Shown piece by piece: positions 1 to 53,152 of a stretch of 53,152 bases of DNA (position 1 is the stretch's first letter; each line of letters opens with the position of its first letter). The translations under genes were made by a program, and so were the position numbers. Location: assembly GCF_016908635.1 (NCBI RefSeq), contig NZ_JAFBEG010000016.1:1-53152 (forward strand). Reading direction: 5' to 3'. This DNA is from Sporohalobacter salinus (GTDB lineage: Bacteria > Bacillota > Halanaerobiia > Halobacteroidales > Acetohalobiaceae). The notes beneath the pieces were generated by a model. That model saw only the letters and a program-made list of their open reading frames with translations. It was not told the origin of the DNA and made no database searches.

Positions 1-145
1 GTTAAAACTAATCTCAAAATCAAAGTTAGACTTATTAAATGGGTTAAAAACTATGATTTTTTAAGCTCAATTTTCATATCTGCTTAACAGGTTCATTTTT
101 AAATTAAAATATAAGGATTAAACGATATAATTTATTTTAAACAAC

Positions 146-172
146 CTCTCCAGCATAAATAATACCGGAGAG
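146..172 (-). terminator. Probable terminator of the arsR-type gene
   Basis: Inverted repeat CTCTCC/GGAGAG with a 15-nt loop, 35 bases past the stop of the ArsR-family gene. On the minus strand it is followed by a moderately U-rich stretch. The stem is short, so this is a moderate call. I see no gene in bases 1-145. Confidence 0.45.
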
Positions 173-207
173 ATAGTATACTTAACAGCTTTTATATCTG
201 AAATATA

Positions 208-495
208 TTACTCAAACAATACATCAATAATTTTTTGAGCATCTTCCGAAACTACCGAATAATTAATTTCAACTCCATCACGTTCCCCACTAATAATTCC
301 TGCGTTTCTTAATTTAGCTAAATGCTGTGAAACAGTAGACTGCGGCATCTCCATACAACTTTGTATATCAGATACATTACAACTATCCACCTTTAATAAT
401 CTTTTCACAATACATAATCTACTCGGATGCGATAATGCTTTTAAAATTTCTGCCTTAGAATGTAAAAGTTCACTATCTACTTCAATATCCTGCAT
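208..495 (-). CDS. ArsR/SmtB-family transcriptional regulator
   Basis: A 95-residue single-domain winged-helix repressor of ArsR/SmtB type. The family fold is visible: helix ILKALSHPSRLCIVKRLL (about 18-35), recognition region MPQSTVSQHLAKLRNAGII (about 50-68) and the beta-wing SGERDGVEINYSV. Start: ATG preceded by AGGAGG. Cysteines at about residue 28 (LCIV), in DSCNVSDI and in QSCMEM could bind a metal or thiol ligand, but the classic ELCVCDL metal motif is absent, so the inducer cannot be read. It is transcribed alone: 113 bases separate it from rlmD and a terminator-like hairpin follows. Its target may lie left of the window. Confidence 0.85.
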   Translation of the reverse strand: MQDIEVDSELLHSKAEILKALSHPSRLCIVKRLLKVDSCNVSDIQSCMEMPQSTVSQHLAKLRNAGIISGERDGVEINYSVVSEDAQKIIDVLFE

Positions 496-608
496 TCTCT
501 CTATCCTCCTACAATAATCAATTTAATTAACGAATTTTATAATTAAATAAAAATAAATACTATTATCTAAATAATATAATATTCAAATACAATCGTCAAG
601 AATAATAA

Positions 609-1979
609 TTAAGTTCGAACTACTTTTGCTACTGACTCAATATGATAAGTCTGTGGAAACATATCTACTGGCTGAATCTCCTCTACTTCATAATTAGCAG
701 CAGTTAACTGTTCTAAATCTCTAGCCAAGCTACTAGGTTTACAAGATACATATATAATCCTAGCTGGTTCTAATTGTAAAAAAGTTTCTAAAACCTGCTT
801 ATGACATCCTTTCCGAGGGGGATCAACTACTATAACCTCTGGATTTAAACCATTGCTCTTTAATTTGGGTAACATTTCTCGCACTTTTCCAACTTTAAAA
901 TAACAGTTATCTATATTGTTAAGTTTTGCATTCTCCTTAGCATCATCAATTGCCTGAGAAACTACTTCAATACCATATACCTGTTTAGCTGCTTGAGCTA
1001 AATATAAAGAAATAGAACCAATACCACAGTAAGCATCAATTACTGTTTCTTCACCATTTAAATCAGCATATTCTAAAACCTGATCATAAAGTTTCTTAGC
1101 CTGTAAGGTATTAACCTGAAAGAAAGACTGGGCCGAAATCTGATACTTAATACTACCAATATAATCTACTATCTTATCATCCCCAGCTACAGTATAAGTA
1201 TCTGTTCCTAAAATAACATTTGTCTTTTGACGGTTAATATTATTCTGAATACTCACTAACTCCGGAATTTCAGCCATCAACTCTTTGGCAATCTTCTGTT
1301 GAGCAGGAATCCGCTGGCCATTGATAACAAAAACTAACATTGCTTGGTTGGTACAGACTCCAACTCTAACAACTAAGTGACGCAACAAACCATCATGACT
1401 ATCTTCATTATAAATAGGAATTTCATATTCCTCTACTAACTCCACTGTTTTTCTGATAACTCGATTAATTAACTGATGTTGAATCAAACACTCCTGAGTA
1501 TCTATAATCTCATGACTACCAGGAGCATAAAATCCAGTAACGATTTCTTCATCTTCAATTCCAACAGGAAATTGGGCTTTATTACGGTAAAAATAAGGAT
1601 GTTCCATTCCTAACACAGGTTTAATATCCACCTCTGCTAATCCACCTATTCTTTCTATATTATCCTTTACCATCTCTCGTTTATACTCTAATTGAGCTTG
1701 ATAATCAATATGCTGAAGTTGACAACCACCGCAGATTTCACTCACTCTACATTCACCATTAATTCTTTCTGATGCAGGCTCAATAACTTCAATAATCTTT
1801 CCGCGAGCATAACTCTTCTTCACCTGAATAATCTCTATTTCAACTATCTCTCCTGGTATCCCCTGACTTACAAAGACAGCAAAACCATCCTTTCTACCTA
1901 CAGCATCACCTCCATAAGCTAAATCTTCTAATTCAATTGCTACTACTTCTCCTAATGTAACAGGTTTTGGTTCTGTCAC
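609..1979 (-). CDS. rlmD: 23S rRNA (uracil-5-)-methyltransferase, RumA/RlmD (RlmCD) family
   Basis: SAM-dependent enzyme that makes 5-methyluridine in 23S rRNA; in Gram-positives the homologue RlmCD modifies both U747 and U1939. The 456 residues are family length. An N-terminal TRAM domain (about 5-62) is followed by iron-sulfur cysteines in CRVSEICGGC plus a fourth Cys in TQECLIQ. Next come the SAM motif DAYCGIGSISLYLA, the VVDPPRKGC motif and the nucleophile Cys in YVSCKPSSLARDL. The start is GTG, set by AAAGGAGAGG just upstream. The amidohydrolase gene lies 15 bases upstream, so the two are probably co-transcribed. Which uracil it modifies cannot be told from sequence. Confidence 0.9.
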   Translation of the reverse strand: MTEPKPVTLGEVVAIELEDLAYGGDAVGRKDGFAVFVSQGIPGEIVEIEIIQVKKSYARGKIIEVIEPASERINGECRVSEICGGCQLQHIDYQAQLEYKREMVKDNIERIGGLAEVDIKPVLGMEHPYFYRNKAQFPVGIEDEEIVTGFYAPGSHEIIDTQECLIQHQLINRVIRKTVELVEEYEIPIYNEDSHDGLLRHLVVRVGVCTNQAMLVFVINGQRIPAQQKIAKELMAEIPELVSIQNNINRQKTNVILGTDTYTVAGDDKIVDYIGSIKYQISAQSFFQVNTLQAKKLYDQVLEYADLNGEETVIDAYCGIGSISLYLAQAAKQVYGIEVVSQAIDDAKENAKLNNIDNCYFKVGKVREMLPKLKSNGLNPEVIVVDPPRKGCHKQVLETFLQLEPARIIYVSCKPSSLARDLEQLTAANYEVEEIQPVDMFPQTYHIESVAKVVRT

Positions 1980-1994
1980 TATCTATCCTCTCCT

Positions 1995-2801
1995 TTATAT
2001 CTCAATTCCTAATTCAGCTAATAAATCTAGACTATTCTGGCTTAAGACTCTAGCCCGTTCAATTAGACTTAAATCCAACTTTGCCAATTGCTTTATCTCA
2101 TCAATCGGCTTTTTAAGAGGAAAATCAGATCCAAAAAGAACTTTTTCCACTCCATGAGCTTTAATTATTTCAGTCGCTTCCTCAATCGATAAAAAATCTA
2201 AACTACTAGATGTATCAAGATAAAGGTTCTTCCCAACCAAATGTTCTCTAGCTTGCTCCCACATCTGATATCCTCCTAAATGACTAGCAACTACCTTTAA
2301 ATCAGTAAAGTCATTAATTATCTGAGCCAACTTAGCAGGACTACTATAATCTTCTTGATATCCATTTCTATTATCTCCAATATGGAATAAAATTAAAAAT
2401 TCATCTCCAATAGCCTCATACATATCATAAGCTTGTTGAGTCAGAATATCAAATTGCTGCAACTCAGGATGAAGTTTAATACCTTTTATACCATTTTTCT
2501 TTAACCGTTCTAATTCAGCTTCATAATCAGAAAGTCCTGGATGTATTGTTCCAAATTTGATTAACCGTTTACTATCAATCTCTAATAACCAATCATTTAA
2601 TTCAGAAACTCTTTCAGGTTCTACTGCTGCAACATGAATAACTGCTTTATAGAGTTTAGACTCTTTAATTTCCTGTACTAAATCTTCTAATCGCCCTTGA
2701 CTCTCTATCTCTCTTTGATAATACATCTCTAATTTCTTGACTACCTTATCTGCCATTGTATCAGGAAAAGCATGAGTATGGAAATCAATTATTCTTATCA
2801 T
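1995..2801 (-). CDS. Metal-dependent hydrolase, amidohydrolase-2 (TIM-barrel) family
   Basis: A 268-residue protein with the amidohydrolase metal-site pattern: FHTHAFPD at the N-terminus (HxH), GIKGIKLHPELQ (about 108-119), a His in LILFHIGD, ASHLGG, and the C-terminal Asp in LFGSDFPLKKP. This order matches the PF04909 family of decarboxylases and hydrolases. The substrate is unknown. No signal peptide, so cytoplasmic. It lies directly upstream of rlmD with 15 bases between them and probably shares its message, but I see no functional link. TatD-type DNase is less likely because the typical TatD signature is missing. Confidence 0.8.
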   Translation of the reverse strand: MIRIIDFHTHAFPDTMADKVVKKLEMYYQREIESQGRLEDLVQEIKESKLYKAVIHVAAVEPERVSELNDWLLEIDSKRLIKFGTIHPGLSDYEAELERLKKNGIKGIKLHPELQQFDILTQQAYDMYEAIGDEFLILFHIGDNRNGYQEDYSSPAKLAQIINDFTDLKVVASHLGGYQMWEQAREHLVGKNLYLDTSSSLDFLSIEEATEIIKAHGVEKVLFGSDFPLKKPIDEIKQLAKLDLSLIERARVLSQNSLDLLAELGIEI

Positions 2802-2871
2802 CTTTACTCCATCTCCTCTCCACCTATATAATTAGCATAACTTATTTTAATTAATCTTGCAAAATAAAAAT

Positions 2872-2902
2872 AACACTACCCAAGTAGCCTTTAGGTAGTG
2901 TT
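2872..2902 (-). terminator. Terminator of the nifV-like/idh operon
   Basis: Nine-base perfect stem AACACTACC/GGTAGTGTT with a 13-base loop, 27 bases past the dehydrogenase stop. On the minus strand it is followed by a U-rich run (complement of AAAATAAAAAT). Confidence 0.8.
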
Positions 2903-2929
2903 GAATTATATACTATAGCTTAAATCAAG

Positions 2930-3925
2930 TTATAATCTATTTATAATCTCTTCTGTAATCTCAGTGGTAGCCGCTTCTCCCCCCAAATCCTTTGTTAATA
3001 CCTTTCCTTCTGCTAAGATTTCGGCTATAGCATTTTCCACTCTATCAGCAGCTTCAAATTCTTCTAAATGCCGCAGCATCAAAACTCCAGATAATAACAA
3101 CGCAATTGGATTGGCTTTATCCTTACCAGCTATATCAGGAGCGCTGCCATGTACTGCCTCAAAAACAGCTATTTCGTCACCAATGTTAGCTCCTGGTGTT
3201 AAACCTAAACCTCCAATTAATCCTGCTCCAAGATCAGAAATAACATCACCATAGAGATTAGGCATTACTAATACATCATATTCATCTGGATACTGCACCA
3301 ACTGCATACACATATTATCAACAATACGGTCATTAAATTCGATTTCTGGATACTCTTTAGCTACCTCTTTTGCTGTTTCCAAAAATAGCCCATCACTTAA
3401 TTTCATAATATTAGCTTTATGTACTGCCGTTACTAATTTTCGATTTTCACGCTTAGCATATTCAAAAGCTGCTTTAACAATTCTCTTTGAAGCTTTTCGC
3501 GTGATAATCTTAATACTTTCGGCAGCATCTTCACCTACCTCATGTTCAATCCCGGCGTATAAACCTTCGGTATTTTCTCTAAACACTACATAATTAACAT
3601 CCTTAAATTTAGTCGGAGCTCCTTTATAAGTCTTTACTGGACGCAAATTAATATATAAATCTAATTTCTTTCTAATAGCTACATTTACACTTCTAAAACC
3701 ACTTCCAACCGGAGTAGTAATTGGCCCCTTCAATGCCACCTTGTTCTTTCGAACAGAATCTAATACTTTATCTGGTAGAGGAGTACCATACTTATCCATT
3801 ACTCCAGCTCCAGCATTGACTTCTTTCCACTCAATATCTACTCCCACAGCATCAATAACTTTCTGTACTGCTCTTGATACCTCAGGCCCAATTCCATCTC
3901 CTGGAATTAAAGTTACTGTTTCCAT
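2930..3925 (-). CDS. NAD(P)-dependent isocitrate/isopropylmalate-family dehydrogenase, probably isocitrate dehydrogenase
   Basis: Beta-decarboxylating dehydrogenase of 331 residues, the length of short NAD-dependent isocitrate dehydrogenases. Visible motifs: [11 protein letters not shown] at the N-terminus, substrate loop [22 protein letters not shown]-like [12 protein letters not shown], the signature [20 protein letters not shown], and [20 protein letters not shown]. The [13 protein letters not shown] loop favours isocitrate over isopropylmalate; homoisocitrate is a third possibility given the NifV-like enzyme 43 bases upstream. ATG follows a GGGAGGG Shine-Dalgarno. Together with its neighbour the enzyme could supply 2-oxoglutarate for glutamate. 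No aconitase is in the window. Confidence 0.8.
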
Positions 3926-3968
3926 TTATTCTACCCTCCCTGCCGCTAATCATAAGACATTTTTCTTA

Positions 3969-5105
3969 CTACTCCTCTTCTCCTAATTCTTCCTTATAAT
4001 CTTCATATATATACATTAGCTCTTTATCAAAAAGTGATCGCTTAAATTCCACTGCTGTCTTTCTAACTTTAGGCAATAAGTCTTCTGCTTCTTTATCTGT
4101 TAATTTAATACCATACTCTTTGAACTTATTAATAATAGCTTTTTTACCGGAATGTTTGCCGATAACAATTTGACGCTCTAGTCCAACTTCCTCTGGTGTA
4201 AAGACTTCATAAGTAGATGAATTCTTTAAGACGCCATCGGTATGAATACCGGATTCATGAGCAAACATATTAGTCCCTACAATGGCCTTCCAAACCGGCA
4301 ATTCACGAGCAGAAGCACGAGCTACATACTCAGATAGCTGTCTGAAATCTTCTGTAGAAAAGTCCATTTCAACTTCATAAATATGTTTTAACGCCATAAC
4401 AACTTCTTCTAGAGCAGCATTTCCAGCTCTTTCACCTAAACCATTAACAGTAACTCCTACATATTTAGCTCCGCCCTTCACTCCAGCTAAAGCATTAGCC
4501 GCGGCTAAACCAAAATCGTTATGAGTATGCATCTCAATATCGATACCTACTTCATCAATAATATCTTTTACCCGATCACGAATCTCAAAAGGTTCCATAA
4601 CTCCAATAGTATCACAATACCGCAATCTATCAGCTCCAACTTCCTTTGCTTCCTTAGCAAACTTAATTAGAAAATCTCTATCACTACGAGAAGCATCTTC
4701 GGCATTAACTGATACATACAAACCATTCTTTTTAGCAAACTTTACAGCTTCAGTCATATTGGAAAGTACCCAATCTCGGTCCTTCTCTAGCTTATGTTTA
4801 ATATGAATATCTGAAGTAGAAATTGAAATTGCTACTGCATCTACTCCACAATCCAGCGATTCCTTAATATCAGATATAACTGGTCTATTCCAAGCCATAA
4901 TACTGGCATCTAAATCCGCATCAACAATAGTAGTAATCGCTTCTTTCTCATCACCGCCCATTACTGGAATTCCAGCCTCAATCTGATCCACTCCAATCTG
5001 ATCCAATAATTTGGCAATTCTAATCTTTTCTTGATTCGCAAAAACAACTCCTGCTGTCTGTTCTCCATCACGTAATGTAGTATCTACCATCTTAACATCT
5101 TTCAT
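3969..5105 (-). CDS. Homocitrate synthase, NifV type (or Re-citrate synthase)
   Basis: DRE-TIM aldolase-family acyltransferase of 378 residues, matching NifV length. N-terminal signature VDTTLRDGEQTAGVVF, then GIPVMGGDE, metal-binding MHTHNDFGLAAANALAG, and VNGLGERAGNAALEE; the C-terminal half has HESGIHTDG. NifV condenses acetyl-CoA with 2-oxoglutarate to make homocitrate for the nitrogenase cofactor. In some anaerobes relatives of this family act as Re-citrate synthase on oxaloacetate. No nif gene is visible here and the downstream gene looks like isocitrate dehydrogenase, which makes a citrate role worth considering. Preceded by a long leader with an attenuator-like hairpin and a consensus promoter. 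Confidence 0.82.
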   Translation of the reverse strand: MKDVKMVDTTLRDGEQTAGVVFANQEKIRIAKLLDQIGVDQIEAGIPVMGGDEKEAITTIVDADLDASIMAWNRPVISDIKESLDCGVDAVAISISTSDIHIKHKLEKDRDWVLSNMTEAVKFAKKNGLYVSVNAEDASRSDRDFLIKFAKEAKEVGADRLRYCDTIGVMEPFEIRDRVKDIIDEVGIDIEMHTHNDFGLAAANALAGVKGGAKYVGVTVNGLGERAGNAALEEVVMALKHIYEVEMDFSTEDFRQLSEYVARASARELPVWKAIVGTNMFAHESGIHTDGVLKNSSTYEVFTPEEVGLERQIVIGKHSGKKAIINKFKEYGIKLTDKEAEDLLPKVRKTAVEFKRSLFDKELMYIYEDYKEELGEEE

Positions 5106-5174
5106 TAAATCACTTCTCCCTTCTTAATTTTATACACCCAAATGCATATTTTTGCATAATAGATATAAAGAAAA

Positions 5175-5196
5175 ACTCTAAAGTATAATACTCAGA
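5175..5196 (-). promoter_or_regulatory. Attenuator-like hairpin in the nifV-type leader
   Basis: On the minus strand CTCTGAGTAT-T-ATACTTTAGAG folds into a two-part stem (CTCT/AGAG and AGTAT/ATACT with small bulges) followed directly by TTTTTCTTT. It sits 70 bases before the ATG and inside a ~200-base leader, so it could stop transcription before the operon. I found no T-box sequence and no recognised aptamer upstream of it. Confidence 0.4.
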
Positions 5197-5314
5197 GCAA
5201 AGATTAATCAAATAAATTATCTAATTATAGTATATCCCAAGTTTATTTATTACTACTTACTTATGACTCCATACTCGAACTATAAAATAATTATTTTATA
5301 CGATACACGTTTAC

Positions 5315-5344
5315 ATTATACAACTTTTTGCTTTAATTTGTCAA
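5315..5344 (-). promoter_or_regulatory. Consensus promoter of the nifV-like/idh operon
   Basis: Minus strand TTGACA (5339-5344), 18-base spacer, TATAAT (5315-5320). Both boxes are perfect sigma-A matches. Start of transcription is expected near 5308, giving a ~200-base untranslated leader. The interval 5106-5424 otherwise holds only the attenuator-like hairpin and the gat terminator. Confidence 0.75.
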
Positions 5345-5392
5345 ATTCAATTTTACACTATGTATTCACTATATTTACTCTCAAAATCAAAT

Positions 5393-5416
5393 TAGCCCCT
5401 TGATATCAAGGGGCTA
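5393..5416 (-). terminator. Terminator of the gatCAB operon
   Basis: Perfect 24-base palindrome (half-site TAGCCCCTTGAT) beginning 8 bases past the gatB stop. The U tract is weak (ATTTGATTTT), but position and stem strength fit an intrinsic terminator. Confidence 0.7.
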
Positions 5417-5424
5417 GAAAACTA

Positions 5425-6870
5425 TTAATTTAGCTTTTCTTTTAATATATCTTTAGCTAGCTGAGGATTGGCTTTACCTCTAGTAGCCTGCATTACTTGG
5501 CCTACTAAATAACCAATAGCTTGTTCTTTTCCTCCTTGATAATCTGCTACAGCATCAGGATTATCATCAATTATATCATCAATTATATTATCCAATTCTC
5601 CTTCATCACTAATCTGTTTTAATCCCTTGTCTTCAACAATACTCTCTGGATCTTTACCTGTCTTAAACATCTCTTCAAATACTGTTTTAGCAATTTTATT
5701 AGAAATTGTACCATCATCTAATAACTTTAACATTTCTGCTAATCCTGCTGGAGTTATTTCAGCTTCCTCAATTTCTAGATCTCCTTCATTTAAAAGTCGC
5801 ATCATATCTCCCATAACCCAGTTACTGATACTTTTAGGGTCATTATGTTCAGTAACTGTAGCTTCAAAGAAATCAGCAATTGATTTAGAATCGGTTAAAA
5901 CCTGAGCATCATATTCAGGAAGACCTAACTCCTCTACAAATCGATTTCGGCGAACATTAGGAAGTTCTGGAATTGTAGATTCAATTTCTTCTAACCACTC
6001 TTCATCAACTTCTAACGGTACTAAATCCGGCTCTGGAAAGTAGCGATAATCATGAGCTTCTTCTTTTCCCCGCATAGAATAGGTCTTTTCTTCCTCGGTA
6101 TCCCAAGTTCTAGTTTCCTGAATTACTTCCTTACCAGATTCTAAGACTTTTTTCTGCCGTTTAATTTCATAAGTTAATGCTTTTTCAATTGCTTTAAAGG
6201 AGTTCATATTTTTAAGCTCTGTTTTAGTACCCAATCCTTCTTCACCTTTAGGTTTAATGGATGCATTGGCATCACAGCGCAGTGATCCTTCGGCCATATT
6301 ACAATCAGATACTTCCAAATATTCTAAAATACTCTTTAACTTTTTAAGATAAGCAACAGCCTGAGCTGGAGAATTTATATCAGGCTCTGTTACAATCTCA
6401 ATCAACGGCGTTCCTACCCGATTATAATCAACCAAACTACCTTCTGAATCAGTAATAGTTCCATCATGAACTAACTTTCCAGCATCTTCTTCCATATGAA
6501 TTCGATTAATTCCTACTTTAACTGCCTCACCGTCTTCAGGCTCTACATTAATATAACCATTTTCACATAAAGGCAAATCATATTGTGAAATCTGATAAGC
6601 CTTCGGCAAGTCAGGATAAAAATAATTCTTACGGTCAAATTTGCTGAAATCAGCAATATCACAGTTTAAAGCAAGTCCTGCTTTAATTGCATATTCAACA
6701 GCTCTTTTATTTAATACCGGTAGTACCCCTGGTAATCCAAGACAGACAGGACAGGTATGTACATTAGGTTCAGCTCCAAATTCTGTACTACAACTACAGA
6801 ATATTTTAGTATCAGTATCTAACTGAGCATGAACCTCTAATCCGATAGTTATATCATAATCTGTAAGCAT
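5425..6870 (-). CDS. gatB: Asp-tRNA(Asn)/Glu-tRNA(Gln) amidotransferase subunit B
   Basis: tRNA-binding and kinase subunit of GatCAB, which converts Glu-tRNA(Gln) and Asp-tRNA(Asn) to the amide forms. At 481 residues it is normal length. Signature segments: [17 protein letters not shown] near the N-terminus with zinc-type cysteines ([13 protein letters not shown]), [33 protein letters not shown], and a C-terminal YqeY-like helical domain ending in the tRNA-binding tail ([13 protein letters not shown]). The open frame reaches a GTG at 6885, but the GGAGGTGGAG Shine-Dalgarno is placed for the ATG at 6870, so that start is used. Last gene of the operon, 24 bases after gatA. Confidence 0.95.
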
Positions 6871-6894
6871 TCTCTCCACCTCCACAAAATTAAA

Positions 6895-8352
6895 TTACAG
6901 TTCTGCTCTTTTATTAAAATCGGTATTCTGTTCAAATGTATAAGCAACTTGAATTAACTTCTCTTCAGCAAAGTGATCTCCTAATATCTGTAGCCCAATA
7001 GGTAATCCGTCACTATCAAGCCCACAAGGAATTGAAATCCCAGGCAATCCAGCTAAATTAGCAGGAATTGTACATAAATCAGACATATACATCTGTAATG
7101 GATCATCACTCTTTTCTCCTATTTTAAAAGCAGTAGTCGGAGAAGTAGGTGATAGCAAAACATCATATTCAGCAAAAGCTTCTTCAAAATCCTGTTTAAT
7201 TAAGGTTCTGACCTTCTGAGCTTTAAGATAATAAGCATCATAATAACCAGAACTTAAAGCATAAGTTCCCAACATAATTCTGCGCTGAACTTCATCACCG
7301 AAACCTTCACTTCTAGTTAATTTGAACATATCAATTAAACCATTAGCTTCTTCATTTCGGTAACCATATCTCACTCCATCATAACGAGCTAAATTAGAAC
7401 TAGCTTCTGCTGGAGCAATTAAGTAATAAGTCGGTAATGCATACTCAGTATGAGGTAGCGAAACCTCTTCACAAGTCGCTCCTAATTCTTCTAACTTTTC
7501 GATAGCTGATTGAACAGCTTCCTTTACTTCAGAATCTATTCCTTCTCCTAAATATTCTTTTGGTACTCCAATCTTCATATCAGAGACATCATCTACTAAT
7601 GCTTCCGTAAAGTCAGGTACTTCTCTTTCAACTGAAGTAGAGTCATGTGGATCATGACCACAAAGACAGTTTAGAGCTAAAGCACAATCAGTAACATCTT
7701 GGCTAAAAGGCCCGATCTGATCTAAAGATGATGCAAACGCTACTAAACCATAACGCGAAACAAAACCGTAAGTTGGCTTCATTCCTACTACTCCACATAA
7801 CGAGGCTGGTTGTCTAATAGAACCTCCTGTATCAGAACCCAAAGAAATAATTGCTTCACCAGCAGCAACTGCTGCAGCTGAACCACCGCTGGATCCTCCA
7901 GGTACTCGATCCAAATCCCAAGGATTTTTAGTAATAAAGAATCCTGAATTTTCTGTAGATGATCCCATAGCAAATTCATCTAAATTTGTTTTTCCTGTCA
8001 TTACCGTCCCAGCTTGATTTAGCTTGTCCACTACCGTAGCATTATAAGGCGGTTCAAAATTATGTAAAATCTTAGAAGCACAAGTAGTTTTAACTCCTTC
8101 AGTACACATATTATCCTTTACAGCTACCGGAATTCCTGCTAAAGGATTAATTTCCTCTCCATTTGCTAACTTTTCATCAACTTCCTTTGCTTTCTCCAAT
8201 GCTTCCTCTTTCGTTAATGTTATATATGACTGCACATCATCTTCTACTTCATCAATCCGTTGATAAACAGATTCAGTTATCTCTTGAGCACTAATCTCAC
8301 CTGCTGTTAACTTCTCATTTAATTCATGAGCTGTCAGTTCATATAATTTCAT
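6895..8352 (-). CDS. gatA: Asp-tRNA(Asn)/Glu-tRNA(Gln) amidotransferase subunit A
   Basis: Glutaminase subunit of GatCAB; it releases ammonia from glutamine and passes it to GatB. The amidase-signature triad is visible: Lys in [10 protein letters not shown], the cis-Ser and nucleophile Ser in [14 protein letters not shown] and [16 protein letters not shown]. The downstream GMKPTYG and QIGPFSQDV segments are typical. The start at ATG 8352 (485 residues) follows AAAGGAGGGATTAGA; the longer frame to 8373 lacks a ribosome-binding site. It lies 23 bases after gatC and 24 before gatB. Confidence 0.96.
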
Positions 8353-8375
8353 TCTAATCCCTCCTTTAACCAAAT

Positions 8376-8672
8376 TTACTCGTCATTATCTATAATCTGT
8401 GGCACTTTAAATGAACCGTCCTCACATTCTGGAGCATTCTTTAATGCTTCTTCTCTATCCAGAGACTCTTCAACTTTATCTTCCCGAAAGACATTCTTGA
8501 TCGGCAAAGCATGAGCAGTTGGCTTAACATCTTCTGTATCCAATTCATTTAACTTATCTGCATATTCCAGGATATCATTTAACTGCTCTGTCATTTCTTC
8601 TTTCTTATCTTCATCTAATTCTAATCTTCCCAACATAGCAACTTTATCTACAGTAGCTTCATCTATCTTCAT
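8376..8672 (-). CDS. gatC: Asp-tRNA(Asn)/Glu-tRNA(Gln) amidotransferase subunit C
   Basis: Small subunit that wraps around and stabilises GatA-GatB. The 98 residues begin [19 protein letters not shown], the family N-terminal helix, followed by [19 protein letters not shown] and the C-terminal [15 protein letters not shown] segment. The open frame runs up to 8777, but a TTGCTT-17-TATAAT promoter lies at 8719-8747 and AAAGGGTGG precedes the ATG at 8672, so the upstream part cannot be translated from this promoter. First gene of gatCAB. Confidence 0.95.
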
Positions 8673-8718
8673 TAATTCCACCACCCTTTCCTGAATATAT
8701 ACGCTAACACCTTCTATC

Positions 8719-8747
8719 ATTATAACATAAGCTTTTAATTGAAGCAA
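8719..8747 (-). promoter_or_regulatory. Promoter of gatCAB
   Basis: Minus strand TTGCTT (8742-8747), 17-base spacer and a perfect TATAAT (8719-8724). It lies 47 bases upstream of the gatC ATG and fixes that start. Confidence 0.65.
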
Positions 8748-8855
8748 AAAAGCATACAAAGGAAATAAAGCAATCACAGCAGGTGTTCAGATAATATGAA
8801 ATCTATCCAAATTACTTGTTTAACTACCAAAAATTTAATCAGCTTCAACAGTTAA

Positions 8856-10889
<2,034 letters not shown>

Positions 10890-10963
10890 TTAATCATTTT
10901 AACATTAATTATAAAGGATCTCTAGATAGACAGAAGCCAATAAAATACTAAACAATATTAGTC

Positions 10964-12385
10964 TTATTTTTGGAGATTTATATCTGAATTTTGGTTTAGA
11001 TCTTTATCTTCTCTTTTAAAAAGTGCAAATCCAGTAAATGCATAGATTAATGTAATAACAGGAGCAATAAAAGGTAAAAATGTATATGGAATATATTCAA
11101 GCCCAACATCTAAAACATTCTGTATATAGACTGATACTACTCCCCATGGTAAAACAGAACATCCTAAAGTTGCTGCTGTTTCAAGTGTTCGAGACAAAAC
11201 ATTATTTTTTATATTCATCTCTTTATAAGCTGACTCTAAAGTTCGCCCCGGAATTATCATTGATACCATCATCTCTCCAGTAGCAAAGAGCATCATGTAG
11301 GTAGATAAAAGTGTACTTAGAATTAAGTCTCTAGGCTTCTTTATATATTTCATAAGTGATTTGAGTAATACTTTTAAAACACAAATCTTTTCTAATATAC
11401 CTCCCATGGCAGTACCAGCCATAATTATGGCAACTGTACTCATCATGTTATTTATACCACCCTGAGTAAGGAGGTTATCAATTAGTTCATAACCTGTTTC
11501 AGAAACATAACCATTCGCTGCTACATTAATAATTTCAGAAAAATTAGCTCCCTGAGTAATTACAGCAAAAAGAGCTGCCGTAACAAAACTCGTAGACAAA
11601 GAAATAATAGCTGGTATTTTTAAAATTGATAAAATAATCATTAATAAAGGTGGAATTAAAGTTATAAGACTAATATTAAAATTATTTTGTAAACAACTTA
11701 AGATTTTTTCTACAGTTTGTAAATCAACGCTATTTGTCATATATACCTTTCCAATCAAGCCATAAAGAATTATACTGATTGTAACTGTGGGAATAGAAAC
11801 ATAGAGCATAGAACTAATATGATCAAATAAATCTGTATCACTCATTGCTGCAGCTAAATTTGTAGAGTCTGACATAGGAGACATTTTATCTCCAAACATA
11901 GAACCAGATACTATAGCTCCAGCCGTAATACTCGCTGGAATACCAAGACCTTTAGCTACTCCCATTAAAACTATGCCTATTGTGGCTATTGTCCCAAATG
12001 AACTTCCAATTAATAAAGAAGTTACTGTCCCAAGTAGAAAACTAATAGGCAAAAATATTTGTGGTGTAAGCAGCTTTAATCCATAAAACACCATAGTCTG
12101 AATAGTTCCGCCTAAAACCCAAGTTCCTATAACCATACCAATAATTATGAGTATTATACATGCTCCCAATCCATTTTTTATTCCTTCAATTAATCCTTTC
12201 TCTATATCCTGCCATTCATAGCCAAGATAAATACCGAAAATAGCAGCTGTCATTGCTCCTAAAACTAATGCTGTTTCTAAAACAAGAGCATTAATAAGAC
12301 AAATTAAAATCACTGCTATAACGGTTAATAATATAAATGCTGCCTCTTTAATCGTTGGTTCTCCTTGATTCTTTCTTCCTACCAT
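10964..12385 (-). CDS. nhaC: Na+/H+ antiporter, NhaC family
   Basis: Integral membrane antiporter of 473 residues with about a dozen hydrophobic segments. Family-specific stretches: LIGSSFGTIATIGIVLMGVAK, then SGSMFGDKMSPMSDSTNLAA, with the conserved polar run in the membrane, and MLFATGEMMVSMIIPGR near the C-terminus. NhaC proteins export sodium in exchange for protons; related members exchange malate/lactate or other ions, so the exact substrate is open. A sodium exporter fits a salt-adapted anaerobe. ATG preceded by GAGGGGAC. It lies 86 bases upstream of ligA and may be part of an accessory block that starts here. Confidence 0.88.
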   Translation of the reverse strand: MVGRKNQGEPTIKEAAFILLTVIAVILICLINALVLETALVLGAMTAAIFGIYLGYEWQDIEKGLIEGIKNGLGACIILIIIGMVIGTWVLGGTIQTMVFYGLKLLTPQIFLPISFLLGTVTSLLIGSSFGTIATIGIVLMGVAKGLGIPASITAGAIVSGSMFGDKMSPMSDSTNLAAAMSDTDLFDHISSMLYVSIPTVTISIILYGLIGKVYMTNSVDLQTVEKILSCLQNNFNISLITLIPPLLMIILSILKIPAIISLSTSFVTAALFAVITQGANFSEIINVAANGYVSETGYELIDNLLTQGGINNMMSTVAIIMAGTAMGGILEKICVLKVLLKSLMKYIKKPRDLILSTLLSTYMMLFATGEMMVSMIIPGRTLESAYKEMNIKNNVLSRTLETAATLGCSVLPWGVVSVYIQNVLDVGLEYIPYTFLPFIAPVITLIYAFTGFALFKREDKDLNQNSDINLQK

Positions 12386-12537
12386 TAGTAAAAAGTCCCC
12401 TCTCTATTTTACTGATTATTTAGTATTACCATTATCTGCATTATCTAAAAGAATGACACTACCATATTATCATAAATAATATCAGTATTAAACTTAAAGA
12501 TAGTAAAATTAAATTATTATTATCTCTAATTAAAAAA

Positions 12538-12569
12538 CTGAGCAATCGCTATAAATAGCAATTGCTCAG
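12538..12569 (-). terminator. Terminator after the DUF4282 gene
   Basis: Hairpin with arms CTGAGCAAT/ATTGCTCAG and an inner GCTAT/ATAGC extension. On the minus strand it is followed by TTTTTTAATTA. It resembles the hairpin at 13349-13380 in loop and arm sequence. Confidence 0.8.
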
Positions 12570-12628
12570 AAAACATAATTATCCAACAAGACATAAAATA
12601 AAAATTATATTTTTAAACTATTAAAATA

Positions 12629-12994
12629 TTATAAATCAACATTATCTATCATATTAGATTCTAATTCAACTTCTTCTGAATTATTAGTTTCTGATTGATG
12701 TTTAAGAGTATGTAAGACGGAAACTAAAGTTTCATGAATGCTAAACATTACTATCATTGCTTCGCAACTTACTCGCCAAAATAAATTACCAAAAACCAAA
12801 ATTAAAAGACCAATAATAAAGGAGCTATTAAACATAACTCCTAATCCCCATAATGTAACACCAATTAAACCTACTACATATGAAATTTTAGCTAACTTAT
12901 TACTAACCATACTCTTAAAACTAAAAAAGTTGCTTACTTCCTCTGCAGTAAATGATTCTTTAAGCTTTTCAAAATTAATTATAGATTCACTCAT
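12629..12994 (-). CDS. DUF4282-like small membrane protein
   Basis: A 121-residue protein with two hydrophobic helices: ISYVVGLIGVTLWGLGVMF (about 38-56) and FIIGLLILVFGNLFWRV (about 58-74). These follow a cytoplasmic segment containing FFSFKSMV. The conserved ending RVSCEAMIVMFSIHETL fits the DUF4282 family, whose usual text is R-x-x-C-E-x-x-I-V-x-F. The function of the family is unknown. The acidic C-terminal tail is probably cytoplasmic. ATG follows AAAGGAG. It is monocistronic, with its own terminator. Confidence 0.7.
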   Translation of the reverse strand: MSESIINFEKLKESFTAEEVSNFFSFKSMVSNKLAKISYVVGLIGVTLWGLGVMFNSSFIIGLLILVFGNLFWRVSCEAMIVMFSIHETLVSVLHTLKHQSETNNSEEVELESNMIDNVDL

Positions 12995-13452
12995 CTTTTA
13001 TATCTCCTTTTACTTTTGGTTTGTTTTACCCTTGTTGAATAATTAATTTATATTTTTACAATGAGAAGATTCTAAAATCTCATCGCTTAAAAAGAATCAT
13101 ATTGTTTTATCCTCAACTAAAAATATCAGTACTTTATCATTAAAATCTAAATATTCACTTTCAATTAATAATTATCCAGATTAACTTAATTATAACAATT
13201 CTAGTAAAGAAATAAATTTCCTTCACTATATTTAATAAATCAAATTATTATTACATACTTATATAATAAATTTAATTTTTCAATTATTTCACCTTCTAAA
13301 TCTTGTATATTTATTTTAATCGCTACTATAACAAATATAATTAAAAAACTAGATAATTGCTATGAATAACAATTACCTAGTTAATATAACATCTATTCTG
13401 TATTCCTATGTAATCTTTAATCTATAGCCTCTTCAGCTATTTCCTCTTTTTA
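12995..13452. other. 458-base AT-rich gap between the TPS operon and the DUF4282 gene
   Basis: It holds the TPS-operon terminator at 13349-13380 and, at its right end... toward 12995, the upstream region of the DUF4282 gene. I checked both strands for coding remnants, tRNA and riboswitch signatures and see none. A short hairpin (TGAGA/TCTCA) lies near 13060-13083. Confidence 0.5.
13349..13380 (-). terminator. Terminator of the TPS operon
   Basis: Hairpin with arms CTAGATAATTG/CAATTACCTAG around a ten-base loop. On the minus strand it is followed by TTTTTAATT. It lies 72 bases past the tpsB stop and closes the tpsA2-tpsA1-tpsB unit. Confidence 0.75.
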
Positions 13453-15159
13453 TTAAAATACAAAGCCTGTCTGGAATAGCAGTTTATCATCATAATCATC
13501 TTCAGACGTAACATCCTCATCGTCTATTTTATGTGCCCAGTGAATATTAACAAATACATCTTTATAATTAATATAATAACCTAATCCTATATCCTGCAGA
13601 GTTCTGGGCTCAAAACCAACTGTATTATCAGCCATGTAAGCCCGCCCAAGATCATAAAATAAACTAACTTTGGATGAAACCTTTTTATAATCAGGTAGAT
13701 TATAAAATAATTCAAGATTTAACAAGTAGCCATTCTCTGCACTGTGTTCACTTGTAGGGTAAAGTTTTACTCCATTAGAACCTCCAATTGATAAATCTTC
13801 ACTACCATCAAGATTCTTATTATTCAATGCATATTGACATTCCAGTGAACTATCTAGTGACCACTTACTATTAAATCTCAACTTCTCCTGGAGTGACAAA
13901 TTAACTTTTGAATATTGACCATTAGTATCAGCTCCAGCTTCATCTTCTGCTTTATCGGCAGCATCTTCAAAATCTAAATCTCCTACAGTAAAGTCAAATG
14001 TAACTTTAGTTTGACTGTTCCAATTATATACTCGCTTATTATTTGTAAAAGATATTCCCGTATTAATTGACTCAGCTTCTTTCTCAGTCTTGTCTGCAAT
14101 TAACCTTATTTCATCTACCATATCTCTTTTAGAAAGATTAACAAAAGCCTCTATATTACTCAATCTTGTTCTTTTCACAGGATAAGTAAAGTTAAGCTCT
14201 AAATTCTCTGAGCTACCTACTGCGTCTAAATCTTCATATTCTTCACTTAATTCATACTCAGTATCAGAATAAGCTACCTCCCCTCTCAGTCCAGAAGCAC
14301 TTAAAGGCAGAGAATAGGATAAACGATAATTTTCTATTCCACTTTTATCTGTTAACATTGATTGTACAGATAATTTATCTCCTAGCTTAAAAGGAGAGTT
14401 AATATTAAAAGCCCCACTTAATCTGTTTTCCCCTGTATATTCTCCTCCGTAATTATCAGCGACAACATAACCACTAAATCGCTTGGTAGCTTTAGTAGTT
14501 ATAGCAAAATCACTTGTCCCTAATTCCTCCCCAGGCATTACATCTGCTTGAGTAACACGAGCACCAGGAGTGTCATTGATTATCAACATTGCTCGTTCAA
14601 TTGTATTAACACTGATAATATTCTCATCTTTAATAGAATCAAGCATAGCTTGTACTATGGAATCTTTTATAAATGAATCATTAGTAAGCTTAAACTTTCC
14701 GTATTGTCCTTCGATTACTGCAATAGTTAAGATATCATTCTTCATCTCCTGTTTAGGAATATAAGCTCTAGCTACAAAGTAACCTTGTTCTCTATAATAT
14801 TTTGTAATAACAGTAGCAGCCTCTTCCATTTCAGCTAGAGACAATTTTTTCTTTACAAACTCATCAGTATTAACAAGCTTTTCGAGTTTGTCTGAACTAA
14901 TAACGTGATTACCTTCAACTTTTATCTTTTTAACTAACACCTTCTTACCGTCCAGGTTTTTCATTGGCTCTTTAATCGGCTTTTCTTCAATAGTAGGAAT
15001 CTCATTTTCCTTTTTCTTTTTCTCAATCTTATCATCAGGTTCTGTCTCTTTAAGCACATCACCAATATTAGGTTGCTTCTTTGCATATAAATTTGTACTT
15101 ATTATCGACATACTTAATATTATACAAACTAATATCACTAAGTAGAATTTCTTTGTCAT
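13453..15159 (-). CDS. TpsB outer-membrane translocator, ShlB/FhaC/HecB family
   Basis: Outer-membrane beta-barrel of a two-partner secretion system that moves the TpsA proteins across the outer membrane. The 568 residues show a signal peptide (MTKKFYLVILVCIILSMSII.. to about residue 27) and a charged linker typical of the plug helix region. POTRA1 follows (about 73-153, with YYREQGYFVARAYIPKQ), then POTRA2 (about 154-228), then a 16-strand-type barrel ending in LLFQTGFVF, with the C-terminal Phe expected of outer-membrane barrels. The conserved loop-6 VRGY motif reads GVKLYP here, so the family Arg is Lys. ATG follows AAAAGGAGGG. It is 17 bases downstream of tpsA1, in one operon with both TpsA genes. 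Confidence 0.93.
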   Translation of the reverse strand: MTKKFYLVILVCIILSMSIISTNLYAKKQPNIGDVLKETEPDDKIEKKKKENEIPTIEEKPIKEPMKNLDGKKVLVKKIKVEGNHVISSDKLEKLVNTDEFVKKKLSLAEMEEAATVITKYYREQGYFVARAYIPKQEMKNDILTIAVIEGQYGKFKLTNDSFIKDSIVQAMLDSIKDENIISVNTIERAMLIINDTPGARVTQADVMPGEELGTSDFAITTKATKRFSGYVVADNYGGEYTGENRLSGAFNINSPFKLGDKLSVQSMLTDKSGIENYRLSYSLPLSASGLRGEVAYSDTEYELSEEYEDLDAVGSSENLELNFTYPVKRTRLSNIEAFVNLSKRDMVDEIRLIADKTEKEAESINTGISFTNNKRVYNWNSQTKVTFDFTVGDLDFEDAADKAEDEAGADTNGQYSKVNLSLQEKLRFNSKWSLDSSLECQYALNNKNLDGSEDLSIGGSNGVKLYPTSEHSAENGYLLNLELFYNLPDYKKVSSKVSLFYDLGRAYMADNTVGFEPRTLQDIGLGYYINYKDVFVNIHWAHKIDDEDVTSEDDYDDKLLFQTGFVF

Positions 15160-15176
15160 AATCTACAGCCCTCCTT

Positions 15177-18100
15177 TTATTGGTCATCAACAATATAGAA
15201 TATTTGGTCGATACCTTCAGGTAAACTGACTCCGCCATCTACAATCTGAACCAATGAATCTTCAGAAACAGAAACTCGTACTTCATCAACTACTACATCT
15301 TCGGTATTATCTTTTTTACTCTCCTGCTCTCTTCTCTCATCCTCTTTTTCAAACTGACTAGCTTGAGTCTGATTAGTTTGAGATTGATTCTGTTCACTTT
15401 CCTTAGATTTAATCTCACTTAAGTATATCTTATCAGTCGGCTCATCCTTTACAGGAGTTGAACTCAAATTAGGACTACTCTGTCTTTGTCTGTTAATATT
15501 AATCTGTTGATTTGAGTCATTCGAAGATATCAGAGCTACTATCTCATCCGATTGAGGAGAATTTTCATTAGCTGTTTTTCTTGTATTAGCAATAACTTTC
15601 TCTACTGTTTGATCAGACTGAGTAGCGTCCTCTGACTCTACAACATCAGAACTTATCTTCCAAGTTGCATCGCCGTCACCCAAGACAGGATAATCACTTT
15701 CTACAGCACTATCCTCTACAATATTCCAAGCGGCTTTCTTAAAGAAATCAACATCCTGAAGTTGATCTGTAGTTCTGCCATAATTATCTTCATCTTTCAT
15801 ATTGGGATTTATATCTTTATTATAGTAGCTGTCATTGATGGTATTGTCGCCTGCTTGATAACCAACAAGTCCTCCGATATTATCCCCGTCACTGTTGACT
15901 TTACTTATAGTATAAGAGTTTTTAATAGCTTCGTTTCTCAAGGTTCCAACTAATCCTCCAACTTTATCAGTTCCAGTAACCGTGCCGGTAGAGTAGCTAT
16001 TTTCTATTGTCCTAGGCCCAGTATTCATAAATCCAACAAGTCCTCCAACTTGCATATTTCCTATAACATTATTAGTAGCATAAGAGGTTTTTATTGTACC
16101 TAGATTTGAAGCACCTACTAATCCGCCGACATAATTCGCCTTTCCTGCATCCACTGTTCCGATAGCATAACTGTTATCAATAGTATAATCAAATCCGGCT
16201 CCGACAAGTCCTCCAAAATATTGAGGTTTAGTTTCAAGGTCTGCCATATTTACTATAGCTGTAGAATAACTATTTTCTATTTTACTTTTCTGTGTAAGAC
16301 CAATAAGTCCACCTACATAGGCCCCTCCTGTAACATCATTAGTAGCATAACTATTTTTTATAGTAGAAGAAAACAATAATCCAACAAGTCCTCCAAGCCC
16401 CTTTCCACTTGCCTGACTAATTACTTCAGCATTCGAATAACTATCGTTTATTCTACTATTATTCTTCATACCACCAACTAAACCACCGACTTTATCTTGA
16501 CCAGTCACTGAACCACTAGTTGAACTTCCACTAATAATAGATGTTAACGACGTACCTACTAATCCTCCTGTTCCACCTGCTCCTCCGAAGTAAGATGTTC
16601 CTTCTACCTTTAGTTCTTTGGCATGTACATTTTTAATATCGGTTCCAATGGCTTTGCCTACTAAAGACCCTACATTATATAAACCATCTATTGTAAAACC
16701 TGTCGTATTAAGATCTTTAATCTCTACATCTTCAGCATAACCAAATAAACCTCTATTTGCCAGTATTCGCTCCTCTTTTAAATTCTTTATTTTCAAATTA
16801 CTAAGCTGCTGTTGATTACCATCAAAATCTGACAAAAGTACTGGAATAAAATAATCTTGCTTACTAGGAAAATCGTGATTAGCAAAATCAATATTTGATT
16901 TTAATCTAAATTTGTATCCTTCTTCCATTGAAAAACCCAAAAAGTCCTTCATATTATCAATACCTGAAATAAGATATGCTCCATCATCTGCTATATTAAA
17001 ATAATCATCTACATTTAGTTTCTTGTCGTTTATCCAATCATTAAATTGATTTTCATAAATACCATAAGCAGTAACCTTCTTCTCTCCATTAATCATTCCC
17101 TGATCAATATTATAAAAACTATTTTCTATTGCAGCATAATTATTATCTTCAACACTACCAACCAATCCTCCAATTTCTTTATTACCCGTAACATCTCCCG
17201 TTGCATAACTATCACTAATAGAGGCACCTGATTTTACAGTACCAACTAAACCTCCTGCCTGTTTCACTCCATTTCCAATAACATTTCCTGTTGCATAACT
17301 ATTCTCTATAGAACCACTTAACTCACCAACCAAACCACCAATATTCAGAATTTCACCAGTTATAGTTCCAGTCGCATAGCTGTCTTTAATTACCCCATTG
17401 CCTACATTCTTACCAACTAAGCCTCCAATATTACTCTCAGTACCTGTTACATCTACAGTTGAATAACTATTCTTAATTATAGTACCAGACTCAGTTTTTC
17501 CTATCAATCCTCCTACTTGATTTCCCCCCGTAATAGATGACCCTTCTATATAACAATTAATTATAGTTGAGTTATGACTAGTACCAATTAATCCACCAAC
17601 TCGATAACCTAAATTTTTCATACTTACATTATCTAAACCAATATTTTTTATGGTTGCTCCCGTAACTTCACCAAATAATCCTATATCATATTTATTTCCA
17701 ATATGAAGTTTTTTTATTGTATGATCAAGACCATCAAAAATTCCTTTAAAGTGTCCCTTCTCATCTATTCCGAGAGGAATAAACCCCTCATGATTCTCAG
17801 AGGACCATGTTGAAGTATTAGAAGCATCAATATCTGCTCCCAAAACATAATTACCATCTAAATTACCTTTAATCCCCTGTAGATCATTACCTGTTGTCGA
17901 ACCTTGATTACCTAGGTCAGTAATTACTTGATAAATCTTTTCATTACCGTCACTACCTAGTTTAGTAAAGAAGTTTTCTCCTGCTTCTAAATTAATCGGA
18001 GCATTAACTTCATAAGTAGCAGTATTACCGCTATTTACTGCTCCCTGTCCGTAGTATAATGCTAATTGTCCTCCTCCATTAGCCGTAATAAATTGATTAA

Positions 18101-19268
18101 TAATAATATCTTTGTAGGCGTCAAGAGTCAGTTTATTAGCAGTCGACCAAGTAATAGGTGCATCAACTATAATATCACCTTCACTACCACTTTTATTAGC
18201 ATCTAGGATTGTCACATCACTACTACCATTACCAGCAGTATTAACCGTTACATCCCCGTTGCTTAAACCACTTTCTATATTCCCAGCTAAAGTGCTATCA
18301 ATCGTCACATTCACCGGATCAATCAACCAGTGCCCACTTATTATCTCTGCATCCTTAGTAATATTAAACTTTTTTCCACTTGTTTCAATAAAACCTTCTC
18401 CTTTGGCTGTTGTAAGTTTCCCTCCAACATTAGCTGTTCCACCATGAGCAAAAATCTCTATCTTTCCTTCATTCTTTTCACCTGTTACATCTGCTATTGT
18501 TTGGGCTTCAACTATTCCTTCATTATTTACTACACCTTTTAATAATTCGTCTACTGCATTGGTAGTTAAATAAACTTTACCGCCATTGGCTCTGATGGCT
18601 TCTTTATTCTCCACTAAAGCATTCAGTTCACCTTTCTCAACTCTCAAATTAACCAATGAATTTCCATTCAAATTCAAGCTGAACTCTTTTCCGCCTTTTA
18701 GATGAACTTCGCCTAATTCGGCTTTGATCAGACCTTTGTTAATTACTTCTTTACCTAATAAAGCAGCATAACCAGAATTTTTTATATTGATTCTACCTTT
18801 ATTAATTACTCCTTCTTCACTAGAACCCTTAAAATTATAATTTCCTTCCATAAAATCTTGGTTATTTAGCTCTTTAGTGCTAGCAATAAGACCTGAAGTA
18901 TTCACTGATGCATCTTTACCGAAAAGTACTCCATTACTATTTAATACCCAAACCTGACCATTAGCATTTAAGGCACCATTAATAACACTTCGTTCATTTC
19001 CAATCACTCTATTTAGAGTGATTGAATTAACCCCCGGCTGGTTAAAGTTAACCATTTCATCTGCATTGACATCAAAACTCTGCCAGTTAATTGCTGCTTT
19101 GTCAGTAGACTGATTAATGTCTGTAGTGTTTTCCTGATGATTAATCTCTGCCTTTCCAGCAGTAACCTCTCCGCCTTTCGGTGCTGCATTAATTCTTCCA
19201 GCAAATGCAAATAAAAGAAGTAACACAATTAAAATTAATCTAAATTTAGCCCCTTTAAATAAATTCAT
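15177..19268 (-). CDS. TpsA1: filamentous-hemagglutinin-type exoprotein with GLUG repeats
   Basis: Secreted partner of the adjacent TpsB, 1363 residues. A signal peptide ends near INA/APKGG (about residue 29). The TPS recognition domain follows (about 30-270), with INWQSFDVNADEMVNFNQP, LNRVIGNERSVINGAL, and QVWVLNSNGVLFG in place of the usual NPNGI. After residue ~316 comes a distinct passenger: a short beta-rich part, then about 16 GLUG-type repeats of the form (V/I)GGL(V/I)G roughly 28-40 residues apart (about 550-1140). They form two blocks (6 and 10) separated by ~150 residues of unrelated sequence. A low-complexity polar linker leads to a tail ending in GVSLPEGIDQIFYI. The protein is expected on or outside the cell surface; adhesion is the usual role. 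ATG follows GAGGGGGG. Confidence 0.92.
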   Translation of the reverse strand: MNLFKGAKFRLILIVLLLLFAFAGRINAAPKGGEVTAGKAEINHQENTTDINQSTDKAAINWQSFDVNADEMVNFNQPGVNSITLNRVIGNERSVINGALNANGQVWVLNSNGVLFGKDASVNTSGLIASTKELNNQDFMEGNYNFKGSSEEGVINKGRINIKNSGYAALLGKEVINKGLIKAELGEVHLKGGKEFSLNLNGNSLVNLRVEKGELNALVENKEAIRANGGKVYLTTNAVDELLKGVVNNEGIVEAQTIADVTGEKNEGKIEIFAHGGTANVGGKLTTAKGEGFIETSGKKFNITKDAEIISGHWLIDPVNVTIDSTLAGNIESGLSNGDVTVNTAGNGSSDVTILDANKSGSEGDIIVDAPITWSTANKLTLDAYKDIIINQFITANGGGQLALYYGQGAVNSGNTATYEVNAPINLEAGENFFTKLGSDGNEKIYQVITDLGNQGSTTGNDLQGIKGNLDGNYVLGADIDASNTSTWSSENHEGFIPLGIDEKGHFKGIFDGLDHTIKKLHIGNKYDIGLFGEVTGATIKNIGLDNVSMKNLGYRVGGLIGTSHNSTIINCYIEGSSITGGNQVGGLIGKTESGTIIKNSYSTVDVTGTESNIGGLVGKNVGNGVIKDSYATGTITGEILNIGGLVGELSGSIENSYATGNVIGNGVKQAGGLVGTVKSGASISDSYATGDVTGNKEIGGLVGSVEDNNYAAIENSFYNIDQGMINGEKKVTAYGIYENQFNDWINDKKLNVDDYFNIADDGAYLISGIDNMKDFLGFSMEEGYKFRLKSNIDFANHDFPSKQDYFIPVLLSDFDGNQQQLSNLKIKNLKEERILANRGLFGYAEDVEIKDLNTTGFTIDGLYNVGSLVGKAIGTDIKNVHAKELKVEGTSYFGGAGGTGGLVGTSLTSIISGSSTSGSVTGQDKVGGLVGGMKNNSRINDSYSNAEVISQASGKGLGGLVGLLFSSTIKNSYATNDVTGGAYVGGLIGLTQKSKIENSYSTAIVNMADLETKPQYFGGLVGAGFDYTIDNSYAIGTVDAGKANYVGGLVGASNLGTIKTSYATNNVIGNMQVGGLVGFMNTGPRTIENSYSTGTVTGTDKVGGLVGTLRNEAIKNSYTISKVNSDGDNIGGLVGYQAGDNTINDSYYNKDINPNMKDEDNYGRTTDQLQDVDFFKKAAWNIVEDSAVESDYPVLGDGDATWKISSDVVESEDATQSDQTVEKVIANTRKTANENSPQSDEIVALISSNDSNQQININRQRQSSPNLSSTPVKDEPTDKIYLSEIKSKESEQNQSQTNQTQASQFEKEDERREQESKKDNTEDVVVDEVRVSVSEDSLVQIVDGGVSLPEGIDQIFYIVDDQ
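15850..17620 (-). repeat. GLUG-type tandem repeat array inside tpsA1
   Basis: About 16 imperfect repeats coding for I.NSY(A/S)T..VTG...(V/I)GGLVG. DNA of successive copies has drifted, so the repeat is clear in protein and weaker in DNA. The array splits into 17600-17160 and 16690-15850, with non-repeat sequence between (including FSMEEGYKFRLKSNIDFA). Confidence 0.75.
18327..19268 (-). repeat. Near-identical duplicated TPS domain, copy 1 (tpsA1 head)
   Basis: Matches 21667-22608 without a single gap (constant offset 3340). I count eight base differences in 942 positions. Identity stops abruptly at codon ~316 on one side and a few bases upstream of the start codon, just after the shared Shine-Dalgarno, on the other. 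Confidence 0.9.
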
Positions 19269-19314
19269 AATATCCCCCCCTCATTTAAAATTACATCCTA
19301 ATTTTTTCTTTTTA

Positions 19315-22300
19315 TTATTTATTGATAATATAGAATATTTGGTCAATACCCTCTGGTAGACTAACTCCGCCATTCACAATCTTAACCAATGAATCTTTGG
19401 AAACAGAAACCCGAACTTCCTGAACTACCACATCTTTAGTTTTACTGTTTTCACCTCTCTGGGATTGATTCTTTTGATATTGTTTCTTTGAAAACTGACT
19501 ATTCTGTCTCTGATCTGACTTAATTTCACTCAAGTATACTTTCTTAGTAGTTTCTTCCTTTATCGGTGTCGATGTTAAAGTTAAATTCGCTTCTCTTTGG
19601 CTGCTAATTTCAGGCTGTTTACTCTTTATACCTGAATATACAGAAACTACTCTCTCATCTATTGGAGAATTACTTTTATTAGTTATCTTACTTGCCTCTG
19701 AGGTAATATTATCAACTGTTCTATCCGCCAAAATATACAGCCTACCTTCTTTAAAGGTAACATTATAATTATCATTAAATTCTCCATCATTAATAATAGG
19801 ATATCCTTCTTTATTTACATCCTTATTTAGCTTTCTAACTAAATCAACTCCAAGATCATCATTATTAATAATACTTCCCTTCGCAATACTATAAGTTAAT
19901 TTTGGATCTCTTTCACCATAAAGTTTTTCCTTATCATCAACTGCTACTGTTACTGATCTTGGATTAATTTTTAACCTTCCGTTTTTAAAGGTAATATTAT
20001 AATTATCAGATGATAAACCTTGAGGAATAATTGTATATTGACCAGCATTTACTGCTCCCTGAGAGTCTCCACTATATGACAAGCTTCCTTCAAGTACTTC
20101 TGAACTCTCTCCAGATACAAAACCTGAATATTCTACCCCATTACCACCATTGTAACTATCACCGTTATAAACTTTAGTATAATCTTTAGCTGTTACAAGC
20201 AGGTTAGCTTTATTAATGGTAACACTACCTTTTTGATTTCCAGAATCTGCTACAGTATAGTCTTGATTGTTAAAACTAATAAGTAAATCAGAGTATTTCC
20301 CAGCTTCTGTAAAACCAGTCACTTCACTACCATTATATTTAATTACATAATCTGTTCCCAGTTCTAAATTATCATATTCTGATCCAAAAATGCCTTTACT
20401 AGAGTATAGATCCTTTAAATAATAAGGATCACCTTTGTATTCGCCAGCTATAACATCACCTAAATAATACTCTAATGTTGTTACATCGGGTTCTGTAGAA
20501 CCAGTTGCTGTAGAATCATCAACTTGATTTACTGTATCAGGTTTGATATCAAAAGCATATAAAGCTTGATCTGCTGTAGTGGGACTAACTATGTTTACAC
20601 TGTCAGTTTGATCAGAAAAAGTTCCCGTTTTTGGAGTACTTGCTGTATTTGCAGGTCTATTATTATTCCATTTCTGAGCATTCCCCCATAAATTGAGTAT
20701 TCCTGTACCATTTTTAGTCAAGCCATAGTCTCCACCACCTTCACCTGTAGTACCAATAATTGGTGCTTTTATATCGCTATCCTCACCCGCAAAAAAAGTT
20801 AAAGTCCCATTTCTAATCATTAAACTATCACCTTCAAAAAGCACATAACCATTACTACCAATTAATTTACTTGATTCAGTTGATGTAAGCCCATATTGAT
20901 CATAACCATCACCAGCATAACCTTTGATAATAACATTTCCCGTATTTGATTTTATATAAGAGTTACTCTCTATTGTTACTCCAGAACTAGCAACTGACCA
21001 AAAATAATCAGAACTTGTTCCCCCATAACCTTCAATAGTAATATCTCCATCTCCCCCGGTAATTATTGAACCATATTTTATCTGCATTCCCCAATTTGTT
21101 TGACTAGCATTTGTATTACCTTTACCTTTAATTGTAATATTTCCTCCAACAGAAGTCCCAGGAATTGTACTATCAGCTGTCCCAGAAGCATTTCCGGTAG
21201 CATCAAGTTTAGCTCCAATCTTAACCCCACCTTTATTAGAATTTGAATTAGCTTCAGAAGCAACGGCATAGCCAGATGCTTCTAAATCACCACCACCTAT
21301 AATTATATCTCCACCATAAGTAATTATATCTCCTTTAATTAGTACATCTCCTAAAATACTTTCGTCATTACCAGCAAATGCTCTAGATGCTAAAACAACA
21401 TTTAATGGACTACCTGAACTACCTTTAATATTACTATAATTTAAAATAATATCTCTATGTGCTGCTAAAGTAAGTTCAGTTTCACTACCGCTACTTTTAA
21501 TAATATCAGCATTTATTGTTATGTCTCCGCTACCAGATGTTTCGCCACTACTAGTATCAGGATTATTATTCCCTTCTGTTGTAATAGTAACATCAGCAGA
21601 TTCTAATGCATCCCCAATTGTATTAGCTAAAGTAGTCCCAATAGTTATATCCACTGGGTCAATTAGCCAGTGCCCACTTATTATCTTTGCATCCTTAGTA
21701 ATATTAAACTTTTTTCCACTTGTTTCAATAAAACCTTCTCCTTTGGCTGTTGTAAGTTTCCCTCCAACATTAGCTGTTCCACCATGAGCAAAAATCTCTA
21801 CCTTTCCTTCATTCTTTTCACCTGTTACATCTGCTATTGTTTGGGCTTCAACTATTCCTTCATTATTTACTACACCTTTTAATAATTCGTCTACTGCATT
21901 GGTAGTTAAATAAACTTTACCGCCATTGGCTCTGATGGCTTCTTTATTCTCCACTAAAGCATTCAGTTCACCTTTCTCAACTCTCAAATTAACCAATGAA
22001 TTTCCATTCAAATTCAAGCTAAACTCTTTTCCGCCTTTTAGATGAACTTCGCCTAATTCGGCTTTGATCAGACCTTTGTTAATTACTTCTTTACCTAATA
22101 AAGCAGCATAACCAGAATTTTTTATATTGATTCTACCTTTATTAATTACTCCTTCTTCACTAGAACCCTTAAAATTATAATTTCCTTCCATAAAATCTTG
22201 GTTATTTAGCTCTTTAGTGCTAGCAATAAGACCTGAAGTATTCACTGATGCATCTTTACCGAAAAGTACTCCATTACTATTTAATACCCAAACCTGACCA

Positions 22301-22608
22301 TTAGCATTTAAGGCACCATTAATAACACTTCGTTCATTTCCAATCACTCTATTTAGAGTGATTGAATTAACCCCCGGCTGGTTAAAGTTAACCATTTCAT
22401 CTGCATTGACATCAAAACTCTGCCAGTTAATTGCTGCTTTGTCAGTAGACTGATTAATGTCTGTAGTGTTTTGCTGGTGATTAATCTCTGCCTTTCCAGC
22501 AGTAACCTCTCCACCTTTCGGTGCTGCATTAATTCTTCCAGCAAATGCAAATAAAAGAAGTAACACAATTAAAATTAATCTAAATTTATCCCCTTTAAAT
22601 AAATTCAA
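19315..22608 (-). CDS. TpsA2: filamentous-hemagglutinin-type exoprotein with YDG/MBG-type repeats
   Basis: Second secreted partner of the same TpsB, 1097 residues. Signal peptide and TPS domain (about 1-315) differ from TpsA1 by only a few residues (GDKF for GAKF, NHQQ for NHQE). The passenger then differs: a beta-helix-like part rich in GGDI/GNITIKG (about 320-660), followed by KANLLVTAKDYTKVYNGD (about 803, YDG-type) and PRSVTVAVDDKEKLYGERD (about 885, MBG-type). The tail DSLVKIVNGGVSLPEGIDQIFYI matches that of TpsA1. The start codon reads TTG where the paralogue has ATG at the same position behind the same GGGGGG Shine-Dalgarno, so translation may be weaker. Forty-six bases separate it from tpsA1. 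Confidence 0.9.
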   Translation of the reverse strand: MNLFKGDKFRLILIVLLLLFAFAGRINAAPKGGEVTAGKAEINHQQNTTDINQSTDKAAINWQSFDVNADEMVNFNQPGVNSITLNRVIGNERSVINGALNANGQVWVLNSNGVLFGKDASVNTSGLIASTKELNNQDFMEGNYNFKGSSEEGVINKGRINIKNSGYAALLGKEVINKGLIKAELGEVHLKGGKEFSLNLNGNSLVNLRVEKGELNALVENKEAIRANGGKVYLTTNAVDELLKGVVNNEGIVEAQTIADVTGEKNEGKVEIFAHGGTANVGGKLTTAKGEGFIETSGKKFNITKDAKIISGHWLIDPVDITIGTTLANTIGDALESADVTITTEGNNNPDTSSGETSGSGDITINADIIKSSGSETELTLAAHRDIILNYSNIKGSSGSPLNVVLASRAFAGNDESILGDVLIKGDIITYGGDIIIGGGDLEASGYAVASEANSNSNKGGVKIGAKLDATGNASGTADSTIPGTSVGGNITIKGKGNTNASQTNWGMQIKYGSIITGGDGDITIEGYGGTSSDYFWSVASSGVTIESNSYIKSNTGNVIIKGYAGDGYDQYGLTSTESSKLIGSNGYVLFEGDSLMIRNGTLTFFAGEDSDIKAPIIGTTGEGGGDYGLTKNGTGILNLWGNAQKWNNNRPANTASTPKTGTFSDQTDSVNIVSPTTADQALYAFDIKPDTVNQVDDSTATGSTEPDVTTLEYYLGDVIAGEYKGDPYYLKDLYSSKGIFGSEYDNLELGTDYVIKYNGSEVTGFTEAGKYSDLLISFNNQDYTVADSGNQKGSVTINKANLLVTAKDYTKVYNGDSYNGGNGVEYSGFVSGESSEVLEGSLSYSGDSQGAVNAGQYTIIPQGLSSDNYNITFKNGRLKINPRSVTVAVDDKEKLYGERDPKLTYSIAKGSIINNDDLGVDLVRKLNKDVNKEGYPIINDGEFNDNYNVTFKEGRLYILADRTVDNITSEASKITNKSNSPIDERVVSVYSGIKSKQPEISSQREANLTLTSTPIKEETTKKVYLSEIKSDQRQNSQFSKKQYQKNQSQRGENSKTKDVVVQEVRVSVSKDSLVKIVNGGVSLPEGIDQIFYIINK
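21667..22608 (-). repeat. Near-identical duplicated TPS domain, copy 2 (tpsA2 head)
   Basis: Partner of 18327-19268. The protein level stays homologous beyond the end of the repeat (SGHWLIDP then weakly similar text). The sharp fall in DNA identity therefore looks like a conversion boundary rather than the end of common ancestry. Confidence 0.9.
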
Positions 22609-22941
22609 AATATCCCCCCTTTTTTTTAATTAATTGATCCACTAGTTGGCTAATAAAGTCTTAAAATTAAAAATATTTTTAGTATAATTATCTATTCATA
22701 TGTCTTTTCAATTATCTTTTTACCTACTAACATTAAATTTATTACACCTACTAACGATTAGCTCTGTTTATCATTAAAATCCCTTTATCTATATAATAGT
22801 CTTCTAGTTAAATATTAGCCACAAATTAATTAATATTTCTAATTTTCTAAGCAATTACCTCTAAAAATGTTTGTTACTATTTTCAAATCCCTACTCAACC
22901 TACATTAAGTAGCTTTAATTTCATTAATATTTTATAATTTG

Positions 22942-22969
22942 ATACTATATTATATTATTTGTTTATCAA
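22942..22969 (-). promoter_or_regulatory. Candidate promoter of the TPS operon
   Basis: Minus strand TTGATA, 16-base spacer, TAGTAT. In sequence this AT-rich such matches occur by chance, so confidence is low. Confidence 0.25.
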
Positions 22970-23083
22970 GTAATATTTTCCCTTTTCTCAATTTAAATCA
23001 ATCATAATATTTGTTTATTAGCTCTATATAAACATAAAACAACAAATATTTTTAATTAATCCATTTCCCTCCACTACATAATT

Positions 23084-23110
23084 AACCCCTCCTATTTTTT
23101 AGGAGGGGTT
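23084..23110 (-). terminator. Terminator of the RND efflux operon
   Basis: Ten-base perfect stem AACCCCTCCT/AGGAGGGGTT with a seven-base loop, 5 bases past the pump stop codon. The U tract after it is poor. Confidence 0.65.
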
Positions 23111-23115
23111 ATACT

Positions 23116-26100
23116 TTATGCACTTTTCTCTTCTTCTCTATGAAGAAAATTCTTTATAATTTCTTTTACAGCCCGAGCAATATCTTCAACTATATCATAA
23201 ACAACAGGAACAATTACTAAAGTTAAAAACGTTGCAAGCAATAACCCGCCAATAACCACAATTGCCATTGATTGTTGCATCTCAGCTCCCGCTCCAATTC
23301 CTAAAGCTAAGGGAACCATTGCTAATATTGTAGTTAAAGCTGTCATCATTACTGGCCGTAATCGAATTGGCCCAGCATTTAAAATCGCATCTCTCCGTTC
23401 TTCAAATCCTCGCCGAATATTAATGTAGTCAACTAATACAATCCCATTATTAACAACAATTCCCGCTAACATGATAACTCCTATAAATCCATTTATGCTT
23501 AATGAAACACCAGTAAGTACTAAAGCTGTAATTGCTCCTATTAAGGAAATAGGTACTGTAAACATAATTACAAACGGATGAGCTAATGATTCAAACTGAG
23601 CAGCCATAACCATATAAACTAATACAATTGCCATTATCATAGCCTTCCCTAGTTCCTGGAATGATTCTCGCATATCTCCTGCATCACCTTTATAATTAAC
23701 ATCATATCCATCTGGTAAATCCATCTTTCCTATTTTAGTCTTGATATCATTCAATACAGCTCCCAAACTCCGTTGGTAAGTATCAGTACCAATCGTAAAC
23801 TTCCGTTCTTGTTCTTCCCGCTCAATAGCATTTGGTCCTGTAGTATATCTAATATCAGCTATTTGATTTAAAGGAACTACTCCTCCCTGAGAAGAACTGA
23901 TCTTAAGATCTAATAATTGATTAATAGAATCAGTCTGTTCATCAAATAATTTTAGTCTAATATCATATTCTTCCCCATTTTCTTTATATTTGCTAATATC
24001 TGATCCATCAACCGCAGTATCTAAAATGGAAAACAATTGCTGCTTTGTAATTCCCAATTCTTTAGCTAAATTTTCTTTAGGAATAATCTCCAATTCAGGT
24101 TTACTAGCTTTTGGAGTAATAGCTATATTTCTTGTTCCTTCAATATTTTGTACTTTAGTTTCAATTTCTTTAGCTAACTTCAATAGAGTATCCAATTCAG
24201 GACCCTGCACATTAATACTAATTGCACTACCACCTTTACCTTGTTGGCCCATCATCGAAGTTTGAGGGACGACATTAATTTTAGCTCCTGCTAAATTATT
24301 CAACTTAGTTCTGATTATTTCTGCTACTTTAGTAACTCCTCGTTCTCGCTTATCTAAATCTATCAAGTCAACTTCAATTTCTCCTTCGTAACTATTACTA
24401 TTGGAGCCAACTTCACTAGATATATCATTAATTTCTGGAATTCCATCAATAGTATCTTTAGCTTTAATCAAAAATTGATTTGTTTTTTCTAATCTAGTCC
24501 CCTGCGGCAATTCAAAATAAACATTAACTTTTCCTCGGTCAGATTTAGGCATAAATTCAGTCTGTAATGGAATAAATCCTTTTGTTAATCCAAAAGCAAA
24601 TAAAACCAAAAGCACAATCAGAGAACCAGCTACTAAATAACGATATTTCAAACACCAACGTAAAACACTCTTATATTTTTCCGTTATTACGTCCTGTTTA
24701 GTTTCTTCCTTCTTTTCTTCTATATCTACTTGCAGCAATTTAGAAGATAACATTGGAATAAAAGTTAATGCTACTAATAAAGATGCTAATAAAGAAAAGG
24801 CAACAGTCTTAGACATCGGAGTAAAAATAACACCAGCTATGCCGTCAACAAAAACCATCGGTAAAAACACAATTACTGTTGTCATTGTAGAAGCAAAAAT
24901 GGCCATACCTACTTCCGAAGCTCCTTTTTTAGCAGCTTTAATACGTCCTAAACCTTCATGAAGATGGCGATAAATATTTTCTAAAACTACTACCGAATTA
25001 TCTAATAACATTCCAATTCCTAAGCTCAATCCACCTAAAGTTAAGTTATTTAAACTTAAATCTCCAAAATACATCATACCTAATGTAGCAATTACAGAAA
25101 TCGGAATTGCAGTTGAAATAACCACTGTTGTTCTAACATTTCTTAAAAACAAGAATAAAATTATAACTGCCAAAACTCCACCTACCATGAAATTTTGCTG
25201 TACGCTAGAAATTGAATCCTTAATAAATTCCGAAGAATCAGAGATAACTTTTACTTCAATATTTTGAGGCACTTTTTGTTTTAATTCTTCAATACGCTTG
25301 TTTACTGCATTAGCTACTTCAACTGTATTAGCATCATTCTGTTTTTTGATTCCTAGAGTAATACTTCGTTTTCTGTTTAAGTAACTATAATGTTCTATTT
25401 CATCATGAGTGTCTTTTACTACTGCCACATCAGATAAATTAATCTTTCTGCCATTAGCAGTAAGTAATTGAACATTCCTAATCTCTTCAACGCTATTAAA
25501 TTCACCTTGCCCTTTCAAAGTCAATTCTTTAACGCCGTCATTTACTTCTCCTACACTCATATCTAGATTAGAACTTTTAATTCCTGAAGATATATCATCA
25601 AGAGTTAATCCATAACCATTTAACTTCTCTTGATCTACTCTAATTTGAATTTCGCGATCTAATCCCCCTTTGATACTTACAGAAGCAACACCAGAAATTG
25701 TTTCTAGCTGGGATTCAAATTTATCTTCTACTAAATCTTTTAAGTAAGTCAAATTTGTTCCAGATAAAGCTACTTTAACTATTGCCTGATTAGCAGGATC
25801 AAACTGCATAATTACTGGTTCATCTGCCCCATCAGGTAGAGCATCTTTTACCATATCAATCTTGTCCCGAACATCGGATTTAGCATTATCCACATTTATA
25901 TCCCAATCAAATTCTAGTATAATCGTTGATGTATTTTCTTTACTAGTCGAACTAATCGTATCTAACCCTTCTACAGTAGCAACATTTTCCTCTAACGGCT
26001 CTGTTATTGAATCTTCTATTTCTTCTGGTGTAGCACCATTATATTGAGTCTGTACTACAATAAAAGGCAGATCTAATTCAGGTAACAGCTGAACTCCTAA

Positions 26101-26193
26101 TTCTGTAAAAGAAACTGCTCCAATTAATATTGTAAGTAATACAAACATAGTAATAGCAATTGGTCGATCAACTGAAAAATCTGAAAATTTCAT
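23116..26193 (-). CDS. RND multidrug efflux pump, inner-membrane transporter (HAE1/AcrB type)
   Basis: Trimeric proton-driven exporter of 1025 residues, usual for the family. It starts FSVDRPIAITMFVLLTILIG (TM1), followed by the porter-domain signature LPELDLPFIVVQTQYNGATPEEIE and a 12-TM layout in two halves. TM4 carries LGIGMLLDNSVVVLENI, where AcrB has two adjacent Asp, so one is Asn here. TM10 has VVNNGIVLVDYINIRRG in place of the AcrB Lys site. This is the pattern of the SwrC-like branch. Its ATG overlaps the adaptor stop by one base (TAATG), so the two are translationally coupled. The substrate is not readable. Confidence 0.93.
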   Translation of the reverse strand: MKFSDFSVDRPIAITMFVLLTILIGAVSFTELGVQLLPELDLPFIVVQTQYNGATPEEIEDSITEPLEENVATVEGLDTISSTSKENTSTIILEFDWDINVDNAKSDVRDKIDMVKDALPDGADEPVIMQFDPANQAIVKVALSGTNLTYLKDLVEDKFESQLETISGVASVSIKGGLDREIQIRVDQEKLNGYGLTLDDISSGIKSSNLDMSVGEVNDGVKELTLKGQGEFNSVEEIRNVQLLTANGRKINLSDVAVVKDTHDEIEHYSYLNRKRSITLGIKKQNDANTVEVANAVNKRIEELKQKVPQNIEVKVISDSSEFIKDSISSVQQNFMVGGVLAVIILFLFLRNVRTTVVISTAIPISVIATLGMMYFGDLSLNNLTLGGLSLGIGMLLDNSVVVLENIYRHLHEGLGRIKAAKKGASEVGMAIFASTMTTVIVFLPMVFVDGIAGVIFTPMSKTVAFSLLASLLVALTFIPMLSSKLLQVDIEEKKEETKQDVITEKYKSVLRWCLKYRYLVAGSLIVLLVLFAFGLTKGFIPLQTEFMPKSDRGKVNVYFELPQGTRLEKTNQFLIKAKDTIDGIPEINDISSEVGSNSNSYEGEIEVDLIDLDKRERGVTKVAEIIRTKLNNLAGAKINVVPQTSMMGQQGKGGSAISINVQGPELDTLLKLAKEIETKVQNIEGTRNIAITPKASKPELEIIPKENLAKELGITKQQLFSILDTAVDGSDISKYKENGEEYDIRLKLFDEQTDSINQLLDLKISSSQGGVVPLNQIADIRYTTGPNAIEREEQERKFTIGTDTYQRSLGAVLNDIKTKIGKMDLPDGYDVNYKGDAGDMRESFQELGKAMIMAIVLVYMVMAAQFESLAHPFVIMFTVPISLIGAITALVLTGVSLSINGFIGVIMLAGIVVNNGIVLVDYINIRRGFEERRDAILNAGPIRLRPVMMTALTTILAMVPLALGIGAGAEMQQSMAIVVIGGLLLATFLTLVIVPVVYDIVEDIARAVKEIIKNFLHREEEKSA

Positions 26194-27467
26194 TATTGAT
26201 CGCCTCCCCCAATTACTCTTACTTTATATCCATCTGTAACTTGTTCGGCTCCTTTAGTAATTATCTTCTCTCCTGCTTTAATACCAGACATAACTTCTAC
26301 TCTTGTAGTAGTAGTCAAGCCGGTCTTTACTTTTTTCTTAACTGCCCTATTATTTTCTATTCCAAATATATACTCGCTTCCATTTTCTCTAAGTAACGAC
26401 TGCTTTAGAATTACTAAATTTCCTGAGCGCTGATCAGTTTTCATTTTAATTTCAGCATACATTCCTGATTTAATTAAGTTCTCATTATTATTAACCTTAA
26501 TCTTAACTGGAAACCCCTGTTCTTTTTGGTTTAAAGCTGGACTAATATTCTTAATTCTGCCTTTTAAATTATTATCTAGAGCATTAAAATTAACTTCTAC
26601 TTGTTGACCTATATCTAACTTATTTATATTTTTCTCACTAACATAAGTCTGAATTTCAATTGAATTAAGATTTAAAATTGTTACTATCGGTTGTGTACTC
26701 ACCATTTCTCCTTCTTCTGTATTTACTTCTGCTACTAATCCATTAAAAGGAGCAGTGATTTTAGTTTTATCTAAATTTAATTGAGCAGTCTCTAACTGAG
26801 CTCGTGCTTGCTGAACCTTAGTCCACTGCGTTTTAATCTGTTCTTTAGTTGGTCCTTTTTGAGCCATTTTCAAAGATTCTTGTAACGATTCATAATTATT
26901 TTTAGCACTGATATATTTAGTTTTAGCACTCTCAAATTGCTGTCTAGAAATTGCATCTTTATCAAATAATTTTTTATAACGCTGGTAATCTCTTTCAGCC
27001 TGATGATAATTTGCTTTAGCTTGTTTAACCTGAGCCTTAAGTCTGTTAATTTCTTCTCCCCTAGTCCCCGCCAATAATTCTTCTAACCCTGCTTTAGCTG
27101 TTTCTAATCCTGCCCTAGCTTCATTTATCTTAGCTTTAATATCTTCTTGATCTAATTGAATTAATTTTTCTCCCGCGTGAACGCGATCTCCTGATTCTAC
27201 TAATACCTTTTTTACAGTCTTCTGTAATTGTGGTGTTAATTGTGCTGATTGCACCGCTTCTGCTGTACCAGTAACAGTAATATAATTAATTATTTTTCCT
27301 TTTTGAACACTAATTGTCTCAACAGGAATACCATTATTGGATTGATTCTGCCCTCGATCTTTCTTACTTCCCTGCTCGTCTTTAAAACCACAACCAGCTA
27401 CAGCCCCTAATATCAATCCAATTATTAAACCAATTATAATCACTTTTTTATAAGCTTTATTCATCAT
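26193..27467 (-). CDS. RND efflux periplasmic adaptor lipoprotein (membrane fusion protein)
   Basis: Links the RND pump to the TolC channel. The N-terminus MMNKAYKK plus a hydrophobic stretch ends in a lipobox (GAVAGC), so it is expected to be lipid-anchored in the inner membrane. The biotinyl-lipoyl half-motifs flank a long coiled-coil hairpin (about 100-215, KAQVKQAKANYHQAERDY and similar). Beta-barrel and membrane-proximal domains follow (KITAPFNGLVAEVNTEEGEMV, GLTTTTRVEVMSGIKAGE). The frame extends to a GTG at 27482, but the G-run there is the Shine-Dalgarno for the double ATG at 27467/27464. It lies 25 bases after tolC. Confidence 0.9.
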   Translation of the reverse strand: MMNKAYKKVIIIGLIIGLILGAVAGCGFKDEQGSKKDRGQNQSNNGIPVETISVQKGKIINYITVTGTAEAVQSAQLTPQLQKTVKKVLVESGDRVHAGEKLIQLDQEDIKAKINEARAGLETAKAGLEELLAGTRGEEINRLKAQVKQAKANYHQAERDYQRYKKLFDKDAISRQQFESAKTKYISAKNNYESLQESLKMAQKGPTKEQIKTQWTKVQQARAQLETAQLNLDKTKITAPFNGLVAEVNTEEGEMVSTQPIVTILNLNSIEIQTYVSEKNINKLDIGQQVEVNFNALDNNLKGRIKNISPALNQKEQGFPVKIKVNNNENLIKSGMYAEIKMKTDQRSGNLVILKQSLLRENGSEYIFGIENNRAVKKKVKTGLTTTTRVEVMSGIKAGEKIITKGAEQVTDGYKVRVIGGGDQ

Positions 27468-27492
27468 ATCCCCCCCACCCAAAGTTCAAGTA

Positions 27493-28767
27493 TTAATTTG
27501 CTTTTTCGATTTTTCCTATTGCTTTATTTAATTTAGCTATTGCTAAATTATACTCATAAATAGCTTGATAATACTGAGTTTTGACTTGCTGATAAGTAGT
27601 TTGAACATCTAATAAGTCTAGACTAGTAATTAACCCTTCTTTAAATTTAAATTCATTATCTTTTAAATTTTCTTTAGCCTGATTCAAATTTAAATTATTT
27701 AATTTAATTTTATCTCTTGCCTCTCTTAGATCTAATAAAACATTCTTAATTGCTAGTTTAATATCATCTTTAGTTTGGTTTTCTTCTATCTTTACTTTTT
27801 CTAACTCTTCGACTTTTTGGTTAATTTCATCTTTATCTCGACCACCATTATATAAGTTGTAACTAATACTCAAAGCAGTTTGCCATTCTCCATCATTAAC
27901 AGTCAATTCATCTTCATTTGTTTCATAACCTGCTGTTAAATTAATATCTGGGTAAATATTCTGATTTTTTTGGCTTTTTAAGTCTAATTCAGCATTTTCT
28001 TTCTGTAATTTTAATAACTTAAACACGACTTTATTATTCAAAGCATAATCATAAACCTCTTCTAACTTAAAACTTTTCTGCTGCCACTTTAAGCCATCAG
28101 TGATTTTCAAGGTAGAATCATCAGCTAAATTTAAAGTGTTTTTTAAGGCTAACTTAGCAGTTTCTAAATTATTTTCTGCTACTAATTGATCTTGTTGGGC
28201 TTGATTATAACTAACTTTAGCTTGTAACAAATCAGTTTTAGTATGAATTCCTACTTCTTTATTGACTTTGGCTACTTCTACATACTGTTTATTCTGCTTT
28301 ACTTGCTGTTCTCGCACTTTAAGCATTTTTTTAGCTTTCAATATATTATAATATTCCTCCAAAACTTGATAGATAATCTCTTCTTTCTTTTGTTCTAAGT
28401 TCAACTTACTTATCTTTAATTTGTTTTTCATCATTTGATAATTAAATCTTAACTTTCCCCCTAAAAATATTGGCTGTTTTAAATCTAAACTAACACTATA
28501 ATTATTTTTTGTTCTACCTAATTGAGATGGCTCTTCAAACCTAGTATATGTACTTCCTAAATCCAAAGTTGGATAAAAAGCTCCTTTTGTTTCTTCTAAT
28601 TGAGCCTTTGTTTTAGCAATTTCTCTCCTTATTTTTTTAATTTCTGAATTTTGTTGTATGGCTAATTCAATTGCTTTTTGCTTATCAATTCTATTACTTG
28701 CAAAAGCATTAGCCGAAAAACTGATTATTAGAACCATTACTGTAATGTAAATTATTTTCCTTTTCAT
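27493..28767 (-). CDS. TolC-family outer-membrane efflux channel
   Basis: Outer-membrane component of the tripartite pump, 424 residues. A signal peptide ends near SANAFA/SN (about residue 24). Two tandem OEP repeats (about 30-215 and 225-415) have long amphipathic helices rich in Gln, Lys and Asn, such as YVEVAKVNKEVGIHTKTDLLQAKV, then the second-repeat equivalent LKDNEFKFKEGLITSLDLLDVQTTY. The GxxTxxDLLxA-type motif occurs in both halves. It is first gene of the operon. Its presence implies an outer membrane. A palindromic operator-like site lies 56 bases upstream. Confidence 0.9.
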   Translation of the reverse strand: MKRKIIYITVMVLIISFSANAFASNRIDKQKAIELAIQQNSEIKKIRREIAKTKAQLEETKGAFYPTLDLGSTYTRFEEPSQLGRTKNNYSVSLDLKQPIFLGGKLRFNYQMMKNKLKISKLNLEQKKEEIIYQVLEEYYNILKAKKMLKVREQQVKQNKQYVEVAKVNKEVGIHTKTDLLQAKVSYNQAQQDQLVAENNLETAKLALKNTLNLADDSTLKITDGLKWQQKSFKLEEVYDYALNNKVVFKLLKLQKENAELDLKSQKNQNIYPDINLTAGYETNEDELTVNDGEWQTALSISYNLYNGGRDKDEINQKVEELEKVKIEENQTKDDIKLAIKNVLLDLREARDKIKLNNLNLNQAKENLKDNEFKFKEGLITSLDLLDVQTTYQQVKTQYYQAIYEYNLAIAKLNKAIGKIEKAN

Positions 28768-28822
28768 TTACACTCTTCCTAATATAATAAATATATGAAG
28801 TGACTTTGCTTTAACCACTATA

Positions 28823-28844
28823 CCTGACTGAATGATCAGTCAGG
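28823..28844. promoter_or_regulatory. Operator-like palindrome upstream of tolC-adaptor-RND
   Basis: Palindrome with perfect eight-base arms CCTGACTG/CAGTCAGG around AATGAT. Its core ACTGA-N4-TCAGT is identical to the core of the site upstream of the TetR gene. A TATAGT box (28817-28822, minus strand) abuts it, so a bound repressor would cover the promoter spacer. Confidence 0.7.
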
Positions 28845-28857
28845 TGCTGATAAAAAA

Positions 28858-29430
28858 TTACTGTTTAATACCATTTAAAATAATATTGGTTATTAAATCA
28901 ACTTTCTGCTCTACATCCTCTAATTCATAAACAACTGGATTATAACTATTAATTGAACCTAATATAAAATTAGCTAATTCCTTACTATCAATATTTGTTA
29001 TAAATTCGCCATTTTCTTGACCAGTCTTAATTATTTTAGATATATTATTAATTGCTTCGGTTCTTAAACTATCTATCCTTTTATGAAAATAACTATCAGA
29101 AGTAACCGAACTTTCTTTAATCATTCTTGCTACATCTTTTCTATCTTTAAAAAAATTAAGATGTAATCTAATAACCTGCCTTAATTTTTTTATTGCCCCT
29201 TCATTTCCTTCATTAACTTTAGTTAAAATATAATTATTTATCTTTTCAACGTCTGATAATATAATATTCCAGAATAATTCCTTCTTACTATCAAAATACC
29301 AATAAACTGTCCCTTTGGCTACCCCTGCTCTATCTGCAATTTCTGAAACAGAGGTTTGATGATAACCTTGCTGCGAAAATTTTTCTATTGCTGATTGAAT
29401 TAACTTTTCTTTTTTTGATTTTGCGTTCAT
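28858..29430 (-). CDS. TetR-family repressor of the RND efflux operon
   Basis: A 190-residue regulator. N-terminal helix-turn-helix about 9-55: KLIQSAIEKFSQQGYHQTSVSEIADRAGVAKGTVYWYFDSKKELF is the canonical TetR pattern (given here only by its ends and the GVAKGTVYWYF recognition helix). The C-terminal ligand domain is not assignable. The start is ATG 29430 behind ATTAGGAGG. The open frame continues to 29556, but that part contains the promoter and an operator palindrome, so it is not coding. It lies upstream of and in the same direction as tolC. Matching palindromes before this gene and before tolC suggest that it represses itself and the pump. Confidence 0.88.
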   Translation of the reverse strand: MNAKSKKEKLIQSAIEKFSQQGYHQTSVSEIADRAGVAKGTVYWYFDSKKELFWNIILSDVEKINNYILTKVNEGNEGAIKKLRQVIRLHLNFFKDRKDVARMIKESSVTSDSYFHKRIDSLRTEAINNISKIIKTGQENGEFITNIDSKELANFILGSINSYNPVVYELEDVEQKVDLITNIILNGIKQ

Positions 29431-29473
29431 ATTGCGCCTCCTAATATAACATAGAGTTCTATAGTGGTTTATT

Positions 29474-29489
29474 AACTGACCGGTCAGTT
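29474..29489. promoter_or_regulatory. Operator palindrome upstream of the TetR gene
   Basis: Perfect 16-base palindrome AACTGACCGGTCAGTT. Its core ACTGA-N4-TCAGT also occurs before tolC. A TATAAT box (29495-29500, minus strand) is five bases upstream, with a possible TTGACT at 29521-29526 (spacer 20, longer than ideal). Bound protein would sit over the transcription start. Confidence 0.72.
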
Positions 29490-29637
29490 TAGTTATTATA
29501 CTATCAAAACTATCTAATAAAGTCAATAATTTATCTATAATAACAAAATAAGGCATACCTTTAACAAATTAATCTTTTTACTTAACTTAAAAAAGAAATT
29601 TTATTTAAAAATAATCTATTCGTTAAATGAAAGTATA

Positions 29638-30822
29638 TTAATTATACATATAATCAAAAGTCAATGGTAAACAATTAGCTTCATCCTTAGAAAATAATAA
29701 TTGATGTATATTTAAATTTCCGATTCGAAAATTAGCTGCTGCTCCGCGTAAATAAAGATCCCACATTCTAATAAAACGCTGGTCAAACATATCTTCAATC
29801 TTATCCAAATGATAACAAAAGTTATCATGCCAACAATCTAAAGTCATAGCATAATGCTGCCTTAAATTTTCCGCATGCAAAAAATGCAGATTATATTCAG
29901 AAAGTAATGAGATTATCTCCTGCAAAGCAGGAATATATCCATTAGGGAATATATATTTATCAACCCACTTATTTACTGGCTCCTCAGTTAATCCTGTGAT
30001 AGTATGTAGCAAGGATATTCCACCTTCTGCTAGCAACTGCTTAACCTTTTCCATATATTTAAATAAATTTTCCTTACCTACATGCTCAAACATACCTATG
30101 CTGACTATCTTATCAAACTCTTCATCCTCCGGCAAATCCAGATAATCTAATAATTTAACTTTGACCTGTTCTTCTAATCCTAAATTTTTAATTCTCTTTT
30201 GAGTAGCCTGATATTGTTCCTCACTTAAAGTAATACCTACTGCCTCTACATCATACTGTTTTGCTGCTTTAACGATTAACCATCCCCAACCACTGCCGAT
30301 ATCAAGCAAACGATCATCCGGTTGTAAATTAAGTTTCTTTAAAGTATGATCTATTTTCTGTAATTGGGCCTGATATAATGTATCTTCTGGAGTCTTAAAA
30401 TAAGCACAGGAATAACTCAATGTTTCATCAAGCCATAGACTGAAAAATTCATTTCCCAAATCATAATGCTGCTTAATATCTTCTTTTTGCTGTTTTTGAA
30501 GTGCTTTATTTTTAAATTCATTAAACTTTAACATCATTTTACTACTTAAATCATTTGAATTAATATTATCCCTATTTAATTTGATAATTCGCATTAATTC
30601 TTCTAATTTTCCTTTGAAATCAATAATCCCATCCATATAGCCTTCTCCAAAAGAAAGAATTGGTTCAGAAAGATCAAATTCTAACGGCAAATTTTCTTTA
30701 AATTCAATCGTAACTTGAGGTTCATCATCACCATACTCTATTTCTTCTCCGTCCCAATAAATCACTTTAAACCCACCATGTTTTAACTGCTTAAAAAAGG
30801 ATTTAAGTAGCTTCTTTCTCAT
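29638..30822 (-). CDS. cfa: Cyclopropane-fatty-acyl-phospholipid synthase
   Basis: Transfers a methylene group from SAM to double bonds of membrane phospholipid acyl chains, a common stress and salt adaptation. The 394 residues are family length. HYDLGNEFFSLWLDETLSYSCAYF is the signature, followed by the SAM motif LLDIGSGWGWLIVKAA, SIGMFEHVGKENL, and a C-terminal MWDLYLRGAAANFRIGNL segment. The N-terminal lipid-binding domain is about residues 1-95. ATG follows GGGAGGTGG. It is monocistronic, 207 bases upstream of the TetR gene, and might be read through into it. Confidence 0.92.
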   Translation of the reverse strand: MRKKLLKSFFKQLKHGGFKVIYWDGEEIEYGDDEPQVTIEFKENLPLEFDLSEPILSFGEGYMDGIIDFKGKLEELMRIIKLNRDNINSNDLSSKMMLKFNEFKNKALQKQQKEDIKQHYDLGNEFFSLWLDETLSYSCAYFKTPEDTLYQAQLQKIDHTLKKLNLQPDDRLLDIGSGWGWLIVKAAKQYDVEAVGITLSEEQYQATQKRIKNLGLEEQVKVKLLDYLDLPEDEEFDKIVSIGMFEHVGKENLFKYMEKVKQLLAEGGISLLHTITGLTEEPVNKWVDKYIFPNGYIPALQEIISLLSEYNLHFLHAENLRQHYAMTLDCWHDNFCYHLDKIEDMFDQRFIRMWDLYLRGAAANFRIGNLNIHQLLFSKDEANCLPLTFDYMYN

Positions 30823-30934
30823 TAATTACCACCTCCCATAAAAACTCATTATTTATATTGATTTCTTTTAAAGTAAATATATAACTATTACATTTTTTCA
30901 ATAATATATCTCATTCTCCTTCTTTTTTGAATAA

Positions 30935-31087
30935 GTAATTAAAAAAGTAGGGGATAATATTTGCAATATACAATTTATTGATTCTGCAAGTTTTGTTCAT
31001 CAAACTGATGATGGTGGATATGTAGTTGGAGGAAATACCCAACAAGAAGACTCACCAACAGATATTTACCTAGTAAAATATAATTAA
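30935..31087 (+). pseudogene. Remnant of a beta-propeller-like repeat protein (3' tail)
   Basis: An open frame without a start codon ends in a clean stop at 31085-31087. It reads SASFVHQTDDGGYVVGGNTQ then PTDIYLVKYN. The QT(S/D)DGGY(V/I)V.G and D.YLVK pattern is that of extracellular repeat proteins with propeller-like repeats. About 45 codons survive; the rest of the gene is absent upstream, where cfa begins. A perfect palindromic terminator follows at 31115. I read it as the decayed 3' end of a larger surface protein gene. The remainder of 30823-31215 holds only the cfa upstream region. Confidence 0.5.
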
Positions 31088-31114
31088 AATGATTTACAAA
31101 AACTATATTAAATA

Positions 31115-31146
31115 AAAGCATGGTGTCGTATACGACACCATGCTTT
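31115..31146. terminator. Perfect 32-base palindrome, probable bidirectional terminator
   Basis: Half-site AAAGCATGGTGTCGTA, exact inverted repeat with no loop bases. It lies between the plus-strand remnant (stop 31087) and pcrA (minus, stop 31216). It would serve both, although neither side has a long U run. Confidence 0.65.
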
Positions 31147-31215
31147 AACTAATTTCTAGTAATCTTATATTTTATTAACTATTAATACTCTTTTAATCTG
31201 TTAGTTATTAATTAC

Positions 31216-33360
31216 TTAATTTACTTTCTCTAAAGGAGCATAATCCACTAATAACTTCTTAATCCCCTGTTCAGGAAAAGCAATAGATACTTGCAAATCC
31301 TGAGCGCTTTTTTGAGTATTAACAATTCTGCCAATTCCCCACTCAGGATGTTTAACCTTATCACCAACAGTATACTCCTGTTGGGATATATTCTGGGAAC
31401 TCTGAACTGATTCTGTATTCTCCTTATTACCCTCGTCAGTATTAAACAATCTCGGGGGAATCTCTTCTATAAATCGAGATACCGGATTATAAGAACGCTG
31501 TCCATAAACTTTCCGTGATAGAGCATGGGTTAAATAAAGCTTTTTTTCTGCCCTTGTCATTCCTACATAACAAAGCCTGCGTTCTTCCTCAATAGTTTCT
31601 TTATCATCTAAAGAACGAGAATGAGGAAACAATCCTTCTTCCATTCCACTTAAAAAGACTACTGGAAATTCTAAACCTTTAGCACTGTGTAATGTCATCA
31701 TCACTACTGATGAAGCCTCATCCTCCATATTATCTATATCAGTAATTAAAGCTACTTCTTCTAAATAACCACCAAGAGTAATATCTCCTTCTTGTTCAAT
31801 ATACTCTTCAATATCTGTTAATAACTCTTTTATATTCTCTATTCTACTGCGTGCTTTAGTAGTATCCTTTTCTCGTAACTTTTTTAAATACCCAATTTCA
31901 TCCAACAATTCTTCAGTCAATTCTAAGGCATTAATTTCATCAGCTCTTTGCCTAAAGTAAGACATCATCTCACTAAATTTTCTCACTTTTCCACTACAAC
32001 GACTATTAATAGAATCTATTTCATCAACTCGCTGAACCGCTTGATAAAAACTAATATTATGTTGAGCAGCAAATTTATTTAACCGACCAACTGTTGTAGC
32101 TCCAATTCCTCGTTTAGGAACATTAATAATTCGCTGTAAACTAATATCATCATTAGGATTATAAAGAACTCTTAAATAAGCTAAAATATCTTTGATTTCT
32201 TTACGATCATAAAACTTAAGTCCTCCGATCATACGATAAGGAATTCCCTGCTTTCTAAACACATCCTCTAACACCCTTGTTTGGGCATTAGTTCGATATA
32301 ATACAGCAAAGTCTTCATAATCCAAATCTTCTTCTTTTTCCTTAAGCTTCTTAATTTTTTTAGTAATATATTTAGCTTCTTCCTTTTCATCACGTGCCTT
32401 ATATAGCTGTAGAGGAGCTCCATCATCATTTTTAGTCCATAACTTTTTGGGTTTGCGGCCTCGATTATTACGTACTACTCCATAAGCTGCATCCAATATT
32501 TTTCCTGTAGAACGATAATTCTGTTCCAATTTAACAACTTTAGTCTCTGGATAATCCTTCTCAAAATTTAAAATATTACTGATATCGGCCCCGCGAAAAC
32601 CATAAATCCCCTGATCATCATCACCTACTACACAAATGTTCTTATGACTATCAGCTAATAAATTCACTAATTTATATTGAGCATGATTAACATCTTGATA
32701 CTCATCAACTAGTATATATCTAAATCGATTCTGATAATACTCCAAAACTAACTCATATTCTTCAAACAGTTCGACCGTCTTCATAATTAAATCGTCAAAA
32801 TCTAGAGCATTATTTTCTTTAAGCTGATTCTGATATAATTCATAGATTTCTCCCACTACTCTTTCAAAATAACTGCCTACTCCTTGCTGAAAATCATCTA
32901 CATCTATTAATTCATTCTTAGCATTACTAATTTGATTCAAAACTGACCGCGGCTTAAACTGTTTTGTATCTAAGTTTAACTCATTTTTGATTATGTCTTT
33001 AATTAACGCCTTTTGATCAGTAGTATCATAAATAGTAAAGTTTCTATCATAACCTAATTTATTAATTTCCCGCCTTAAAAGACGAACAGCAATAGAATGA
33101 AAAGTACTCATCCAAATACTATCGCTATCCTTAGCTATTAACTTTTCTATTCGTTCCCTCATTTCTTCAGCAGCCTTATTAGTAAATGTAACTGCTAAAA
33201 TATTATAAGGATCAACATCAAATTTACCAATCAAGTATGCTATACGATGTGTTAAAACCATAGTCTTACCACTACCTGCCCCAGCTAAAACCAATAATGG
33301 CCCCTCTTTATGTTTAGCAGCTTCTTGCTGCTGAGGGTTTAAATCTTGTAAAATATCCAT
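31216..33360 (-). CDS. pcrA: ATP-dependent 3'-5' DNA helicase PcrA (UvrD/Rep family)
   Basis: Essential repair and replication helicase in Firmicutes. The 714 residues carry Walker A LAGAGSGKTMVLTHRIAYL, motif Ia AVTFTNKAAEEMRERI, Walker B YILVDEYQDVN, GDDDQGIYGFRGAD, motif IV QNYRSTGKILDAA, motif V MTLHSAKGLEFPVVFLSG and motif VI EERRLCYVGMTRAEKKLYL. The C-terminal Tudor-like segment KHPEWGIGRIVN is typical of PcrA. ATG follows AAGGAGG. In many Firmicutes pcrA sits next to ligA and gatCAB; here about 20 kb lie between them. Confidence 0.96.
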   Translation of the reverse strand: MDILQDLNPQQQEAAKHKEGPLLVLAGAGSGKTMVLTHRIAYLIGKFDVDPYNILAVTFTNKAAEEMRERIEKLIAKDSDSIWMSTFHSIAVRLLRREINKLGYDRNFTIYDTTDQKALIKDIIKNELNLDTKQFKPRSVLNQISNAKNELIDVDDFQQGVGSYFERVVGEIYELYQNQLKENNALDFDDLIMKTVELFEEYELVLEYYQNRFRYILVDEYQDVNHAQYKLVNLLADSHKNICVVGDDDQGIYGFRGADISNILNFEKDYPETKVVKLEQNYRSTGKILDAAYGVVRNNRGRKPKKLWTKNDDGAPLQLYKARDEKEEAKYITKKIKKLKEKEEDLDYEDFAVLYRTNAQTRVLEDVFRKQGIPYRMIGGLKFYDRKEIKDILAYLRVLYNPNDDISLQRIINVPKRGIGATTVGRLNKFAAQHNISFYQAVQRVDEIDSINSRCSGKVRKFSEMMSYFRQRADEINALELTEELLDEIGYLKKLREKDTTKARSRIENIKELLTDIEEYIEQEGDITLGGYLEEVALITDIDNMEDEASSVVMMTLHSAKGLEFPVVFLSGMEEGLFPHSRSLDDKETIEEERRLCYVGMTRAEKKLYLTHALSRKVYGQRSYNPVSRFIEEIPPRLFNTDEGNKENTESVQSSQNISQQEYTVGDKVKHPEWGIGRIVNTQKSAQDLQVSIAFPEQGIKKLLVDYAPLEKVN

Positions 33361-33489
33361 TACTTATCCTCCTTATAACTCAATCACTTATAGTTAACAA
33401 TTATAACTAATTATTAATAAAATGTCTAGATTATTAGTTCTAATTCATACATCTTATTCATAAATTTACGTAAAAAGGAGTTGAAAGTT

Positions 33490-34008
33490 ATGAAAAAAGC
33501 TCTCTTACTCTTATTTATTATAGCTCTTATTAGTGGCGTAAGTACTAGCTTAATCTTAACCCCTAAACTCTTTACTCATTCACAACAAAAAACTGAAATT
33601 CCTGATATAGAACTAAAAAATACTGCTGACAATACAGTTAATCTTAAAAAAGAAATAAATCAAAAAACTATTTTGTTATTTTGGTTACCAAAATCAAACA
33701 TCTGCCAACAACAACTTAAGATACTACAGCAACTTAAAAATAAATATAGAAAAAATATCCATATCTACGGTATTACTATCGGTAATATTCAGTCAACCAA
33801 ACTCACAAAAGTAAAAGAAAAATATAATCTAAATTTTCCCTTACTTATCGATAAAAGAGCAGAATTAACAGAAAAATTAATGATTAATTCAATTCCTACT
33901 TTAATCTTTATTAATAAACAAGGAGTTATTACTGAACGACATACAGGACTATTAAATCTCTCTAATTTAAAAGAAAACCTAGATAATATAACAACAGTAA
34001 ATAACTAA
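33490..34008 (+). CDS. TlpA/redoxin-like thioredoxin-fold protein lacking the first active-site Cys
   Basis: The only intact plus-strand gene. The 172 residues have an N-terminal membrane anchor or signal (about 3-25) and a thioredoxin-fold domain facing the periplasm. The active-site segment FWLPKSNICQQQL aligns with the TlpA FWATWCPPC motif: the first Cys is Ser69 and only Cys72 remains. The cis-Pro loop is present (NSIPTLIFINKQG). It may act as a monothiol reductase or peroxidase-like redoxin, or bind without redox activity. The start is ATG 33490: AAGGAG lies nine bases before it, whereas the TTG at 33481 touches it. Divergent from pcrA. Confidence 0.75.
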   Translation: MKKALLLLFIIALISGVSTSLILTPKLFTHSQQKTEIPDIELKNTADNTVNLKKEINQKTILLFWLPKSNICQQQLKILQQLKNKYRKNIHIYGITIGNIQSTKLTKVKEKYNLNFPLLIDKRAELTEKLMINSIPTLIFINKQGVITERHTGLLNLSNLKENLDNITTVNN

Positions 34009-34014
34009 TAAAAG

Positions 34015-34048
34015 GCCTTTCCTCCACCCGTACGGATTTCAGAAAGGC
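34015..34048 (-). terminator. Terminator between convergent genes
   Basis: Stem GCCTTTC/GAAAGGC with a large loop that can fold further (CCGTACGG). On the minus strand it is followed by TTTTATTAG. It serves the FAD-dependent dehydrogenase and possibly the convergent tlpA-like gene. Confidence 0.6.
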
Positions 34049-34058
34049 AAATAACAAT

Positions 34059-35447
34059 CTAATTGTCTAAGATATTTCGAGCAATAACTACTCCCGAAGC
34101 TGAAGCTTGAATTAAACCACGAGTAATACCTGCTCCATCACCAGCAACATAAAGATTATTAATCTCAGTCTCCAAATTATCCTTAACCTGTAATCTAGAA
34201 GAGTAGAATTTAACTTCAACACCATACAATAAAGTATGACGAGAATAAATTCCTGGAGCTATCTCATCTAAAGCTTTTAACATCTCTACAATAGCTGTCA
34301 GATGACGATAAGGTAAAACTAAACTTAAATCTCCCGGTGTTGCATCATTAAATGTAGGCTCTACTAAACCTCGTTGAATTCTTTTTTCAGTAGAACGGCG
34401 TCCATTTAAGAAATCTCCTAATCTCTGAACTAAAACTCCACCACCTAATAGATTAGCCAGTTTTGCAATATCTTTACCATAAGTAATTGGTTCCTTAAAA
34501 GGTTCAGTAAAGGTCTTACTGACTAAAAGAGCAAAATTAGTATTATCTGTTTTCTTTTCAGCATGGCTGTGTCCATTAACAGTAATTAATCCATTATTAT
34601 TTTCACTTACTACTTCTCCATTAGGACACATACAAAAAGTCCGTATTTTATCATCAAAACTAGGATTATAATAAATAAACTTAGATTCATAAACCTTATC
34701 AGTCAAGTCTGACAAAACCGCTGATGGAACTTCAACTCTAACTCCGATATCAACAGGATTAATAGTAGTATCTATTCCCATTCTTTTTGCCTCATGGCTC
34801 AGCCATTCAGCATTTTCACGTCCTGGAGCAACAACTACAGTTTCAGCTAAAACTTCTTGACCTTCGGATAATTTTACTCCATTTACTTGACCATCAGTAG
34901 TCATAATTTCTGTTACATAAGCTCCAACTCTAATCTCTACCTCATTATCTAATAAATGATCCTTCATAGCCTTTAGAACTTCTCGACTATAACCAGTACC
35001 TAAATGGCGAATCTCAGAAGGAATAAACTTCAATTCAGCTTTAGTTGCCTGAGAATGAATGTCTTCTAACACTTCTTTTTTAGCACTATATACTTTTTCG
35101 GGTGCTCCAAATTTAAGATATTCATTATCTACGTATTCAACTAATTCAGTTAATCTATCTTCACCTATATAATCTCCTAAGTTACCTCCTATTTCAGATG
35201 ATAGGGTTAACTTGCCGTCACTAAAAGCGCCGGCTCCCCCCCAACCACAGACAATAGAACAATTGTCACATCCAACACAGTTGACTCCTTTTTCTTTAGC
35301 TGGACAACTACGTTTGTCAATATCTGATCCTTTTTCTAGAATTAAAATATCACGGTCATCATCCTTCTTAATTAATTCTAAAGCGGTAAAAATACCAGCT
35401 GGACCAGCACCAACAATCACTAAATCATAGCTTTTCTCCAAATCCAT
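34059..35447 (-). CDS. FAD-dependent dehydrogenase (COG2509-like) with Cys cluster
   Basis: A 462-residue flavoprotein. The Rossmann FAD-binding motif is at the N-terminus (VIVGAGPAGIFTALELI). A Cys-rich insert (KRSCPAKEKGVNC then CVGCDNCSIVCGWGG, about 47-70) and FSDGKLTLSSEIGG follow. The C-terminal FAD motif is LYVAGDGAGITRGLIQASASG. Family members are usually annotated as NAD/FAD-utilising dehydrogenases of unknown substrate. The CxxCxxCxxxC spacing could bind a [4Fe-4S] cluster. RRSTEKRIQRG is a typical family segment. Cytoplasmic. ATG follows GAGGAGCGG. Confidence 0.82.
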   Translation of the reverse strand: MDLEKSYDLVIVGAGPAGIFTALELIKKDDDRDILILEKGSDIDKRSCPAKEKGVNCVGCDNCSIVCGWGGAGAFSDGKLTLSSEIGGNLGDYIGEDRLTELVEYVDNEYLKFGAPEKVYSAKKEVLEDIHSQATKAELKFIPSEIRHLGTGYSREVLKAMKDHLLDNEVEIRVGAYVTEIMTTDGQVNGVKLSEGQEVLAETVVVAPGRENAEWLSHEAKRMGIDTTINPVDIGVRVEVPSAVLSDLTDKVYESKFIYYNPSFDDKIRTFCMCPNGEVVSENNNGLITVNGHSHAEKKTDNTNFALLVSKTFTEPFKEPITYGKDIAKLANLLGGGVLVQRLGDFLNGRRSTEKRIQRGLVEPTFNDATPGDLSLVLPYRHLTAIVEMLKALDEIAPGIYSRHTLLYGVEVKFYSSRLQVKDNLETEINNLYVAGDGAGITRGLIQASASGVVIARNILDN

Positions 35448-35527
35448 TATAATTAACCGCTCCTCATAGTTAAATTATTTCACTCCTTTGGGTATATTCT
35501 AGTCAAAAGTTAAAACTCCTGCACACT

Positions 35528-36199
35528 TTAAGGTTTAAAGGGAGAAATAGCATCAGCTTCTTTAATTAATTTTACTAAATAAACATAAAAAGCAATCATC
35601 AATAGAATAACTCCCCACATAGATATCAAGTTACTAACTACTAAAAAATCATAGATTCCATGTAATAAAACAGCCTGACTCAAACCTATAGTTATTAATT
35701 TAATGCTAGATTCAGCTTTCATCTTAGCCATACCTAAATAATAACCTGCTATTCCAGAAAAGGAGGCATGAACTAAAGTAGTAACAAAGGCCCTCATCAC
35801 TCCTACTTGATAACCAAAAACAACCGTATAAAGTAAATTTTCTACTACTGCAAAACCTAAACCAGCACTAATGGAATAAATAATTCCATCCATTACCTCA
35901 TTAAATTCATCAGAATGATAGAACCCATAATAAACAACAGCTAACTTAAAAAATTCCTCTGTCAGACCTACAACCACAATTGAAAGAAAAAGTAGTCTTA
36001 GTGGATTAGCAGTTGCAGTTAATTGATCAGCAAAAGGAAACTCAATCACTCCTACAGGAAGTATTGCTATTCCCCCGTAAATAAATGCCTTAATGATTAA
36101 ACGAGCCGGTTCTGGTTCATATCTATCTTGTCGATAAAAGAAATAAACCCAGATCATACCTGGTATTACTGATACTAATAAAATTAAAATACTCCTCAC
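35528..36199 (-). CDS. PrsW-type intramembrane metalloprotease
   Basis: A 223-residue polytopic membrane protein with about seven hydrophobic segments. Active-site motifs of the PrsW/PrcB clan are present: TEEFFKLAVVYY (EExxK, residues 81-85), VVENLLY (E120-N121) and the His in TLVHASFSG (H144). In Bacillus subtilis PrsW cleaves the anti-sigma factor RsiW. No sigma/anti-sigma pair is visible in this window, so the substrate is unknown. The start is GTG behind GGGGGTG. It follows the beta-grasp-like gene with 52 bases between, but a terminator sits in that gap. Confidence 0.85.
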   Translation of the reverse strand: MRSILILLVSVIPGMIWVYFFYRQDRYEPEPARLIIKAFIYGGIAILPVGVIEFPFADQLTATANPLRLLFLSIVVVGLTEEFFKLAVVYYGFYHSDEFNEVMDGIIYSISAGLGFAVVENLLYTVVFGYQVGVMRAFVTTLVHASFSGIAGYYLGMAKMKAESSIKLITIGLSQAVLLHGIYDFLVVSNLISMWGVILLMIAFYVYLVKLIKEADAISPFKP

Positions 36200-36220
36200 T
36201 TTTTCACCCCCAAATAAAAA

Positions 36221-36244
36221 TATAACGGCATAACTGCCGTTATA
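36221..36244 (-). terminator. Terminator after the beta-grasp-like gene
   Basis: Ten-base perfect stem TATAACGGCA/TGCCGTTATA with a four-base loop, followed on the minus strand by TTTTTATTT. It lies 7 bases past the stop codon and directly before prsW. Confidence 0.8.
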
Positions 36245-36251
36245 GATAAAC

Positions 36252-36527
36252 TTAATCTGCTTCTGATTTCAATTCTTTCCCCTCTTCTCTATTATTCCTA
36301 CCTGTCTTAAAAGTAATACAATCACCAGAATTTAAAGAATAATATTCTGATCTCCTAACCCCATTAACTATAATTCTATCAATAACTTCTGATGATATAT
36401 CTAACTTGTTTTTCAAGCTACCGATTGTCATATTCTCTTTTACTATCATATCTAAAACTGATTTTTTATCATGAGATTGATTAGATGTAATATTGTTATC
36501 AATTTCTAATTTTATTCTCACTGACAA
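36252..36527 (-). CDS. Small beta-grasp-like (MoaD/ThiS-like) protein without C-terminal Gly-Gly
   Basis: A 91-residue protein. TIGSLKNKLDISSEVIDRII followed by VNGVRRSEYYSLNSGDCITF resembles the second half of MoaD/ThiS-type ubiquitin-like folds (T.G.LL..L......VNG......L..GD.I.F). The C-terminus is a charged tail (GRNNREEGKELKSEAD) and the catalytic Gly-Gly is missing, so it cannot be a normal sulfur carrier. It could bind a partner or be regulatory. GTG start behind AAGAAGGAG. It has its own terminator. I infer the fold from a motif only. Confidence 0.45.
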   Translation of the reverse strand: MSVRIKLEIDNNITSNQSHDKKSVLDMIVKENMTIGSLKNKLDISSEVIDRIIVNGVRRSEYYSLNSGDCITFKTGRNNREEGKELKSEAD

Positions 36528-36640
36528 CCAACTCCTTCTTAAAAGAAATATATTGGAGAATTATAGCTAAGTCTATTATATCCAAAAAAGTCTTCAACTA
36601 TTCTTGGAATAGGATTAAAAGGAGTAGACTTATTTATTAC

Positions 36641-37291
36641 CTATTTTGCATTTTTTCTTCTCTGCCTAATCTGTTCCTGAAAGACAAAATTAGAAATCTG
36701 GTCTGCTATTCTTTTATTCTCTAAATCAAACTTAACCCCTATTTCATAGCCTTCTTCTTTTTCTATTACTCTAACTATTTCTCCCAAAATTTGAAAATCA
36801 TCTTCTCCTAAAGTAACCCTCAGTTCAATCACTAACTCCTTAATTAATTCAATATCAGATATAAAGCAGATACCGCCAGCACTGAGATCTACCATCTGCC
36901 CAATACCTTTTTTGTCTTCTAGATGAGTTAAATTCTCACCTTTATAACTAATAGGACTGAATTCTACATCTGTTTCATACTTAACACGCACAAATTCCCG
37001 ACGTTGAGACTTCTGTATGAGATTAGGCTTATTAACCTGAATAATAGGATCATCTATATTCAAAATCTGACTTTTAAAATAATGAATTCCTTTAGCATCA
37101 TTCACATAAATAACCTGAATACCCTTGCCCAAACTTAAATTTAAATCCTTTATTACCTTTACTGCCCTAATTATTATTTTGTTACTTTCAATATCCAGTA
37201 CTCGTCCTTGATAAGCCTGAGCTAAATTATTAAAATCCGTCTTTTTTCTGGTTAACCTAACTTTCTCTTTAATCAGTTGCTTACTATCCAT
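36641..37291 (-). CDS. PilZ-domain, YcgR-like cyclic-di-GMP binding protein
   Basis: About 216 residues in two domains. The N-terminal YcgR-type domain is about 3-90 (QAYQGRVLDIESNKIIIRAVKV). The C-terminal PilZ domain has the c-di-GMP signature RREFVR (RRxxxR, 97-102) and DLSAGG (D/NxSxxG, 135-140). In other bacteria YcgR slows the flagellar motor when c-di-GMP is high. No flagellar genes are in this window. Start choice: ATG 37291 begins a typical domain start, with AAAGGTG 12 bases upstream; the GTG at 37306 is an alternative. It lies 63 bases downstream of cysC. Confidence 0.85.
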   Translation of the reverse strand: MDSKQLIKEKVRLTRKKTDFNNLAQAYQGRVLDIESNKIIIRAVKVIKDLNLSLGKGIQVIYVNDAKGIHYFKSQILNIDDPIIQVNKPNLIQKSQRREFVRVKYETDVEFSPISYKGENLTHLEDKKGIGQMVDLSAGGICFISDIELIKELVIELRVTLGEDDFQILGEIVRVIEKEEGYEIGVKFDLENKRIADQISNFVFQEQIRQRRKNAK

Positions 37292-37354
37292 AATATACCA
37301 CAACACCTTTTAAAAGCTTAACTTATAATATATAGTTTTTAAATCTGCTATTTA

Positions 37355-37951
37355 TTAACTATTAATCTCTGTTAATACCTTCTTTACCGACTCTTCAAGA
37401 GATAATTTAGTTGTATCTAATACCAACTCCGGCTCTTCAGGTTCTTCATAAGGAGAAGATATTCCAGTAAAATTATCGATTTCTCCCTTTTTTGCCTTAT
37501 CATATAATCCTTTCGGATCTCTTTGAGCACAAGTTTCTACATCGGCCTTAACGTAGATTTCGATAAAGTTATCTTCACCTGCTTTTTTACGAGCAAAATC
37601 CCGCATTTCTTGAAACGGTGAAATAAAGGACGCCAATGTTATTAATCCTGCATCTTTCATTAAAGCAGCTACCTCAGCTATTCGACGAATATTTTCATTT
37701 CTATCCTCAGCAGAAAAACCAAGATCAGAATTCAAGCCGTGACGTATATTATCCCCATCCAGTCTATAGACAGCTTTCCTAGCTTTAATTAGTTCCCTTT
37801 CTACTTCTACAGCAATAGTAGATTTTCCAGAACCTGATAGCCCAGTAAACCAAACTACCATACCCTCTTGACCTAAATTTTCACATCTATCATCATATGT
37901 TATTTTTCCTTCATGCCAGATTATATTTGAATTTGAATCCGAAGTATTCAT
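37355..37951 (-). CDS. cysC: Adenylyl-sulfate kinase (APS kinase)
   Basis: Phosphorylates adenosine 5'-phosphosulfate to PAPS. The 198 residues carry P-loop GLSGSGKS (37-44), RLDGDNIRHGLNSDLGFSAEDR, a FISPFQEMRDFAR segment, and DPKGLYDKAKKGEIDNFTG near the C-terminus. All are standard CysC elements. No ATP sulfurylase or PAPS reductase is in the window, so the pathway cannot be reconstructed here. The ATG at 37951 lies six bases after AGGAGG; the ATG at 37957 overlaps that site and is rejected. Confidence 0.93.
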   Translation of the reverse strand: MNTSDSNSNIIWHEGKITYDDRCENLGQEGMVVWFTGLSGSGKSTIAVEVERELIKARKAVYRLDGDNIRHGLNSDLGFSAEDRNENIRRIAEVAALMKDAGLITLASFISPFQEMRDFARKKAGEDNFIEIYVKADVETCAQRDPKGLYDKAKKGEIDNFTGISSPYEEPEEPELVLDTTKLSLEESVKKVLTEINS

Positions 37952-38067
37952 ATACATCCTCCTTAATTTAGACTCTCATATTTAATTCTCATTATTAATT
38001 ACTTTTCTTGATAACAACACTTTTCCCTTTTAGCTAATTAATTAAATTATCTAAATTTAAAATTAAA

Positions 38068-38101
38068 AAAGGATCTCCCTTAGCATTAAGAGAGATCCTT
38101 T
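38068..38101 (-). terminator. Terminator of metNIQ
   Basis: Stem AAAGGATCTC/GAGATCCTTT, followed on the minus strand by TTTTTTAATTTT. It lies 18 bases past the metQ stop codon. Confidence 0.85.
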
Positions 38102-38118
38102 CAAAATCACTCAACTTA

Positions 38119-38946
38119 TTAAAAAGCAGGAACAATTGAACCGTCATATTCTTCATTAATAAACTCCTTAACTACTTCTGAGTTTAATGCATCAGCCAGC
38201 TTCTGCAATGATTCATCATTTTTGTCTTCTGTTCTAATAGTCAATACATTAACATAAGGAGATTTACTATCCTCTATAATAATAGCATCTTCCGTTGGTA
38301 CTAAATCAGCTTCTAGAGCATAATTAGTATTAATCAAAGCCGCTGTAACATCAGGCAAAACTCGAGGTAATTGCGCAGATTCTAACTCCTCAAACTTTAA
38401 ATCTTTAGGATTTTGTACAATATCCACTGGAGTTGCCTTAACACCTGCTTCTTTATCTAGCTTAATTAAACCATTTTTAGCTAATAATAATAGTGCCCTT
38501 CCTTCATTAGTTGCATCATTTGGCAAAGCAATTGTAGCACCTTTTGGAATTTCATCTAATGATTCAACCTTTTCAGAATAAAGTCCCATAGGCTCAATAT
38601 GTACCTTTGTATTATAAGTTAAATCTAAACCTCTTTCTTCCTTGAAATTATTTAAATAAGGAATATGCTGAAAGAAATTAGCATCAATACTACCATCAGC
38701 TAAAGCAATATTAGGCGTTACATAATCAGTAAATTCTTTTACCTTTAACTTGATACCCTTTTTGGCTAACAAAGGTTTGACCTTATTTAAAATTTCTGCA
38801 TGTGGTACTGGAGTTGCTCCTACAACTAATTCCGTCTTCCCTACTTCTTTTTTAGTTTCGGCCGCCTTATTACCACTACATCCTGCTACTAAACCTACTA
38901 TCAATAATAATACAACTACACTTAATAACTTCTTACTTTTTAACAT
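38119..38946 (-). CDS. metQ: Methionine ABC transporter substrate-binding lipoprotein
   Basis: Binds methionine outside the inner membrane. The 275 residues have a lipoprotein signal peptide with lipobox (GLVAGC, about residue 22) and a NlpA/MetQ-type binding domain. GATPVPHAEILNKVKPLLAKKG, FTDYVTPNIALADGSIDANFFQHIPYL and ATNEGRALLLLAKNGLI are characteristic. Last gene of the SAM-riboswitch operon metN-metI-metQ, 37 bases after metI, ending in a strong terminator. Confidence 0.94.
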   Translation of the reverse strand: MLKSKKLLSVVVLLLIVGLVAGCSGNKAAETKKEVGKTELVVGATPVPHAEILNKVKPLLAKKGIKLKVKEFTDYVTPNIALADGSIDANFFQHIPYLNNFKEERGLDLTYNTKVHIEPMGLYSEKVESLDEIPKGATIALPNDATNEGRALLLLAKNGLIKLDKEAGVKATPVDIVQNPKDLKFEELESAQLPRVLPDVTAALINTNYALEADLVPTEDAIIIEDSKSPYVNVLTIRTEDKNDESLQKLADALNSEVVKEFINEEYDGSIVPAF

Positions 38947-38983
38947 AGATTCTCACTCCTTATTAATTTATTAAATTTGTTTT

Positions 38984-39658
38984 TTAAGCCGCCTTATTTA
39001 ACTTGCTGGCTAGCCAGTTACCTAATGACTGAATGATTTGAACTAAAACAACTAAAATCACTACTGTCTTTAACATAATATCTCCTTGAAAACGCTGATA
39101 ACCATACCTAATTGCTATATCTCCTAACCCCCCACCTCCAATCGCACCAACAATAGCAGAATAACCAACAAGACTAATAATAGTTAGTGTTAACCCCAAT
39201 GTTAATGACGGTAAAGCCTCTGGAATTAAAACTTTAATTATAATCTCCCACGGAGTAGCCCCCATAGCTTCTGCTGCTTCAATAACTCCAGAATCTACTT
39301 CTTTTAGAGAATTCTCTACTACACGTCCGATAAAAGGTATCGCCGCTACTGCTAAAGGAACAATAGCTGCTGTAGTACCAATAGAAGTCCCTACTACCAA
39401 ACGGGTAAAAGGAATAATTGCCACCATTAAAATAATAAAGGGGATAGACCTAGCAACATTAATAATTGTACCTAATACAAAGTTAATCTTCTTATTCTCT
39501 AAAAATCTATTTGGCTCTGTTACTACTACTGCTACACCCAGAGGAATACCAAATAAGGTGGCAATTCCCATAGAAACAAGTACCATATAAAGAGTCTCAT
39601 ACAATCCCTTCCATAATAAAGCTCCATCGCTAACTAACTGTTTTAACAGAACGTTCAT
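38984..39658 (-). CDS. metI: Methionine ABC transporter permease
   Basis: Inner-membrane subunit of the MetNIQ importer, about 224 residues with five to six TM helices. The EAA loop for contact with MetN is visible (EAAEAMGATPWEIIIKVLIPEALPSL), preceded by LGTIINVARSIPFIIL, the family signature. The start is ATG 39658 with GAGGTG seven bases upstream; the in-frame TTG at 39664 has no such site. It overlaps the metN 3' end by 29 bases, indicating translational coupling. Confidence 0.94.
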   Translation of the reverse strand: MNVLLKQLVSDGALLWKGLYETLYMVLVSMGIATLFGIPLGVAVVVTEPNRFLENKKINFVLGTIINVARSIPFIILMVAIIPFTRLVVGTSIGTTAAIVPLAVAAIPFIGRVVENSLKEVDSGVIEAAEAMGATPWEIIIKVLIPEALPSLTLGLTLTIISLVGYSAIVGAIGGGGLGDIAIRYGYQRFQGDIMLKTVVILVVLVQIIQSLGNWLASKLNKAA

Positions 39659-40679
39659 CTCCAATCACCTCAATCTGTAAGTCTTTTTTCTCTAAATAAC
39701 TAATAGCCTGCTTAACTTGAAAATTATTTCCGGTTAATTCAATCAACAGAATACCAAAAGAAGTCCCCTGAATTTTATCTATATTTCCGTATAAAATGTT
39801 AGCATCAATACCAAATTCTTTAATCACTTGAGAAATAATCGGATTCCCTACTGATTCCCCAATAAAGGAGATCTTAACTAATCTATCAGTATCAGATTCT
39901 AACACACTGCTGCGTTTATAAAATTCTTCAGGTATATCAGCATTGACTACATTCTCTACAAATCGTTTAGTAGTCTTATGTTTAGGATTAATAAAGATCT
40001 GCATTGTTTCTCCTTGTTCGACAATAGAGCCTGACTCCAAAACTGCTACTCTATTACAGATCTTTTTTATTACTTCCATTTCATGAGTAATCAAAACAAT
40101 TGTAATTCCTAACTGCTGATTAATATCCTTCAATAAATCCAGAATTGAATCAGTTGTCTCCGGGTCTAGAGAAGAAGTCGCTTCGTCACATAAAAGCAAT
40201 TTAGGATCATTAGCTAAGGCTCTAGCAATTCCCACTCGCTGCTGTTGACCACCGCTTAACTGAGAAGGGTAATTATTTGCCTTATCATCTAGTCCTACCA
40301 ATTCCAATAATTCAGTAACCTTCTTTTCAATCTTATTCTTATCAGCACCAGCTAATTCTAATGAAAAAGCTACATTATCGGCTACAGTTCTGCTCTGTAA
40401 CAAATTAAAGTTCTGAAAAATCATACCGATCTTCTTTCTAGACTGCCGCAGTTGATTAGTATTTAACTCTGTTAAATTCTCTTCATCAATAATTATTTCC
40501 CCTTCAGTCGGTTCTTCTAATAAATTCAAACAACGAATAAATGTACTCTTCCCTGCACCACTAGGGCCAATAATACCAAAAATATCCCCTCTATCTACCT
40601 CTAAATTAATATCTTTTAAAGCCACTACCTGTCCTTCTTCAGTATCATATACTTTGCTCAACCCATTAATTTCGATCAT
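39630..40679 (-). CDS. metN: Methionine ABC transporter ATP-binding protein
   Basis: ATPase of the MetNIQ importer, about 349 residues. Walker A GPSGAGKST, Q-loop, ABC signature LSGGQQQRVGIARALA, Walker B LLLCDEATSSLDP and H-loop VLITHEME are all present. A C-terminal NIL domain (about 265-345) senses intracellular methionine and trans-inhibits the transporter. ATG 40679 follows AAAGGGTG; the longer frame to 40709 runs into the riboswitch terminator's U tract and is rejected. First gene of the operon, directly behind the SAM riboswitch. Confidence 0.95.
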   Translation of the reverse strand: MIEINGLSKVYDTEEGQVVALKDINLEVDRGDIFGIIGPSGAGKSTFIRCLNLLEEPTEGEIIIDEENLTELNTNQLRQSRKKIGMIFQNFNLLQSRTVADNVAFSLELAGADKNKIEKKVTELLELVGLDDKANNYPSQLSGGQQQRVGIARALANDPKLLLCDEATSSLDPETTDSILDLLKDINQQLGITIVLITHEMEVIKKICNRVAVLESGSIVEQGETMQIFINPKHKTTKRFVENVVNADIPEEFYKRSSVLESDTDRLVKISFIGESVGNPIISQVIKEFGIDANILYGNIDKIQGTSFGILLIELTGNNFQVKQAISYLEKKDLQIEVIGDERSVKTVS

Positions 40680-40711
40680 AATATCACCCTTTTCTCTGTT
40701 TAAAATCAAAA

Positions 40712-40738
40712 AAACCTCTTCTCATTGAGAAGAGGTTT
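40712..40738 (-). terminator. SAM-riboswitch-controlled terminator upstream of metN
   Basis: Twelve-base perfect stem AAACCTCTTCTC/GAGAAGAGGTTT with a three-base loop, then TTTTTTT. The 5' arm can instead pair with the 3' strand of aptamer P1 (TGAGAGAGGT, one bulge). This is the antiterminator expected of an S-box. Confidence 0.9.
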
Positions 40739-40761
40739 AATAGCCTAAAAATTTATTCACC

Positions 40762-40887
40762 TCTCTCATCTTTCAGTAAAAAAACACCCTTCACTGCAGG
40801 ATTTGGCACCGCCATAGTATTTATTAACTAATACTATCGGTTGCCGGGCTTCATCGGGCCAGTCCCTCCACCTCTCTTGATAAGAGA
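40762..40887 (-). ncRNA. SAM-I (S-box) riboswitch upstream of metNIQ
   Basis: The minus strand carries the S-box core: CTCTTATCAAGAGAGGTGGA, then GGGACTGGCCCGATGAAGCC, then CGGCAACC. P1 pairs CTCTTATC (40879-40886) with GATGAGAG (40763-40770). High SAM should stabilise P1, free the terminator at 40712-40738 and shut off methionine import. A TTGACA-17-TATCAT promoter sits just upstream. Confidence 0.96.
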
Positions 40888-40921
40888 CGATATTTAATTA
40901 TTTTTAATTATCTTAATAAGC

Positions 40922-40950
40922 ATGATAACATTCTTTTAACAAATTGTCAA
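40922..40950 (-). promoter_or_regulatory. Promoter of metNIQ
   Basis: Minus strand TTGACA (40945-40950), 17-base spacer, TATCAT (40922-40927), about 40 bases before the riboswitch. Confidence 0.75.
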
Positions 40951-40979
40951 TAATTTTTTAGAATAATTTTACACTTTAA

Positions 40980-42206
40980 CTAATCCAGAGGAAGTTGAAA
41001 TCTTTTAGTAGGAACTACTTCAAAAATAACTCTATACTCAGAACCTAACTTATTCTTAATTTTATCTTCTAAAAGTTTAAAAAAATATTCATCAGTCTCA
41101 GCTGGAGTATATAAAAATATTTCTACCTTTTTTCCTTGTACATCAATACTTAATAAATTAGTTTCTAATTTATCCCCAAAATTCCTTCGATATATTTTGC
41201 GCACTGTATCCTCAGGCTTTTCCTTAATCATCCGCTGATAAGTAAGCCAAGAAAGCGGTAAACTTAGAATAATAACTGCTACCATAATTAAGATCAAACT
41301 CTTTTTTACTAATCTTTGTGCTTTAAACTTATACCAGATCTGGGGTTTAAGGCCTTTAAAATAAAAGACCCCAACAATTGATAAAATCAGAGCGAGATAA
41401 GTTCCTCCCAACAATAATAAGCTTCCTCCTACCATCATTGGGTTTGATAACGAAATACCGATCCCTACTGTACACATTACTGGAATTAATGCTGCTGCAA
41501 TTACTACTCCAATTAGCTGACTCTTAACCCCTGTGATTAAAGAATAAGCTCCAGCACTTCCAGCAGCTAAGGCTACAAATAAATCTGCTACTGTAGGAAA
41601 CATTCTAGTTTTTAAAGCAGAATTCACAGCTACATTAGGAACTATTGCCCCCATTAACAACCCCATAAATATTCCTATTAATAATACTGTAGATTCTGCT
41701 AATAAACCGCGGATCATCAATTTAAAATCAGCCAATACAATTCCAATAGCAATTGCTACAATCGGTCCAAAGACAGGAGCAATAACCATCGACCCTACAA
41801 TTACAGGCACATTATTAAGAATTACACCCAAAGAAGAAACTATTGCAGACATGATAGCTAATAATATAAACCTATCATCAAGTCTTGAATTTTGACTAGC
41901 ATATGTTACTAAAGATTCCCGAGTAGCTTGAAAAGCAGAACTCTCTAACCTTTCTTTATCAACAGGAATCACTGTATCAGGACTAACAATGATTAAACTA
42001 CGATCATCATTAGTTTCAAAATTAAATTGCTGAGATAAATTATCTAAAACCATGTCAGTATTTCCATATAGTAGATTTATAATCAAAAGATCTCCAGTAG
42101 ATGAAGAAAATAATTTGTAATCAGCAATAGTCACTTCCAATGCTTCCAGTAAATCAACTGCTTCTTCTCCTTCTCCCGCTTCGAGAGCTACTAAAGCTAC
42201 CTGCAT
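40980..42206 (-). CDS. DUF389 / TIGR00341 family hydrophobic membrane protein
   Basis: A 408-residue protein: a small cytoplasmic N-terminal domain (about 1-110), then about six TM helices (about 130-320) with the family motif ILNNVPVIVGSMVIAPVFGPI, and a soluble C-terminal domain (about 345-405). Function is unknown for the family; members are widespread and often called uncharacterised hydrophobic domain proteins. The start is ATG 42206 behind AGGGAGG; the longer frame reaching 42275 enters the yerC-like stop region and lacks a ribosome site. It follows the yerC-like gene by 69 bases. Confidence 0.8.
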   Translation of the reverse strand: MQVALVALEAGEGEEAVDLLEALEVTIADYKLFSSSTGDLLIINLLYGNTDMVLDNLSQQFNFETNDDRSLIIVSPDTVIPVDKERLESSAFQATRESLVTYASQNSRLDDRFILLAIMSAIVSSLGVILNNVPVIVGSMVIAPVFGPIVAIAIGIVLADFKLMIRGLLAESTVLLIGIFMGLLMGAIVPNVAVNSALKTRMFPTVADLFVALAAGSAGAYSLITGVKSQLIGVVIAAALIPVMCTVGIGISLSNPMMVGGSLLLLGGTYLALILSIVGVFYFKGLKPQIWYKFKAQRLVKKSLILIMVAVIILSLPLSWLTYQRMIKEKPEDTVRKIYRRNFGDKLETNLLSIDVQGKKVEIFLYTPAETDEYFFKLLEDKIKNKLGSEYRVIFEVVPTKRFQLPLD

Positions 42207-42275
42207 AGAGAACCTCCCTAATCTTAAACTACTACACCATATCTTAGTATGCTTAATTAGGGAGAAATTTATCAA

Positions 42276-42569
42276 TTATTCACTTTGATCTAATCTATCC
42301 AAAATCAATTCATAACCCCCAGCACCATAATTCAAAAATCGCTTAACTCGACTGATAGTAGCTGTGCTAGCTCCTGTAGCTTCAGCAACTTTATCATAAG
42401 TTGAACCTTCTTTCAACATCTTAGCTACTTGTAACCTCTGCCCTAAAGCTTTAATTTCATTAATAGTACATACATCTTCAAAAAATTTATAAGCCTCTTC
42501 AACAGATTCTAAAGCTAAAATTGCTTCAAATAATTGATCAGTAAATTCACCCTCTAAATTAGAACTCAC
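42276..42569 (-). CDS. TrpR-like YerC/YecD-family regulator
   Basis: A 97-residue small DNA-binding protein of the TrpR superfamily. The helical LFEAILALESVEEAYKFFEDVCT start and the core INEIKALGQRLQVAKMLKEG, then TYDKVAEATGASTATISRVKRFL form the typical HTH. The ligand and target are unknown; homologues sit in diverse contexts in Firmicutes. GTG start preceded by GGAGGTG. It precedes the DUF389 gene, with which it may be co-transcribed. Confidence 0.88.
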   Translation of the reverse strand: MSSNLEGEFTDQLFEAILALESVEEAYKFFEDVCTINEIKALGQRLQVAKMLKEGSTYDKVAEATGASTATISRVKRFLNYGAGGYELILDRLDQSE

Positions 42570-42666
42570 AAAAACACCTCCAAATAATAACCTTTAATTA
42601 TATTATAACTGATCACAACGTAAAATTCAGGTACTTTAAAGCATTAAAATCTATTAATTAACTAAA

Positions 42667-43155
42667 TTATCTTGCGCATTCATCCACTTCATCTTGGATT
42701 AAATCAATGGCATGTGGTAGAACCGAGATAATAACTTCTAAACATTCCTGAACAGCTTTGGGACTTCCTGGTAAATTTATAATTAAGGTCTCTTTAATTA
42801 CTCCTGACACTGCCCTTGATAACATAGCCCGATCTGTTATTTTTAGACTTTCCATCCGCATAGCTTCAGCTATACCGGGAACTTCTTTTTCAATTAATTC
42901 TAAAGTAGCATCAGGAGTTACATCACAAGGAGCCAGCCCGGTTCCACCCGTAGTCAATAAGAGATTAATTCCATCTTCTATTATCATCTCCAACATCTTA
43001 GTCTTTAAGACTTCTTTCTTATCTGGAACTATCTGATAACTAACTACTTCACCATCTATCTCAGCTATTAATTCTTCAATAACTTGGCCACTTTTATCTT
43101 CTCTTTCTCCTCTGGCTCCTTTATCACTAGCTGTAATAATTCCTACTTTAATCAT
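42667..43155 (-). CDS. mogA: Molybdopterin adenylyltransferase
   Basis: Activates molybdopterin by adenylylation before metal insertion. The 162 residues fit the MogA/MoaB family: GIITASDKGARGEREDKSG at the N-terminus, TTGGTGLAPCDVTPDATLE in the catalytic loop and INLPGSPKAVQECLE. No signal. Last gene of the cofactor operon; its start overlaps the MOSC-gene stop by 8 bases. Confidence 0.92.
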   Translation of the reverse strand: MIKVGIITASDKGARGEREDKSGQVIEELIAEIDGEVVSYQIVPDKKEVLKTKMLEMIIEDGINLLLTTGGTGLAPCDVTPDATLELIEKEVPGIAEAMRMESLKITDRAMLSRAVSGVIKETLIINLPGSPKAVQECLEVIISVLPHAIDLIQDEVDECAR

Positions 43156-43588
43156 TAGCTAACACCTCGATTTCATCACCAGGCTTGATTTCACCACTAG
43201 TAATTACTTTGGCAAAGATCCCTTCTCGCGGCATAACACAATCTCCTGCCTGTTCATAAACAGCACATCGATCATGACACTCTTTCCCATGTTGAGTAAT
43301 TTCTAATACTGCTTTACCATTAATCCTAATTCTAGTACCTAAATCTAGTTCTAATAAATCAATATCCTTAGTAGTCAAATTCTCTGCAAAATCACCAGCA
43401 CTAACATCAAGTCCCTGTTTATTCATTTTATCAATACTCTCTTGAGCTAAAAGACTGACCTGACGATGCCAGTCTCCTGCATGAGCATCATCTACTAATC
43501 CAAAATTTTCTTTTAAAACTGCTGAATCCACATTCTCTTTTTGCTCTCCTTTATTCTCACTAAGTGAAACTGCTGCAATCTTTGCCAT
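43148..43588 (-). CDS. MOSC-domain protein
   Basis: A 146-residue single MOSC domain. NKQGLDVSAGDFAENLTT and LGTRIRINGKAVLEITQHGKECH contain the conserved Cys region, and GEIKPGDEIEVL is the family C-terminus. MOSC domains deliver sulfur or participate in molybdopterin-metal handling; the stand-alone type is often encoded in Moco operons, as here. It overlaps the next gene (mogA) by 8 bases and follows moaC by 13 bases. ATG after a CCCCC-complement Shine-Dalgarno. Confidence 0.88.
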   Translation of the reverse strand: MAKIAAVSLSENKGEQKENVDSAVLKENFGLVDDAHAGDWHRQVSLLAQESIDKMNKQGLDVSAGDFAENLTTKDIDLLELDLGTRIRINGKAVLEITQHGKECHDRCAVYEQAGDCVMPREGIFAKVITSGEIKPGDEIEVLAND

Positions 43589-43601
43589 TAAATATCCCCC
43601 T

Positions 43602-44105
43602 TTAATTACTGGTACTATCTTCCCGCCTAAAGTCTCCGCTTTGACCGCCGCTCTTCTTTAATAATCTAATTTCACCAATTTCCATAGCTTTATCAACTGC
43701 TTTACACATATCATAAATAGTTAAAGCTGCTGTAGAAACAGCAGTTAAAGCCTCCATCTCTACTCCTGTCTGAGAGCTAATCTTTACTTCTGCTATAATT
43801 CGAATATAATTCCTTTCGTTATTAATTTCAAAATCTAAATCTACACCTGTAATATTTAAAGGATGGCACATAGGAATAATATCACTAGTCTTTTTAGCAT
43901 TCATTACTCCGGCAATCTGAGCTACTCCCATAACGTCACCCTTTTCTATCTGTTCTGCCTGAATTCGTTCAATCGTCTCAGCACTTGCATATACTTTCCC
44001 CTCAGCTACTGCAATTCTACTAGTTACTGGTTTTTCACTAACATCTACCATTCGAGCTCGACCCGAATCATTAAAGTGAGTAAAACCTGTCTCTTCTGCA
44101 GTCAT
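43602..44105 (-). CDS. moaC: Cyclic pyranopterin monophosphate synthase accessory protein
   Basis: Second step of molybdopterin synthesis, converting the MoaA product to cPMP. The 167 residues contain [31 protein letters not shown] and [20 protein letters not shown], the three diagnostic blocks including the catalytic Lys/His region. ATG after AGGAGG. It starts four bases past the moaA stop. Confidence 0.95.
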
Positions 44106-44109
44106 ACTT

Positions 44110-45099
44110 CTAGCCTCCTATCTGCGACATCAAACGCTTATTTGATTCAAAATCAGCACTTATCTCGTCGCCTAGCCCTTGTTTAGGCTTAGCTAAAATT
44201 GATTGCTTTAAAACTTTCTTTAAACCATCAGCCTGACTTTCGGAACGAATAGCTTTTTTAATATTAAGTTCTTTATCAGCCATAAGACATGATTTCAAAA
44301 ATCCATCAGCCGTAAGTCTAATCCGATTACAAGAAGGACAGTAATGATCTGAAATTGGACTAATAAAACCTATTTTCCCAGCAGCTTTAGAAAAACGATA
44401 ATATTTAGCCGGTCCATTACCAACTCCTTCTTCAGCAGGAATAAGAGAATCAAATTGATTTAACTCTTCTTTAACCTTAGTAATCGAAATATGCTTTTCT
44501 TTAACCCAATCATAATTATTTCCAAGCGGCATCACTTCTATAAAGCGAACTATTAACTCACTATCTATTGTTAAACGAGCAAAGTCTTCTATTTCATTAT
44601 CATTAACTCCTCTAATTAAAACTACATTCAATTTAATTGGCGTTAGACCAACTCTTTGAGCTTCTTTAATTCCTTTCATTACATCTGATAAAGAATAATT
44701 CTCACTACAAGTTATTTCCCTAAATTTATCAGACTGTAAGGTATCTAAACTAATATTAACTCTATCAAGACCTGCTGCTTTTAAATCCGCAGCATATTTA
44801 GACAGCAAAATCCCATTAGTTGTTAAGGCCAAATCATCAATCTCTAGCTGATGCAATTTCTCAATAAAATTAACTATTCCTTTCCGAACTAGCGGTTCAC
44901 CACCAGTTAATCTAATCTTTTTAAATCCCAATTCAGTAGCTGACTTAATTATATTATATAATTCTTCATAACTGAGAATTTCCTCATGTGTCTTCAATTC
45001 TATTCCTTCTTCAGGCATGCAATAAAAACAACGTAAATTACAACGATCTGTCACCGAAACCCGCAGATAATCTATCTGCCGTTCAAATTTATCTTCCAT
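44110..45099 (-). CDS. moaA: GTP 3',8-cyclase, radical SAM protein
   Basis: First enzyme of the molybdopterin pathway. The 329 residues carry the radical-SAM CxxxCxxC (C20, C24, C27 in CNLRCFYC), [12 protein letters not shown], and a second [4Fe-4S] set ([19 protein letters not shown]). The C-terminal Gly-Gly (SQIGG) needed for catalysis is retained. Its ATG overlaps the stop of the upstream moeA fusion by one base (TAATG). Confidence 0.95.
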
Positions 45100-47018
45100 T
45101 AGTCAGCACCTACTTTCTTCTCGATAATCTCTTCACATTCCTCTATATTATAACCTGCTATCTTTCTTAGTTCAGACTTGAACTTGCTACTGTTAATTAC
45201 CCCTAATAAATTCTTTATCTTCTCATCTTCCCATTGACTCTCCGGGATAATCAAGCTGGAAGTAACCTTCCCTAAACTGATAAAATCTAAATCAAATAAC
45301 TCAGCTACCTCTCGACTAGCTAAACCAACATCTACTATTCCTTCTTTAACTAAATTAGCTGCACTGCGAGCAGTGCTTTCTTCTTGGTTGTATCCTACTA
45401 CCTCTTTACTATCAATACCAGCTGTTTTTAATTTATTATCTAATAGACAACGACTAGCTGTTCCCTGCTGTAAATTAACAAAAGATATTCCTTCCTGATT
45501 TAAATCTCTAATTCCGTTAATTGCAAGAGAACTATTTGATTGGATTACTAAGCCTATATCACTAACAGCTAATTTAACTACTACCACCTGCTGATCTAAT
45601 CTCTCCTGTAACCAAGACCTATCTATCTGCTGTGGAGTCCCAACTGTTCTAATAAGAGCTAAATTGGCTATTCTTTGTTCTAAAGTTTCTAAAGCTGTAT
45701 TACTGTCGAAATTTTTAAATTTTAAATTCAAGTTAACTCTACTTAACTTAAGTTGATTAGATAATATTTCATAGACTAAATCTTTCTCACCAACTATCAA
45801 TAAGTTCCGGTTATAATCTATATTCTTGCGCAATTCTACTTCTACCTGCTCTCCTCGATTTATACCCTGACTTAAATTAGAAATTCTAACAAAGCCATCA
45901 GACTCCATTACTGAATTAATTACTCCAGCTCCCCGCTGTAAAGGAATTGCCTTTAATTTTCCTTCAATTCTGACAATATTAACCCTGACAAACTCTTCTT
46001 CACCTAACTTGGATACTAAATCATAAGTTAATTCTGCCTTAACTATATCAGGTTGACTACAAGTTGACCCTAATAATCTTTCTATAACCGGCTTTACAAA
46101 CAATCGATTATCTAAATAAGCTGAAACTGGATAACCAGGCACTCCAATTACTAATTTTTCATTAACTATACCAGCCATTAAAGGCTTTCCTGGTTTAATA
46201 GCTACGCCATGAAATAATAATTCACCTAAATCCTTAATTACCTGAGATGTATAATCTTCTGCTCCAGCTGAAGACCCTGCAATAATTAATACTAGATCAT
46301 ATTGTTGACTTAATTGATTAACCTGTTCTTTAATTAAATCATAATCATCCTTTACTTTATCTGCCTTAACTGGAATTGCTCCCCACTGCTTTATCTGACT
46401 GGATATTACCCGTGAATTATATTCAACAATCTCTCCTGGTTTCAGGGAATTACCTGGCTCTACTAATTCTGTTCCCGTTGGTAAAATAGCAACTTCAGGC
46501 TCTTTTTTTACCTCGATCTCTGTTATTCCGCCAGCCAACAAACCGCCAATATCAACTGAATCTAATTTAGTATTAGCCGGTACTAAAAGTTGGGAGGCAA
46601 GAATATCTTCTCCAATTGATCTAATATGCTGTCCTGGAGCTGCTGATGTAGTAATCTCAACAATATTCTCATCTAACTGATTTATATCTTCAATCATAAT
46701 AACTCCATTACAGTCTTTTGAAATTGCATCACCAGTATCAACAAAGAAAGCATCTTCACCTATAATTAATTTTTTAGGAGATCTCTTTCCAGCACCAAAG
46801 GTATCTGCCACATCAACTGCAATCCCATCCATTGCTGCTGCATAATAATGAGGTGAAGAATTTTTAGCATAGATAGCTCTAGCAGTTATCCTCCCTAATG
46901 TTTCTTCTACCTCCACTCTTTCTGTCACTTCTGTATAATTAGCTGTTAAATTAGTTAGAATTATATCTTTAGCTTCTGCCAAAGGCAATTTGTCAAGATA
47001 AATATTTCTTTTTTCCAT
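45099..47018 (-). CDS. MoeA-type molybdenumtransferase fused to a periplasmic-binding-protein-like domain
   Basis: A 639-residue fusion. MoeA-like part about 1-400: PHYYAAAMDGIAVD, GEIVEYNSRVISSQIKQWGA, AIKPGKPLMAGIVNEKLVIG and GYPVSAYLDNR. The C-terminal part, about 410-635, resembles a LysR-substrate/PBP-like domain (NLLIVGEKDLVYEILSNQL, GTASRCLLDNKLKTAG, LVKEGIVDVGLASREVA). It has no signal peptide, so the domain is cytoplasmic and may sense or bind oxyanion or a cofactor intermediate. Such moeA-PBP fusions are known in Firmicutes. GAGGTGGGAGG precedes the ATG. Confidence 0.9.
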   Translation of the reverse strand: MEKRNIYLDKLPLAEAKDIILTNLTANYTEVTERVEVEETLGRITARAIYAKNSSPHYYAAAMDGIAVDVADTFGAGKRSPKKLIIGEDAFFVDTGDAISKDCNGVIMIEDINQLDENIVEITTSAAPGQHIRSIGEDILASQLLVPANTKLDSVDIGGLLAGGITEIEVKKEPEVAILPTGTELVEPGNSLKPGEIVEYNSRVISSQIKQWGAIPVKADKVKDDYDLIKEQVNQLSQQYDLVLIIAGSSAGAEDYTSQVIKDLGELLFHGVAIKPGKPLMAGIVNEKLVIGVPGYPVSAYLDNRLFVKPVIERLLGSTCSQPDIVKAELTYDLVSKLGEEEFVRVNIVRIEGKLKAIPLQRGAGVINSVMESDGFVRISNLSQGINRGEQVEVELRKNIDYNRNLLIVGEKDLVYEILSNQLKLSRVNLNLKFKNFDSNTALETLEQRIANLALIRTVGTPQQIDRSWLQERLDQQVVVVKLAVSDIGLVIQSNSSLAINGIRDLNQEGISFVNLQQGTASRCLLDNKLKTAGIDSKEVVGYNQEESTARSAANLVKEGIVDVGLASREVAELFDLDFISLGKVTSSLIIPESQWEDEKIKNLLGVINSSKFKSELRKIAGYNIEECEEIIEKKVGAD

Positions 47019-47032
47019 CCTCCCACCTCACC

Positions 47033-48253
47033 TTAAAAGAGTTCTACCTTTACCTCTTCTCCTGCTGTTAAGCCTTCTCTAGATAGCGGAACTCTAACCA
47101 AACCATCCGCTTCTACCATAGTCATAATTAAACTTGATTCTCCGCGCACCGGTCTAGCTATTAAATTATTATTCTCTTTTTCTACTGTAACGCGCAAATA
47201 ATCCTCCCGTCCAGGATCTGAGCTAATATTCTGACTAAATTCTGCTTTCACTGTAGATGGCGGCTTAATTACCCCCATCTTTTGATTGATATAAGGAGCT
47301 ACAAACTTATTAAAAGTAACCATTACTGAAACCGGATGGCCTGGTAAACCATAAACTGGAAGTTCATCCAACATAGTAAAAAGCGTCGGCTTTCCTGGTT
47401 TAATAGCTATTCCATGAATCAAAACATCTTCAGTTCCTAATTCCTCTAAAACTTCATAGGTAACATCTCTAGCTCCCACTGAACTACCTCCAGAAATAAG
47501 TAAAAAATCAACTTGAGGAGCTAATTCATCAACAGCCTGTTTTAAAGCCTTATTACTATCCTCTATAATTCCGCCCTGAATAGGAATGGCTCCTAATTCT
47601 TCTACTAAAGAAGTCAATGAATAAGTATTAATATCTCTAGTTTGACTAGGATTTAATTCTTCACCTAAAGAAATTAATTCATTCCCAGTTGAAATAATTC
47701 CTACTTTAGGCTTTTTATATGCTTCTATTTCTGTTATACCTAAACCAGCTAAGGCTCCTATATCCTGCGGCCGCAGACAATGGCCAGCCGATACTACTAC
47801 CTCCCCCTGTAAAATATCACTGCCTTTTCTTACTATATTAGCTCCGGGAGAAACAGAAGTATAGACTTTAACTTCATCTGCTTTCGTTTCTACTCTTTCA
47901 ATCATGACTACAGCATCAGCCCCGTCTGGAAGCATTCCTCCAGTAGGAATCTCTACTGCTTGTCCTGCTTTTAACTCCAGATTTGGCCTAACTCCCATCT
48001 CTACTTCACCAATAATATCTAAAGTCTGTGGAGTCTGTTCACTAGCACCAAAGGTATCTCCAGCTTGAATAGCATAGCCATCCATAGTTGATTTAGTAAA
48101 AGCAGGTAAATCTTCAGCCGCTAATACATCAAAAGCAACTACTCTGTCTAAACCTTTAGTAACGTTTATCTTTTCTGTTTTCTTTTTTAGATCAATATTT
48201 GCTTCAATAGTCTGTAAGGCTTCTTTAGGAGTAACAAATTCGAAAAACTCCAT
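47033..48253 (-). CDS. moeA: Molybdopterin molybdenumtransferase
   Basis: Inserts molybdate into adenylated molybdopterin. The 406 residues show the four MoeA blocks: FTKSTMDGYAIQAGDTFGA, EIPTGGMLPDGADAVVMIE, VGIISTGNELISLGEELNPSQTRDINTYSL, and SGGSSVGARDVTYEVLEE with GIAIKPGKPTLFTML. The ATG at 48253 follows GAGAGGAG; the longer frame reaching 48310 would overlap the upstream small gene. It is 14 bases before the moeA fusion gene. Confidence 0.94.
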   Translation of the reverse strand: MEFFEFVTPKEALQTIEANIDLKKKTEKINVTKGLDRVVAFDVLAAEDLPAFTKSTMDGYAIQAGDTFGASEQTPQTLDIIGEVEMGVRPNLELKAGQAVEIPTGGMLPDGADAVVMIERVETKADEVKVYTSVSPGANIVRKGSDILQGEVVVSAGHCLRPQDIGALAGLGITEIEAYKKPKVGIISTGNELISLGEELNPSQTRDINTYSLTSLVEELGAIPIQGGIIEDSNKALKQAVDELAPQVDFLLISGGSSVGARDVTYEVLEELGTEDVLIHGIAIKPGKPTLFTMLDELPVYGLPGHPVSVMVTFNKFVAPYINQKMGVIKPPSTVKAEFSQNISSDPGREDYLRVTVEKENNNLIARPVRGESSLIMTMVEADGLVRVPLSREGLTAGEEVKVELF

Positions 48254-48288
48254 TATTGAACTCCTCTCTATTACAGATAATAATATCT

Positions 48289-48483
48289 TTAAAAACAACC
48301 TAATTGACAATGTTTAATTTTAATATCTAATCTTTCAATCAATTTACCTACTCTTCTTATAGATATTTTTTCTTTTTTAGCAATTTTATGAGCAACTGCA
48401 CAAGTTATAGCCCCATCAATGGCTTCTTCTCTAATTATATCCTTAATTTTCTCTATTTTTTCTTCTTCATCCAAAATAGTCAC
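48289..48483 (-). CDS. Small helical protein with C-terminal CxLGCF motif, first gene of the Moco operon
   Basis: A 64-residue protein. ATCAVAHKIAKKEKISIRRV with VGKLIERLDIKIKH looks like a short helix-turn-helix (I.A..A..IA....IS...VGKLIE.LDIKI), followed by the ending CQLGCF. I recall similar small proteins ending in CQLG-F-(G) beside molybdopterin genes, but I cannot confirm the family here. Two Cys in the tail could bind a metal or cofactor. ATG with AAAGGAG upstream. It lies 35 bases upstream of moeA. It may be a DNA-binding sensor for the operon; that is inference. Confidence 0.55.
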   Translation of the reverse strand: MTILDEEEKIEKIKDIIREEAIDGAITCAVAHKIAKKEKISIRRVGKLIERLDIKIKHCQLGCF

Positions 48484-48573
48484 TCCTTTCTGACATTTCT
48501 TCTTAACTATAAATCTGCAATTACTTTAGCTAACTTAATTTATCTACTTGATTGTTAATTTTATCCAATAATT

Positions 48574-48669
48574 TTAATATAAAAAAGCATAGCCTACTTC
48601 CGAAAGAATATTAGTGCCTATAATAATGGCAATGGAAGCAATACCTATACCTGATGATATTATATCACA
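48574..48669 (-). pseudogene. Possible decayed membrane-protein tail
   Basis: A 31-codon open frame with no start codon reads DIISSGIGIASIAIIIGTNI, then LSEVGYAFLY and stop. This is a plausible transmembrane C-terminus but too short to assign. It lies in the 287-base gap between the small Moco gene and the purine permease. It may equally be chance in AT-rich DNA. Confidence 0.2.
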
Positions 48670-48721
48670 TTAATTTAAAGTAAACAATTGCTCAAATAAT
48701 CTAAGCCACCTAAAAATTAAA

Positions 48722-48744
48722 AGCTGCCTAATAATTAGGCAGCT
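48722..48744 (-). terminator. Terminator of guaA-permease operon
   Basis: Eleven-base perfect stem AGCTGCCTAAT/ATTAGGCAGCT with a one-base centre, followed on the minus strand by TTTTAATTTTTA. It lies 27 bases past the permease stop. Confidence 0.8.
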
Positions 48745-48770
48745 AATTATAATCTTAAATTGTTTTGATA

Positions 48771-50087
48771 TTACATAAACACATATCTTAATACAAAAAG
48801 TAAAGCTAATATATAAACTACTGGATGTACTTCATCTGTTCTTCCAGAAACTAACTTAGTTAAAGGATAGATAATTAATCCAGCAGCAATTCCTTCGGCA
48901 ATACTATAAGCAAAAGGCATCATAACTATAGTCATGAAAGCTGGAAAAGCTTCAGTGAAATCTTCAAAATCAATATCAGTAACAGCCCCTATCATCAATA
49001 CTCCTACAATGATTAAAGCTGGAGCTGTAGCTGCTTCTGGAACTAACAATACTAACGGAGAAATTACTAAAGAAGCTAAAAATAATATTGCTACTACAAC
49101 AGAAGTTAATCCAGTTCTTCCACCTTCCATAATCCCAGCTGTACTTTCTACATAAGTAGTTACTGTACTAGTTCCAAGCATAGAACCTAAGGTAGTTCCT
49201 AAAGAGTCAGCCATCAGTGCTTTACCAACTCGAGGCAAATTACCTTCTTCATCTAACATACCAGCCCGAGCACTGGTTCCGACTAAAGTTCCAATGGTAT
49301 CAAATAAGTCAACAAAAGTAAAAGCTAAAATAATATTCAACATACCAAAATCAAAAAGCTCAGAAAATCCTCCAGTAAAGGCACCAAAAGTTTCTAGATT
49401 AAAACGTAAATCAAAAGGAGTAAAACCTTCTTTAATCTTTACTACTCCCATTGGAATTCCAATTATGGTAGTAATTATAATTCCAATTAGAATTGATCCT
49501 TTAACCTTTCGAGCCAGCAGCATCCCGATAATTACTAAACCAATTAAAGATAGTATTGTACTTGGCTCTGCTAAATTATCAGTTAATGTAATAATTGTGG
49601 CTTTGCTAGAAACAACTATTCCTGCATTTTGAAGACCAATCAAAGCAATAAAAAGCCCTATTCCTGCACTAACAGCCCGCTTTAAGGAAGTCGGAATAGC
49701 ATTAACTATAGCTGTTCTAATTCCAGTAATGGTAATTATAATGAAGATAATACCCGAAATAAATACTGCTGCCAAAGCTGCCTGCCAGCTTAAACCCATA
49801 CTCATTACAACTGTATAGGTGAAGAAAGCATTAAGTCCCATTCCTGGAGCTAAAGCAAAAGGATAATTAGCATATAAACCCATAATTAAACTAGCAAAGG
49901 CTGCTGAAATAACTGTAGCTGCCATAACCGCCTCAAAAGGCATTCCGGCTTTACTTAAAATCATAGGATTAACAATAATAATATAAGCCATCGTCATAAA
50001 TGTAGTTAATCCTGCAATAATTTCTGTCTTAATTGTCGTATTGTTTTCCTGCAACTTAAAAAAGCGGTCCAAAAACCCTCGTTCCAT
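48771..50087 (-). CDS. NCS2-family purine (guanine/hypoxanthine) permease, AzgA/PbuG-like
   Basis: A 438-residue membrane transporter with about twelve TM segments. Family motifs: TFMTMAYIIIVNPMIL at TM1, YPFALAPGMGLNAFFTYTVV, FTFVDLFDTIGTLVGTSARAGML and GTSTVTTYVESTAGIMEGGRTGLTSV. The TFVDLFDTIGT and GTST-TYVESTAG blocks are those of the AzgA/PbuG branch (COG2252). Co-transcription with guaA under a guanine riboswitch supports a purine substrate. ATG after AAGGAGG. Confidence 0.9.
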   Translation of the reverse strand: MERGFLDRFFKLQENNTTIKTEIIAGLTTFMTMAYIIIVNPMILSKAGMPFEAVMAATVISAAFASLIMGLYANYPFALAPGMGLNAFFTYTVVMSMGLSWQAALAAVFISGIIFIIITITGIRTAIVNAIPTSLKRAVSAGIGLFIALIGLQNAGIVVSSKATIITLTDNLAEPSTILSLIGLVIIGMLLARKVKGSILIGIIITTIIGIPMGVVKIKEGFTPFDLRFNLETFGAFTGGFSELFDFGMLNIILAFTFVDLFDTIGTLVGTSARAGMLDEEGNLPRVGKALMADSLGTTLGSMLGTSTVTTYVESTAGIMEGGRTGLTSVVVAILFLASLVISPLVLLVPEAATAPALIIVGVLMIGAVTDIDFEDFTEAFPAFMTIVMMPFAYSIAEGIAAGLIIYPLTKLVSGRTDEVHPVVYILALLFVLRYVFM

Positions 50088-50170
50088 AATCTGCTGTTCC
50101 TCCTTAATTTAATTTTTTAAATATTAATTTTGAACTTACTGTTTGTAGTCTTTACACAAAACCATTCATG

Positions 50171-51721
50171 TTATTCCCATTCAATTGTAGCTGGTGGTTT
50201 GGAAGTTATATCATAAACTACTCTATTTACTTCTTTTACTTCATTAGTAATTCGAGTAGATATCTTTTCTAATAATTCATGCGGTAGCTTAGCCCAATCA
50301 GCCGTCATGGCATCCTTGCTCTTAACTGCTCTAATACCGATAGTATAATTATAAGTTCGTTCATCCCCCATAACTCCTACACTTCTCATCGGCGGTAGAG
50401 CAGCAAAATACTGCCAAATTTCTCTATCCAATCCTGCATTTTTAATCTCTTCTCTTAAAATTGCATCAGCCTCTTGAACAATCGCAACTTTATCGGGAGT
50501 AACCTCCCCTAAAACTCTAATCCCTAATCCTGGCCCGGGAAAAGGTTGACGCCAAACTATCTCTTCTGGAATTCCTAATTCTTCTCCTACTTCTCTAACT
50601 TCATCTTTAAAGATATTACGTAAAGGTTCGATTAATTTAAGATTCATATCTTCAGGTAAACCACCCACATTATGATGGCTTTTGATTGTAGCAGAGTCTT
50701 CAGTTCCTCCGCTTTCTATTACATCGGAGTATATAGTACCTTGAACCAAATATTCAATCTCACCTAATTTGCCTGCTTCTTCATCAAAGACCTCAATAAA
50801 TTCATTGCCGATTATTTTCCTCTTCTTTTCTGGATCCTCAATTCCCTCTAATTTAGAAAAGAATCTTTCTTGAGCATCTACAGAAACTAGATTCATGTCA
50901 AACTCTTGGCCAAAAGTCTCTTTTACTTCTTTTGCTTCATCTTTACGCAATAGACCATGATCAACAAAGATACAGGTTAATTGATCTCCAATGGCCTGAT
51001 GAACTAAAGTAGCTGCCACAGAAGAATCAACTCCTCCGGATAGACCACAGATCACCTGTTTGTCTCCCACCTCTTCTCTAATTTTGGCAACCTGATCTTC
51101 AATAAAGTTAGAAGTTGTCCAATTACCGTCACAATTACAAATTTCAAAAAGAAAGTTTTCAATTATTTCTGTTCCACGCGGCGTATGTACCACCTCGGGA
51201 TGAAATTGAACGCCATAAAATTTACGCTCCGGATTACCAATGGCAGCTACTGGCGAATTATTAGTATAGCCTATTACTTTAAAGCCTTCAGGCATCTCAA
51301 CTACTCTATCGCCGTGACTCATCCAACACTCAATTTTTTCATCAAATCCGGATAGCAAATCAAGCTCTTCTTTAATAGTCATTTTAGCATTCCCGTACTC
51401 TCTATGGTCAGCCGCTTTAACTTCTCCACCTGGTAATAGATGGCTCATCAACTGCATTCCATAACAGATTCCTAAAATAGGGATACCTAATTCGAAAATC
51501 TCTTCATCTACATAAGGAGCATCTTCACTATAAACACTAGCCGGCCCGCCAGAAAAGATAATTCCTTTAGGATTTAACTCTTTTATTTTCTCTATAGAAA
51601 CATTATAAGGCAAAAGCCGAGAATAAACATTAGCTTCTCGAACTCTACGAGCAATCAATTGACTGTATTGAGCTCCAAAATCCAAAACTAAAATTAATTC
51701 CTGATTTTCTTTACTTTTCAT
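50171..51721 (-). CDS. guaA: GMP synthase (glutamine-hydrolysing)
   Basis: Converts XMP to GMP. The 516 residues comprise the class-I glutaminase (about 8-200, nucleophile Cys in [16 protein letters not shown]) and the ATP-pyrophosphatase with P-loop [15 protein letters not shown] (about 228). The C-terminal dimer domain includes [17 protein letters not shown] and ends in [13 protein letters not shown] after AGGAGGG. It is first gene of the riboswitch-controlled operon, 83 bases upstream of the permease. Confidence 0.97.
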
Positions 51722-51760
51722 TACTTTCCCTCCTGCAAATTATATTATAAATAAAAAAAT

Positions 51761-51790
51761 CCCAGTTAATACTAAAGACTCATAACTGGG
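51761..51790 (-). terminator. Guanine-riboswitch-controlled terminator
   Basis: Stem CCCAGTTA/TAACTGGG with a 14-base loop, then ATTTTTTTATTT on the minus strand, 40 bases before guaA. GAGATAG next to P1 can pair with CTATCTC just before this stem as an antiterminator. Confidence 0.85.
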
Positions 51791-51824
51791 AGATAGGGTT
51801 TTATAGATACAGAAATACCGCTAT

Positions 51825-51891
51825 CTCGTAGATGGTCAGTTTACGGCTGACAAGTAGAAACTTTCGAGCCTTATCCTCGAAATTATACGAG
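51825..51891 (-). ncRNA. Guanine (purine) riboswitch upstream of guaA
   Basis: The minus strand has P1 CTCGTA/TACGAG, the J1/2 core ATAATTTCGAGGATAAGGCT, J2/3 AAGTTTCTAC and P3 CTTGTCAGCCGTAAACTGAC, followed by CATCTACGAG. The specificity position (C74 in xpt) is C in the junction before P1, so it should bind guanine rather than adenine. It fits repression of guaA and the permease by guanine. Confidence 0.93.
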
Positions 51892-51922
51892 TTTAGCAGA
51901 AAAATTATTTAATTCTATTGGT

Positions 51923-51951
51923 AGTATAAAGTAGATTTTAATTATTGTCAA
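51923..51951 (-). promoter_or_regulatory. Promoter of guaA and the permease
   Basis: Minus strand TTGACA (51946-51951), 17-base spacer, TATACT (51923-51928), about 32 bases before the riboswitch P1. Confidence 0.8.
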
Positions 51952-51962
51952 GTTTAAATTGA

Positions 51963-52121
51963 AATGAAATAGTATCTACTATAGGAATTATTATAAATGA
52001 CTCTCTAACTAGTAAGATTAATTTTTACTTAAATGATTTTAACACCTTAAATAGTCCTGCACTATTCCCAAATTACATTAAAATTAATAGTCCCCAACCA
52101 AAAGATGATTTAGCCACCTAA
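51963..52121 (+). pseudogene. Possible plus-strand gene remnant (53-codon open tail)
   Basis: Open without a start codon, ending TAA at 52119-52121. It reads ...INDSLTSKINFYLNDFN... and ends KINSPQPKDDLAT. It runs directly into the bidirectional terminator at 52122. Coding-like but unassignable; may be the lost tail of a gene. The rest of 51722-52161 holds only the guaA promoter, riboswitch and terminator. Confidence 0.22.
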
Positions 52122-52157
52122 AAAAAACAGATGCTCTAATTAGAGCATCTGTTTTTT
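52122..52157. terminator. Bidirectional terminator, perfect 36-base palindrome
   Basis: Exact inverted repeat, half-site AAAAAACAGATGCTCTAA. Both strands end in a U run of six, so it can stop transcription from either side. It lies 4 bases past the pepF stop. Confidence 0.88.
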
Positions 52158-52161
52158 AAAA

Positions 52162-53057
52162 TTACTGTAAACTTTTCATTTCTATAAGTAAATTTTCAAA
52201 TTTATCTAAAGCTTTATTAATTGGTTGAGGTGAACTCATATCTACTCCTGCTTCTTGTAATAAAACTAAAGGATCTTTAGAACTACCTCCTTTTAAAAAT
52301 TCTAAATATTTAGCAACTGCTGGTTCTCCTTGTTCTAATATCTGTTGGGATAATGCATTAGCTGCTGAAAATCCAGTAGCATATTGATAAACATAAAAAT
52401 CATAATAAAAATGTGGAATCCTAGCCCATTCAACATCTATTCCAGAATCAATAACAATGTTATCCCCAAAGTATTTTCTATTCAACTTATGATAATAATT
52501 AGAAATTGAATCAGCAGTTAGAGTTTTTCCTTGTTCCACTTGGTCGTGAATATGCTTTTCAAACTCTGCAAACATTGTTTGACGATAAATTGTACCTCTA
52601 AACTGTTCTAAGTAATAATTTAATAGGTATTTTCTCATTGCTTTATCTTCAGTATTTTTTAGCATATAATTCATTACTAAAGATTCATTAACTGTAGAGG
52701 CAACTTCTGCTACAAAAATCTTATAATCTGAATAAATATAAGGTTGATTATGATTTGAATAATAGGAATGAAGAGCATGACCTAATTCATGGGCCAAAGT
52801 AAAGAGATCACTAATCTCTCCATTATAATTTAATAGAATATAAGGATGACTATCATAACCAGAAGCTGAGTAAGCCCCACTACGTTTTCCCTTATTTTCA
52901 TAAACATCTATCCAGCCTTCATTAAAAGCTTTTTTTACTATTGCCAAATAATCTTCCCCCAAAGGAGCTAAAGCTTTTAATATGATTTCTTGTGCTTGCT
53001 GATAACTATATTTTTTATCTACATCTTTAACAATTGGAGTATATAAATCATACATAT
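52162..53057 (-). pseudogene. pepF: Oligoendopeptidase F, C-terminal half only (pepF interrupted by a mobile-element end)
   Basis: M3-family zinc peptidase that cleaves short peptides in the cytoplasm. The segment begins MYDLYTPIVKDVD, a conserved internal position of PepF, and continues through WIDVYENKGKRSGAYS, the zinc motif FTLAHELGHALHSYYS and EVASTVNESLVMNYML, to the C-terminus. About 298 residues survive of a normal ~600. Everything N-terminal of the MYDLY point is replaced by sequence that looks like an IS200/IS605-type right end. The frame can be extended into that sequence as GTG TCA AAT (Met-Ser-Asn), but those codons are not PepF. The catalytic motif is intact but the N-terminal domain is missing here, so the product is probably inactive. 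Confidence 0.85.
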
Positions 53058-53152
53058 TTGACACACTCCCCGCCCATTCACTATGTTCATGAACGAGGAT
53101 TCTTGACAGTTCAAGACCATCTTCTTAACTGAAATTACGCTGAAACTCCCCG
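53058..53152 (-). mobile_element. Right end of an IS200/IS605-type (TnpB-associated) element, truncated by the window edge
   Basis: On the minus strand the sequence ends CTGTCAAGAATCCTCGTTCA, then TGAACATAGTGAATGGGCGG, then GGAGTGTGTCAA. It folds into a hairpin (53068-53098: CCTCG-TTCA/TGAA-bulge-CGGGG) and stops at TCAA, the right-end cleavage motif known for the IS608 group. Directly after TCAA the pepF code resumes (ATATGTATGATTTA). CGGGGAGT occurs both here and at the window edge (53145-53152). The transposase/TnpB genes are outside the window; the terminal hairpin would be the 3' part of a TnpB omega-RNA. Confidence 0.65.

Follow-up and report, generated by a model that had tools for sequence, protein, structure and literature searches.

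We describe here a pair of tandem tpsA genes of Sporohalobacter salinus that share an almost identical head in front of different passengers. The window, that is, the whole 53,152-nt stretch of DNA that was analysed, contains what we read as a two-partner (type Vb) secretion operon encoding two different large surface proteins, TpsA-A and TpsA-B, and a single outer-membrane transporter, TpsB. The best explanation, to which we give a probability of about 0.7 as a whole, is that tpsA-A and tpsA-B are old tandem paralogues whose heads were recently homogenised by gene conversion. An earlier note on this DNA had proposed a recent homogenisation of heads between divergent tpsA genes with one tpsB, and the silent sites together with a divergent homologous flank and tail bear this out.

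All three genes lie on the minus strand. The tpsA-A ORF (19315..22608) has a TTG start and encodes a 1097-aa TpsA with a signal peptide and a TPS domain (Pfam TPS, E=2e-32; also NCBIfam adhes_NPXG), a central passenger with MBG_2 repeats (E=6e-21) and a conserved C-terminal tail. The tpsA-B ORF (15177..19268) starts with ATG and encodes a 1363-aa TpsA with a signal peptide, a TPS domain (E=1e-32), a GLUG passenger (E=7e-53) and a C-terminal tail of the same type; it also matches Peptidase_M26_N (E=7e-12), which is the N-terminal region of that family and not its catalytic part. The passengers had been named GLUG versus YDG/MBG, and Pfam places GLUG in the 1363-aa and MBG_2 in the 1097-aa protein, while no YDG model was reported. 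The third gene, tpsB (13453..15159), encodes a ShlB/FhaC-type outer-membrane transporter with a POTRA_2 domain (Pfam ShlB E=1e-29, POTRA_2 E=4e-16). Since the intergenic gaps are only 46 nt (tpsA-A to tpsA-B) and 17 nt (tpsA-B to tpsB), the genes are probably organised as a single operon in the order A-B-tpsB. The assignment to two-partner (type Vb) secretion follows from a TPS domain behind a signal peptide in both TpsA proteins (Pfam E ~1e-32), the signal peptides being read by eye from the sequence, and from a linked TpsB with POTRA and a FhaC/ShlB barrel. A stretch of 507 nt without a long ORF precedes tpsA-A; a promoter scan gave 59 sites against a chance level of 46 +/- 7, which is no credible promoter, and none is claimed.

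Positions 18327-19268 and 21667-22608, which are the 5' ends of the two ORFs, align without gaps over 942 nt with exactly 8 mismatches, as had been counted before. The identity extends over the 11 nt directly before both start codons (GGGGGGATATT), which include the ribosome-binding site, giving a full shared tract of 953 nt that covers these 11 nt and codons 1-314 (21667..22619 in gene A and 18327..19279 in gene B, both minus strand). The abrupt loss of identity that the earlier note placed at codon ~316 was confirmed and can be set slightly upstream: identity ends with codon 314 (Trp), and codon 315, Leu in both genes, reads CTA in A but TTG in B. The two genes share 99.2% of their nucleotides in codons 1-314 and 58.6% in codons 315-351 (Fisher P = 3e-41). 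The edge of the tract lies inside a WLIDP motif, the remainder of which (18310..18326 in gene B, minus strand) has the same residues in A and B with partly different codons. WLIDP or WLLDP is present at this position in many aligned relatives, and Trp 314 is nearly invariant among them. The 5' homology of A and B stops at the ribosome-binding site, and a diverged homologous flank is found on the 3' side only.

In a structure model of residues 1-420 of TpsA-B, the head is predicted with confidence (mean pLDDT 87) as a beta-helix of approximately residues 31-318, after which the chain forms a short capping helix (325-335), passes through a disordered linker and enters another stack of strands. 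Among solved structures, the model is matched best by the secretion domains of EtpA, HxuA and HMW1. As the modelled helix ends near residue 318 and the tract stops at 314, the end of the tract is predicted to fall within the final strand of the N-terminal TPS beta-helix.

The age of the homogenisation can be judged from silent sites. At fourfold-degenerate sites, A and B have an identity of 98% in the head but of 48% in the last 110 residues. Where both genes encode the same residue, the codon is also the same at 306 of 309 positions in the head, compared with 32 of 51 in the homologous flanking stretches (P = 3e-15). The pattern expected of gene conversion, few silent differences beside a homologous flank that has diverged at silent sites, was thus found on the 3' side of the tract. 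Between this genome and the sister species, which we take to be Acetohalobium arabaticum (G001), the genes ligA, pcrA and gatB have a fourfold identity of only 56-64%, and the homogenisation is therefore far younger than the split from A. arabaticum. One might suppose that no recombination took place and that strong selection for recognition by TpsB keeps the heads identical, the head being the conserved part of TpsA among the aligned relatives. Selection alone is nevertheless excluded as the cause, since the silent sites are nearly identical too. In addition, where other genomes of the phylum contain several copies, the heads differ in both protein and silent sites: the other within-genome TPS heads compared show a fourfold identity of 30-60% (for the longer comparisons, 41-67% aa identity and 30-51% fourfold identity), and the tandem tpsA arrays of two genomes of the same phylum (G282 and G326) have diverged heads. 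We consider this explanation hardly conceivable.

The few differences within the head are informative as well. Those that can be polarised are found on both copies, B having changed at codons 32 and 196 and A at codons 270 and 308. This is in line with a single copying event after which each copy gained a small number of mutations, and no trace of an older head is left. They give no direction, and the donor copy cannot be named. Five of the eight differences lie in the first 46 codons; as an indication of more than one tract, this clustering was not significant (P = 0.057).

Beyond the tract, the two genes appear to be related by an older paralogy. The weak protein homology noted past the breakpoint was confirmed over ~90 residues, in which A and B are 39% identical and each is 36-37% identical to the orthologue of a genome that we take to be Halanaerobium praevalens (G212). 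The last ~170 residues (15177..15692 in TpsA-B, ending in SLVQIVDGGVSLPEGIDQIFY, and 19315..19812 in TpsA-A, both minus strand) are likewise homologous, at 45% aa identity (E = 6e-32), a homology absent from the earlier note. Because the tails are homologous at this level and the distance after the breakpoint is about equal to that from H. praevalens, A and B are probably old paralogues. In agreement, over 105 residues of the tail A and B are 57% identical to each other versus 32-34% to H. praevalens, and this greater mutual closeness points to a paralogy that existed in this lineage beforehand. The last 38 codons of A and B have 84% nucleotide identity, but their fourfold sites agree at just 10 of 17; an older conversion of the tail, considered from these codons, is a possibility at most. 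The tails carry a C-terminal motif, SLxxIVxGGVxLPxGxxQxFY (15177-15292 and 19315-19430), which may serve to retain or anchor the proteins. A similar form occurs in H. praevalens (locus L038, 6158-6250) and in a betaproteobacterial locus (L057), and a somewhat similar ending in the tandem TpsA of G282.

The most probable origin of this arrangement is homologous recombination between the tandem copies without exchange of flanks, that is, gene conversion, by which one copy would have received the other's ribosome-binding site, signal peptide and TPS recognition domain in place of its own. The conversion tract would have stopped inside WLIDP, where nucleotide similarity now runs out. Both proteins would then be made, recognised and exported by this TpsB, the alike heads may keep both of them matched to it, and the passengers may function as adhesin-like surface fibres.

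The main competitor of gene conversion is that a single-tpsA operon gained a foreign passenger and tail by recombination within or beside the head, leaving a duplicated head before the new passenger. A head duplication beside a newly acquired passenger predicts nearly the same pattern, and the one-sided diverged flank, with a 5' homology that ends at the ribosome-binding site, counts against conversion. The A passenger also has a GC3 of 0.126, lower than that of the heads and the B passenger (0.19-0.23), and the single-gene operon of H. praevalens with its GLUG passenger is an obvious starting state. This route has to be weighed against a 3' side of the junction that is homologous and in frame, and against tails that are mutually closer than either is to H. 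praevalens, which suggests that the paralogy came before. We regard it as possible, though clearly less probable than conversion between resident paralogues. It could also be thought that the assembly placed one head sequence twice or formed a chimera, the genome being a draft of 54 contigs. Such an artefact is quite unlikely here: there are 8 differences between the two heads, their flanks are unlike on either side, and both are interior to one 53-kb contig. The caution is justified by an apparent second near-identical pair (L069/L072) that proved to be an artefactual palindrome.

This apparent pair was the only other one with near-identical heads among the best 80 of the 158 relatives matched by the alignment query, which were those kept for comparison, and it was rejected. 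Its contig is a perfect 12,232-nt palindrome with two mirrored tpsA genes (1-12232 of JAAOZX010000453.1, from a Comamonadaceae MAG), almost certainly an assembly artefact. The pair described here is seen in one genome only, which weakens the case for conversion. Whole-genome searches with the head DNA, PF05860 and both full proteins returned only tpsA-A and tpsA-B, and both head-DNA matches sit on one contig. Scans of genome contigs and viral contigs with a single head gave no matches. The TPS domain was found in 1 of 13 genomes of the order, this one, and thus not in the sister species A. arabaticum; a TPS-domain match occurs in 6 of 59 genomes of the class, which makes two-partner secretion rare in this class of diderm Firmicutes. 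H. praevalens has a single tpsA with a GLUG-like passenger and a linked tpsB (~65% aa identity in the head and 57% in TpsB). Recombinants at the same breakpoint, which the earlier note had proposed to look for, were absent among the relatives compared, and this one close orthologue has a single tpsA.

The layout had been interpreted as cassette-like surface variation. Such variation would call for a stock of alternatives or for indications of switching, and our results do not support it: the whole-genome searches gave neither a further head nor a passenger copy lacking one, the two genes are intact and point the same way, and nothing at the locus speaks for switching between passengers. As the shared head feeds one TpsB, co-secretion rather than switching is to be expected, and the simplest reading of the sequence would be that two proteins are exported side by side by one transporter. 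Two related readings were also discarded. A contact-dependent inhibition locus (CdiBA/I) is not compatible with gaps of 46 and 17 nt, the lack of an immunity-like gene and C-termini that are conserved and not variable. The silent-cassette arrangement of tpsA/tpsC was rejected because the whole-genome searches return no headless tpsA-like copy.

The heads of HMW1A and HMW2A of Haemophilus influenzae are nearly identical. These proteins are a paralogous TpsA pair with divergent binding domains (36% identical), and gene conversion between their loci has been described (PMC8262952). The present pair resembles them in the N-terminal secretion part and the differing binding regions; unlike hmw1ABC and hmw2ABC, which are two separate loci, its two genes share an apparent operon with a single tpsB. 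In Bordetella bronchiseptica, fhaS is not known to be adjacent to fhaB in an operon of two tpsA genes. FhaB and FhaS are highly homologous TpsA paralogues (PMC11077949), and secretion of more than one TpsA by one TpsB is stated in a passage of a review that cites the FhaS paper of Julio and Cotter 2005 (PMC5422565). The passengers here are of another type than those of FhaB/FhaS. For meningococcal tpsA with tpsC cassettes, block-wise recombination was reported and gene conversion proposed, 3'-end exchange being rare (PMC3848433). In the meningococcal system it is the 3' end that is swapped with headless cassettes, and immunity genes follow these. The present genes have the 5' head in common, the searches gave no headless cassettes, and the gaps leave no space for an immunity gene. 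The tpsA-tpsB pair of H. praevalens (L038) is orthologous to the present genes, with a GLUG-like passenger and the same tail motif, but has one tpsA only and its tpsB lies upstream of tpsA. Mosaics of this kind are already known from HMW1/HMW2, FhaB/FhaS and, for the 3' end, meningococcal tpsA/tpsC, and the present one is ordinary in kind. It differs in that both tpsA genes lie together with a single tpsB in an apparent operon, and in its unusual host, a salt-loving diderm Firmicute.

In this sense, the locus provides a clean natural case in which recombination separates the export-recognition part of TpsA from its passengers, with codon 314 and the WLIDP motif as a natural edge for a secretion module. 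It also leads to the prediction that both TpsA proteins use the same transporter. A broader idea, which we hold to be doubtful, is that the head acts as an export module homogenised again and again, so that within this lineage any passenger gaining it by conversion up to WLIDP becomes a client of the single TpsB; if true, the operon would be a platform for adding surface proteins.

Additionally, the ribosome-binding sites contain G runs of 6 in A and 7 in B (22609-22627 and 19269-19285), and together with the TTG start of gene A versus the ATG of gene B this raises the possibility that translation of the two genes differs. The TPS operon is part of a 20-kb block (approximately 10930-31100) between ligA and pcrA, which also contains a Na+/H+ antiporter gene, a small ORF, an AcrB/HlyD/OEP efflux operon, a TetR regulator and a cyclopropane synthetase-like gene. 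In A. arabaticum, ligA and pcrA are spaced by 124 nt, with a matching region upstream of ligA and a similar hairpin after pcrA.
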